This document shows, piece after piece, positions 1-64,000 of a stretch of 64,000 nt of DNA. The DNA is from Bolinopsis microptera (taxonomy: Eukaryota > Ctenophora > Tentaculata > Lobata > Bolinopsidae). The notes under the pieces are model-generated. The model was not told the DNA's origin and searched no databases. It was given only the letters and a program-made list of their open reading frames with translations. Every line of letters starts with the position of its first letter. Positions within the stretch are counted from its first letter, which is position 1. The translations under genes were made by a program, and so were the position numbers. Location: NCBI RefSeq assembly GCF_026151205.1, contig NC_087079.1, positions 9,538,635-9,602,634 on the forward strand, read 5' to 3'.

Positions 1-3000
1 TATAGTGCCAGCAGTTTCAGAGAAAGTAAACGAAGGTACTTAAAATCATTGATAGTTATAATTATGTAACTTATGCAATGTCGATTTGAATTTCTTTTAG
101 ACTAATTAGATACAAAATTGATAAGCCCTCTTTAGAAAAACGTCACGATATATCCACTGAGTTGTGATCTCCAACCTTTTTAATATCTTTAATATTTTAC
201 AATTGCTGACAGTTCTGATGTCCCTCAGGTATATGGCCACAAAGTAGCTCTGATAAACTCTCGCCTGGTTTTATGGATGCTACCCTCGTCCTTGGACATG
301 AAGACTGGATGATCGTTGAACAGCTTGCTTACGTAATTTATTTTTATTGTTTTGGGTAATCGAAGGGATTTTGGTTTCATTTATTTTACTAATTCTTGTT
401 TCTAAGATAACAATGATATAATGAAAGGGAATCTTTTAACTTGTACATCACAAGAATAATTCTTCAGATAATAATCAAGACTGGCTGGGACATTGGAGCC
501 GTGGCCATAATTACTGAAACTGGATACAGTGAACGTTGGGCTATAGCTATTAAAAATAATCTTAATGTGGAACTGGTCAAACGAAATAAAGGTATCAACA
601 ATTATAATTAGTTCAAGTAGTGTCATGAGTGACATGATCAAGGTCGACCAGGACCGGGACTAAGGAACTAAGGAGAGTGCTGATTTCAATCCTTGGATGA
701 ACTGTTTCGAGCATGTTGAATTGAATCACGCTCAATCGTTATCAAATCAATTCAAAATTTGTAATTAATCGCATTTCAGATCCTGTGAATATCACGGTTA
801 AGAAAAGCACTGCAGCAGATCTTTACGTATTGAAAGGATTTAGAAATTTGGTTACTTCAGTAGAAAACTTATCGAAAACATACAGAAGTGCACGTCGTAT
901 GTAAATTGTACAACTATGATTTTTAATGCTTAATAAACTTGATTAATGATGATCAATGATCATTCATTGATAATCTAGAATTAATTATTAGATATGCTTG
1001 CCGTGTGGCCTGGAGGTCAGCATTGTCATTTAAAGTGCAGTCATTGCTTTGCTTTGTCCCGGAATAATTGCTCAACGGCCAAACAACCGGACGGAAATTT
1101 TTTGTGATTTAAAAAACTAAATTTATACTCCTCATCAAGCAATATTTTATGAATCTTTTCAGTTTACGTTGTCATCGGTAAACCTATGTTTATGCGTTAC
1201 ATGTTGAGAGAGTTGAGACAAAGCTTGAAATTTAAGACGAAAGGTACAAATAAAAATGGTGTCGTCCTCATCCCAGAAACAGGTGCACCGTGCCCGGATT
1301 TGATTTACCCCTCTAGAAAGGCCCGAAAAGTCTTTAAAGTTCAGCACTTCAGCAGATATGCCTTCTTTAAGGAGTACGATGAAATTACTGCGCGGTTGGT
1401 TCTTGAGGTACACACAATTATTGATATTTTCTTGAGATTCGTACCCTGAGTGGTTAGTGTAAAGGTGTAATGTTGATCAGAGGCTAATAATTTCGGCTGG
1501 GTCACGTCCATGTATTTGGTGTATTTGATGGATAAAGATTACATATTACATGTATAATCGCTTCGGCAAATACTGACTTATTAACAGATGCATTGAAAAG
1601 TTAATAAATTTCAGGGTTGCTTCGCGATATGCCACAATTCTCATAACCGAGGACCATGGAAATGGTCAAAGTCGACTAACATGTCCACCGACGGAAGTAA
1701 CGGAGTTGACAAACTACGATGGAAGTTGGATCCTCTTTCTTTGAACACCAGAACTGAATATGATCCAGAAATCGGTGAAGAAAGCTACAATGATAATAGA
1801 AAATATGCCACCAGAGAGGAAGAAATAGATATGGAAAGATGGAATACGTTTGAGTAAGAAAACGTAACCATGTTGTTCTGAATATCTCACGTACCTTATT
1901 TTACTTTCCAATTCCATGATATAATATATTAGCAAACCACGAGTCATAATAAGGTTCCGACAGCTGAAGACGATTAACATGTTTTTTTATGTTTTTGATG
2001 ACAAATCTTAAAAACAAAAAATGTTATTTGTGATCATACACTGTTCTGTAGTTCTTCAAATACATATATCACTAAGTTTATTTATTTGTCCATTTATATC
2101 GCAAAAATGGATGCACCCCCTCCCAAGGCTATGACAAATCGCCACAGATATTGTATGATTTTCAGGAGAGATTGGCTAGCGTTCTACAGAATTAAGTATA
2201 AAGATGGTTACACGATGGGTAAACTAAAGCGTATGAGATATAGAGTAAGTCGCGAAATAAGGAATCATTTACATTATTATATTCAACAGAAGAATACGGG
2301 GGGGGGGGGGGGGGGGGGGGGGGCGGGGGATCAGGTACTAAGTTCTGTACGTGACGTCGACTAAGTGTAATTTTGGAATTTTGTCAAAAGACCCACCCAC
2401 CCCCGGGTTTTGTGGTACTAACTTTTGAGAAATCACGGTACTAACTGTGTCTTGGTATATAAAATAAGATACCCATAAAATGCTTTAAACAGCTCATTAA
2501 ACATAGGGAAATGGGCAAATTATACCCACTATTTAGTAGGAGTTTTGTTTTAAATGTAGTCGAATTAGATAAAAAGTTACAAAAAAAGGAAAATAAATTT
2601 TTAAAAACCCCAAAAAAAACTCTCAAAACCCAAAAAACCCATTCCCAAAATTGAAATTTGAGTTAAAATGGGTTTTTTGAGGTTGGACACCCCTCTTAGT
2701 ACCATGTACTAACTGTTTTTCTGGGAAATATACCATGTACTAACTGTGTTTTGGAAGAAAATATGACCCACCCCCCAACGTCACGTACGGTTCTAAGTGT
2801 ATGACCCCCACCCCGCCCCCCGAAAAATTGTCTGTTTAATCACTGCACTAGGTACACGGGGTATATTCTCCTTGACTTTGTAGTCAAAGATTTCTGAACT
2901 TTACTTTTTGAGTATTCGCCTGGCAAACACTACGGTGGATTGGCCGCTCAATATACTTATATAGTGTGATGATACTCTTTAGACATTTGTGATCATGTGA

Positions 3001-6000
3001 TGTCATAATTTTTACTTACTAACTTATTTATAAAACGTATTTCGTTTTTCGTTGTAACAATGTCAAAACGTCTTGGATTTTTACTAAAAATAAAATAATA
3101 CATTAAACAGGCAACTGCTCTGGCTTCATTTGCACACGACTCCGTCATATGGGGAATGTTCGCTGCTGTTTTGAACAGATCAAACCCCGAGCTGTTTGTC
3201 TCGGAGTCCGGAGAGTACACCCTGATGAACTTGTTCGGTGATGGATCTACTCATTCTGATACAAACAGCCAACCCGCTGCTGATATGACACGAATAGGAT
3301 GGCCAGGTGAGATTATAGCGACCGATCAACTATTGAGAATTGAGTCGGGGTTCAGTTTTCGCATATTATAAGCACTTAAAAAATATCTGTAGTTCGGAGC
3401 CCGGAGGTATTGTTAACGTATTTTGATGATGTGGAATCAGTAAAACCCCGATTTACCGCGGAGTTTGGGGATGGGAAATATCCGCGGTAAATCGGCATTC
3501 TGTTTCTTTACATAATGCATGTTAAGCCTTATTCGGGGGAAAGGAGATGGCCGCGGTAAATCCGGGTTTGCGGTAAATCGGGGCGTGATAAATCGGGGTT
3601 TTACTGTACCCTGTTCAGTGTTCTGTGATAAAATTTTACCACTGACCAGGAATGTTTGGATATGATGTCCCGAATGTGGAGAGTTACAACGAGACACATT
3701 GGAAAACAAAATATAAGGTCCTTGTTAACGATGGCCCTTGGCACGATTATGTTAACCGTTACACCTTCAAAGACAACAGGTACAGTAACGTTAGCCCCTG
3801 GCCCCGCGGGAACGGCAACAGATTTATTTTTAACCTGAAAACAACAAACTTGGGCATTGTTTGTTAAAACAGGTAAATTATTAAAAAATCTGGATCAGTA
3901 TTTAACATAGCTCTTCAGGCCGTTTGGTGCCGTACCGTGGACTATAAAAATGTATCTCGATGGAAAATGGCATGTGAGTAACTTCATCGTATCCTCTAGT
4001 ATATTTTGGATTATTTTTAATAATTACTCCGATACATACAGCGAGCTTTGCTCGTATCAATAGCGCATGCAAATTGCAAAAGTTTATGTGATTTTAAGAG
4101 TTAAGACTCTTTAGATAATTTCGAGCTGTGTGGACTCAAACTGCACTGGTCCAGAATTGGAATTTTCACTGTTAATACCATTGATTTGAAGAATTTGGAA
4201 TATTCGTAGAGGTATGCCGGAATGATGCCGCATCGGAGAACAGCCGAAAATGACGATCTGATGTACGAGAGAACCGCAGACTCCAACGCCAATATTTCCA
4301 AGACCGACCTGCACGGAAACCCTATAACACTCGGAGTACCGATGTGAGTACTGAGCAACCACATTTTAATCATATTAGCGTATCTATGTACAGATTAATT
4401 AATTTTATAGATCAGACAAGATATATAATGCATACATCGAAAGTTAATCAGTTCATTTATCTGGATTCTGGAATATTCCAGTCATTTGACCTCGTAGATT
4501 ATGAAGCTATCATAGCTTCTATAATATGATTTGCCTTCCTATAAAATTTAACCATATTATATATGACCTGAACACATTTCTTTCTGAATTTTTCTTTATC
4601 AATAACGAAAACGCTTATCATTTAATTGTACAATGTTCAGATACGATGATTTTAAGTTTCTGCGGTACTTTAATAGCAGCTATCATGACTATGCAGATGT
4701 TAAGGAACCTAAATGTAGCTATAATTCTCTCAAATGTGCCAGTAAGTTTTTGTTTATGTTAAATTTTTAAAGGTTATCATGTGACATCACCAGGTTAATC
4801 CTCATATTATCTCTAAAAATGAACATGTAAGAAAACAAATGTTACACAAATTGCTGGCACTGGTCCAATAAACCTAGTTTTTGTAATTGTGCATAGAATT
4901 GAATCACATGTGAGTGTGCTATTAAGTTAACACGTTTCAATTTATGCACATTGCACTTGTTATAATGGAACTTTTATAAAAATAATCATTATTCAATTAT
5001 AATCAATTATAACCAATAATCATTCAACTACTTTTCAGAGGAGAATTTCTTCAAGTCCTTTTTCCCGGTGTTAGTGGTTGTTTTAGTGTTGATCTGTATC
5101 CCTCTTGCTGATGTCATATACTTTGGAAGAAAACGCCGGCAATTCCAAAGGGATTGTAATGCCATGCATTGGAAGCTTAATCCTGATGATGTCGACATAG
5201 TTTTCAGTGAGTTAGGACTATAACAAAAGTCAGGAATGCTCAGCCAGATTTTGCCGCTCAAAATTTAACAAATAAGAATAACTTTTTAAATTTTCTTGTA
5301 ACTTGTAGTTTATGTATTACATTTTGTGTTTCTTCCACTTTTGCTACCACAACCTAAAATGGGGGATCTACATAAATTTTTTTGGAAAACAAATAGAATA
5401 ATATATAACAATATAATTTACAACAATGTATATCGACCAGATTTGAATCAACAATTAATTGAGTCCATAGGACTCAAATCAATTTTTAGGATGGTGTGTT
5501 GCTGTGACGGGCACGCATGGGAGTAACTATTACGACCAGAACGTCTGACGCTTCCAAGAAGCCTACAGTTCTTCTCTTCAGCTTTGTTTTGTTCGGTTTT
5601 TTCACGGTGGCATCTCTCCAATTCGCCACATGGAATGTTAGAGGCATTAGTCAGGAACACTCGCAGCATCTAGCTGCAAATGATTGCAACAGATACAACT
5701 TGGATGTTATAGCCCTCCAAGAAACTAAGGTGTCTAAACACTCAGACACTGTTATACCCGGCAACCACAGGCTTCTTTTGTTTAACCAGAAGTTGTCTTG
5801 GCATGGCGGACTCGGTTTTATTATCAACAGTAAATTTGTATCAAATGTTGTCTCGTACCATCAAATCAGTGACAGAGTAGCATACATGGACCTTTCTCTA
5901 CCATCAAAGTGTCATGGGAAACCATCACTGAAAGCCCGTATTATAAATTGCTACAGTCCAACTAATGTCAAATCTATACAAAACCCACGCATTGCTGATG

Positions 6001-9000
6001 AGTTTTACTGTGAGCTCCAGGAAGCTATCAGAATTCCTGCCAGACATGAACTTTTCATCATGGGTGATTTTAATGCTAGGCTAGGGAAACGGACTAAATC
6101 AGATTTTGAAAGTGGTCTTCAAACTAACATGGGAAGACATGGTATTGGTCGGCGTAACGAAAATGGCGAAAGGTTGCTAGCTTTCATGATCACTAATGGA
6201 CTCTATGCAGCCAACACTGCATTTTCACATGCGAGCAGACACACCAACACTTTTACAGGATGGATTAAAGACCGTAGATCCAAAAAGTCTGTACCCTGGT
6301 TTTCTCAAATTGATTATGTTTTATGTAGATCTAGAAGTACCCCTCTGCTTGTTGACGCTAGGTCTTACGCTGGTGCAAAACTTAAATCTGATCACAAAAT
6401 TGTAAAAGCAACTTTTGACCTCAGTAAACGTTACAAACTTTACAGTACTGCCAAACACAAAGTCAAGCAGTATAACACCAACTCATTGGTTTGTAGCAAA
6501 GATGTTCAAAGTTCTTTTCAACAAAATGCTGCTCAGAAGATTGAAACTGATACATCTGCCCAGTCAGTCACTGAAAGTTTTAACAACCTTTTCGAGGCGG
6601 TTAAAATTGCTGCATCTGAAACAGTGGGTATGAAAAGAAACACAGCCAAACGTCACAGAACATCAGACCCACAAGTCGTCTCTATGTCAGAAAAGAGACA
6701 CCAATTACTACAACATTTAAACGACAACAAAATGCGTGACAGAACTATCCTGCGTAAGGAAATCAACAGACTCAAGAATGACATTGCAAAGCGCCTTATT
6801 ACACTTGAAACCGCTCATGCCGACCTTCTAGCTGAGACGATCAACTCCACTGATGATACCAGAAGAATGTTCGAAGCAACCAGAGCAATTTCAAGCACAA
6901 AGGACACTCCTCCTATTTCAGTATTCCTACCAGAAACAGAAGAACTTGCTCTCAATGACGAAGATAAGGCAGACATAGTCAAGAACTGGTTCATGGAACA
7001 TTACACAGGCCCAGAACCCCCACTAGAACCTTTTGTTGGAGCTGCTAAGCCATTAGATACGCCTATAACTGCACTTGAAGTTGAGACAGCAGCTAAGAAA
7101 CTAAAGAACGGTAAAGCCGTTGGTCCTGACAACCTCCCTAACGAATTCCTTAAGTATGCACCTCCTTCTTTCTACATGAAGTTTGCATCACTTATCAATG
7201 AGTCCTTTGAAAAACAAGAGCACGTTCAATCGTTCACTGAGGGATATCTTACCCCCCCTACAGAAGCCTGGAAAACCAAAAGGACCAGTTAAGAGTCTGC
7301 GTCCCTTGTGCCTTCTCAATGGAACTAGGAAAATCCTTTCCATGATAACACTCCAGCGTATTCAACAACAGATAGCAGACTACACTGGGCCATGGCAGAA
7401 TGCCTATAAATCAGGACACAGCTGCTCTAATATTGTCTGGACTAGGAACCGACCGGATTGGGGTTTTGGCTGCCGGACCGGATTCAGCCGGATTTGGATC
7501 TCAAATCCGGCAAGCCGGATTTTGCCGGACCGGAACCGGTGGTTTCAGAGTGAAATAAAAGGCAGCCGGATTTTGCCGGTTTTTGCCGGAAAATTTCCTT
7601 CCTTTCCACGCCTAATCTTCATCGAGCACTTCTTGCACCTTGCATAAGGGATCCCATTTTCTTCTGAGTAGAACAACCAGACGGACGATGTTTTAGATTT
7701 ACTACTACTCGACTCGACTTAGGGCGGCTTCAACGTCCGAACAGATATAGTTTTTTTTACAAATCTTCCTATCTACTACTAGACATTGCTTAAACAAGCA
7801 GTACGTAGCAGACACAATGTAACACGAGTAGACACGAGTCACGACACTAGACGAGTAATAATCAGAAATGATATCTAATTGGCATATGCTGCCAGACCCC
7901 TGATTGAGCGCGTTTGTGCGAATTCCCTTTTTTTCATGCAAGTCTGAGTATCATTGGGTCACGTGACTTACAACCAGAGGTGTTTAATAAGGTTGTTCGT
8001 AAGCAGGCACTGTCTAGTACAGTACTAATCACCGTCTGGCGTCTAGAGCTGAGTCACATGATTACAGTAATGAGCTAATTAAGTAGCTACCCAGACCCTG
8101 AACACGTGACCCTCATATTTCGTATTTCATAATCAGAAGATTAAATACTGCCAATTTTGCGATTATAGCCGGGGGCTAGCCCAGGGAGGTGGTCCAAAAT
8201 ATTTTCCGGTTTTTTCTAAGTCCGCACCTACCCCTCGATACACTATTCTGTATTCTGGACTCAAGGTTTCCCCTGGTAATGTGATCACGGAAGGCAGGCC
8301 TCCCCTTTGCAATACGAGTTCGGAAGCGGGAGCTCTCAATACAGGAGGTACGTCTCGAGAACGACTCGGACCGAAAACTTTTAAGTTAAAATTTTTTGAA
8401 GTTTTTCTGAAAACCACTTTTTTCCACGATTCAGGCTACCCTGTTCATTATTAGCCGAAAATATTTTTTCGGTTTTTCGAAGTCCCCACCTACCCCTCGA
8501 TACACAATTCTGGACTCGAGGTTTCCCCTGGTAATGTGATCTCGAAAGGCAGGCCTCCCCTTTGCAATACGAGCTCGGAAGCGGGAGCTCTCAATACAGG
8601 AGGTACGTCTCGAGAACGACTCGGACCGAAAAACTTCTAAGTCAAAATTTTTTAAAGTTTTTCTGAAAACAACTTTTTTTCCACGATTCAGGCTACCCTG
8701 TTCATTATTAGCCGAAAATATTTTTTTGATTTTTTTTTCGGTTAAAAAAACTGAAATCCGGCAAAAATCCGGCAAATTTTTTTGCAGCCGGAGCCGGAAC
8801 CGGAACCGGATTTTGAAACCGGATATCCGGCCGGAACCGGATTCAGCCGGATTTCCGGTCGGTTCCTAGTCTGGACACAAAGGGTTCTTATTTCTGTTGT
8901 CAAGGAGAAACATTGGGAGTTTAGTAAAATGGGGATAGACATGTCATCAGCCTTCGACACAATACATCGCGTCGGTCAACTATCCTCAGGCTACTCGAAG

Positions 9001-12000
9001 ATGCAGGATGCTCAGAAGATGACATAAGACTAGTTAGATATCTGCTCGCTAACACCAAGCTCAGAATTAAGATCAAAAAGACGACATCGGGAGAGTTCGA
9101 AGCCACAATAGGAGCCTTTCAAGGTGACTGTTTGTCCGGCTCGCTGTTTACCATGTACCTAGCTGGAGCACTCTACCACCTTAGAGTTGTTGTTATACAT
9201 CTACGCCCAAATCCCCCCATATCTGAAAGCTCCCTTCCTCTAGAATGGGAATATGCTGATGATGTGGACTTTGCTGATGAAGATGAGGATTCGTTACACC
9301 AGCTCCTTCCAATTTGCAAGGAAATTCTCTCAGAATGGAATTTGCTTGTAAATGAATCTAAAACCGAGTTTGTAAAGTGTTATCTGGCTGGAACTAGTGA
9401 GAAGGACGAAAAAGGAGAACCTCTAAGAAATAGAGAACCTTGGAGGAAGTGTGTGTCCCTAGGCTCTAAGCTATGTAGTAAAGAAGACATACAGCATCGT
9501 ATAATCCTTGGAAATGTTGCATTCGAAAAATACAAGAAAGTTTGGATGCAAGGATCTAAGATTAATCTGAAGACCAAGATTAAGATATACGAAGCATACG
9601 TTACATCTGTTATGCTCTATAACTGCAATAGCTGGGCTACCCCTCAGAACCTATTTGACAAACTTGATGCATGTCATAGAAGACACCTGCGTCAAATATT
9701 GAAGATGACTTATCCCATTATTATCAGTAATAAAGCACTCTATGAACGCTGTGGTGTAACACCGTTGTCAGAGCGAGTGACATATGCTCGCTGGAAAATG
9801 CTTGGACATGTCCTTCGCAGTGACTGCTCATCACCAGCTCAGAGAGCTCTTCAATTTGCTGTTAATGCGTTATTTACCATAAAAGGACGTGTTGGTCGAC
9901 ACCAAAGTAATCTTTTAAAGTTTATTATAAATGATTTGAATAAAAGAAACCTACCATTACATGATATTAATGATCTTTATGATCTTAGGGCTACTGCCTC
10001 TAACAGAGTTTTGTGGAGAAAATTATTTACCTCATAATTAACCCTTATTTTTCAGAGAACTGTTATGTTTTTTTGGGCACTTATCTATATCAGTCTCTTA
10101 AGATGTTTCTTTACTATTTCGAGATTGTTTTAAAAGTTAGATAATAATAAGGACTCATAATTAGCTAAGCTTTGATACAAAGCATGCGAACTCAAAGTCG
10201 CTTTCACAACTTTTGTCAACTGAATTGACAGAAGATCTGGTTCCTCTTATACACAGGAGAACCAGCTTCCTGATAATAAATGATAATTTACATCTTAAAA
10301 AATTGACAACATCTGAATGATTTTGTTGAGTCTTATAAGATATTTTCTCACACAATAATCTAAAAAATGTTCTCGCTTCTGGCCCGCTACCACCCGTGAC
10401 AGAGTACACCAGTGGACAGAAACTCCCATGTTCGACATTCAATATTCTCTCGTTGTATAACATCCGCTTCTGAGTTTCAGCTCTCTCGTATATTTTTTCT
10501 GTTGATGATGAGAGATAAGACTCAGAATTGGGATTGAGAAACTTTATGTCGAAATAGGAGTTCTGTCCCGGACGATAGAATCCCCTGGCACGGACGTCAG
10601 GGTGGGCATTGTCTCCTGTTAGTGTGGTACTTGTTGAGAAAGTCTCCCCGTCTAAAGTCTGTAGGTGGGGCTCACATTCTACGTCTTTGCAAACAGTTGA
10701 TCTACATAAATGCATAGCAACTACGTAGCAAGCAACTTAAAACAGATTGCAACAAATCTGCTCCTTCATAAAATCAAGATCCGAAATTTCAAATTAGTAT
10801 GATGCGCAAAATGCGGCTGGCCCCTCAAATATTAACTTGGGTTTAACTTGAATTGGATCTTTATCAATAATATTATGTGTTGTAGTGTGTAGAGTTCGTT
10901 TAATCGGATATAATATACAATACAGATTCCTTGACAATAATATGTTTTGTGTGTTTCATTCCGTATACTTTGTTATAACTAGATTTAAGAATAGAATTGC
11001 ACCCTGAACTAAGATATTTCCAGAGGCACCTGGACAGGGAATAAGATCATCAATGATGGGCACTACTGCTGTGGGTGGCACTACTGCTGGGGGTGGCACC
11101 ACTTTTGGAGGGGGCAACACCTTTGGAGGGGGCACCACCTTTGGTGGGGGCACAACCATTGGAGGACAAACAACAGGTGGAGGGGGGATGAATGCAACAC
11201 TTGGAACAATGATTACAATGGTTTGTAGAAACGGATACCGTGAATTTAAAAAAAGTTCTTATCAAATCGTACAGTAACATAAAACTGATCACTAATTACC
11301 GTATGTTGGTATGTTTTAATTAATTATCAGCTAATTTCTTCCAGACATCACTTGGGATAGAATCCAGTTCAGAAGGTGGAGGAGGAAAGCAACAAGTATT
11401 CGCTGACATAGCTGTAATGAAAAACATAAGATGGGCTTTGAAACCGCTGGAAGAATTCGCGAATGGAATGATCAAAGATCCAACCAGAGATTTCAAAATC
11501 GAAATGAAAAAGGTATGTTCATTTGTGATTGATGATTGAACTCTGGACCACTGAATTCGCAGTCCTGTCAAATTGGCAGGTATCCACTATCCAGTGAATG
11601 TTCATAAATATGCGTCATGCGAAATTGTGAAAAAAACTGAAGTAAAAAGGTGTAAAGATTACCTCTCGAGTAGTCAGAACATCTCGGAAATTTACCCAGA
11701 GTCCATGTTATGATTGCTTTTGAAAGCTTGCGTTAGTTTAAATTTGCCAATTTTTTTGTAATTTTGGTACACAGAAGTAAAGTTATGACCCGTTGAAAAT
11801 ATTGATTTAGTATAAAATACACATACAATTTAAAACACGCCAATAATTCAGATGTACGATGAAATGATCCACGGTAACGTGGTCCAGTTTGGGGGCCTCG
11901 TCTGGAATTCACAACTAAACAATGCTGTAGTCTTCACTGAATACTGTTCCAAAGGATCCCTTTCGGTTGGTAATATAATTATTCAATTTAGAATAGCTAA

Positions 12001-15000
12001 TCATTTAAGTAATTTATAATTAATAACCATCCCCTTCAAGTGGGTGATAACATACTTTTTAATATAATTCATGGAAAAGGTGTTCTTGCAAATTGTAATC
12101 GAAATTCATGCGCTCTGAAATATCGTGGTTGGAGCGCGCAATATTAATTTTAGCATCGCAAGCGCATCTTGTGGCATTGACCTTGACAGAAACGTTTTTA
12201 ATTTCCCGCGCTTAACAATTGGTTAAATGGTTAGGGGCCATCTACTTAGGACGTCCGGCAAAGTAGGGGGGTGGTTTTGGAATTTCGGAAAAATCCGGAC
12301 AGGGGGAGGGGTTGGTTTCTGAAAATCCGAAAATTTTGTAAGTAACTACACATTTTATTAACAATGAATTTGAGTTGGTTTTATTTGTACTCTTAAAAGT
12401 AGCTGGAAATCCGGACGTCCGGGGGAGGGGGGTCGGGTGGTTTTCAAAATTCGGACACATCCAACATCCGGACAGGGGGAGGGGGGTCTGGAAATCTGCG
12501 ATTTTGGTGGACGTCCTAAGTAGATGGCCCCTTATGGGAGCCGAGAACCATTAGTTAACCTACGCTGTGTTCATCATGCAGTATCTAAAATAATATCCTG
12601 CACTGATATTAAACAATCTTGCACCAAAAGGGTATATATATATAATATATAAGTCACACCTGCCCAAGCTAGAGAGCCATGGCAGGGCCAGTAAGCAAGG
12701 CCCGGACCAAAACAAACTGAACCGACTGTGTATAGAAAATATCAATATGGAAACAATATTAACAATAATATAGAATAATATAAATAGTATTAAGGAGGGA
12801 CAAACCGGGGCCCCTCCACGGGCCGAAGAGAAAGGTGATCCTGACTCCTGAGTGTTGCGTTGGGTGTTCTTCTCTTCTTCTTTATTGAGGGTGGACGTGG
12901 ATATGATATCCAGTCTTGTTTGCTGTAGGGGGGTTCTGTTCTTGTGGACGTATAGTCCTGAAAACTGATTGAGTTATTTCAAAATTAATGAAATCAATTC
13001 CGTGAATATCTCGAACGAAGATACAGGCGATTTTGTTCTTTTTTTGGGGTATTTTCGCCTTAGTATCCACATGGGCGTGGCTGCACCGCGGTCACCGTTA
13101 GGTGGTTGGGACCCCCTCAAAAGTTCGGTCAGTGGTCCTAGTTTGTTGGTCAACTGCTATCTCGAAATTAAGTTTCACAAAAAATACCCATTGGTATGGC
13201 GAGAAGTTCTGCTTGGAAGATTGTTATATCAGATCCCAAGGAGATGAAGAACCAAAAGGGTAGATTTGAACTAAATCTATATTGAAAAACTGAGAATTCA
13301 TGGATCATTGCGTATTCGTCACCTCCCTTGCCCGGAAGAGAAGCCAGAGGGGCCAAAGATCATCACTTTGCGGTCGACATAGCATTAATATATTATATGA
13401 AGACATGGACAAGGCAAACGAGTCTCTGCTCCGTGTAGAATCGGCAGCAGCGAGCGTAGGGCTACACACAAACGAAGGCAAGACCAAGGTTATGACTAAG
13501 GTTATGACACTGAATATGGGATCGATCTAGCGACCTTCAAAGCCGATCGGGAGAAGCCATAGAAAATGTGGATGATTTCGTGTACTTGATAGAAAGCACA
13601 TTGTGATAATTGATCCAGGCTAAGCTATTTGACCATCGATTGATAAATCTCTCACGGGCAATAATTGTTATCTGTTAATTAACGAATCTCTGTTATCATG
13701 TTTAAATTGTGTGCGTTAGGACACTTACTACTTTACTACATCCATCATGTAAAGAGCGGAGTAAGACTTCGTATATGCGCTTTAGTTATTAATCAGCAAT
13801 AAATGAAACACATTTTTGTTAAAAATATGAATGCAATGAATAATAATTTTAATATCGTCATAATTTTCGCTAGTTCATATGCCACATCATTGAATTCATA
13901 TTTGGGTATTGTTTCTTCAAGGTTTATCGTTCACCAACAAGGAAATTTTCATCAGATAGTGATGGTTTGGTTGCTAAGATTGTTGTTATCTTCATGATTG
14001 TCGCTAGTTCATATGCCACGTCATTGCCACTATCAAGTTTCATCATCCGCCAACAAAGAACGTTGAAACTAGATAGTGATGGTTTGGGTTGCTAGTAGTA
14101 GTACCATTGATACTCTCGTTGCTGTAACTTCTATCAAGTCCATCTACCACAAACCCGACATTAACCGACCCTATCACTGAAAATTGTAATATTAATCTGA
14201 TCAATGATCATGGTGGGAGTTCGATTTATAATTTAACTAGATAAAATAACCAGATAAAATACTCATTACTCTCGTTTATAAAATGAGTTGCATCGCGGTT
14301 AAATAATTTGATTAATGAATTATGAATGTGTAGAATATTATACCTTTTCAGTACGACAAGTCACCTCTTCACTTGCAATGAAATCAAACATGGTTCTTGT
14401 TTCCCGCTCAAGTCAAAAATATATAATAAAAATATCAATAATTCAAGTCAAGAAAGAAAGTCGCTAGATAAATATGAACAACAAAATCTAAATACTAAGC
14501 AGTCTTCGTTGGCTCCGTCACTACAAAGAATACTGCTTAGTCTAAACCTTACAAACGATGAGTGTAGAAAATGAAAGAACCGTGCGTATTACTATATCAT
14601 ATTACTATTATCATACATATATTAGGACGCAATAAAAATACCGGACCACGATGTATGGGGACTTGCCACCCCATGGCAACATTAAAATATATCGACTCTG
14701 TTACATCGTTTCCTGTTAATATAAAACTCCGTTACAAATTGAACTGGGATATGGCAAATGGCAATACTTCACCTTAGTTCAATGAAATATGATAAAGTAA
14801 TGTATAACTAGTCTATTATTCCGCGGCGGTGTATTATTCCTTCATTAATCTGATGCTATTAGGGGTCGTTCACAATTCACATATTACCGAATCATTCGAG
14901 GGAAGAGGGGGGGGGGGGGGGGTTCCAAATGATTACGCTAGTGTAATTTTGACACAATAGCTATGTGTAAAAATGAATTTGGAGGGGAGAGGGGGAATTA

Positions 15001-16466
15001 AAAATTGGCCAAAAAGTGATTACGTAATATGTGAACGACCCCTTATTACCAATCTCAACTCTCATCATCACAGGATGTGTTAGAAGATTCGAGCTCAAAG
15101 CTGGACCTGAACTTCAGATTGAGTTTCGTGGTGGACATTATCAACGGAATGGACTACTTACATAACTTCACCGAAATGCTTTCTCATGGGTACCTCAAGT
15201 CCACGAACATTCTCATCACCGGCTCTTTTACCGCAAAGATAGCTGACTTCGGATCTCTGATGAGGTAGAGTAACGGTTCATACCACGTCGTGACATAGGG
15301 TTAAAAGGTTTCTTAAATAGTGCACAAACGTTACAACTCAATCTAAAACAATAGTGACATTTGATTTATCCTACAGGACCAATGACAAGCAGAAAGTGGG
15401 CAACCTAGAGTACATCAGTAGACAAATCAGATCTGTGTGGACTGCACCTGAAATTCTCAGAGATGAAGAGAAATTGAATGAGTTAAAAGGTAAATTCTTA
15501 CGTTCAAATTAATTACAACACTACAAATCTATTACATTTATTGAGTATTATGTAACGCGATGGAAATATCTTAAGCGGGTAATATCCTGTTCAAACCCAG
15601 GATACATAACATGAAGACTTTGTTGTAACTTGTATGTAAAGCATTAATACAGTAAAATCCCGATTTACCGTGGAGTTTGAGGGAAAGGAAGCATCCGTGG
15701 TAAATCGGGGTTTTGCACGACTTATTGCAAAATATTACCGCACCTACATTCTACATGTTGTCCCTGTTGTACTTTAATATCAGCTTGCTCTGCATTGTAT
15801 GCTGAATTAGTTTATAGAGCCGGAAAAATTAGGTAAAAACTATCAAAATTTAGTAAGTTACGGTTAATTTTTCGTTTTATAAACTGCTCATATCTTAACA
15901 GGAACAAGAGAAGGGGACGTCTACAGCTTTGGAATTGTGTGTCACGAGATCATTGATTGTTCTGGCCCATTCAATTCTCATGACGACAATGGCATCGGAG
16001 CTGATGGTTTGTGAATTTACAGCAAGTCTTCATTTCAAATCCATCTTGTCACTTGTTGATAAGACAAGTTGGTCAGGCATAAAGGAGCCAAGGTGGTCGC
16101 AGCCATGACCATTACATGCATTATATCCTTTTGATCAAATTTATCAATTATTTTAGCCATCAAATCTCGCATTCATAACCTTACCTTGATACAAATCAAG
16201 TAAAACCAAATAATTAATTAATTAATAAATTAACCGTTCAGAGATCGTGCATATGGTGAAGGGGGCAAAAACGAAGACCTTCAGGCCAGCTTTCAGTGGA
16301 ATTAAAAATAATGACAGAGAGATATACGTGATGAACATGGCTCGGGAATGTTGGACTGAGAATCCTAATGATCGGCCTACTTTTGAGCATTTGAGAATGT
16401 CTTGTGTTCCTAAAATTGAAGACGGCTCGTGAGTAGTTAAACTCTTTTTGTTAATTCCTGAAATAT

Positions 16467-16499
<33 letters not shown>

Positions 16500-18987
16500 C
16501 AAATCAAACAAGAAAGTTGTTCAATTTTTTCGAATGAACGTACATTTTTACATTTTTAAGGTATAGTGAATAATTGAATCGAGTCAAATTATAATACATT
16601 GTGATTGGAGTTATTTATTAGACGTTTGCAATATAAGCACAACACCATGGGATATCACGAATATATCATTACTATAACTGGTTTTTTCCAGGATGACATT
16701 GGGACAGTGCATTTTGCTGCAGTTCAAAGAGATGGTTTCGGAAAAAGAAAAGGAAATAAAATCGTTTGACTCTGAAATACAAACGAAAAAGGGCGTTTTC
16801 AGCGAGATGCAGCGCCAGTTATTACCGCCGTATGTAATTTTTATCAACACTTTAAACGAGATCTATGATTTTATTTTTATCCATAGCAATTGTTTTGACA
16901 ATGAGATCACACTTGATAAATGATGATACTATCTCCGAAATTACAGACACGTTTTGAACCAGTTAATGGTAGGACAAGCAACCGAGCCCCACCTACTGAA
17001 ATCTACTTCCGTTCTTAGTCTAGAAATTACAGGTAATTTTAGTATACTAAATACCTAATAGGTATACTAAAATACCTAATTAGGCTTAAATCTGTAAAAC
17101 AAGCTAGTGCAGTAAATTACTATCAGTCAAGATGATCATCTGACATGCCAACTATTGAAATGTCTAATTATTTTATTGCAAATTTAATTCTGAAATAAAG
17201 CTGATTCTATCGTTTAGCTGTAAAGCTGATTCTAATTCTATTGTCAATCGTTTCCCTTTCTCTCATAGTTAAACTTAAGGTTACGAATTTAAATTATTCA
17301 GGCACTTGCAATGCTGAGATGCTAAAAGCTATTGAAGGTGACCGTGAGAATATATGGAATTCCATCGAACAGATCCAAGAAACTGTCCTTGGATTATCTC
17401 TCGACTATCCAGATCTCTTCTGTGTACGTTATTGATTTCTATTTTTGTGATGTTGGTTTTGGATGACATCACAGGAATTATTATGTTTTGATTTTTACTT
17501 ACATTGTATGCTAATATGCTATCTTTATTCTTTAACTTTAAGTTTATTGCGCGCGCATATCAGCGTAAAGTTTCCAATATCTAACGACATGATTCATGAT
17601 TTAAAAGTTAAAGTACAGTGTATAAATAAGAATAAATCGAAGGATAAATTGTATTAATTGAAGGGTGTGATAAGGGTTCGCACAATTGTTTTATCCAATT
17701 ATTTATAGTTATTTTCGGTTAGTAATTTAATTCACTTTTGTTTTAGGTGGTGACATCAGCTAACTTTTTCGTTATCCTTGCAAACGGTTCCGAGCAAAGT
17801 GCCAAGTCTCAGGCCACTGATCTGCTGAAACTCTGTAAAGGAGTACAAAGCTTCATTGAGTTGCTGGAGTTACCTTTCTTTAAACTTAACATCCGAGCTG
17901 GTATAGATTCAGGTTTGTGGCTACTGCAGAGAACTGGACTACTGGAGTTAACACTTAACGGAAATTTATATTCATAGTACCCTGTTACGGATTGTTCTAA
18001 TGGGTCCAATCGCATTTAGTCTCACTCGATGATACAGTGCCGTTAAAATATCTAATCGAGTATTATAACGTATGCTTTGTATTATTTGTATAAAATAAAA
18101 TGTTGCACATTCTGATTTAACCGAATGCCAATAACATATAATAATTATAGTTAAACCTGCACTGATCCGAATTCAATTTGTACTATGCTAAGTTACAAGT
18201 ACATGAAGTACACTAGTATAACACTGGTGGATTCGCGTAGTGTTATTGAATCTCATGATTTGATGTTTCTTTCATTCAAATTTCTGATTGTTTCTGAATA
18301 GACTCAGTAAAGACAGATTCTAATGGAAATATTAATAGCTGAATAACGTGTCGACATTTCTAAGTCATACTCATATTCTCAAATTTTTTGTTATATTATT
18401 ATACTACGTAAAGTGACTATTACAGTCACGATAAATCATCTTTAATAAAAAAACGTGTTTTCAGGCCCTAGCGCTGTTGGCCTGGTGGGTGCTAAATTCC
18501 GAAGTTTCCAGTTGTACGGTGAAACCTATCAGAACGCAGAAAAACTCAGATCTGAAGCAGTTGGTAGGTTCTTTGCAGCATCAAATCCCTTTTGGAATGT
18601 GGCTGGTTTTCTTGTTGCATACCCAGTTATATTTCATGTTTTGGTTGATTTCCATCGATTTATGACAGATAATTCCATTTCAGAGGGCGTGTGCAATGTG
18701 ACTGAAAACACGCTAAAGATGATGGGAGGCTTTGCTGAAAAATTCGAGAATATTCGATCTGTCAAGGTACGTTCAAAGTAACTATAATGGTTAAGGATTA
18801 TCAACAATTCAAGTGTTAATATGCAGCGGACCTTTTAATTTCACATTTCGATCGCTTGTGTTTTTGCGTATATTTAATATTCTGCCGTATCCAGTATCTG
18901 ATTCTATGCGAAAATTTAAATTATAGATTTCAAATGTTTTAGTCACTACCTAACGTGAAGATCTACGCCACAAATCTGGCATCTTGA
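1..18987 (+). CDS. Receptor guanylyl cyclase-like protein with degenerate cyclase domain (5' end outside window)
   Basis: Single-pass receptor of the natriuretic-peptide-receptor type; at least 1157 residues in the window. Exons read: 229-332, 468-591, 780-896, 1163-1407, 1615-1853, 2166-2244, 3111-3306, 3650-3779, 3919-3973, 4210-4343 (weak acceptor), 4641-4741, 5039-5206, 11024-11176, 11331-11512 (start uncertain), 11852-11965, 15074-15264, 15377-15489, 15902-16006, 16242-16428, 16692-16829, 16947-17032, 17302-17423, 17747-17912, 18465-18563, 18684-18766, 18943-18987; all join in phase. Exons to 4741 form the ligand-binding ectodomain. Exon 5039-5206 carries the membrane span (FFPVLVVVLVLICIPLADVI) and a basic juxtamembrane stretch. 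11331-16428 is the kinase-homology domain (FTEYCSKGSL, SHGYLKSTN without catalytic Asp, DFG, WTAPEIL, GDVYSFGI, CWTENPNDRPTF). 16692-16829 is the coiled dimerisation helix. 16947-18987 is cyclase-like (GPSAVGLVGAKF), but the metal, guanine and transition-state residues are changed. The first exons and signal peptide lie to the left. Confidence 0.85.
2298..2821. mobile_element. Inverted-repeat (MITE-like) element with poly(G)/C-rich ends
   Basis: The left end is a G run, GGGGGCGGGGGATCAGG, then GTACGTGACGTCG. The right end is the imperfect inverse (CAACGTCACGTAC and an ACCCCGCCCCCCG tail). It lies in the intron between the exons ending at 2244 and starting at 3111. No coding content. The target duplication is not clear, so the superfamily is unassigned. 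A reading frame through the G run (poly-Gly) is an artefact. Confidence 0.55.
3438..3606. mobile_element. CAGTAAAACCCCG-type MITE (mariner/pogo-like), copy 1
   Basis: Ends CAGTAAAACCCCGATTTACC and its inverse GGGGTTTTACTG, with internal repeats of CGCGGTAAATC. Related copies occur at 15650-15712, 44643-45119 and 56271-56369. The 44.6 kb copy is flanked by TA on both sides, which suggests a Tc1/mariner-type element. This copy sits in an intron of the receptor gene. Confidence 0.65.
5517..7442 (+). pseudogene. RTE-like LINE ORF2, 5' part (endonuclease and start of reverse transcriptase), broken
   Basis: The reading frame from ATG 5517 encodes an apurinic-type endonuclease: FATWNVRGI, ALQETK, INCYSPT, MGDFNARLG, QIDYVL and SDHKIVKATF in order. 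It is followed by the reverse-transcriptase linker LKNGKAVGPDNLPNEFLKY. A frameshift at the C run near 7250 moves the frame, after which LQKPGKPKGPVKSLRPLCLL and NAYKSGHSCSNIVWT continue the RT domain. At 7442 the gene is interrupted by a DNA transposon. The RTE-like assignment rests on the endonuclease style (RNENGERLLAF). The element lies in the same orientation in a 5.8 kb intron of the receptor gene and is not functional. Confidence 0.85.
7443..8868. mobile_element. Non-autonomous hAT-type transposon inserted in the LINE
   Basis: Termini TAGGAACCGACCGGA and its exact inverse (TCCGGTCGGTTCCTA) lie between perfect 8 bp direct repeats GTCTGGAC at 7435-7442 and 8869-8876. Eight-base duplications are the hallmark of hAT transposition. 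The LINE reading frame continues across the two copies of the duplication. The interior holds a tandem pair of ~257 bp units (8180-8440 and 8440-8700) and CCGGAACCGG-rich ends. No transposase frame is seen. Confidence 0.85.
8869..10155 (+). pseudogene. RTE-like LINE ORF2, 3' part (reverse transcriptase palm and C-terminus), broken
   Basis: Continues the LINE after the hAT insertion. RT motif A reads GIDMSSAFDTIHR near 8935-8970. After a further frameshift come IGAFQGDCLSGSLFTMYLAG (motif B) and YADDVDFADE (motif C, catalytic DD), then a C-terminal domain with YNCNSWATP and CHRRHLRQILKMTY. Stop at 10035-10037. A short 3' region ends in an ATAATAATAAGG-like tail near 10155, as in RTE-type elements. 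At least two frameshifts plus the hAT insertion make it inactive. Confidence 0.85.
10161..10715 (-). pseudogene. Fragment of a conserved retroelement-associated protein, function unknown
   Basis: Open frame of 184 codons (ATG at 10715) with the block ARGFYRPGQNSYFDIKFLNP, then KRMLYNERILNVEHGSFCPL, VYSVTGGSGPEA and FLRCKLSFIIRKLVL. I recall this combination (…GFW/Y..G..AFFDV+V.NPN…, …VEHGSFTPLVFS..GG…) as a frequent unnamed protein in invertebrate genomes, usually near retroelements. The PD…FDIK spacing resembles a PD-(D/E)XK nuclease core, but this is inference. The N-terminal part of the family is missing and no splice context supports a host exon. It lies antisense in the receptor gene's intron, next to the LINE 3' end. 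Confidence 0.5.
12234..12531. mobile_element. Harbinger-like MITE (TTA target duplication)
   Basis: 298 bp element with ends GGGGCCATCTACTTAGGACG and the exact inverse CGTCCTAAGTAGATGGCCCC, flanked by TTA on both sides (12231-12233 and 12532-12534). A three-base TWA duplication points to PIF/Harbinger. The interior is rich in GGGGGAGGGG and TCCGG. It lies in the receptor gene intron after exon 11852-11965. A larger, interrupted copy occurs at 21711-22458. Confidence 0.7.
13075..13190. repeat. Fragment of the TTAA/poly(G) element family
   Basis: About 115 bp matching, in inverse orientation, the left inner part of the element at 20008-20797. Shared strings include TAGTTTGTTGGTCAACTGC and GGGACCCCCTCAAAAGTTCG. 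It shows that the sequence is dispersed in this genome. Confidence 0.55.
13290..13620 (+). pseudogene. LINE reverse-transcriptase fragment
   Basis: The frame reads ILYEDMDKANESLLRVESAA then VGLHTNEGKTKVMT, which is the RT motif C/D region of RTE/L1-type elements (…LL..VE.AA..VGL.IN..KTKVM). The usual YxDD just before it is degraded. After a stop near 13530 another frame gives a short relic ENVDDFVYL. A short dead remnant in the receptor gene intron. Confidence 0.6.
13860..14095. repeat. Diverged tandem duplication
   Basis: Two ~120 bp units share CGCTAGTTCATATGCCAC, GTCATTG-type sequence, CACCAACAA/CCGCCAACAA and AGATAGTGATGGTTTGG. No coding signal. Intronic. Confidence 0.45.
14862..15042. 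mobile_element. GGGGTCGTTCACA MITE (Harbinger-like), copy 1
   Basis: 181 bp element with ends GGGGTCGTTCACA and inverse TGTGAACGACCCC, inner ends containing TTACGTAAT, flanked by TTA (14859-14861 and 15043-15045). The interior has a long G run. It ends about 30 bases before the receptor gene exon that starts at 15074, so it occupies the branch-point/polypyrimidine zone of that acceptor. Confidence 0.75.
15650..15712. mobile_element. CAGTAAAATCCCG MITE fragment
   Basis: Short relic of the CAGTAAAACCCCG family: CAGTAAAATCCCGATTTACC and GTAAATCGGGGTTTTGC. Intronic. Confidence 0.55.
16470..16497. repeat. Poly(G) tract in a receptor-gene intron
   Basis: Uninterrupted run of 28 G in the intron after exon 16242-16428. 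No flanking inverted repeat was recognised, unlike most other G runs here. Confidence 0.8.
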
Positions 18988-19144
18988 AACGATTGATAGG
19001 AACAGCGTTCAGAGCATTTCTACTACTACTAGTGATCTCTACTATCTCTAGTGGGTGACTCAGCTTAAAGTCAAACTTAAAGTGAACTGGAAAGCCGATT
19101 ATACTTATAGCCTTTGATTGATTATTATGATAATTTTCAATAAA
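18943..19144 (+). promoter_or_regulatory. Last coding exon and candidate polyadenylation signal of the receptor cyclase-like gene
   Basis: The terminal exon opens after a TTTTAG acceptor and reads 14 codons to TGA at 18985-18987. Its KIYATNL matches in position the KVRTYWL end of receptor cyclases. An AATAAA lies at 19139-19144, about 150 bases beyond the stop, and is the best candidate polyadenylation signal. Confidence 0.5.
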
Positions 19145-19618
19145 AGTTGAGCTACGAATTCTTGCTAATTTTAGTGTCAGTACGAAGAAATTCGGTAGAT
19201 AGTTATTGTCAACCAATACACAATCACCAAGCATATTTTGCTTTCGCTATTTTATCTAACCGTTTGATTTGCGTTATTTTAATTTTCCACATGTAAAAAT
19301 AAATTAATGATTAGGTTATATGTGACCCTGAACCCCTGGATTGAAGTTGCTCTGTTTAGTTTTAAAAATATAAAATAATTCATCGCGATAGTGCTACAAC
19401 TGCTTAATAATAATGTTAGTTTTTGGAAACCATCAAAGTAAAATGTGCTGATATTAGTATTTTAATTATTTATTTATTTATCTAATTTGTTTCATATTGA
19501 TTGTTATATTTGAATACAACTTACATTAACTTATGTTTCACTCTCAACTGTTTTCGTAGATCCACCGCTGCCAATTGAAAGGTTTCATTCTTACTTAGTA
19601 TCCTGTATGTAGTAATTT

Positions 19619-19794
19619 GGAGTCGTTCACATATTACGTAATCAGCCGAGGGGGGAGGCCAGGGGTTTCCACATAATTACGCTAGTGTAATTTTGACACA
19701 ATAGCTATGTGTAAAACTGATTACGGAGGGGGGGGGGGGGGGGGGGGGGTTAAAAATTGTTCAAAAAGTGATTACGTAATATGTGAACGACCTC
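19619..19794. mobile_element. GGAGTCGTTCACA MITE (Harbinger-like), copy 2
   Basis: Second copy of the 14862-15042 family: left end GGAGTCGTTCACATATTACG, right end inverse TATGTGAACGACCTC, core ACGCTAGTGTAATTTTGACA identical to copy 1. Contains an expanded G run of about 20 bases. TTT flanks both sides. It sits in the gap between the receptor gene and renalase. Confidence 0.75.
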
Positions 19795-20007
19795 TTTGAA
19801 CATTTTATTATAATGTTATGCAGTGTCCACGAAAGGGGTATTATACAACCGATCGTGCTAAATCACTAGAAATTCGAGCAAGGGCTAATATTTAAATCAA
19901 TTTTGGTGGATTTGCATTAACACTTTGAAAATGAAAAAACGTATTATAAATGTTTAATCTCGATATAAACTTTTGTAATATACATTAAATTAGAAAACAT
20001 CACTTAA

Positions 20008-20754
20008 GGGGGGGGGGGGGGGGGGGTTCACCCTGATTTTTTGTGAAACTTGGTTTCGAGATAGCAGTTGACCAACAAACTAAGACCAGTTACGGAACTT
20101 TTGAGGGGGTCCCGGACCCCAACCGCCAAACGGTGCCCGCGGGGCAGCCACGCCCATATTTTGTCCAAATTAGGCCCAATTTAGCCAAATACCCTGAACA
20201 TGCCCAAAATCCAGATTTTAGGTGCTCTACTTGTAGCTAGTGGTCCCCTGAACTCGTATATGAATTTCCATCAAGATTGGACAAAAAATGACTGAGTTAT
20301 GAGCAAAAAACCATATTTGGGCATACGCACTAAATTTGATCGATTTTGGCCCATATATTAGTCAAATATCAATATTTTTGAATGAAACCAACTTTATATG
20401 GAAGGTAAGCCTATACTACACATTCTCTATGATTATCAGCTCAGTATCTACCTAACTGTGGATTCTGTGTTCAAATAATCGCAAAAAATGAACAAAATTG
20501 CCCATATCTCAGTTTGCGATATTTGCAAAACTGATTTCGCTCAAAACAATAGAACTCAACAGGGTTTCAATATTTTTACATGAAATTTTCAGAATCAACG
20601 TAGAATCGCATTTCGACCTTAAGTTTTGGGACAGAATTTTGAGTTAGGTCTTTAAAAAAAAGGCCTAACTCAAAATTTGGCGGCCAAATTCCAAAATTCG
20701 CAATGCGAAATTCAAAAGTTCGGTCACTGGTCCTAGTTTGTTGGTCAACTGCTA

Positions 20755-20797
<43 letters not shown>
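20008..20797. mobile_element. TTAA-flanked element with poly(G)/poly(C) termini (piggyBac-like MITE?)
   Basis: TTAA at 20004-20007 is followed by about 19 G. A poly(C) run of about 43 bases is followed by TTAA at 20798-20801. Inside the homopolymers lies an inverted repeat, GATAGCAGTTGACCAACAAA and its inverse at about 20735-20755. TTAA duplication is typical of piggyBac. No transposase is present. Fragments of the interior occur at 13075-13190 and 42950-43060. Confidence 0.6.
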
Positions 20798-20923
20798 TTA
20801 ACTTAAAAACGGGTCACGTCCATTATTCCAGAATCAGCTTTCTGACTATTGATTAACTCCATAAACTCGAATGTAACTGACTTCCTATGACAAATCATTA
20901 AAATAGAAAAAAAGTTAGCATCC

Positions 20924-23900
20924 TTACGATTCCATTGGAATATTTGGAATATTAAATCCCTCTTTGACCCTATCAGCAAGAATCTCAGCTGCTTGAGCAC
21001 ACATAGATAAATTCGAGGTGTTCATGAATGAATCTCCACCAGCAATAACAAGGGGATTTTCGCTAATAGTCACACATCCTGGGGCACCAGGGTAGGGTTT
21101 GTAAATCTGCCCGTATCGCCAAAAGTGTGGTATGACTTTTTTAGGTGCCGGCAACTCTGGGAAAACTTCTTTAAGCCGAGCTAACATTACCTCACCCGCT
21201 TCTTCTTTTGTTTTTACATCCGTGTTCTTGACAGCCCATGGCGCAGAGGAGTGGATAAGGAGGGTTGGGTCCAAACCTGAGGAATTATTTCGTGAATTTT
21301 TCGGACGTAATTCCAGAAACAACAATTTAGATAATAGGTTTAAGTCACAGCTGTGAGAAAATGTCGTTTGCAGAGCATTGTGTCCTGCAATAGCTTCACA
21401 ATAGTTAAGATGATCCAAACCATCACAATCCAATCCCAACTCTGACTAGTGCACGAAGTGACAATGGCTCCAAGCCCCAGCCTAAAAGTACGAACCCTGA
21501 GATCGTTTGACATTGTCCCACACAGTAAACCGAACCACCTCATCATCGTGGTACTTCATGACCCAATCGTAGTGAGGCACTTCTTCGAACACTGCCATCA
21601 GGGAAAAACGAGGCGTGAACTTGACTTTAGATATTGCATCACTGGTCTGAGATTGAGAAGAATTAATACTTAATAGTATTCGGTCACAAGAACCAAGCAT
21701 AGTACAGTTGGGGGCCATCTACTTAGGACGTCCGGAAAATAGAGAGGGGGGTGGTTTTGGAATAATTTTGGACAAATCCGGACAGGGGGAGGGGGGGGGG
21801 GGGGGTTTCTGAAAATACGGACGTCCGGAAATTTTGGCAGAATTAACGAAAAAGTCCCATTTATTTTTAATTTTAACTCTTTTATTTGACACTAATTACT
21901 CTGTAAGTTCAGATCCCTGTATCTTGAACGAGAAGTCGATTCCCAGAGCAGCTCATGAGAGCCGAGACACAACTCGCATATTCTCCTACTGCCTTAAAAC
22001 TTATTCGATTGGATGGCTACTTATTAAGTACTTAAATGTAACTGTGCTAAACTTGTTCGACACTAAATGTATAATTGTCTATTTTAAGTAACTACACATT
22101 TTATTGTAGCGCGATGCGTTACTGCCGCGCCGCGCACTCAATTCTACCTGTCATTCCGTCGAATCTCTATTCGTGTTTATCTCTATTATGTTTATGAACA
22201 TAATAGCCTGAGGTAAACTCAATTATGCTTCTCGCAACGACGCTAGATCGGCGAGATGCGCTACTGTGCCTCGCCGAGCTGCGATGAATTGACATCGTCA
22301 ATTAACACATTTCAATTTTTATAACAATGAATTATTTGTACTCTTAAAAGAAGCTGGAAATCCGGGGAAGGGGTGTGGTTTTGAAAATTTGGACACACCC
22401 GGACAGGGGGAGGTCTGAAAATTTGCGATTTTGGCGGACGTCTTAAGTAGATGGCTCCTCGATAATTATAGCAGGCGTGAAAGCGGGCGAGCGTGCTAAT
22501 GGCTAAATCACTCTACAGTCGATCTTCGAGATTTTTCTAAAAGGGCCCCCATGACACAAACTTAAAATGCTCCCCTGACGAGATATTGGCGAAAAACTGT
22601 CTCGATCACGTGATATGACCGTATAGGGAAGTTATTCTAATTTCTCGTTATATTAGGGTTTCAGCATATGCATTTGTTAAGGATTGGGTTAGGGTTACTG
22701 TTGTAGGTTTACAACCTACCAGGACGCGCGCCGAGTTGGACTTACGAGTATCACCCGTTAAGGGTTACTGACACTGTTAGGATTGGAATCAGATTAAAGG
22801 ATTAGGGTTTCGAATAGTATAGTCGTTCAGGACCAGCTAGAGAACGGGTTGAAAAAGTCACGTGACAGTCGAGTGTACAGTGATTATTATCATCATCCGA
22901 AAGCGGGCAACGGGTGCAAGTTAAATTTTGATTCACGATGTCAATCCTTCGCATCTCGGCGATCTGCATATGTTGATGTGGTGATACGAGTTGTATCACG
23001 TCGTGACCCCCACGGTCGTTTCACTATGGCAGAGTTTCTACGATACAGGGGGAGCCGCGCACTCGTGCGTGGCGGGTCATACAACGTATGACAAGTTGCG
23101 AGAAGCATTATTGGATGCGCGCGCGGCCCAGTAGTGCATCGCGCAACAAGTTTAATTCATCAACAGATGTCGCGCCGCGCGTACGCATATATGCGCGCAT
23201 GTTCTCGGGTGTCTAGATGACAGGTTTATGTACTTTCGTCAGAACAATGTAATAAAATTTCGCGTGTCAGAAGATGAATCCGAGTTCGTGGAAACATTTG
23301 TGACAGGATTAAAAACATATTTTTAACTGAATATGTCCGTAAACTGAGTTAGATTTGCCCTGGTATGATACAGTGTCATGAGAACTAACATTTTAAGCCT
23401 CCTGTGAAATATTTCCCTGATTCATGGAATGAATGAAATGAACAAAAAATGAACATTGTCTCAGAATCGCCTGAAATGAGCTGAAACCGATTGGGATCGA
23501 TTGGTAATGATACCAGAAGTGTCCCTGAGAAGTTTGGTGGGTCTAGCATGTTACGAAAGGGCTCTGGGGCAATGTTTCCATTTTGGTTTCAGAGTAGTTG
23601 AGAATTGAGATCGTGGAAACATTTGTGACCGATTTGGAAACATGCCCTTGTAACCGTAATTCTGCCTGGGCTGACTTGGAATCGATCTGGCATGGTAGAG
23701 GGACATGTGTACTATCATTTCTAACCACTCAGAAGTGCGAAATATTGCCCTGGTTCATGGAATGAACGAAATGAACAAAAAATGAACATTATCCTAGAAT
23801 CGACTGAAATGAGCTGAAAACGATTGGGATCGATTGGTAATGATACCAGAAGTGTCCCTGAGAAGTTTGGTGGGTCTAGCATGTTACGAAAGGGCTCTGG

Positions 23901-26900
23901 GGCAATGTTTCCATTTTGGTTTCAGAGTAGTTGAGATCGTGGAAACATTTGTGACCGATTTGGAAACATGCCCTTGTAGCCGTAATTCTGCCTGGACTGA
24001 CTTGGAATCGATCTGGCATGGTAGAGGGACATGTGTACTATCATTTCTAACCACTCAGAAGTGCGAAATATTGCCCTGGTTCATGGAATGAACGAAATGA
24101 ACAAAAAATGAACATTATCCTAGAATCGCCTGAAATGAGCTGAAACCGATTGGGATCGATTGGTAATGATACCAGAAGTGTCCTGTGTCCCTGAGAAGTT
24201 TGGTGGGTCTAGCATGTTACGAAAGGGCTCTGGGGTAATGTTTCCATTTTGGTTTCAGAGTAGTTGAGATCGTGGAAACATTTGTGACCGATTTGGAAAC
24301 ATGCCCTTGTAGCCGTAATTCTGCCTGGACTGACTTGGGATCGATCTGGCATGGTAGAGGGACATGTGTACTATCATTTCTAACCACTCAGAAGTGCGAA
24401 ATATTGCCCTGGTTCATGGAATGAACGAAATGAACAAAAAATGAACATTATCCTAGAATCGCCTGAAATGAGCTGAAACCGATTGGGATCGATTGGTAAT
24501 GATACCAGAAGTGTCCCTGAGAAGTTTGGTGGGTCTAGCATGTTACGAAAGGGCTCTGGGGCAATGTTTCCATTTTGGTTTCAGAGTAGTTGAGATCGTG
24601 GAAACATTTGTGACCGATTTGGAAACATGCCCTTGTAGCCGTAATTCTGCCTGGACTGACTTGGAATCGATCTGGCATGGTAGAGGGACATGTGTACTAT
24701 TATTTCTAACCACTCAGAAGTGTGAAATATTGCCCTGGTTCATGGAATGAACGAAATGAACAAAAAATGAACATTGTCCTAAAATCGCCTGAAATGAGCT
24801 GAAACCGATTGGGATCGATTGGTAATGATACCAGAAGTGTCCCTGAGAAGTTTGGTGGGTCTAGCATGTTACGAAAGGGCTCTGGGGCAATGTTTCCATT
24901 TTGGTTTCAGAGTAGTTGAGATCGTGCAAACAATTGTGACCGATTTGGAAACATACCAACATTCAAGTACGTTTTAAAGTAATTCACACGAGAGTATGAT
25001 AATTATTATCAGTTTAATCTTGTTCAGCGTCATCGAAAATGTAAGGTTACAAGGTTTTCCCTTTGATTTTCATCCATAAAAAATCCTTCTATTTTCGATT
25101 CTCTGAGCCAGCTGTCTGCTGGTTTTCAGAAGGTGGTACCAGATGCTGCTGTATAATTGAGCGTTCAGCTAATTGAGTCCAATTACACACGAAACACTGT
25201 ATATAAGGCCTGATCAAGTAACTTGAGCTCTGCATCTGGTGACGTCACAAAATATCCTAGTCAGCATACGACACGTTACGAATGTGATAACGTGTTCGAG
25301 GATTAACGAATCAAGGTCACGTGATAGGACCGACTGTCACGTGACCTCAGTTATCTCTTATATGGCACTAGGAGCTGCAATTGATCAGCTCTTAATTGGG
25401 CTGCAATCATTGACAGGCCTATAATTACCCAATTTTAAATGAACGATATTTCATTCTACAGAATGATGAGAGTGTAAACAGAATGCTTCCCGGAAACAGC
25501 ACAATGAAGGGAACAAAATCTTCCACCCATAGTCCCTAAATGTTTCCAAATCGGACACAAATGTTTCCACGAGCTCAACTACTCTGACACCAAAATAAAA
25601 ACAATGCCCCAGAGCCCTTTCTTAACATGCTATACCCACCAAACTTCTCAGGGACACTTCTGGTATCATTACCAATCGATCCCAATCGGTTTCAGCTCAT
25701 TTCAGGCGATTCTAGGATAATGTTCATTTTTTGTTCATTTCGTTCATTCCATGAACCAGGGCAATATTTCGCACTTCTGAGTGGTTAGAAATGATAGTAC
25801 ACATGTCCCTCTACCATGCCAGATCGATTCCAAGTCAGTCCAGGCAGAATTACGGCTACAAGGGCATGTTTCCAAATCGGTCACAAATGTTTCCACGATC
25901 TCAACTACTCAGAGACCAAAATGGAAACATTACCCCAGAGCCCTTTCTTAACATGCTAGACCCACCAAACTTCTCAGGGACACTTCTGGTATCATTACCA
26001 ATCGATCCCAATCGGTTTCAGCTCATTTCAGGCGATTCTAGGATAATGTTCATTTTTTGTTCATTTCGTTCATTCCATGAACCAGGGCAATATTTCGCAC
26101 TTCTGAGTGGTTAGAAATAATAGTACACATGTCCCTCTACCATGCCAGATCGATTCCAAGTCAGTCCAGGCAGAATTACGGCTACAAGGGCATGTTTCCA
26201 AATCGGTCACAAATGTTTCCACGATCTCAACTACTCTGAAACCAAAATGGAAACATTACCCCAGAGCCCTTTCTTAACATGCTAGACCCACCAAACTTCT
26301 CAGGGACACTTCTGGTATCATAACCAATCAATCCCAATTGGTTTCAGCTAATTTCAAGCGATTTTAGGATAATGTTCATTTTTTGTTCATTTCGTTCATT
26401 CCATGAACCAGGGCAATATTTCGCACTTCTGAGTGGTTAGAAATAATAGTACACATGTCCCTCTACCATGCCATCTCGATTTCAAGTCAGCCCAGGCAGA
26501 ATTACAGCTACAAGGGCATGTTTCCAAATCGGTCACAAATGTTTCCACGATCTCAACTACTCTGAAACCAAAATGAAAACATTGCCCCAGAGCCCTTTCT
26601 TAACATGCTAGACCCACCAAACTTCTCAGGGACACTTCTGGTATCATAACCAATCAATCCCAATTGGTTTCAGCTAATTTCAAGCGATTTTAGGATAATG
26701 TTCATTTTTTGTTCATTTCGTTCATTCCATGAACCAGGGCAATATTTCGCACTTCTGAGTGGTTAGAAATGATAGTACACATGTCCCTCTACCATGCCAG
26801 ATCGATTCCAAGTCAGTCCAGGCAAAATTACGGCTACAAGGGCATGTTTCCAAATCGGTCACAATTCTGTCACAATTCTGTCACATGTTTCCAAAATGTT

Positions 26901-28162
26901 TCCAAAATCTCGGATTCATGAACTCTCGCGTGTTCCAGTCCAAACGCCCGTCAGAGACTTAGCTATTCTAATATTCTAATGCACTGTGCCCGAAAATTCG
27001 TCCCAGCGCCCAGCCCCAGCCCCCAGCAGGGTTAGGAATTACGATCAGGGTCAGGTTTAGTGTTAAAGTTGGAGTTTATTTCCAGACATGGTGCAAGACA
27101 ACGTGAATCAGGTTGGCGATAGAGGCAGGGATATGAAGTTGATGTAATATGAAATTTTTATAAAGAAAATTTATTTATTTATCATTCTCAGAAAGTTTTT
27201 CAGTTGTTGTATCCCTCTCCCAGTCCCCGCCTATAATACTCACATCGTGCGACATTCTCCCGTCCATATTAATGTCAAGTAACTGGGGCGCTGGAATGGT
27301 AAATACCACAGCGTCAAATATAGCACTTCTCCCTTCAGCATTCACAACTTCTATCTGAGTGTGCTGAATTAGCGACATGAATTACCGAAATGAATTTTAA
27401 ATTTACAAAATAATAAAAAATTTACTTAGCATGGTAGGTAATTTAGATGATAGGTAGAGTCTGAAAACGGAGTAGAATTTGTTGACTAAATTTTCCGAAT
27501 CTCATAATACTTTGAAGCATCGCTTGTTAGAAGATCATATTTAGGAATTTATAAAATAATACCTTATTGAAAAAATACCTTGTTATCCAACATTTTAAGA
27601 GCTGTTACTCTCGTCCCGTAGAACACATTGGTACCAGAAAGGAAGTATTTTGATGTAGAATTCATTCCTTTTTTAGCAACATAGTGCACACAGTCACCAC
27701 CGTACTTATTGGGGGCGTTAACTATGTTACCCTGAGGGTATTTTTTTTATTGAATTTGGCAGTTTTCACTTTGTAATTACAGATTACTCCACCAGATGGC
27801 AGATATCATTTGTTTTTTTGGTTAGCATTAAGAAAATGACTTTTCTGGAAGATGTAAAGTTTTAAAAACTTTAAGATTAAAGTGCAAGACTCGCTTCTCA
27901 TTAAACCAACCTTGAGCTCATGAATAACATTGGTACTTTTCAACTCTTTAATATACGGTTTAAAAAACTCATCATTCTTCCAATGAGTACAATACTGTGT
28001 TCCAATATCACAGGAATGTTCACCGTCCCGCTTGGTAGCTTGTCTCCCTCCTGCCCCACGTGACTTCTCCCAGACTGTCAGGGTTAGTTCAGGTGCAGTT
28101 GCACGGAGCACTTTACACAGCACACTGCCAGTAAACCCGGCTCCAACTATAAGCACTGACAT
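20924..28162 (-). CDS. RNLS: Renalase (FAD-dependent oxidase of alpha-NAD(P)H isomers)
   Basis: Flavoprotein of the amine-oxidase fold; known renalases oxidise aberrant NAD(P)H isomers. Five coding exons on the minus strand: 28162-27911, 27731-27579, 27363-27244, 21646-21496, 21276-20924. They sum to 1029 bases, i.e. 342 residues, the same length as the human protein as I recall it. Exon 1 has the dinucleotide-binding motif VLIVGAGFTGSVLCK and the ERGRR-like EKSRGAGGR. Exon 3 ends the sheet with VVFTIPAPQLLDI. The last exon has LLIHSSAPWAV and the family C-terminal block NPLVIAGGDSFMNTSNL. Start ATG at 28162 directly precedes the FAD motif. Intron 3 (21647-27243) is 5.6 kb and full of repeats, so splicing across it should be checked. 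It lies about 520 bp downstream of SART1 on the same strand and converges on the receptor gene. Confidence 0.9.
21711..22458. mobile_element. GGGGCCATCTACTTAGGACG MITE, copy 2, interrupted
   Basis: Ends match the 12234-12531 element (GGGGCCATCTACTTAGGACG; GACGTCTTAAGTAGATGGC). The shared interior (AAGTAACTACACATTTTATT … AACAATGAATT) is split by a ~230 bp GC-richer insertion at about 22105-22325 containing TGTAGCGCGATGCG. It starts 65 bases upstream (on the minus strand) of renalase exon 21646-21496, close to its acceptor. Confidence 0.6.
23268..26925. mobile_element. Foldback-like element: inverted arms made of ~330 bp tandem units
   Basis: The left arm (about 23400-24965) contains about 4.5 head-to-tail ~330 bp units, recognisable by GTAATGATACCAGAAGTGTC and AACGAAATGAACAAAAAATG. 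The right arm (about 25490-26900) contains about four of the same units in inverse orientation. They are separated by ~0.5 kb of unrelated DNA. The outer ends share ATGAATCCGAG in inverse orientation. The 8-mer TCGCGTGT flanks the whole structure directly at 23260-23267 and 26926-26933. Long inverted arms of tandem units resemble foldback elements. Frames such as that at 23834-24091 are repeat artefacts. It lies inside renalase intron 3. Confidence 0.75.
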
Positions 28163-28683
28163 GACACTGGTGTTACATTCTATACCTTCATGAGATGTAC
28201 TGTTAATTAGCTTGGTGTGAGGTTATTGTGGTGGCTTTTTAGCTTTGTAAGACTTACATGCATATTATATGCTTTATTAACAGAACATCAAACTTTGAAA
28301 GTTTAAACAGTACAATAATTTTAGTTATGATTTTGGAGTTGTTACTAGGAAATATATTCATAAATTTCTTTATTAGTTCTATAAAAAGGATGAAATTCAA
28401 CTATTATATAATGAGTTCTTTAACAAGTGAATTTATAAATTTGCCTTTACTGGAAGAAGGAAAGAAGAATACGGTTATTTCGTAGAATGATAAAATAATA
28501 TTATATTAAGTAGCACATTGTCCTGATATATCGTTTAAAGAGTTCACATCTGAAGGTCAGCCACACAATTTCAGCTACTGACATGAATATTGATTACGTA
28601 ATTTCTTTGCCATTTTCAAAGCGAGATTTCTTTAAGATTTCTTCGAAAATAAAACTTGAATGATGTCAAAATTTCATAATTTA

Positions 28684-31600
28684 TCACCTCTTAGACAGTT
28701 TCGAAATGTTATTATTAACGTCTTGAGGAATCCTATTACCACCCGACAGTACAATATAAGCTGAATTAGCATCCTTTTGTTTCTCTCTGAACAACGCTGC
28801 TGACCCTAACGGGGTATCATCAGATTCCATCTTCTTCAGCGACATCTCCTCCACTGCTTTCTTCATCCTCTTCTCTGTTTTCATCTTACCTGACCCCTTG
28901 CCGTGGAACTTATGTGACAGTTGTCTGAATGCCTCTTTTGAGTTCAACTCTCTTCCAATGCTGTCTGTATATGCTATTTTAACATCAGGATTGTAGTTAC
29001 GCTTTTCCGGGAACTGACCTGAGCTATACTCCCGGTCACCACGTCGGCGTGTGTCCACATCCTGACCCGTGTCTTTGTCCACTTGGTAGAATCTAGCGCG
29101 AAGTGACCCTGTTGCTTGAACTGCATCGCTTATGTCTTTAGAGTTGACGGATTTTTTGTTGATATCGATGAAGCCCTTGCGCTGTGCAACTTGTAGTGCT
29201 CCAGATAAACCACGTTGAAGTGAAGGTTCTGCCTCGATAACCTCCTGTGTATCTACACGACTTGGGTCGTAGTCTTGAAACTGTAATAAATAAAATGATT
29301 AAAAATAAATAAATACTGGCACCTGTGTCACAGAGATTTAAGTATATCCCAGACTAAAATATACTGATGTGTTATCTTGTAACCAGTAACATTAAATTTC
29401 TTTTAAACTACTCAATACTACTATTCAACAACAAATTTACGCTCTCATGATGTAGTTTTTATGAAGATTTCAAGCCTCATATTGTGTGTTTCGTGTCCAA
29501 ATGCAACATTTTCATATTTATTTAAATACTTGAAATTATCATATTTTTTAATTAAAATGGAAAAAAAATGTCAAGAACAAAGATTAGATTTTAGGTTTCA
29601 GCCGGGGTAGGATTTATAATCAAATTTGACAAAATCTGACAGAAAAGTGATGCACGTTAAGGAAAGAGATTAAGAAACCTCTCCAAAAGTAGCGGTGACA
29701 AAGTCAACATCCTTCCAATCACTGATCTTCTCAACAGGTTCCTCTGTTTCCATTGGTTCTGGTTTTATGGGAGTTTCACTAGGCTCCTTTTCTTCACTTC
29801 CTCCTATACCTTTAGCAAATTCAGCTGTTCTATCCAGTACGATCTGACCTGAAAATTCGACACTCAATAATTGGATTGATTTTGATGCTTATAAAATCTG
29901 TGTCATCTATATTAATTATTAAGCCTACTGAGTAAAACGTTTGAGCTCTGGACATCATTTCATCTGTTGAATCTCTATTATAATTCGAAAGATTATTTCT
30001 GTATAAATACTTTCTACAGTGCAGAGCTGGATGATGAACACAAATTAAAACATAACTGATCATGTCTGTATGTATGTATGTACGACCGCCCACGTGCAAA
30101 TTAGGTAAAAAGCAAAAGGTTGCATAGTAACCATGTGCATGGTAACGGTATTGAAACACGCACTTGCACGTGCAATGATTGTTCGAACGGCATTTTGATC
30201 GGTTTTGTGGTAATTACGTTGTGTTTGAAATTAAAGAGTTTAAATCGGCTGTTTCTTCGGTTGTGACGGATATTTTTTGATGTGATTAAAAATTAATTTC
30301 AAAGAATACTACTAACTTCCTCCCTGTTACTTTATAAAGTACTAGAAAGCCCGTGGGAGGAAGCTAATAGTATTCTTTGGTAGTCAGTTTTTATCGCATC
30401 AAAAAATATCCGTCACAACCGAAGATACAGCCGATTAAAATGTAGTTCGCACTGAACACAACGTTATTACCACAAAACCGATCAAAATGATGTTAAAACA
30501 ATCATTGCACGTGCACCGTACACATTTCAACACCGTTACCATGGTTACTATGCAAATTCTTATTTTTCACCTAATTTGCACGTGGGCGGTCGTACATACA
30601 TACAGAAACAATTCTTTGAATTATAAGTAAGATATTGTATACTTTAATATAAAGTACTAGAAAGGGTCATAGGGAGGTAGCTAATAGTATTTTTGTTAGT
30701 AAGTTTAAATCGCGTCAAAAAATATCCTACACAACCGAAAATACAGCCAATTAAAATGTTGCTCGTACTAAACTGAAACACAGCGTAATATCAACAAAAC
30801 CGATCAAAATGACGTTAAAATAATCATTGCACGTGCACGTGCGTGTAATAACACTCATTACCATGGGTACTATGCAAGTTCATATTTTCGTCTGATTTGC
30901 ACGTGGGCGGTCGTACAGTGTACAATGTACAAAGATAATTCTCTGAATTATAAGTAAGATAAATACTTACTAGCTTTAGCTACTCCTGGGATAGCTTCCT
31001 CTTTAGGCTGTAATTGTGATAATGTCTCCAATATAGTCTTCTTGTTCTCTTTTATGTTTGATCTGAGAGGATGCATATTGCATTATTAGCGTTTCTCCTT
31101 TCAAATATAAAGTACTTATCTATTGGAACAATGAGTTTGACTGTGAAATAAGGATCTAAAGACCCTGTAACATGTAATAAAACTGATCTGATATGTAATT
31201 TTAATGCTTTAAAAATCATTTAAAATTTGTTTCTAAAAAAATCAGCATTACAAGACGTTCTTACACCTTTGCACAAAAATCTGACAGAACACAAAGGAAT
31301 ATCAAATAACGGAGTAGTTCGCTGTTTATTAGTCTCATGATTGAAATACTGATATCTGGATATTATCCGGTTGGAAGAGACAAGGACAAGTGAAACAAGG
31401 AAGTTAGGAGTAAGGGCAAATTTTCGGCGTCAACGCCATCTTCAGGCTAAAATTGTTATAAATGTTATATAACTGAATACAGGTTACATCAAATGGTATT
31501 ATACATTACATTGAAAATAGTGATGTACACACGTTTTACACTCTGTCCAAGTACATAATATCTACTGAACAGCAGGGTCGTGTGCTATTTGTTTAAATTT

Positions 31601-34316
31601 GTCTTTGAATATGTTGTAAAAGAAATCCCTTAAGCTTCTCGCACTCTTCTTTGTTATTGATACTAGGTTTAAATAAATTAATGTAGTAAGCTTCTGTCAC
31701 TTTACGTTTAATGGTGCTATATAAGTTAATTTCTAAAATATCGAAGGAAATATCTGGTTCTATGTTATCGTGAAACTCTGAATAATGAGCAGCTAACGCA
31801 TTATCAGGATAGGTTAAAGGCCTGTTGACTGCTCTTCGATGCTCTGAAAATCTATCGTGTGCTGTCGTGTGCTCTATCGTTTTCCAAAGAAGTCACTCAA
31901 TTTGCCCTCTCACACAACTTACCGGTCAAATTCATATTCACACCAGGTAAGAAACTCTCAGAGATCTTATGTTCATCACGCCCACACGACAAACCACACT
32001 GCACCATACCAAACTGTATCATATGTCCACTCATCACAACAAATCACGACTGCAAACCAAAATGTGTCATATACAAAGTTACGTGTAAATTATGTCAAGA
32101 GCTATATATAGGGGAAACGAGTAGAACAGCACACGATAGATTTTCAGAGCATCGAAGAGCAGTCAACAGGCCTTTAACCTATCCTGATAATGCGTTAGCT
32201 GCTCATTATTCAGAGTTTCACGATAACATAGAACCAGATATTTCCTTCGATATTTTAGAAATTAACTTATATAGCACCATTAAACGTAAAGTGACAGAAG
32301 CTTACTACATTAATTTATTTAAACCTAGTATCAATAACAAAGAAGAGTGCGAGAAGCTTAAGGGATTTCTTTTACAACATATTCAAAGACAAATTTAAAC
32401 AAATAGCACACGACCCTGCTGTTCAGTAGATATTATGTACTTGGACAGAGTGTAAAACGTGTGTACATCACTATTTTCAATGTAATGTATAATACCATTT
32501 GATGTAACCTGTATTCAGTTATATAACATTTATAACAATTTTAGCCTGAAGATGGCGTTGACGCCGAAAATTTGCCCTTACTCCTAACTTCCTTGTTTCA
32601 CTTGTCCTTGTCTCTTCCAACCGGATAATATCCAGATATCAGTAGAACACAAAGGAGTCCCAGCATAAACATTATAAGACTAGTACCTTCTTGATCGAGC
32701 AAGAGCAGCTTCAAGTTCATTGTCTTCCTCTTCCAGTCTCACTGAGTACAATTCTCTCTCGCTGATCTTTCCACCACTGCCTTTCTTTGATACCACATTG
32801 GAGTCTGGTTGGTCGTCTACAAGAGAATAATCAAGTAAGGATATGAAAAAGTGGCATTCTGTTATAATAGTTGTACATGGTCATTTTAAGAGAGAGCATG
32901 AGTTTACTTTACATTAGATATGCTTTAAGACTTATGTCTATCATTATTTACTTAAAAGTAGCTTTTGGACGATTGTCTATCATTAATGTATAATTACAGT
33001 ACAGGTTGGGTGTTAATTTAACCCGAATAAACCAAAACAAGATCAAAGGAAAGAAACTTACCAATATCGATTTCCATATTGTCACCGTTATCTTTAATTT
33101 TCACCTCATCAACGCTTCCTTTGCTCCTTCCCCCTGCAGCCCTTGATCCATGGTCTCGACGTCCAGTCAGTTTCTCTTCATTTGGCAACGGAGCAATTTC
33201 ATCTACTTTGGTTTTTCTAATCTTTCTTATTTTCTTTTTCCTAGGTTTCTTGAAAGCGGTAACTTCGTCTGTTGTAAAATATTCAGTTGCAGTTTTCTTT
33301 AAATATGCTGTGTCAAGAGAAATGTTTCCAGGTCGCTGCTGTAATCCTTCTGACATTTTCCTCTTGATAACTTCAGCATTCTGTGCTTCAGACAACTTGA
33401 AACTCCGTTTCTTCTCACCCTCAATAACTTCATCATACTTTGAGAGCATGTTCTGCCGTTTGACATTCCCAAATTCATCAATATCTTCAGTGTACGGATT
33501 ATAATCAGGCTTTTTCTTCTTAAGATCATTATTCCTATCTACTTTTTCATTGTCCAGCATGTTCACATTTATAAGGACATCTTCATCTCCTTCTTCGTCA
33601 AGAATTTCTTTGTCCTGAAGTGTCAGAATGGTCATATCCCCTTCTTTGAAAGAGCTAACATCATGCAACACAGTTAAGTCCTTCATATTTTTATTTGTGT
33701 ATTCCCTACCAAAGCGATTACTTTCCACAAGCTCACCAATTCCGAATTCATCATCCATGGCATCCAACAGTTTGGTCTGAGCTGCAGCAGCAGCTTTTTT
33801 GCTGTCAATAGTTCGACTGCGTTGTATCCAAGCAACAGTATCTGTCAAGTCAGTTGAGCCAGCACCTAATGATTTGACACTGCTAAGCTGCTGCTTTATC
33901 CTTCTTTTTTCTTGAAGAAGTTTCATTTTTTCAGCTAACTTTTCTGTTTCCAAAATTTTACCCATGTTTTTTGCAGGCACATGTACATCACCTGATTTGT
34001 CAGCTACTTCTAGAGGCTTCATCCCCAGTTTTTCCCTCAGCTTGTTTGTTTCGTCAATGCTAAGTGAAACAACATTTTGATCTACTTCCACTTTCTTTGA
34101 CTCATCTTCTAAAGGTTTCAAACCTAGCTTTTCTCTCAATTTGTTACTATCATTCACACTCAAAGAAGCTTGAGCAAAATTATCAGCATTGCTGTCAGGT
34201 GAATCATGTTTATGCCTCTTTTTGTCTCTTCTTTCTGTACTCTCTGAATGTTCTGAATGCCGACTTTTCTTCTTTTTATCTTTCTTTTTATCTTTTTTCT
34301 TCTTTTCTGAACCCAT
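28684..34316 (-). CDS. SART1: SART1/Snu66, U4/U6.U5 tri-snRNP component
   Basis: Nuclear splicing factor required for assembly and activation of the tri-snRNP. Exons on the minus strand: 34316-33062, 32816-32687, 31062-30971, 29848-29679, 29280-28684; 2244 bases, 747 residues plus stop (human about 800). The N-terminus is a Lys/Ser-rich tract (KKKDKKKDKKKKSRHSEHSE), followed by two LREKLG(L/M)KPLE repeats, then DLTDTVAWIQRSR and DYNPYTEDIDEFG. The C-terminus has the strongly conserved EAFRQLSHKFHGKGSGKMKT and AYIVLSGG. Start ATG at 34316 directly precedes the basic tract; an acceptor-like CAATTTAG lies just upstream, so a 5' UTR intron is possible. Introns carry a palindrome and a Penelope-like fragment. 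Upstream of renalase on the same strand. Confidence 0.95.
30065..30606. repeat. Large palindromic (foldback MITE-like) repeat in a SART1 intron
   Basis: Left arm starts GTACGACCGCCCACGTGCAA; the right arm ends with its inverse TTGCACGTGGGCGGTCGTAC near 30597. Arms of ~255 bp meet near 30340. Shared internal marks are CGGATATTTTTTGATG and GATCGGTTTTGTGGTAAT. A third copy in right-arm orientation occupies about 30650-30920, ending 50 bases before a SART1 exon. Confidence 0.75.
31349..32642 (+). mobile_element. Penelope-like retroelement fragment with GIY-YIG endonuclease and inverted copy
   Basis: The frame at 31859-32398 (no ATG, so 5' truncated) encodes the C-terminal endonuclease of Penelope-like elements: a zinc-binding CxxxxC array (CTIPNCIICPL … CKPKCVIYKVTCKLC) followed by ELYIGETSRTAHDRFSEHRR, the GIY-YIG core with its Arg, and a late Glu (VTEAYYINLF). 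The segment 32127-32640 is repeated in inverse orientation at 31349-31860, giving a hairpin of ~0.5 kb arms with ends CTGATATCTGGATATTATCC. Such partial inverted copies are known for Penelope-like elements. The reverse-transcriptase domain is absent. Located in a SART1 intron. Confidence 0.8.
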
Positions 34317-35292
34317 TGTTACCTAAATTGAAATTTGGATCACAAAAATTAGGGGAAGTACTTGCAAACCAATTTCAGTATGATCCTATGTAAATATTAC
34401 TTCAAAATGTAAATTACTTAGCAAAGATTTAGAGAAACCTCCATTTAAAATGATAAGAAAGGGGACCCTTACAAAGCTTGAATAAATTTCATCTTAGTAA
34501 CCATCCCTTCACAACGACCACCCAACAGTGCTATAAATGGTTATTATTGTGTGATCCAGCAAACCACTTAAAGTAGAGTGTTACAGTGCAAACGTTCACT
34601 GCTGCAATGTTATCTTATAACAATCCAAAGTAAAAATATGCAGAGACAATCTTTAAATCTGTTACATCCTATAGTAAAGAGAGGAGACATACTTTAGGTA
34701 ATGAATGTAAATTTGACTAGAATCAGGAAAACTTTAGTTGTGAGACACGTCTGACTCTCCATCACTTGTTAATAAACCCTAAGACAGAACGCACTGGTCT
34801 AAGTACTGGTATATGAAAAAAGACAATAAAGAAGACATTCGCATGGAAGATATGCAAATTTCTGATCAGACGAACCTAAAAGTATAGACTGTTCTTGATT
34901 GTTCCCTATGTGCAAAATAGTGCAGATAAATGGGGTCATTTGGATGGGCCACGTTAAGTAGACTTCCTATTTCATTTATGAGAACATTCAATTAGTGATG
35001 CTCTCAGGATGGAAAAATGTTTCTAGGAAAATAGCAAACAGTATTTAACAGGACGAAGCAATATGTACACCATCTTTCTTACCCACAATCTCAGTTTCTT
35101 ACATTCAATATTATTTTCATACCCACAATTTTTCTCTAATGCAGAATCTCACTTTATTACCCACAATCTCACTTTCTTAAAATATCTCTAGAGAAGTATA
35201 TTTGACGTATCGAGCAGAAAATGCTGGTAAGGCCTTCTAATAAATACCTGATTATCATACCTGGATCAACAGCAAACCCGCGGCCATTTCAG

Positions 35293-35505
35293 TGGCGTAA
35301 CGAAGGGCCCCGCTGGGGGGGGGGGGGGGGGGGGGGGAAATGGCCAGGTGGCATAACGTTGCCCATTAGCGCCCCCCCCCCCCCCCCCCCCCCTGCTGAA
35401 GAAGCACCCCCTTATTGGCACCATCTCCCATTTTGGCACCCCTCCCTAAAACTGGGCAAATAAGATGATTTTAGAAGATGTGCCTGTACAATCTCTAAAA
35501 AAGTG
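35293..35505. mobile_element. CAGTGGCGTAAC hAT-type MITE, rearranged copy
   Basis: Begins CAGTGGCGTAACGAAGGGCC and a G run. It then has GGCATAACGTTGCCCATTAG, a C run, and the body GAAGCACCCCCTTATTGGC … GATTTTAGAAGATGTGCCTG, which matches the 44685-44983 element. The right terminus is not found. Poly(G) and poly(C) runs of more than 20 bases lie inside it. The overlapping glycine/proline frame at 35221-35463 is not a gene. Confidence 0.6.
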
Positions 35506-35972
35506 CGAGAATTGCACTTTAATTGTGGAATAGCATACATAAACGGATTCTAAATAAGAAATCCTCACTAATTTTATTTTGTATCAATTAAAGTCAACAT
35601 AAATATATTTTAAATATAACTAGCAGGACCTTTATACCAGATATCTTAAAGGGGACTTGGAGTAGCAAGAGAATGGATAGAAGGTATATATACCTATTAC
35701 AACAAGAATTGCGCCCGTTGATTTCGTTTTGGCGGACGCTAGATTTCCGTTCACTATAACTATAAATATAGGCTCCAATCAGCTCACTTCATAATAATAA
35801 TATTGATACACATCAGTACACTATACTACGCATACCAATTACCACGTACAAATTGGGCTTATTACCTAATACTATACTTATTACATAGTATACATTAAAA
35901 TACACCTGCGCTACGCATTCATTGACAGGCTAGCTATATACATCACATCTCCGCAAGCAATACTCGCTTGCC

Positions 35973-36309
35973 TACATTGAGAGGGGCCGTTACGAAACCC
36001 CCCTAGTACCAAGAGAACATCGATGGTGCACTTTCTGCTTTTTCAGCAAGGGGCTTAAGCCTATTGAGGACGAAATTCATGTTCTAACTGACTGTTTACT
36101 CTACTCCTCAGTTAGAGAAAAATTTAACTTCCATCTCAAAAATATTACTGACCTAGCCGGTTTGCTATCCGATAAAACACTAGACCCTACGAAATTTACT
36201 GCCACAACAAGAGCAATCCATTTAATTCTCTCTGTGAACGAACATTTTACAGCCTACTATAAGAGCCCAGATTTCCACTCAAATACTGGCCAATGCATAA
36301 TGCTATAGG
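35973..36309 (+). pseudogene. LINE 3' terminal fragment (C-terminal zinc-knuckle region)
   Basis: An open frame without ATG reads ERGRYETPLVPREHRWCTFC, then KPIEDEIHVLTDCLLYSSVR and ends at TAG 36307-36309. The R.ET.L…R.C..C….EDE.H.L..C..Y…R motif is the C-terminal Cys/His region found after the RT domain of many animal non-LTR elements. Only this end is present; 5' truncated. Confidence 0.65.
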
Positions 36310-37660
36310 ACCTCAAAATAAGATCGAAATCTACAAATCCGATCTATTCATAGAAAAATAGTATTATAAAACATTTCTATTTTATCCCTACACATTTGTA
36401 AATAACTAGAATTGTGTAACCTTAAATTATTTCAGAATTATAGCTAATGTGAATTCAATAAAATAATTATCACTTTTGTATCCTTGTATCCCTGTATCCC
36501 TTGCATCCTTGTCCAAGTCACCATACCCGTATTATATACCCGTAGTCTAGTTTTCTTTAAAATTTGGACGTTTTTATGATACAATGTAATTCATACAACA
36601 AGTTTTACTGTTGATCATTGATTGAAAGAATTATATAACTAATAAAATAATTATTTAAGCTATCCGACTAACCTGAGGACTTATATATATTAGGTCTCTG
36701 GTACTAGGCTTAGTGTTCATAAAAATGAAGATATGGTGAAATGGAAGAACAAATTTGAGTATCGCTCGATTGTGAGATAGCAACATTTTAAGAAAATGCG
36801 CGGCGCAACGCCAAATAATTAATTCCTTTCTCAATTAATTGTTAAGTGCTAAACAAAGATTGTTAACTAATTACAACACTTTTTAAGTTTACTGTCCATT
36901 GTTAATTGACTAGCCCGGCGCGCGCTACTTCGTAGCACTTGCCTACGAGAAAAAAAGCGGGGCGCACGGCGCACGCTACTTCGAAAAACTTTAGACGAGT
37001 GACATTGAACATGTGCATGTAGTTTGAATGTTGGACTCCAATATATGGAACAGATATTTTACGAGTATCACCCGTTAAATAAATGTCCGTACTAGTTGTC
37101 TGACGTGACAATGTCGTTTTTTGTAATTAGTAATAATATTATATGTAAACCATGTAGATAAATGCATGAACAGAATTTTTACGTCAAAATTGATAATTAT
37201 AATATTACAAAGTGTTTATGATTTAATTAATTTAGTTTAGCTAAAATATTTAGTAAAATATTTAAAAAAACGTTAACTTGGGTAGACATCAAATATTTGC
37301 ATAAAAACCCGATTTTCAATTTTCTTAGATTGTTCAAGCCTTGCTTTTATAAATTAATTTTAAATATAATTGATCACCAATTTTTTGCTACACATGGTAT
37401 AATTGGAAACCTTTTTGTGCACGCCGCGCGCAATCGAAAGTGGTTGCAGCGTTGCTCTAACCAAAGTTCTCTCGCTTACAGTGTACAGTAGCTCGCGACC
37501 ACCGAAGGCGGCAAATGAAACAAGCGCGTCACGCAGTACGCGTATACACGCCTATGTGAAATTGCAGCGTGTGTCAAGATTTGGTGTGTCAAAGTTTTGT
37601 TTGTTAGTTGGAGGACTTTGCCGCTTCGACGCGCCGCACGAACTTGCATTTTTGCTTCGC
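36310..37660. other. Gene-free stretch
   Basis: AT-rich DNA with a few short GC-rich patches (GCGCGGCGC-like near 36795 and 36915-36985). I see no exon, RNA gene or recognisable element. Confidence 0.4.
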
Positions 37661-37770
37661 ATCGTCGAAGCATCGTCGAAGCATCGTCGAAGCATCGTCG
37701 AAGCATCGTCAAAGCATCGTCAAAGCATCGTCGAAGCATCGTCAAAGCATCGTCAAAGCATCGTCCACCG
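37661..37770. repeat. 11 bp tandem array (GAAGCATCGTC)
   Basis: About ten copies of GAAGCATCGTC, with some units reading AAAGCATCGTC. All the overlapping reading frames (repeats of ASSKHRRSIV) are artefacts of the array. Confidence 0.85.
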
Positions 37771-37799
37771 CGGCAGAAGGAGTAGGGACCTTTTCACGC

Positions 37800-39200
37800 G
37801 CAGATTGGGAAAATACGGCCATCTCGCTCTTAGACAGCTTGATTAGTGTGTTTATTCGTTTTCATTTGACAAATGAAGTACACCAATGTATTCATAAAGG
37901 TTTACACATGATCACACAGAAAGAATTTAAAAAATCGGATAAAATCTGTTAAAATGGTAAAAAGAAACCTCCGCGCATTTGGTAATATTGAACGAATTTG
38001 CGCCCATAATTTTTGTCTTCATTAAACAATTTCTTGGCTGATAGACACAATACAAAAATTGTGCAGTTAAGTGTAGAAAGCTGAAATGATTTTCTAACCG
38101 TACATATTAAAATTTTTCCTCAAAATTGATGTCTTAAATCACAATAGATACCATATTGAAATCAGTCCGCCGATAAAAATATTACATATCTGGCGCAAAT
38201 ATATCTCACTTAATCGTTGTCGGTTTTTAACACAAATTTCTACAAATAAAGTCTTTATTTCTCCAAATGAGCATAATATTCTATTATACAATTAATATTT
38301 GGCAGTTTTGACATTTTAGTAATAAGAAATGTTTCTTTGGTTGATACGAAAAGATAAAGTTTAGTTTTTTCGGCAGAGAACTATAAGAAGTGATTTGTCC
38401 GATGTATCTTCATTGTGGGTTATTCACTGAATTAGAAACATTATTTCCATGTCATCATTCATCATCGTTTGGTGCTCTACCATGCTTGCTGATGGAATAA
38501 AATGTGGGATATTCCGGTTTCAATTATCTGTTATCACCCATCGACTGTCTGTAGTGTCACACGGTTGACGACTAGAGGAACTGAAAATATGTACGACATT
38601 AGTTAAAAGTGTAAACAAGAGAAGTCAGAGTATAAACAGTTAAACTGGTATCCAATTAGTATGTCAAGATGGAGTAAAGTGTAGAATAGTAATGGTTTTA
38701 TGACCGTTGGGCTTGCATTGAAATTAGGCGGGAAAAATTGTGTACACAGCACTGAGGTCCCTACTCCAAGAGGCAAGAAAACGCGCGCGCAAACTTCAAA
38801 AGGTCCCGAATCCAGCCGACCAAAATGGTAGTCGATCTCATTGTAGAATTTGACCGTAGAGAAATTTACTAACTAACATTAATTTTGTTAAAACTGCGTT
38901 ATCATATTTGTTAAACAATCCTCCAAAGTCACAGCAAGTTGTTCATATATTGGTAAACTATTGCAGAAATACCGTATTTCTTGTTTTCGGTCGGAGCAAA
39001 ACGCAAAATGGGGCAAAATTTCGCAAAAGCTTTAAAGTTTTATATCAGTAAGATGATTTGATTATAAGGCTGTAGGTACCTCCAATCCTACTTAATCAGA
39101 TTTGCTGGTCCAAGGTAAATCGGTGACAAATCGAATCAAATGCGTGTAGATTCGGTTGAATTCTAGCACATTCAAGCACATTTTTCTAATCCTAGGTAGA
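37800..39200. other. Gene-free stretch
   Basis: AT-rich, no clear exon or transposon ends. Short GC-rich islands only. Confidence 0.35.
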
Positions 39201-39205
39201 TATAA

Positions 39206-40705
39206 TAACGTGGTCATGGTAAGTAAATAAAACTTGAGCATAAAGTTAGCTACTATATGGTTGTTAGAAATTACCACAATTGCACTTTTAAACTTCACAA
39301 CTGAATCACCAATCAATTCTTGTCACTACTTCAAAGTTTTGAGACGGCAGAATGTTGTGAATTGTGAATCCTAAGCTATCACACCAGTTCAATTACACTT
39401 CAAAACTTCAAAACTGAATCACCAATCAATTCTTGTCACTACTTCATAGTTTTGAGACGGCAGAATGTTGTGAATTATAGCTCATAAGCTATCACTCCAG
39501 TTCAATTACATTTTCTTACTTCAAAACTGAATCACCAATCAATCCTGGTCACTATTTCAAAGTTTTGAGTCGGCAGAATGTTGTGAATTATGGTTCCTAA
39601 GCTATCACTCCAGTTCAATTACACTTTTAAACTTCAAAACTGAATCACCGATCAATTCTGGTCACTATTTCAAAGTTTTGAGTCGGCTGAATGTTGTGAA
39701 TTATGGTTCCTAAGCTATCACTCCAGTTCAATTACACTTTTAAACTTTAAAACTGAATCACCTATTAATTCTGATCACTATTTCAAAGTTTTGAGTCGGC
39801 AGAATGTTGTGAATTATGGTTCCTAAGCTAATAACGTGGTCATGGTAAGTAAATAAAACTTGAGCATAAAGTTAGCTACTATATAGTTGTTAGAAATTAC
39901 CACAATTGCACTTTTAAACTTCACAACTGAATCACCAATCAATTCTTGTCACTACTTCAAAGTTTTGAGACGGCAGAATGTTGTGAATTCTGGTTCCTAA
40001 GCTATCACACCAGTTCAATTACACTTCAAAACTTCAAAACTGAATCACCAATCAATTCTTGTCACTACTTCAAAGTTTTGAGACGGCAGAATGTTGTGAA
40101 TTGTGGTTCCTAAGCTATCACACCAGTTCAATTACACTTCAAAACTTCAAAACTGAATCACCAATCAATTGTTGTCACTACTTCAAAGTTTTGAGACGGC
40201 AGAATGTTGTGAATTATAGCTCATAAGCTATCACTCCAGTTCAATTACACTTTCTTACTTCAAAACTGAATCACCAATCAATCCTGGTCACTATTTCAAA
40301 GTTTTGATACGGCAGAATGTTGTGAATTATGGTTCCTAAGCTATCACTCCAGTTCAATTACACTTTCTTACTTCAAAACTGAATCACCGATCAATTCTGG
40401 TCACTATTTCAAAGTTTTGAGTCGGCAGAATGTTGTGAATTATGGTTCCTAAGCTATCACTCCAGTTCAATTACACTTTTAAACTTCAAAACTGAATCAC
40501 CGATCAATTCTGGTCACTATTTCAAAGTTTTGAGTCGGCAGAATGTTGTGAATTATGGTTCCTAAGCTATCACTCCAGTTCAATTACACTTTTAAACTTC
40601 AAAACTGAATCACCGATCAATTCTGGTCACTATTTCAAAGTTTTGAGTCGGCAGAATGTTGTGAATTATGGTTCCTAAGCTATCACTTCAGTTCAATTAC
40701 ACTTG
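39206..40705. repeat. ~114 bp minisatellite, about 12 units
   Basis: Units share AAAACTGAATCACCAATCAA, TTTCAAAGTTTTGAG(A/T)CGGC and AGAATGTTGTGAATTATGG. The ~85 bp leader ATAACGTGGTCATGGTAAGT … TTAGCTACTATA occurs twice (39206-39290 and about 39830-39915), so the array itself was duplicated in blocks. No coding content. Confidence 0.85.
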
Positions 40706-40744
40706 CAAATAAATACTTAATAAATAAAAAAAATAAATACTTAC

Positions 40745-40824
40745 TGATTGGACGATAGTCTGCTGCCACTGATCCGCAACTCTCCGCTCCAATCGGTTAA
40801 TCTGGTACTGTGCTTGACATTTTG
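40745..40824 (-). other. Candidate orphan exon
   Basis: An 80-base segment is bounded on the minus strand by a TTTCTAG acceptor and a TCA|GTAAGT donor. It has an open frame, KCQAQYQINRLERRVADQWQ, of coiled-coil character. No partner exon was found on either side. It could be a 5' UTR exon of SART1 (6.4 kb downstream), part of another gene, or chance. Confidence 0.25.
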
Positions 40825-40963
40825 CTAGAAAGGGTAAACCCGGTTAAATGTAATCTGTCACAAAAGGTAAGAAAGGCGTGATCAGAAGTCAAAACTAACA
40901 TCCTAAGCTACCATTCTAGTTGTGGTTGAAAACGAAGAGACACTATGTAACAAAACTAGATGG

Positions 40964-41027
40964 CCGAGTGGGCTAAGCTGTCACCATTTGAATAGACGGT
41001 CAAGGGTTCGAATCCCAGTGTCAAATA
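40964..41027 (+). pseudogene. tRNA-derived sequence (Ser/Leu-type A and B boxes)
   Basis: TGGCCGAGTGG (A box) and GGGTTCGAATCCC (B box/T arm) are intact. However, they are about ten bases closer than in a real tRNA, the acceptor arms do not pair, and no clear anticodon arm forms. This is a tRNA pseudogene or the head of a SINE, not a functional tRNA. Confidence 0.5.
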
Positions 41028-41828
41028 GCTAAAGATATGTGGATCTACCTTACAATGTACAAGTTACACAGTAAAGTGTTATTTTTCTTAGGTGGGGTTG
41101 TTTGAAAATGAAACATGTAAATCCAAAATCTGTTATGTCTCACAAAACTGTGGTTCAGCAGACCAAGAAATTTAAACCTTATATCCGAACGACGTCCAAG
41201 ACCCTGTACGTCATTTACAATCTTATATGTTTTAGCCTAATTTATATTTCTTAGCTAAGTTAAATCTTGAACGGGCCAGCAACAACTGAATACGGTAATG
41301 TGATCGTTTAAGTACAAAGAAAAACAGTGCAATTGACAGTGATAAGAAAGTTAGCGTTGCAAAGATTCAAGAGTCGCAGGAATGATACAAATCATACGTG
41401 TCATGATCCAACGCGAATGGCGAAACAAAATTGCGTTGGCACTTATATTTCATATCCCAATGTCTTGCGCGGCGTAAGATTGTATTTATGACGCGCACAA
41501 AATTTACAGCTTTTTGCACTTAAAAAAATTTTTTTCCTATCATGATCAAAAAAAAAGTTATGAACAATTTTATACACCTTTTTTGGCTCATATTTTTGCG
41601 ATTTTTCCCAACTTTTTTTGCTCTGACACGTACCATTTTATACAGTTTTCTTCAATTTTTATCAAACCTTCACTATTCATTTATTTAAACATTTTATTTC
41701 ATGTTTTACATTCCACTTTTGCCGAAACTTTCATAAGTGTTTCCAAAAACTTATTTTGCTATCGCAAACCCCGAATTTTGCCAATTGTACGCGGAAAAGG
41801 TCCCTACTCCTTCTGGCGCGGTGTCGTC

Positions 41829-41859
41829 GATCGTTGCTCTGCTTCGCAGAGCAACGATC
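41829..41859. repeat. Perfect 14 bp hairpin
   Basis: GATCGTTGCTCTGC, loop TTC, then the exact inverse GCAGAGCAACGATC. Isolated in AT-rich DNA with no gene nearby to terminate or regulate. Confidence 0.85.
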
Positions 41860-42089
41860 TCGATGGGTCGACATCGTCAATCAGGTTTGTTGGCATATCA
41901 ATAATGATTGGCAACAACAAACAAAATGCATTGAAACTAGCCGTTCAAAAATATTAAAATTAGAATATTATTGTTTAATTTTTGTCTAATTTTTAATAAT
42001 ATAATAATAGAAATAAAGTTTTCCCTTTTGAGCGCAAATTAATTTCATATTTTGATATACTTTGATACCATTTCATGAGCAAATTGCAA

Positions 42090-42188
42090 CTGTTCACGAA
42101 CTGTTCACGAACTGTTCACGAACTGTTCACGAACTGTTCACGAACTGTTCACGAACTGTTCACGAACTGTTCACGAACTGTTCACGAA
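42090..42188. repeat. 11 bp tandem array (CTGTTCACGAA)
   Basis: Nine near-perfect head-to-tail copies of CTGTTCACGAA. The frame across it (HELFTNCSRTV repeats) is an artefact. Confidence 0.9.
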
Positions 42189-42939
42189 AAATAACTTGCT
42201 ACAATGTAATGAGCATTTTAATAACAATAAATAGTAGAAATCAAAAACTTTAATTTCCAACAGAAATTTTTTAGAAACACACCTAACAAATATTACCCTG
42301 CTAACAAGCTATTAAAAACATTAATAGTTTTGTATAAAATTTAAGATCTAAACAATTACTACCATTCAAAATATTAATAAAAAAACGTCTCTTGACGTTT
42401 CAAAATGAAACTAAGGTGGAAATGCAGTTATAACAGGACACTGGTTCTCAATGATTACTGAAAGAAACTATATCAAAATGTAAGTTCTACACACTTCCTA
42501 AATGCTTTTCTGTGAACTAAAGAGATCATATATCATACAACCCTGATATTACTACAATATCTGAATTAAAGATGTTTCTTATCAAGTAAATATAGTCCAA
42601 TATCATTTTACTACACCTCAATATGTTTGTTCGTTCATACTTGTACTATAAAATGTAACATCCAAAGGAATACGATTATGACAAAAGTTATTTTAAGATG
42701 AGACTATAATTTTAGGTATGCCGTGCAAATTTTCGACTTTTTATACCGTGGTGTGAAAATCATTGTTGTATCTTAAAACACCTGTTGACCATATTAAAGT
42801 ATATCAAAGTGTATTAAAGTGTATCAAAGTATATCCCTGTACCCTGCTCCTCAATCGGGAAAAACCTATATTTTAATATATTTTAATATACTTTAATATA
42901 CCCAAAATTAGTCTAGCTATATTCTTCTTTTAGATTTGC

Positions 42940-43330
42940 AAGATAAGATTTGGACTAGTACATGAATTTACATCCAGTTTGGTCAAAAAATGGCTGAGAT
43001 ATGAGCTTTAAACCATATATGCCCACATTTGGGCTTACGCACCAAATTTGAAAGTGTGATTTTTGGCTTCACAGATATAAAAATCACATTTTCTACCATA
43101 ACTTTAAAAGGAAGCATTTGTGGATGTTTTGTTATTCTCAGTTTGACAACGCTTGGGGGTCAATCCCCCCAAGATTTTTTCAAAAAAACAAATTTTCTTT
43201 GTAGTTTACTACAGATAATATACTATACCTTACAAGATATATTTATGGCGGCCTAATTTGCGACGACCGAAATTTTGGCGGTCCGAAAATATGGCGAAAT
43301 TGAACAAAAACTGTCAAATTTCGGACGTCA
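42940..43330. repeat. Dispersed repeat related to the TTAA element
   Basis: 42950-43060 shares CAAAAAATG(G/A)CTGAG, ATATGAGC and GCACCAAATTTGA-type strings with 20270-20340. 43255-43310 (GACCGAAATTTTGGCGGTCC) recurs at 44478-44520. No coding content. Confidence 0.45.
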
Positions 43331-43637
43331 CAGAAAATAAGGGTATTTTTCATCATTTTTTGTGACAGTAAGCAGTAAGGAAATTTCTGAAACTCGGTAA
43401 AATCATGTTCAAACTTAGTCTGTATTAAGACTGTAAGACTTTCATGTTAGCACATACATGTATTTTAATGCAAATTTAAACTGTATTGCTTGACATTCAA
43501 TTCGTCATTGGTGTGGTGATAATTTGTCCCAAGATGCCAGAATTTATTTATTTATTTTACTTGATATTACTTTTTAGAAACAAAATAAAGCAGTGAAGGC
43601 ACAGTCATTGAAATAAGCTAAAAGATAATGCGACGGA

Positions 43638-44457
43638 CAGGAGGTGACCGGGAATCCCGGTACCGGGAATCCCGGTACCAGGATTGGCAATTTTGAGCTA
43701 TCCCGGTCCCGGTCCCGGTCCCGGTCAACCGGGTCAAATCACATTTTTCATCCCGGTCGCGGTCCCGGTCAAATGCTGATTTATGATCCCGGTCCCGGTC
43801 CCGGTCCCGGTTAATTCAGGATTCTTGGTCCCGGTCCCGGTCAATCACTCAAATTTGCCGGGATTTTGACCGGGATCTTTTACATAATTTCATTCACTGT
43901 GATTTTAAGTTTTTACTTTCATTCATTGTGAATTTCATCTTTAAACAACTTCTGAGCCAAATAAAACAATGTTTAAAATTGCTAAACAAGTTTAGGTAAC
44001 TAATATCGTTACATAACTCATAAGTGCAAACTAACATCAAGTTTTCAACTTGGGCCGGGCTACGCCCAATTGTCAATTGGAATTGGAGAATGAAACTGTT
44101 GAATAATTTGAGGGATCATTGATTGAGGAATGAGGAATGAGGGTGAACTCGAGTAATCAGTACATGAACATTATTGGTGTAGTACATTAGGCTCATGCCC
44201 CATATTGACGGTTTTAAAAAAAGTTTTTTCTAATTTAATATTCTAGTTATTACTTATTCCAATTGTTCAATTATAATGTAAATGAAAGTTGCAGCTTTCA
44301 ATATGAGAGTACCAGTTTTGGTCCCGGTCATCCCGGTCATCCCGGTAAAATTGGATTGTTGGTCCCGGTCCCGGTCCCGGTCAAGTCACATTTTGTATCC
44401 CGGTCCCGGTCCCGGTCCCGGTCAGGCCTGGTACAATCATGTCCCGGTCACCTCCTG
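43638..44457. mobile_element. hAT-type element with GGTCCC hexamer arrays
   Basis: 820 bp element with ends CAGGAGGTGACCGGGA and the exact inverse TCCCGGTCACCTCCTG, flanked by perfect 8 bp direct repeats GCGACGGA (43630-43637 and 44458-44465). Arrays of (GGTCCC)n lie at both ends (43680-43860 and 44320-44430). The AT-rich middle has no transposase. Frames made of PVPVPV/SRSRSR are array artefacts. Confidence 0.85.
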
Positions 44458-44642
44458 GCGACGGATTCTATTACGAAGACCGAAATTTTGGCAGTCCGAA
44501 AATATGGCGAAATTTTCGGAAAACCGCCACATTTCGTACGTTATAAATATGTCTTGTAAGGTAGTTAAGATCATTGGACAAAACTGCTCAGATCACTGAT
44601 GTCTGATTTTATAAACTGTGGTTGTGTGATACACTACCTAAT

Positions 44643-45119
44643 ACAGTAAAACCCTGAATTACCGCGCCCTGATTTACCGTGGCCCAGTGGCGTAACGTTG
44701 CCTGTTGGCGCCCCCCCCTGCCGAAAAAGCACCCCCCTGTTGGCGCCCCCTCCCCTTTTGGTGCCCCTCCCTAAAATTGAACAAATTAGGTGATTTTAGA
44801 AGATACGCCTGTAAAATCTCTAAAAAAGTGTGTATCTAGAGCAAAACGTGCAGTTTTGCTAGTACTTTAGTTAAGTTTTCGAAATTGTCCCACATTCAAT
44901 GACGATTTGGTGCCCCCTAAGACGGCCCCCCCCCCCCCCCCCCCCGCACAGCAGGGTCAGAGGGGCCCTTTGTTACGCCACTGCCGTGGCCATTATCTTT
45001 CCCCAAATACGACTTAACATACATAATGTTAACAACCAAAACCCCGATTTACTGCAAACCCTGATATACCGCGGCTTTTCTATTTCTCCCAAACACTGCA
45101 GTAAATCTGGGTTTTACTG
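44643..45119. mobile_element. CAGTAAAACCC MITE (mariner-like), host of a nested hAT MITE
   Basis: Outer ends CAGTAAAACCCTG (44643 on) and GGGTTTTACTG (to 45119), each flanked by TA, with the family's inner CCGCGG…TTTACC repeats. It is split by the 44685-44983 hAT-type element. Confidence 0.7.
44685..44983. mobile_element. CAGTGGCGTAAC hAT-type MITE
   Basis: 299 bp; ends CAGTGGCGTAAC and inverse GTTACGCCACTG; perfect 8 bp target duplication CCGTGGCC at 44677-44684 and 44984-44991. Contains C runs and GAAAAAGCACCCCCCTG. No coding content. Related rearranged copy at 35293-35505. Confidence 0.9.
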
Positions 45120-45475
45120 TATAGTAATATATGAACAGTGCTCAAAATAAATAGTGATCGATATGTTTTATTTGTTCTGGGAGATCGTCCAACAGCAAGA
45201 TACATGATGATAAGTGCGATATGGTTTCTAATTACTAAAAACTCTTAATTTAATAACTCAAAAAGTCAAAATTTCTCAGTTCTCTGTTTATTTTTATTTA
45301 ATAGCCTGTTTTCTGAATATTTTGAATGCTGAAAGTTATAATATACGTAGTACCATATTTCTTTTCTAACTACTATTTATCTGCAACCTTGTGTTTACAC
45401 CTACTAACGTAATAATATACCTACTTACTAGTTACTTCTATCCAGGTGAGTGTAAGCTATGAATAAGTTTTAAAG

Positions 45476-45856
45476 ATGGTTGAAGAGTATCAAATAGCTT
45501 ACAAATCATTCAAGCAGAGACGATCTCTGACTGCTAGAAAGGCAGAAGTCTACAACATCAAAAGTAAGTTTCCAGACAAAGTCCCTGTTATTGTTGAACG
45601 GTACTCCAAAGAAAAAATACTGCCCAGACTTTCTAAAACGAAGTTTTTAGTTCCTGGAGAATTAGCTTTGCGACAGTTTCAGCTAATTCTTAGAGCCCGA
45701 ATGTCATTGGACAAAAGCAGCACAATGTATTTACTTGTTGGTGGAAAGTCCATACTGGCTCACTCAATGATCATGAATGAGGTTTATCTTGACTATCATG
45801 ATGAAGATGGCTTCCTGTACCTCACGTATGCTTCACAAGAAGTGTTTGGGTAATAA
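45476..45856 (+). CDS. MAP1LC3: ATG8/LC3-family autophagy modifier, C-terminal glycine already exposed
   Basis: Ubiquitin-like protein conjugated to phosphatidylethanolamine on autophagosome membranes. Single exon, 125 residues. Family blocks in order: YKSFKQRRSL (N-terminal helices), KFPDKVPVIVERYSKEK, LSKTKFLVPGELALRQF, YLLVGGKSI and DEDGFLYLTYASQEVFG. It is closer to LC3 than to GABARAP by its N-terminal TFKQRR-like segment and the KTKFLVP strand. The codon after the conserved FG is TAA, so the usual residue(s) removed by ATG4 are missing. ATG 45476 is the first ATG of the frame and precedes the helical start; an acceptor-like TATCCAG lies ~30 bases upstream, so a 5' UTR intron is possible. 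PLEKHF follows 0.5 kb downstream on the same strand. Confidence 0.93.
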
Positions 45857-46367
45857 ATGGCTATGAACTCCTCGTTTTCTTTCTGGCAGCTTTTGATTCT
45901 ATAGCTTTTTTCTGAGATTTTCCAGCTTTTACGTTTTATAAAAAAAATTTACGTTTTATGAACATTTTTGAAATCATTTTTAAATTAGCATTTTATAGAT
46001 TTATATAATGCTTTTCACAGACAATTTATAAGCAGTCAATTCAGATTGATTTATAGCATGAATTACTGAATATAATTCTAATTGTACTTTGATAACTAAG
46101 AAACATTTTATTCCAAGTTTTACATTACTACAAAGAGTACCAGTTTGACTGATTATGATGTGTCTCACTATGAATGAAGTAAATATAGAAAAGTTTTGTT
46201 GTACTTTTAAGATCTCAATCAAATGAATTCTTTGTGAATCTCCCAGATTCATTGAACATCTAGTTACTTAACTAATTGCATGCTGAATATGCTGATTTTC
46301 CTTTCCGTCTTAATGATCTCTGTTCAGCATAGTAGGGCAAGCCTTAGATACCTCCAAAAGACCAGAT

Positions 46368-49300
46368 ATGGTTGATAAACTTGGTGAGTAGTTTTCTATT
46401 GATTAGGAAGCAGGGAGTTCAATATATATTTTGAGAGCTTATGCATGTATTTGATGTAAGCACAAGGTAAAAATTTCAATCATGTTTGTGAAAACTCTTG
46501 CCTTTTCCAATTTCAGATTTTTAACTTCTTACATTTCAGTCGACTCAGAGGCTAATGCGCGGCGTGTAGCAAATGTTGAGAACTGTTTTGGAGGGGAGGT
46601 AAGAACGTTATATTTATAAGAACGTTATATTGGGCCCCCCTATATTTTTTACGGTATCATAATCATTTTTTGGTGGTTAAACTTCGTAAGTTGATCAAAT
46701 AACTTTCTCTTTACTGCACTACCTAACAATACTGATCATTAGTAAAGTAAGTACTTGTGGTACTCTACCAGTTCTCCACTATTGATAATCTGTAATTACA
46801 GGTACTAGCTGCACCAAACCGGGTTCTTGTGGGTGAAGGTGTTTTACAAAAACAATGTAGGAAGCAACTTAAACCACGACAGGTCAGTAAGACAACTCTT
46901 TTTAGGATTGATGCTGATTAGTTAATCGCTGTCACGTGGCTACTGGCTAAGGACTGTTTCCTTGAACTACATATTGAGCAATCAGTTGTACAAATTGTGA
47001 TATTGCTTAATTCAGTACTACTGAATTAGTTTCTTTAGTTAACATCTCAAAAAACATTTGCTTCAAAAGACAATATTACTCGCTTGCCGTTTTATTGTCC
47101 CACTTCAATCCAGTTAACCACTAACAATGCAATATGACAAATTGACCTGTGTTCAACAAGTTAATCACCAATTAGTTTTTAGCAAAAAACTGTGCAGCTT
47201 GCCAAGCAACACAAATTACACTCAATTTATATAATATTATTACTAATTGAATGACGCAATCTCATGGCCATTTAAAGCCGCTTGAACACTTTTTATAATA
47301 GAACCATTAACTAATTACACACAGTAATCGATATTTCTTTACATACGTCTCTCACAACTGATATTTATTGCAATGAAAACTCAGAGGTGATAAGTGATAA
47401 ATCTAGTGGCCAATACTAATAAACTAAAGATTTGACAAACATCAGATATGGAAATACATTTGCAGAAGAAGAAGTGATCTTATAAAATGTATAAGTGCAG
47501 GAATGTGATTTAGATTGCGTATGATAAGATAAAATAGAAAAGTGGTGCTTTGTACAATACATAATAAGTATTGTATTCTATCGCAGATTTGGTTGGCAGA
47601 TCGTATTACCTTACCACGTATTACATCGGTACTAGGCTTTTTAACGTGATTTTCTAGCTTATATCATACACTACACAGGCTTTAACACAGTTGTTGTTGA
47701 AAAGCTGGATTCACGAGACTGAATAACTTCACACCGTAAAATTACTGCAAATGTCACACGAAAATATAAAAAACCATTATGAACTATATTCTTAGTTTGA
47801 TATATGATTTCCCGCTAAATTAATTCTTTCTTTCAGTTTTTTCTCTTCAATGACGTTATTGTATACGGAACAATAATCATTCATCGAAAAAAGGTGAGTT
47901 ACAACTTGTAATGTAGAGTGATTTGATTTTATTGTACAGCCATTTGCAGCATCATTCATCAAGTTTCACAGTAAATACTCATACTACATACCTTCTTATT
48001 TCAATACTATTACAAGAATGGCAAATGTTAACTTGATGTTTAATTCGCATACCGTTATAATTAGTGAATATTCACACATAAATCTCGATCCCACTTGTCT
48101 ATAACCTGTTAAAAACACAAAAAGTACACTCAAAGTGAAGCACTTTCTACATGTTGATAGAACATACCGTGTAACACATCTCAGCCGTTATGCTGGAAGA
48201 ATGTTCAGTATACCACAATATAACACAATATGAAATGAATGAAATGAGGTATTTATATCCCGCTCATATGATTAACCAACAACACAAGGAAGGTGGTTAA
48301 CCATGCCAGAGCGGCTGACTGGTATGTGAGTGATGTGAGCAAATGTGTAAAAAGTATAACTCATTATAAATTAAAACATCTTTTATCGTAAACCACACTA
48401 TACTAGGTAGAAGCAGAAACCATACAGTACATTGCATGTAGGTATAATGAAGGTTAGTACAGTGACATAATCAACCAAAATGAATTATGAAACAGATCCT
48501 AGAAAGGTAAAGATCAAGACATAAAATGAAGTTCGGCAAAGTGAAGACAAATGGAAAGAAAAAACATCCAAACTGATTATATAAATGGTTCTTTAACATT
48601 CACTTGAAACAGATGGTGTCATAATACATCTCAACCTCAGTGGAAGAGAGTTCCATGCATGGCTTGAGAAACGTCTGTCACCCGGTTTCTTCGACCTGGT
48701 CACAGTGTTTGAAAGTTCTGTATCCAATACATCCACATCCAGTATGCTTTGAGGTAACCAGGTGCAGAACCGTGAACTGATTTATGGGTTAATAGACAAA
48801 CTTTAAAGAAGATTCGGTGGTCTATTATAGGGAGTATGTGGGACTTCTTATAGAAAGATAAAAGGTAACCATGTCCGTAGTTCTGTCTTCTATGTTGTAG
48901 ATGAAACGAACTGCCCCATTAAGGATGGATATAAGTTTGTTTAATCTGGTCTTGGGTAGATTCATGTACAGAGAATTACAGTAATTATCTAACTTAGATA
49001 TAACCAGTTGCTTCACCAACATCAATTTAATGCCTTCATCCAAGTAACGATCAATAGTTCTTAGGTTCATCATTGTCCAGCTACATTTCCTTTTCACACT
49101 ATTGATCTGTCTAGTTCCATATTTAAAGTTTCATCAAATTTAACACATTATAACACATTATAACACATTATAACACAGTATATATAACACATTATAACAC
49201 ATTTAACTCATTATAACACAATATAGTTCACAATATAACACACTGCCATTACAGTACAACAACATGCACCTTCTACCTCTGGACGAAGTTAGGATAGTAG

Positions 49301-52043
49301 CTCTGGATGACATCGGACCAGGTTAGTAACCTAGTTAGTTACCTGGTTAGTAAGGTCCTAACCTGGCAGGTTACTTAACATTCATATTTTACCATTTCAT
49401 GGGCCTATTACAATCAGGTTTAGCGCTTATGACTATTTATGGGCATTGGGCACAGCGTTATTTTTCATAGACATAACTTAGTAATTTTTGTTGTTGAATT
49501 TCGCTGTAGTTGATGAAAGAACTCAAAACGCTTAATTTTTCGCGGTCGAGATCTGGAATCCCAAAAAAGTCATTTTGATAATAACAATTTGTTTTTTTCA
49601 CGTTCAAGTTATATCCAGAAATGCTTGTTGAAATAATTTTTCGAAACCATTTCCAACCACAATAAGTCCTGTCCGGTAATTTGTGGCAGGTTTAGTCAAA
49701 AGCTCGTTTGTTTTGATTTTAAAGTTTTAAGTTCTGTTTCATCCTGGATTATTCCCATTTTTATATTTTACTTACAGTTGATAAATGAGAGTACTCATTT
49801 GCTATTCAATGTAATGTGACCTTCCATTTCTTTATTGAAACTTTTAAAGAACGTTTAGTAAGTCTACGTAAATGAAAGTCATACTCTCATACTCTGCTGC
49901 AAATCTTAAATTGAGCAGCTCTAGGAAAACTGTACCATGTGTCTTGTGTGACACCTTATTGTATGAAACACTACTATTTGTATAAAAACATGGACTGAGA
50001 AGTTAATGAAATAAGATACAGACTACAGAGTTGTAACTGTAATTTGGTACTAATATTACTTTAGTACATAATAATATTACAATAATATTATTTTAGTACG
50101 TCATACTCTCTTGTGACGAAACATTTGAGTTTATTATCTGCATTTTATAGAAGTAGAACATAATCTGAATAAACATTATTATTTGTAGTTTTAACATAAG
50201 GTTGGACCTTAGTTTGGAAGTTAACCACAAAAACCAAAATGATTGAAAATAACATTATTTTTGCACCCAATACCCACAATCTTCACCTACACTCAAAACT
50301 AAAGCCCCCCTGTCCTCAGAACGACAGAATGGGTGGCAGATAATATCTCCTCGCAAGTCCTTCAACGTGTACGCGGCAAACTCTAGCGAGAAAAGCGAGT
50401 GGATACAGCACTTGAATACGTGTATTGAGGGTTGTCAGCGGAAAAGTAAGTGCTTTACTTGGAATTGTTGGAATTGTTGGAATTGTTGAAATTGTTGGAA
50501 TTGTTGGAATTGTTGGAATTGTTGGAATTGTTGAAATAGATAAGGATGAATTTAGGGGGCTGAGTATCATTGATGGTATCTATATCACGTGTTAAGATAT
50601 TGAATAATATGACGATCTGTTTGTTTGAACTTTTATACATTTCCTGAGCTGCATGCATTGTGTATCTCAAATATTCCAAATATGTAGTACTATCTACCCT
50701 ACCTAGGTGCGAAGAAGATCACCACAGAGTTAGCTCCAGCCTGGATACCAGACGACGCAGCTACACACTGTATGATCTGTGCTAAAGTAAAGTTTTCTCC
50801 TATTGCCAGAAAGGTATGTGTTAGAGTTATCATTTTGCAAAAAAAGTAAATATTTTAGATTCTTTTATGAACTTTCCAATGGGTAACAATGTAAAACTCG
50901 CCCCCACCTCAGCACCACTGTAGGAGATGTGGGAAAATAGTTTGCAATAACTGTTCCACCAAACGACTTTTGTTGGCATCCCAAAGTTCGGAACCTGTGC
51001 GGGTTTGTGACCCCTGTTTTGCGGAGGCCAGCGCTAAAAGGATCAGTGTTGGTGATGTAAAACCGGACTCCAGTGGCGATGAAGAAGACAGTGGCGATGA
51101 TAGTAACGCAAACAGACAGGTAATGTAGAGTTGTAATATACGTGGGTAAAGTTATTGATTAACGTTTAATAATCGTGGTCGGATCACAGAGAGCTTCACA
51201 AGATGTGTAAAGTGTGTGCAATGGCAGCATTTGTTTACATCTTACAGAGCAACATAATAATACTCTTTAGAGTTTTATCAGTGTGTTTCGTGTGAATGTG
51301 CATTCCTACCATTATTTACACGGTCGGTGTCATGGCCTTGTTAGAGTTATGGTTCAAATCATTCTTGCCCTGACGGCCAGGATTCTAACTTAAGTTTGCA
51401 GCAACAATGTGATTAGAAACAAGCCGGCCAGCAAACATACCTTTAAAAGTGGGTTACATGAGGGCACCATATTGCAAATAGTTGGAGTTAAATACTTTAC
51501 CTGGCCCGTTTGACCAGCCTTCATGCAGCTGCTAAATTAAACAGGTTTAACCTTTCTGAAGGTAGGATTAAATTGGAGGTTCTCAACCATATCCAGAGTC
51601 ACGTAGTTTTTTAATAGACAGGTTAACTAAACACTGCTCTGCAATAAAGAAGTGACATTGTTAAAGGCAGGTGTTATTAAAGGTATAAACGTCAACACCA
51701 ACTGGATAGGTATGGGTATACTGGGTGAAGCTTGAAACTAGCTGGTCTTAGAGCCGGAAATGTATCCACACAGCTCCGGGGGTTATCATTCTGGTTTCTA
51801 ATTACTCTTATCATGAAATGTTACACAGTGGGCAGTAATTGATGAGATAAAAAACATGATAGTATGTTATCTGCCGCTAATTGTGGGGTGTCATGAATCG
51901 CTAGTTCAATATTATAATTTTCCGTGCATGATGTTGGAGAAGCCTGGACAAATAGTTTTACATTTTAACTTTTTAAAAGAGAAGATAGATTGTGAATATC
52001 CTTTTAACTTCAGGAACAGGAGCCAGCCCAATTTTTCTCCTGA
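46368..52043 (+). CDS. PLEKHF: Phafin (pleckstrin-homology and FYVE domain protein, PLEKHF1/2 type)
   Basis: Endosomal/lysosomal phosphoinositide-binding adaptor; vertebrate phafins act in endosome fusion and autophagy. Exons: 46368-46383 (5' UTR from 46328), 46540-46598, 46802-46882, 47837-47893, 49255-49321, 50320-50445, 50707-50813, 50913-51119, 52014-52043; 750 bases, 249 residues, the same length as vertebrate PLEKHF2 as I recall it. Start block [18 protein letters not shown] domain from [10 protein letters not shown] through [14 protein letters not shown] to [20 protein letters not shown] zinc finger with WIPD, CMIC, RKHHCRRCG, CNNC and CDPC. The C-terminus is acidic ([13 protein letters not shown]), as in the family. 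The last exon is short (ten codons) and rests on a CTTCAG acceptor; otherwise the frame would stop just after 51119. A nonamer array lies just after the donor at 50445. Confidence 0.93.
48600..49100 (-). pseudogene. LINE reverse-transcriptase C-terminal fragment
   Basis: The minus-strand frame reads [20 protein letters not shown], then [20 protein letters not shown] and, after a frameshift, [20 protein letters not shown]. This is the thumb region of CR1/L2-type non-LTR elements (SKLDYCNSLL.GLP…LQ.VQNAAAR…FK.L.LT.K.LHG.AP.YL). It lies in a PLEKHF intron, antisense. Confidence 0.7.
50459..50535. repeat. 9 bp tandem array (GGAATTGTT)
   Basis: About eight copies of GGAATTGTT, two with GAAATTGTT, starting 13 bases after the PLEKHF donor at 50445. 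Frames across it ([15 protein letters not shown]) are artefacts. Confidence 0.9.
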
Positions 52044-52144
52044 TGTCCGAGAAGAAGACAAGATAAGGATATCAAACAGTTGTTGTGAAGCAGCTCCCTA
52101 AAAAATGTGACATATGGTGAACTGGTGTGGATGTGCATGTTGTA

Positions 52145-52820
52145 CAGCAGGGTGTCAGAATTATTGGCGTGTTTGAAATTTTATGTGTATTTTATGATGA
52201 AATCAATATTTTTCGACGGGTCATAACTTTACTTCTGAATATCGAAATTACAAAATTCAAAAACTGGTCTGTAGACAATCGTCTGAACTTTTTCAGAATT
52301 TCAAAATTTTGTGTTGATGTACCTCAAAACCCATAATTTAGGCCGTTTTTTAAAGGGTCGATTCCATACTTGGTTAGATTTACGAAGGAGTAAGGGATTT
52401 ATGTGTATTTTTTTTTGGTGAATTTTTTCTGAAATTATTCTTTAGACTAAAGTGCACAGCTCTTCAGGCGATAGCGAAACATATCGAAAACTATAGATTT
52501 TATAAAAGCTCTCTTTCTCCTCTAACTGACCCAATAAAATATAGTCAGGCGGACTCATCCCGGAATTCAGGGGAAGCAGCCGAAGGCTTCAAGTCCAATA
52601 ATCCAAATTTTTCTCTTTCGTCGTGATTATCAACGAAATTTAACTTCTTTCGGACTTCGTTTTTAGACTGAACTGTAGTATAAAGGATTATCTCTCGAAT
52701 GATCAAGACTCCATAGGAAACTGACCCTCAGAAGTCAAGTAATGATCGTTTCTAAAAGCTTGGGTAAGCTAAAATTTCACGCAGAATTGTCTACGCGCCA
52801 ATAATTATGACACCCTGCTG
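52145..52820. mobile_element. Tc1/mariner-type non-autonomous element
   Basis: 676 bp; ends CAGCAGGGTGTCAGAATTAT and the inverse ATAATTATGACACCCTGCTG (one mismatch), flanked by TA on both sides. Interior AT-rich, no transposase recognised. It begins 100 bases after the PLEKHF stop and contains the AATAAA nearest to it (about 52530). Confidence 0.75.
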
Positions 52821-52822
52821 TA

Positions 52823-53867
52823 TTATTAGATTATTTTTGGAGAGCACATTGTTGAAAATGTTTTGATTTGTTGATATATGCATATCTTAAATGGTCATTA
52901 TGTCGACTGCTATTGTATGACTTAACTGTACTTTTTTTGAATGTTTTTTAAAATACGGAACGAATTTCAGCCTTCAGATTCATGTTATAGTTATGTTGTG
53001 TATTTTTTAATTGCTCGCTTTTTCGACCAAATTTTAGATACAATTCACAAGAGGAGTCTTTTTGTAACTTTACGGAGTTTTTCACAGGGAATATTCATAA
53101 GTATTTTGTAGAATTTGTACAAGTAAAGGGAGATTTCACTGATGAAGTTAATAATTTCCCCTATCACAGAAAGACTAAAACATTTCATGATTCTAAGTAC
53201 GAATTGATTAAACTATACGTGAAAAAGTTATTTTCGTATGAAAAGTAAGAGAAATTTTGCATAATCTGAACCAATTGACCTGATTCTGTCACATTTAGTC
53301 CTTCGTCCCTATTCAGTACCTTATCCCTACCAATGTTACTTCATGTGTGAACACTCCTGATGAAGGATTTATTTTTACATTGATCATAAACTGTTGTGAT
53401 TTTTAACGTTTGTTCTAATAGGAATCTTTAAAACGATTTATTTCACTTAAAATTTCTTGTTTCTATACGTTTTGTTAGACTCAGAGAAAATGACCAATAG
53501 TCGCGAGGTTATCACGCCAAGTGACAGAAATAGCCCTACTTTCAAACTAAAAAGGGTCTACACAAGCTTTATTATGGAAGGCGCTATAATTTTGACTTTG
53601 AGTCATTTGCGCATAAAAGACGCGCACTGATATGCGCGCAAATTAAATCGGGCGACGTTCTGATCCAGCCCTAGCTATCGCCATTCATCGCTCGTCCGTC
53701 AGTCGGTAGAGAATGTGAGAATGTAATCGCAATTTGCAGATCACTAAACATAACCACACATTGCTGAAATGTGTCAAAACGATCGTTTTCGGTGTATCGT
53801 AGACATTATTTTAAGATAATAATCAAAATTCAAATAAAGTAAAGTAAAGTAAAATTTATGACATCAC
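52823..53867. other. Gene-free stretch
   Basis: AT-rich sequence with no exon-like frame, RNA gene or element ends that I could recognise. Confidence 0.35.
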
Positions 53868-53875
53868 ATCATCAC

Positions 53876-54725
53876 CAGGGGTGTAGGAATGATTTTCTTC
53901 ATGGGGGGGGGGGGGGGGGGGGGGGGGCCAAATTCTAAATATTTGTTGGCGCTTCGCGCCACAGCCTAAATTGTTTGGCGCTTCGCGCCAAAGCTTGAAT
54001 TTCGAGGGTAAGGACAAAAGGAAATTGCAGCATGTGCGGTATCGCGATTTTTCACGTTTGCCGCGACAAGTCGCAATTTTTCAGATCCTGGCCTCACGAC
54101 AAATCGCGATTTTTGCAGTTCTCCGCGTCAAATTGTGCATTTTTCTTTAAATCTGAGGACTAAATTCGCGTATTTTCCTTCAAATCTGTGGGCCAAATAT
54201 CACGTTTTCTATAATTAATATATGAAACCAATCAGTATTACATCCACAACCTTTCGAATGTAGGTGCGGACTTCGGAAACCGAAAAAAATATTTTCGGCT
54301 CAGAATGATCAGGGTAGCATGAAACATGAACAAAAGAAATTTCCAGAAAAACTTTGAAAAATTTGGACTTAGAAAATTTTCGGTCCGAGTCATTCGACAT
54401 TCTCGATACGTACCTCTGAAAGCAGAGCTCCCGCTTCCGAGCTCGTATTGCGAAGGGGAGGCCTGCCATCCGAGATCGCATCACAAAGAGGAACCCTCGA
54501 GTCCAAAATCGTATATCGAAGTTCGAAAACCGAAAAAAATATTTTTGACTCATAATGATCAGGGTAGCATGAAACATGAACAAAAGTAGTTTTCAAGAAA
54601 ACTTTGAAAATTTTTGACTTTTAAAAATTTTCGGGGAAATTAAAAAGTTGGCCCTTTTTGGCCCCTTGCCCAGATTTCATGGGGGGGCGATGGCCCCCCC
54701 TGCCCCCCCGCTTCCTACACCCCTG
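53876..54725. mobile_element. hAT-type element sharing an internal module with the 7.4 kb element
   Basis: 850 bp; ends CAGGGGTGTAGGAA and exact inverse TTCCTACACCCCTG, with 8 bp direct repeats ATCATCAC at 53868-53875 and 54726-54733. Poly(G) and C-rich blocks lie inside each end. The segment 54235-54640 holds two ~255 bp units related, in inverse orientation, to the tandem units at 8180-8700 (GAGCTCGTATTGC, GGGGAGGCCTGCC). No transposase. Confidence 0.85.
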
Positions 54726-54733
54726 ATCATCAC

Positions 54734-55616
54734 ACATGTCTACAAAATATCATCGCACTATTATTATATGTAAAGCACAAATGAAAAGGATATTTCCACA
54801 GAAATGTGTAGTGTTGTCCATGCCAATCGTCACTGCTTTCGCTGACCGAGTATAGAAAAATGGAAAATCCTCAAATTTTAGTTTTAACCAAATTCTATCT
54901 AGTCAATTATATTAATCAGTTGACAATGTTTGAGACATTTTCACTGATGGGCAAATTAATTCTAATGAAATTTTCCTCTAGTAGACGCACAAATTATAAA
55001 AATCATTACCACACAACTGACAACAAAATATTCAGAATTTCTTGCACCAGACTTGTGTTTGCTACGAATTTATTCACAGATGGTCCGGTATTGGTCCCAC
55101 AATTTGTTATTGTTTCCATAACTATCAAGAATGAAAAATAAAAACACATTCTCGTTTTGTACAAAACATTGTTTGATATAATTATCATAGTCAAACATTT
55201 CGTATCTATCAACATTCAACAGCAAAAAAGGCCCAAATATGTTTTTAACTTGAAAACAATTAAATCGAATTAATCACCACACTATTTCCCTCTAATACAT
55301 TAATAAAAAAGTTAAATAATATTGATCGCCTTCCCTTCTCGATTGTTGGTATTACCTTAACATTATAAAACTTTATTCCATCCATACAAACTTAATTTAC
55401 ACAACTTTCTCTCAATAAAATTAAAAAATGTTATCATGAATTCAAACTTTACCATAAATACTAAAAAATGTTTATCAAACATCTTAACAAATTGTTTACC
55501 AACAACTCAAAAACAAATACTTAAATTATCAAGTAATAGAAATGGAATTTTATCCATGACAAAACAATTTAATATTAGTCAATAATTATTATCATCAGTA
55601 CAAAACAATAAACCAA
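54734..55616. other. Gene-free stretch
   Basis: Strongly AT-rich DNA 3' of RFT1 with no recognisable coding or element structure. It should hold the 3' UTR of RFT1 near its right end. Confidence 0.35.
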
Positions 55617-58600
55617 CTATTCAGTTTTAGTTCTCATTTTGATTGGGTTAAGTGATTTGAGGAAGGATTTGAAACTGAGATCTTCACATTCCCACAAAGT
55701 CAGAAGTACCAAAACAAAGCTCAGCCCTCCGATGATAATGTGACACAGGTAACCTGAAATGAACTGTGTAAAAATGTGTATGTGTATTAGCTGACAGCTA
55801 ATTTGTACGATTCGGATATATAAAAAAGGTAATTTCATGGCACTGACAACTAAGCTAAAGAAAACATTTACCGAGGGGAGATTCAGTGGACTCTAACACA
55901 AGTTTAGAAAGAAGAGCGGTACAGCCACACACTGCTATTATCATAAGCTGGGGAATGTTGGGCAGGGTACGGTACAATGTGTCTAGCCCTCCAAAATACT
56001 GAGCTGTGTACCTGTAGAGTATGGGGTCAAAATTATTATTACAAGATATTAGATATTTTATAAATTTATTTACGTTTAAAAAAGCATGAAACTTATTTAG
56101 GAAAGTGCCAAAAAGCTATAAAAAAGTTGGGGGATATTGCGTGAGGACTCACGGTTAAATGGAACATATCAACTTTGAGAACTTAAAGGGTAAAATAGCA
56201 CACTATTTTGACTCTTGACAGCGGCCACTCAATCAGCTAACAGTCAGCAAATTAACTATTTAGCCAATTACAGTAAAACCCCGATTTACAGCGGAGTTTG
56301 GGGGAAAGGAAACATCCGCGGTAAATCGGGGATGGAAAGAGATGGCCGCGGTAAATCGGGGTTTAACTGAACAAACCTCAAGCTAAAGAATATGCGGATA
56401 GCCATGTTGCCGATATTGGCGAGGATGAAACCCACTGTTCCGAACAAGTAAGACAGAACAACTGATAGAATGAGGAAGCAGGCGGAGAAGGGGAGCAGTT
56501 TTAGGTTGTAGTTCTCAACTTCCATCTGTTATTAATAGAAAGGTTATTTCAGTGGATATTCCATTGGAACTGACGGAAAAACTTAAGGTCTCATTCAGAC
56601 TTGTAATAAAATTCTAGAATTCTCTAATTATCAAATAACTTTATTAATTTTCTGTAGTCAGATATTAGTACCTGAGACATGGTTGCAAAGTAGAAACACT
56701 CAGAGACTCCGTTAATCCCACAAACTGCAATGTACGGACAATGCCACTGTAACAACCAGGGCCCTGAGTGATGGAATTGTAGATATTGTACACAACAATG
56801 ATACAAATAGTAAGAAAAATCTCGAATCAAGAATGTTTAAAATTTCAGTGGCGACCCATCAGACTTTTATCATGTGATATGAAAATTCCTGAGCAGAATG
56901 GTAACGAATGCGTATTCAAAAATTTCGCATGCAAATTTATTTTGAACTTGAAGTGATGAGAATTTTGTTGATTTCCTGATTCTAGATAGCATACCATCTG
57001 AGGAGGCGAGACTCTGTCCTCCGTAGATAAGGAGTGCCAGTCTTGCGTAGGACAGTCCGTACACAGTCACTACAAGTCCAAATAGAGCGTTGAATCTCAG
57101 TAGGTTCCCTAGCGTCTCTTTACATGTCTTCAATGCGTCTCTTCCCTGAGCCAGGAAGATGTTTAATCGGGTGGGCGACAATTGACCCCCCGACAATTGA
57201 CCCTAACCCTAACCCTAACCCTAACCCGAACCCTTACCCTAACCCTAACCCTAACCCTAACCCTAACCCTAACCCTAACCCTAACCCTAACCCTAACCCT
57301 AACCCTAACCCTAACCCTGACCCTAACCCTAACCCTAACCCTAACCCTAGCCCAAACCTTGTCGGGGGGTCAATTGTCGTACTAAGCCCTAGATTTCGCG
57401 ACAATTGACCGAAGTGTAATTGCATAGGGGGTCAATTGTCGGGGGGTCAATTGTCGCGGTACGGTTTAATCATTTGACAGAAAACTCCTCTATCATACAA
57501 AATGTAAAACTCATTTTGTATCATCAAAACTATCAACTTAAAAACTTCCCACTTTAAGTAGTGAGATGTACTTTCGGGATAGGCTAGTGTGGTAAATAGG
57601 GGGAGGGGTTTGAGGGGGGGGGGAAGGGGAGGGGTTGAGGGGAGGGGGTTTGAGGGTACCTGCTGATCCGGTGGGAGTCCTCTCCGGAGCATCTGAGCAA
57701 AGAACAGATAGTAACTATCTTCCACGTGTTTGAAACCTACTCGTATTACAATAGCTGCTAGTCTGGACACTGTGCTGAACACCCCTGTAATCACTCAAAG
57801 TGTAATTAATTGTAAATACTTCTCCGAATTACTTAAGATACTAATAGAAAAGATTCGTAGATTCCTCTACTGGGTCATCGAATAGTTCGACCGCTCTTCA
57901 ATTTGTGTAAAAGTCATATTAATCTTGTGATTGCTGCATCTTCATAGTAACATACAAATAATACGTTTAGTAAAAACCTTGCTGTGCAAAAGTAACTACT
58001 GATAGGAACGTCATCACATAGTCTTCCCCCATTGTCAAAACTTGCTTCAAGACTGTCTGGAAGGAAACATATTAGAGCAAAGACATAAAACATATAAAGT
58101 GAAGGAGCAATGAGCGATAATTTTATACCTGTCATGCTATTAACTAAATTAAGGTCGCTATATTAATATAAATAAATACCACTTTTATTTGTTTTATATT
58201 ACAAAATCGAGCATTTGAAACTCTTCAAACAGTCAGAATTGTCCTCAAAAGATAATAACCTGTTTTAAGAAGCTTATCGTTAAGCTAGCATGTTCAGGAG
58301 ATACTGATATTTTACTCAATCCGTAAAACATGAGATCATCTTTACTCCTCTTAATTCTGTATATTATCCAGTACACCATCACATACAGTACGCTGTACAC
58401 AACTGCACCTACAAAAGTCATTGGTCACTTTTTAATGGATTAAATTTATGATAAATTAAATTAAATAATTACCTAACCAACTAATGAGCGGAGCATGTAA
58501 CAAGGACTGTAAAGGAATGGAAATGACTTTTAACCAATGTGAAGAACTTACCAACGATAAAAGGTACCAAAGAAGATGAATAGTGAGCCACTGCTACTGT

Positions 58601-58642
58601 TATCAGGGTTTGTAAGAGACTTGCCACCGCTTCTACTATTAT
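55617..58642 (-). CDS. RFT1: RFT1 (Man5GlcNAc2-PP-dolichol-associated ER membrane protein), C-terminal part
   Basis: Multi-span ER protein needed for dolichol-linked oligosaccharide assembly in N-glycosylation. Exons on the minus strand: 58642-58552, 58408-58260, 58056-57978, 57784-57660, 57145-56995, 56763-56672, 56525-56377, 56011-55872, 55753-55617; 1113 bases, 370 residues, all in phase. Diagnostic blocks: SFLKQ/TVLKQVLTMGEDYVMTFL, FKHVEDSYYLFFAQMLRRG, VYGLSYARLALLIYGG, GINGVSECFYFATMS and GTVGFILANIGNMAIRI. Human RFT1 is about 541 residues, so about 150-170 N-terminal residues are missing. I could not find their exons up to the GPCR gene or beyond; a six-codon exon at about 58686-58703 is possible. 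Two transposons abut its splice sites. Confidence 0.88.
56271..56369. mobile_element. CAGTAAAACCCCG MITE, copy next to an RFT1 donor
   Basis: Ends CAGTAAAACCCCGATTTAC and inverse TAAATCGGGGTTTAACTG, with inner CGCGGTAAATCGGGG repeats. It terminates at 56369, six bases inside the RFT1 intron that starts at 56376 on the minus strand. Confidence 0.7.
57169..57463. mobile_element. Inverted-repeat element carrying interstitial telomeric repeats
   Basis: Inverted repeats GCGACAATTGACCCCCCGAC (57174 on) and inverse GTCGGGGGGTCAATTGTCGC (to 57457) flank about 25 copies of CCCTAA (57198-57350, a few units mutated). GTTTAATC occurs directly on both sides (57161-57168 and 57464-57471), consistent with an 8 bp target duplication. 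The element lies in the RFT1 intron only about 15-24 bases from the acceptor of exon 57145-56995. Frames of PNPNPN or LTLTLT here are artefacts. Confidence 0.75.
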
Positions 58643-60136
58643 CTGGAACATTATCATGAATGAACTCGGTAAAATACAAATATTTACCATGCATGATTGG
58701 AATTTCTGAAAACGTGATATTTGTGATTCGTCAGTTAAAGATTCAGGTTTTAGATTTGACGGTTCCCTGAAATAAACCCTATTGCTTGACTGCACGAGCT
58801 AGAAGACTTTAAGGGTAGTTTTGTACTTCTGTTGAAATTTACAGAGTACCGGAAGTCCCCAGATACATTAAAAATCGTTTTAACTTATTAATCTTAGTTA
58901 TTCCGAGTTTTTATAATACTAATGAGATTGGTTTCGTTCAGTAAAGAGACATTTTTTGATGAAGATAAAATTAATTTTAACAGAATTTTTACAATGTTAG
59001 GTATTAGCAATTTAACAGTTGCTTACAAATATTGAAAACTTTTAACTGACTCAAACAAGATATATATTCTTCTTAATTATCAGTAGCTGATACCTCCAAA
59101 AGTGGAGTGATTGTTTGGTTTCCATAGTAACTAATCTCTCAGTTCTTAGACAGGAGGTTAGCAGTTTATTTATGTTTTGAAATGCTTTATATTAGTACAC
59201 AGAACAATCAATAAGATACTGTAATACTGGTTTACAAGATAAATCCGATTCTAAATTCAACAAAATTCAACACGCGTGTCTTTTCAACAGACGTACCCGT
59301 TCGCACTCTAGTACACTTCACATCCCCAATTGGACATTTGATTTTTAGTCGTTTTTTTAGTCGTTACATTGTAAGATGTGGTAAAGAGTGATTTTCAGCT
59401 CCTCTCAGTAAATACTGATTATGTGATCTCCGCTCCATTCTACATGAATAGTCCTTATATAATAACTACGTTGAAGAAATAAGCTAGATTGTGATTCTCT
59501 GTAGATTACCCATTCTTGTGAGCTAAATGGGTTGATTTTATTGTAGGAATTCAACAGCTGTGGTAATTCAGAAATTCATAAATAATATTTTACAATTAAA
59601 ATATAAGGCAAGACTATTTTCATTTAAACATTAATGTAATTACTAATTATTGATGAAAGTAAAACAGTAACAAGACCACGAACTTGGACGAATCGACATT
59701 CCAGTCCAGTTGACAATGATACCAACGAAATATTTTTATCAGCCAACCTCAGAATGATAAAATATCACTGCTTACTGTATAATATTGAATCTAACAGCTT
59801 TGTTTCAATATCTCCAAAGCTGATACCATCGAATATCTCCATCGGTAAAAAAATATCTCCATTCTGTTAAAAAAATCGTTTTAACTAATTGATTTTACTT
59901 TTTATGAGTTGTGATGATACAAATAAGAAGTCTTTGAGATGAAGCTTGGTTTCGTTTAGTAAAAGGGAATTGTTTTATGAAGATAAAATTAATTTTTACG
60001 GGATTTTTTACAACGGAGAGCCAGTTAGCAATTAAATAAATATTGAAAACTTTTAACTGACTCAAAAAATATATATTAAACAGTCTTTTCAACTATGTTC
60101 TCGGAAGAAATATTTCCTATTTTCCTAGAGTAAATA
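58643..60136. other. Gene-free stretch with a diverged ~150 bp duplication
   Basis: Segments 58920-59075 and 59935-60085 are related (GGTTTCGTT(C/T)AGTAAA, GAAGATAAAATTAATTTT, ATTGAAAACTTTTAACTGAC). Otherwise AT-rich. RFT1 N-terminal exons were looked for here and not found. Confidence 0.5.
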
Positions 60137-61138
60137 TCAGCATATCTCCTCCGTACGAACTGAAGGCCGTTTCTCCAAGTCCTCAGGAATGTATGTCAGA
60201 TTAAAACCGCTGACCGTCTTCTCTAGGTTCTTTGTGAGCTGTTCTTTAAAGCTGCGAGTTTTTGCGCCAGCATGCTCTTTAATTTGAAGTGCTATTCTTG
60301 GGTTAGCAATGAAATATATGACCGGATTAAAGATACAGTTACAGTGATATAGCGTCACCGTGAATATCTGGGCTACTTCGTAGGACAGCCTCATTTTAAC
60401 GGTAACCATTATAACCTGAGGGATAGCCACGGCCACACCGGTTAGCAAGATAGCAGTTGTGGTTACTAAGAGTCTGCCAACTGGAATCTTGTTCTTTACT
60501 ATTGAGATAGCTATGATGAGATACATGAGGGCAATAGCAATAAGAGGAACCATTAAGGACATGATGGGTAGGATGGGTTTCACGTCAAATACACATCTGT
60601 TGTAGGATGCCTGGTATTTGACCTCCATGGTACCTATTGCGTATCTGACCGGATCATAAATGAGATGGGTGATTACAGCAGGAAGCCAGGATGTTATAAC
60701 CATTGCTTTGCTGACTTTTGGGGTCACGATGTCTCTGTATTTCGTTGGAAAGACCAGGGCAATGAATCGATCAACTGTCAGTGGTAGTAAGGTAAACATG
60801 ATGGAGTCCCAAACGAAGTACGCAGGGAACGGGAAGAAATAGCAGTACCACGACACAGACCCATCATCTCCAACCCCCATGAAGTGTGGGGATATGATAC
60901 TCAACCCTCTAGGAACAGCTATCAGCCCCATCAGAGCATCGTTCAGAGCTACGTTTATCAGAAATATCTTCTTAGATCCGGGCAGCTTTATAATGTTGAA
61001 ATGTAGACAGATGATAGCAGCGGTGCTCATTAGGAATCCTAGAGTTCCTATTCCTGCTAAACCGTATCCGTTAATGAGATCGAAAGTGCATTTCTCTGTG
61101 GAATTTGAGCAGCTGTTTTCCTCGACGTTGTATCCCAT
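60137..61138 (-). CDS. Class A (rhodopsin-like) G protein-coupled receptor, orphan
   Basis: Single-exon receptor of 333 residues; the first ATG is at 61138 (the frame extends one GTG codon further). N-terminal glycosylation site NST. Seven hydrophobic spans at about 24-48, 58-78, 100-122, 145-165, 190-213, 222-245 and 257-280. Seen: Asp in TM2 (NVALNDALMG), Cys before TM3 and in loop 2 (NRCVF), DRF in place of DRY at the end of TM3, Trp in TM4, Pro in TM6 and NPVIY in TM7. TM6 lacks CWxP. The C-tail has Ser/Thr sites and ends EEIC. The ligand class cannot be assigned. An acceptor-like TTTCTTTAGCAG just upstream suggests a 5' UTR intron. Same strand as RFT1. Confidence 0.85.
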   Translation of the reverse strand: MGYNVEENSCSNSTEKCTFDLINGYGLAGIGTLGFLMSTAAIICLHFNIIKLPGSKKIFLINVALNDALMGLIAVPRGLSIISPHFMGVGDDGSVSWYCYFFPFPAYFVWDSIMFTLLPLTVDRFIALVFPTKYRDIVTPKVSKAMVITSWLPAVITHLIYDPVRYAIGTMEVKYQASYNRCVFDVKPILPIMSLMVPLIAIALMYLIIAISIVKNKIPVGRLLVTTTAILLTGVAVAIPQVIMVTVKMRLSYEVAQIFTVTLYHCNCIFNPVIYFIANPRIALQIKEHAGAKTRSFKEQLTKNLEKTVSGFNLTYIPEDLEKRPSVRTEEIC

Positions 61139-61800
61139 CACTGCTAAAGAAACCTGGACAGCTAAAGTTAATTTTAATAATAATGTGAGGCTGACGTTTG
61201 ACTGCCTGGCGGCCTAAGGCAACTCTAAATTATAACTGGCTACAAAACCAAGGCTAGCCTCGAGCACAATTGTAACTGCAGTTTTATAGATCTCTAAATG
61301 TTAAATAAACACACTTGCAGGTACCACCCGTATTCACACTCAGACCTGAGTTTAGTCATTTTCCGATACGAGATTGAGGAAGGGTTCTATAAACCAAGGT
61401 TATAACTATAACAACAAATCTAAAATACTGAGCTGAAAAGGGTTGCACGTGCAAAAACGCAGGCTACTGCTGTTTTCTCAAGACGGGGTAGACAAAAGAA
61501 AAGACATTTCAGCGGTACAATATAATTAATTAGTGCCCTGATTAATATACTGCAGCTGGCAATCAATGAGAGGAAGAAGACCAATTAGAAATGCTATTTT
61601 TATTTGTGGTTAATTGCATTGTATCAAAAAGGGGGGATTACCTAATTTAATTAGTTGACGACTCAGAGATTTACATTAATGAACAATGAATAATGAATAT
61701 CCCTTTCTAAATGTTCAGCAATTTCAATGAAATAATTAGACGTCCGTATGCAGATTTGATGTTAACCTAGCCAAGTTCTACCTTCACGTTCTGAGACCTG
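61139..61800. other. Gene-free stretch
   Basis: Upstream region of the GPCR gene. No TATA-like or other site that I would defend; no coding signal. Confidence 0.35.
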
Positions 61801-61899
61801 ACAAGGCCCAGAATAACCCAGTATTCGGTGGAACAGAAGCTAGTCCCGAGTCCAGCAGTACATCCCTCCCAAACTGGGGGGCGCTAACCATGATCAGCA

Positions 61900-62353
61900 G
61901 TGCTCGGTCTTCTTGTCAGGTGTTTGGGGAGTGGGGACCCTCACGTCGTGTCATTTGATGTGAGTATCTACAACTTACCCGGGGCGAGCTGTGATTACGT
62001 TTTGGCACTGGACCAAGATGCCGCACTGGACCAATTCTCTCTACGGGAGAATGCGACCCTGTGGCCACCTCGTTGAGGGAGTGTGCCTGGAATCAGTCAC
62101 TATCTACGCCATAGGAGATGCTGTTGTGTTGCAGAGAGGGCTGGATTGTGAACCACAAGGGAAGGAAATAAAGACAGTACAGCTGAAAGGACCAATAAGA
62201 GTAGGTCCTACGTCTGAAAGTGGACAGGAATTGGCAATGCGGGAACTCCCGCCCCTACCATGCAATGGATCACAAGTTCGGACGAATACTATATTACAGT
62301 CCGCCCTGAGGAATGCATATATTCACTATTTCATGCCATATTATCCTCGATAA
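61900..62353 (+). pseudogene. von Willebrand factor D-type domain relic, frameshifted
   Basis: Pieces of a VWD domain appear in order but in different frames: SSCQVFG, then GDPHVVSFD, VSIYNLPGASCDYVLALDQD, then in another frame RMRPCGHLVEGVCLESVTIY and GDAVVLQRGLDCEPQGKE, stop at 62351-62353. GDPHVVxFD and the CDYVLA and SVTIY…LQRG blocks are VWD hallmarks. At least two frameshifts within ~200 bases and no good splice sites argue for a pseudogene; sequencing error is the alternative. Confidence 0.6.
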
Positions 62354-62869
62354 CTTGCACTATGTGCTAGTGTAAAGATAATAATGAACGATGATACCAT
62401 CCTATATATGTAATTATACAGGATGCTACGACTCAGCTCTCCTAAAACTTGCTCAACAAGAATTTCGCCGCGGTTACACCACGCACGATTAATTTTCCCT
62501 GCTTAAACCGTAAATATTTGCAACGAAAAGTTAATTTTAACGATTAATAAAAATTAGATATTGGATTATTTTGTTGTTAAAAAGTTGCAATATTTTCATC
62601 GTAATTTGTTATTGCGCGCGTGCAGGATTGCGTGTAATCGAATATTTAGTACGCCGCGCACAAATTTTGGGCTAATTTGATTTGAACGGCATCGTTTGAC
62701 AATTGAAATTCGCGTTGGATAATGCAATTAACTAACACATGCTGAGCGTCGCGCGCAGCATAACAGACCCTTCCTATACTCATAATTACAGGGGAGTGGT
62801 CTATATTGCGAAGGAGCAGACTTTTGTCATCATCGCAGGTCCATCGGGATAGCTCATATATCCAAACCC

Positions 62870-63660
62870 GATTACTTATTCCCTACGATCTTTTTGCCTT
62901 CGGCAAGAGCAGGGAAAAAAATTTAAATGAAGACTGAACTAAAATTCGCTGACTGTCGCAGTTTTCGAGCTTGACTGAGTGTCTGATAAGCTGTACAGGA
63001 ACTGGACAGTAACCTTGACTGGCCGAGTAGTCTTCTCCTTCAACTTGCCAACTCTACTGAGCTCCATTGCTGGTTTCAGTCCAATCTTCTAAAATAATAT
63101 GTCTGTTCTGTTCAAGTCTTTACTGGAATCTTCAGGCAAACTGAAAATAATGACGTTCTTGCTCCGGTCTTCTGCTTGCACCACAGACTTGACGACTTTC
63201 TTCAAAGTCTCGGGAGTAACTGAACTTTCAGATTGACTAACGTTTTCCTGAACTGCATCGCTGTACGATTTAAACTGACTTTCTACCGTGTCTTTAACGA
63301 CGGTCTGCACTGCCTGCAACCGTTTCTGCAACTGTTTTTCTTTGCAGTCAATTATTGATTCTTGAGCGCTGATAACAAATTTCTGATTCTATATCAACTG
63401 ATTCTTGATTGAGCTCAGTACGTTTTTCATCTTCTTTAACGTGTCATTTTGAAAGCGAACCAAATGAAACGATACTGACAGAAACGCTGCAAACTTTTCT
63501 TTATCCGTTAAACTTAATGACCTTTTTAGCACAAATTTTTGCACTGTACAGAAGTCATGTTAACTGGTGCTTCACAACCGAACTGACTCATAACTTTTGC
63601 CATCCAATCCTCAGCTTTAAACATAATACTGTCAATCTCCGTGTCGTCCACAGCTGCCAT
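62870..63660 (-). pseudogene. LINE ORF1 relic
   Basis: From ATG 63660 the minus strand encodes an acidic N-terminus (MAAVDDTEIDSIMFKAEDWM). After a frameshift there is a coiled-coil stretch (QKRLQAVQTVVKDTVESQFK), then EDRSKNVIIFSLPEDSSKD, the start of the RRM-like domain of non-LTR ORF1 proteins, then after another shift KTTRPVKVTV. Frameshifts and a stop break it. No ORF2 follows. Confidence 0.6.
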
Positions 63661-64000
63661 GATGTACGGCTAAGCTTACAAGGATAAGAGAGCGAATCAA
63701 ACAAACTTAATACTATTAGTGTAGGACTGAGCTGAAGTGTAGGGCCGAACTCAGAACTGTGGTAGTATAGTGGTACTAATACCTTAAACAGGAATGTTAG
63801 GGAAGGGGAAGGTATCGTATGATTTTCAGGGTTTGAAATAGTATTACTGTTGCGTACCGTGCACACTGCTTAACTGTACCTTTACCGTACCTTAACTGTG
63901 CCTTAACCGTACCTTGGCCTTAGCTGCTGGGCCTTAACCGTGCCTTAAGTGTTCACTGTTCACAGACAGATTATCGAATTCCGAATTACTAGTTCATTAC

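Follow-up and report, generated by a model that had tools for sequence, protein, structure and literature searches.

Does a receptor guanylyl cyclase (rGC) gene whose cyclase domain has its catalytic residues replaced encode a pseudoenzyme kept by selection, or is the gene decaying? The question is raised by a locus of Bolinopsis microptera on the plus strand of a 64,000-nucleotide stretch of DNA, henceforth referred to as the window, whose positions are used throughout. The ctenophore origin of the genome is borne out by one of its arrayed photoproteins, which matches berovin at 1e-123 and mnemiopsin at 5e-121; mitochondrial COX1 had no match in the assembly. The window contains 26 exons of this gene (229-18987) with GT/AG borders throughout, frames that join and no internal stops. 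The initial annotation had described these exons as in phase and stop-free, which holds, over 1158 codons, which is corrected here to 1167. An additional exon containing the start Met and a signal-like leader begins upstream at L050:2272, and its open frame runs from the ATG into the window, where its 3' end occupies positions 1-35 (donor gtactt); the end at base 35 was placed by eye to suit the phase required by the following exon. The whole gene, including this first exon, has 27 exons and about 1422 residues.

The domain order is that of an rGC: signal leader, ectodomain, one transmembrane helix, pseudokinase, signalling helix and cyclase domain, with the leader and both helices read from the sequence by eye. 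The ectodomain spans the first 11 of the 26 window exons (229-4741) and was delineated by GT/AG borders, a continuous frame and identity to copy A, a related locus described below. Its exons 1-6 lie at 229-332, 468-591, 780-896, 1163-1407, 1615-1853 and 2166-2244, and exons 7-11 at 3111-3306, 3650-3779, 3919-3973, 4210-4343 and 4641-4741. The transmembrane and juxtamembrane exon (5039-5206) encodes FPVLVVVLVLICIPLADVIY, a hydrophobic stretch read from the translation, followed by RKRRQ. A linker exon ahead of the kinase homology domain (11024-11220) carries a GTT/GGG-rich coding repeat at 11059-11163; an exon search found no counterpart in copy A, where the sequence is different by eye. The kinase homology (pseudokinase) domain (11345-16428) is encoded by exons 11345-11512, 11852-11965, 15074-15264, 15377-15489, 15902-16006 and 16242-16428. 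The signalling-helix/dimerisation linker exon (16692-16829), named by its position, ends in LLPP, and its end was aligned with NPR1. Exons 21-26, encoding the pseudo-cyclase domain, coincide exactly with the annotated span of 16947-18987 and lie at 16947-17032, 17302-17423, 17747-17912, 18465-18563, 18684-18766 and 18943-18987, the last including the stop codon TGA. A putative polyadenylation-type signal, AATAAA, is found at 19139-19144, 152 bases past the stop.

Homology of the two intracellular domains was established with Pfam and PDB. Pfam matches were obtained to Guanylate_cyc (6.3e-08) and to the kinase family PF07714 (6.3e-33), and PDB matches over kinase and cyclase together to NPR1 (4.9e-49) and GC-C (1.8e-33). 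The pseudokinase alone matched NPR1 at 1e-36; the ATP-site Lys and DFG Asp are kept and the HRD Asp is absent, as it is in NPR1. The cyclase domain alone matched GC-C at 9e-09, and the cyclase-domain identity of exons 21-26 exceeds chance. The genome contains 46 PF00211 matches, and all of these but the one at C3:6614750 were listed for reading (45 matches). Canonical rGC genes of this species include those at C3:14160 kb, C9:585 kb and C8:15315 kb. Two cyclase-domain introns agree in position and phase with those of certain canonical rGC genes elsewhere in this genome, in a comparison covering eight canonical loci, one of which (L008) was read around one motif only. The phase-0 intron before the VETIGD codon is also present in L055 and L008, is absent from that place in five of the eight loci and is undecided in L005. 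The phase-1 intron that splits the Gly codon of H[ST]G is also found in three of the six loci where the motif was located.

The ectodomain is less readily assigned to a family. A search of the N-terminal 818 residues against Pfam with E up to 10 returned a single match, an unrelated TACC3 region at 0.046 that fell below the cut-off, and the best matches of an ectodomain family profile in PDB were chance-like hits to VAV2 (0.046-0.39). Natriuretic-type identity is therefore not established, but the annotated retention of an ectodomain stands in that this region is common to the paralogues on contig C4 (46-55% identity).

Catalysis by rGCs uses two metal-binding Asp residues, a guanine-selecting Glu and Cys, and a catalytic Asn and Arg. 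In alignment with canonical rGCs, none of these six catalytic or nucleotide-selecting positions is kept in the window gene (D>E, E>V, D>N, C>Q, N>Q, R>K). The metal-1 motif in exon 21 reads SLEI (Asp to Glu), VVTSANFF in exon 23 has Val for the guanine Glu and Asn for the metal-2 Asp, and SFQLYGETYQNAEK in exon 24 has Gln for both Cys and Asn and Lys for Arg. All three motif replacements quoted in the initial annotation were thereby confirmed. Because near analogues were substituted at four of these positions (D>E, D>N, N>Q, R>K), its term "lost" is better read as a prediction of inactivity than as a blank site. The window gene thus lacks the six key residues of an rGC enzyme, and also a half-site of the ODR-1/DAF-11 type, both the metal Asp pair and the Asn/Arg pair being gone. 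The prediction that its cyclase domain is catalytically dead is well supported.

The unusual ectodomain of the window gene recurs at two loci of contig C4, named copies A and B, which are relatives of the same receptor design. This pair, with its shared ectodomain and dead cyclase domains, is new beyond the initial annotation. All six key positions are changed in copy A, and the motif residues of copy B are the same as those of A. The replacement residues differ from those of the window gene at four of the six positions; the metal-1 Glu (D>E) and the C>Q change are common to the window gene and copy A. Among the 70 columns invariant across five canonical cyclases, the window gene and copy A have 18 derived residues in common (19 columns including one gap), which indicates that at least part of the loss is older than their split. 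In the tree, the two are separated from the rest at 100/99 support, with a stem that is very long, at 3.74 changes per column, and a copy A branch of 5.05 that was flagged as long, so the grouping may be a long-branch artefact.

Copies A and B are mostly 95-98% alike. Across all compared domains pooled, pS exceeds pN (0.026 and 0.0089; p 0.003), and their cyclase domains differ by no silent and three replacement changes, with no sign of constraint since that duplication; taken alone, this domain is too similar in the two copies to be informative. In copy A, ectodomain exon 5 is broken by a frameshift that runs into TGA (seen by eye), and copy B is truncated at its 5' end, where exons 1-5 are missing, so that both of these loci, out of three, may fail to yield a full receptor. 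These are features of pseudogenes, which the C4 copies may be.

Constraint on the cyclase domain was assessed by comparing the window gene with copy A. Silent differences are saturated (0.72-0.92), which makes an exact dN/dS unobtainable; pN rises from 0.33 in ectodomain exons 7-11 to 0.36 in the pseudokinase and 0.48 in the cyclase domain. Amino-acid identity is 32% in the cyclase domain, which is less conserved than the pseudokinase (46%), whereas pairwise identity among the five canonical cyclase domains is 59-68%. Cyclase codon positions 1, 2 and 3 differ at 0.55, 0.41 and 0.69, a position-3 excess with a 95% interval of 0.12-0.29; the excess in the signalling-helix linker is not significant. 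With three canonical sequences as reference, a hydrophobic residue is present at 49 of 64 canonical-hydrophobic columns versus 12 of 66 polar columns. When neutral evolution was simulated at dS 2.4 from the window domain as ancestor, mean identity was 7% and the mean number of stops 24, and none of 2000 pairs was stop-free. Retention of 32% amino-acid identity although silent sites are saturated, together with the absence of stops, the position-3 bias and the hydrophobic pattern, argues for selection and not decay, and points to a dead cyclase domain kept by selection. Homology and the hydrophobic pattern suggest that its fold is retained. The domain thus shows what is expected of a selected pseudoenzyme, being homologous, with its catalytic residues replaced, its sequence kept and its inactivity predicted. 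The paralogous dead pair, the shared losses, the saturated silent sites with retained protein identity and the neutral simulation support this part of the initial annotation, which had read the gene as a selected pseudoenzyme and not a dying one.

What such a receptor might do was considered next to its alternatives. On the favoured reading, the window gene encodes a type I membrane receptor of rGC architecture with a pseudoenzyme cyclase domain, predicted to bind ligand and to make no cGMP. The cyclase domain may have been retained because it still folds and dimerises, and the receptor would most likely pair with active subunits of other rGCs present in that cell, lowering or gating their output. 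This role is favoured on the ground that two subunits jointly build each site in class III cyclases, and that here the usual residues of the metal and Asn/Arg halves are both gone. A dominant or heterodimeric partner role would be plausible from the geometry of known cyclases; the initial annotation had suggested a dominant partner or a scaffold. Against it weigh the low identity between the window gene and copy A in the signalling-helix linker and the transmembrane exon, the non-significant position-3 excess of that linker, the damage to both C4 copies and the possible long-branch grouping. The reading as a whole is given about even confidence.

A less probable but serious alternative is a non-dimerising output, with the protein acting as a decoy, clearance or scaffold receptor that would bind ligand or partners of its kinase domain, and the cyclase fold kept for stability only. 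It agrees with the distribution of conservation, which is highest in the ectodomain (55% in exons 7-11) and lowest in the signalling-helix linker (29%), the transmembrane exon (32%) and the cyclase domain, and with the ATP-site Lys and DFG Asp kept in the pseudokinase. A plain decoy needs no cyclase domain, yet its frame, splice sites and position-3 bias have been kept. Residual or altered nucleotide function, in which the site is a nucleotide or metal sensor or is weakly active, would fit the four near-analogue replacements but is unlikely: three of these four positions are occupied by Ser, Thr and Met in copy A, where Leu stands in place of the guanine Glu, so the family does not preserve the analogue pattern, the metal-1 Glu excepted.

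An early-stage decaying pseudogene is suggested by the broken ectodomain of copy A, the truncation of copy B and the strongly diverged cyclase domain. This explanation was rejected for the window gene as very unlikely, given the open frame of all 26 exons with intact splice sites, the neutral simulation and the position-3 bias in the cyclase domain. When neutral drift was simulated along a single lineage (3000 runs), the cyclase domain was still free of stops in 8% of runs at 0.1 substitutions per site and in 0.8% at 0.2, and the loss is at least partly older than a split with saturated silent sites. Misassembly or alternative 3' exons, with an intact cyclase domain elsewhere in the gene, can be dismissed as barely credible, as no supporting evidence was found in the whole-assembly search, where the window domain (13 matches, E up to 1) recovered its own locus, the C4 pair of the same design and, on C9, C2 and C7, more distant cyclases, or in 19000-21000, which holds repeats and then a minus-strand frame.

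Pseudoenzymes are known in many enzyme families, and ctenophores matter for understanding how signalling systems arose. A full-length rGC with a dead but conserved cyclase domain would show that such domains, as is true of kinase domains, can be retained for non-catalytic work. The gene also lets one ask, in a natural setting, whether the mixture of active and dead subunits sets the output of rGCs. Among the literature matches listed, titles and abstract openings described no full-length rGC with a wholly dead, conserved cyclase domain.

The window gene resembles NPR1/GC-A and GC-C in domain order, pseudokinase and cyclase homology, and differs from them in having all six catalytic and selectivity residues replaced and an ectodomain without a significant family match. 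Ctenophore ANPR-like receptors, likewise membrane cyclases of natriuretic-receptor type, are described in excerpts of PMC10073611 as cGMP-coupled with an ANF-receptor part; these excerpts name no dead members, and the words "residue" and "inactive" do not occur in the main text. In an excerpt of PMC5225109, ODR-1/DAF-11 of C. elegans is an obligate heterodimeric rGC in which each monomer gives essential residues to one site. These are likewise rGC subunits not acting as ordinary homodimers, but the window gene is without the usual residues of both half-sites. Human GC-D and GC-G are called pseudogenes without activity in an excerpt of PMC1435932, whereas the window gene has an open frame and a constrained, predicted inactive domain. 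An NPR-B mutant provides, in an excerpt of PMC4249455, a precedent for an inactive rGC subunit acting in a dominant-negative manner. This mutant and NPR-C are, like the window gene as predicted, receptors without cyclase output. NPR-C, which removes natriuretic peptide, has no cyclase domain and the NPR-B mutant is reportedly engineered, whereas the window gene is natural and keeps a full-length cyclase-homology domain.

The window gene, a receptor-guanylyl-cyclase (rGC)-like gene, was modelled as a chain of 26 exons on the forward strand, in which every border is GT/AG and a single open frame of 1167 codons is maintained. The initial annotation had likewise joined 26 exons in one frame, and had counted 1158 codons. 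With exons numbered as the 26 inside the window, the cyclase domain occupies the final six (16947-17032, 17302-17423, 17747-17912, 18465-18563, 18684-18766 and 18943-18987, all +), and an AATAAA lies 152 bases 3' of the stop. Directly upstream, an extra exon on the same strand, which supplies a start Met followed by a signal-like leader, runs from L050:2272 (an extracted stretch of the same genome) to window base 35, its 3' end set by eye, and brings the protein to ~1422 residues in 27 exons. A coding GTT/GGG repeat (GTTxGGG, 11059-11163) is present in the linker exon ahead of the pseudokinase and was not seen in paralogous copy A on contig C4. The gene's largest intron contains, at 5508-10037, frames of 594 and 369 aa that were named by eye as a LINE-like endonuclease and reverse transcriptase and are broken up by other sequence.

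Domain identity was supported by Pfam, which returned a kinase domain (6.3e-33) followed by Guanylate_cyc (6.3e-08), and by the top PDB relatives across both domains, NPR1 (4.9e-49) and GC-C (1.8e-33). The ectodomain gave nothing over the cut-off against Pfam (a single unrelated match at 0.046 among results to E=10) and no significant chain against PDB. Two cyclase-domain introns match in codon and phase those of some canonical rGC genes of the same genome (8 loci compared). The intron ahead of VETIGD is present in L055 and L008, absent in L003, L004, L052, L057 and L063, and ambiguous in L005; the phase-1 intron within the Gly of H[ST]G, compared at 6 loci because L008 and L052 did not yield the motif, is present in L003, L057 and L063 and absent in L004, L005 and L055. 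In the pseudokinase, the residues that we take to be the ATP-site Lys and DFG Asp are kept and the HRD Asp is missing, the same pattern as in NPR1. Absence of the HRD motif is described for rGCs in general (PMC3014569).

None of the six catalytic and selectivity residues is kept in the window gene. In an alignment with NPR1, GC-C and same-genome cyclases, the metal-1 Asp is replaced by Glu, the guanine Glu by Val, the metal-2 Asp by Asn, the guanine Cys by Gln, the catalytic Asn by Gln and the catalytic Arg by Lys, these positions presumably having the roles assigned to them in the class III cyclase literature. The motif replacements quoted in the initial annotation were correct in this alignment. 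Four of the six replacements are chemical neighbours of the original residue.

Other unusual cyclases were noted in this genome. Two rGC genes adjoin on contig C2. The first (L001/L044, G000:C2:8349241) forms a single 1244-aa open frame in which both metal Asp residues and the guanine Glu and Cys are retained and REPRYANNLES stands in place of DTVNTASRMES, so that Asn and Arg are gone; from its sequence, it would be a half-site cyclase in need of a partner. Matches to the second (L002/L045, C2:8353684) are split over two frames of 1025 and 273 aa, with only the first part of the cyclase domain read in frame. Cyclase exons on separate contigs (L060, C8:8699777; L061, C9:10364423) both read KYCVFGETVNLATAMEE, with Ala at the catalytic Arg position.

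Searching the genome (264.65 Mb assembly, 232 contigs) with the window gene's cyclase domain, ectodomain and pseudokinase identified two C4 loci as its nearest relatives: copy A (about 10976-10985 kb; L046/L047, 10975-10986 kb) and copy B (about 11021-11031 kb; L048/L049, 11018-11032 kb). The copies have their ectodomain in common with the window gene and are 94.7-97.5% identical over long aligned stretches, with one shorter stretch at 89%. Exon-by-exon rebuilding showed open pseudokinase and cyclase domains in both, with exon order as in the window gene and the last cyclase exons fused. Their cyclase motifs are also dismantled (SDI to EIT, VETIGDAY to TLATESLY, and YCLFGDTVNTASR to YQIFGPVYTIADM). 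At the six positions copy A has Glu, Leu, Ser, Gln, Thr and Met, two the same as in the window gene and four different. Copy A carries a frameshift, judged by eye to be of one base, leading to a TGA in ectodomain exon 5. The match of copy B to A begins just ahead of exon 6, with unrelated sequence in place of exons 1-5, and no such exons were found near copy B in the genome search with the window ectodomain. Both defects weigh against a selected pseudoenzyme. Neither copy may therefore now make a full receptor, and copy A, our main comparison sequence, may itself be a pseudogene.

Shared changes bear on the age of the loss. Five canonical cyclases are invariant at 70 columns, and the invariant residue is retained at 18 of these in the window gene and at 19 in copy A. 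Both are changed at 45 of these columns, and at 19 of the 45 (18 residues and one gap) the new state is the same, with the metal-1 Glu and guanine Gln among them. Under independent change, 18 identical residues in 44 have p values of 8e-08 at an assumed coincidence of 10% and 0.001 at an assumed 20%. An 8-sequence tree set the window gene and copy A apart from the rest at 100/99, a split that is weak alone because the stem is very long and copy A was flagged as a long branch; three canonical domains from the same genome in the alignment and tree were joined by eye. The shared derived residues indicate that part or more of the catalytic loss probably predates the window gene/copy A split.

The window gene and copy A have reached saturation in silent differences (0.72-0.92 per site). 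Replacement differences are 0.48 in the cyclase domain, 0.36 in the pseudokinase, 0.33 in ectodomain exons 7-11, 0.44 in the linker and 0.50 in the transmembrane exon. Differences by codon position in the cyclase domain are 0.55, 0.41 and 0.69, a position-3 excess with a 95% interval of 0.12-0.29; the excess is not significant in the short linker exon (-0.04 to 0.28). Neutral evolution was simulated 2000 times from the window gene's own cyclase domain at a total dS of 2.4, giving pairs with means of 7% identity and 24 stops and none stop-free (0/2000), whereas the real pair is 32% identical with no stops. Hydrophobic residues occupy 49/64 canonical-hydrophobic and 12/66 canonical-polar columns in the window gene (48/64 and 21/66 in copy A). 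The five canonical cyclase domains show 59-68% mutual identity, and in the window gene/copy A pair conservation is lower in the cyclase domain (32%) than in the pseudokinase (46%). Copies A and B differ in this domain by 0 silent and 3 replacement changes, too few to inform. On these comparisons, the cyclase domain of this gene family is one from which catalytic constraint is gone and on which structural constraint remains.

Repeats were also noted in the window and elsewhere in the genome. A 326-base tandem unit occurs at 23406-24954 (4.7 copies) and 25540-26864 (4.1 copies), and the arrays seem to be inverted relative to each other, as identical peptides are read from opposite strands. Another tandem repeat, with a 113-base unit present in 4.9 and 7.1 copies, lies at 39277-40704, and ~26 copies of ACCCTA, the telomere unit TTAGGG on the opposite strand, are chromosome-internal at 57200-57358. 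Photoprotein genes, as single open frames, form large tandem arrays on C3, C5 and C13, with a further locus at L078 (C1:22004 kb); the genome has 55 matches to aequorin (E up to 0.001), including 15 equal-scoring matches at C5 17012-17026 kb. The L078 photoprotein matches the ctenophore proteins berovin (1.1e-123) and mnemiopsin 1 (4.6e-121), and jellyfish photoproteins at only 2.5e-18 to 4.1e-14, which identifies the genome as that of a ctenophore.

The class III cyclase site lies between two subunits, one supplying the metal Asp pair and the other the Asn and Arg. The window gene subunit, in which the usual residues of both half-sites are missing, would pair with an active rGC, as we infer from its kept cyclase domain and helix. 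Neither site of such a pair would be expected to work, so the subunit would inhibit or gate its partner. The main rival to inhibition or gating of a partner is a decoy or scaffold receptor. NPR-C, a receptor without a cyclase domain, is one of the known inactive relatives. Others are the half-site subunits ODR-1/DAF-11, dominant-negative NPR-B mutants (PMC4249455) and human pseudogenes (PMC1435932). In a survey of ctenophores, three receptors of Mnemiopsis that are ANPR-like are listed as cGMP-coupled (PMC10073611). A wholly dead yet conserved full-length rGC was not described in titles and abstract openings among the matches listed, with subscription journals mostly outside coverage. In ODR-1/DAF-11, essential residues are supplied by each monomer (PMC5225109); unlike these half-site subunits, the window gene is without the usual residues of either half.
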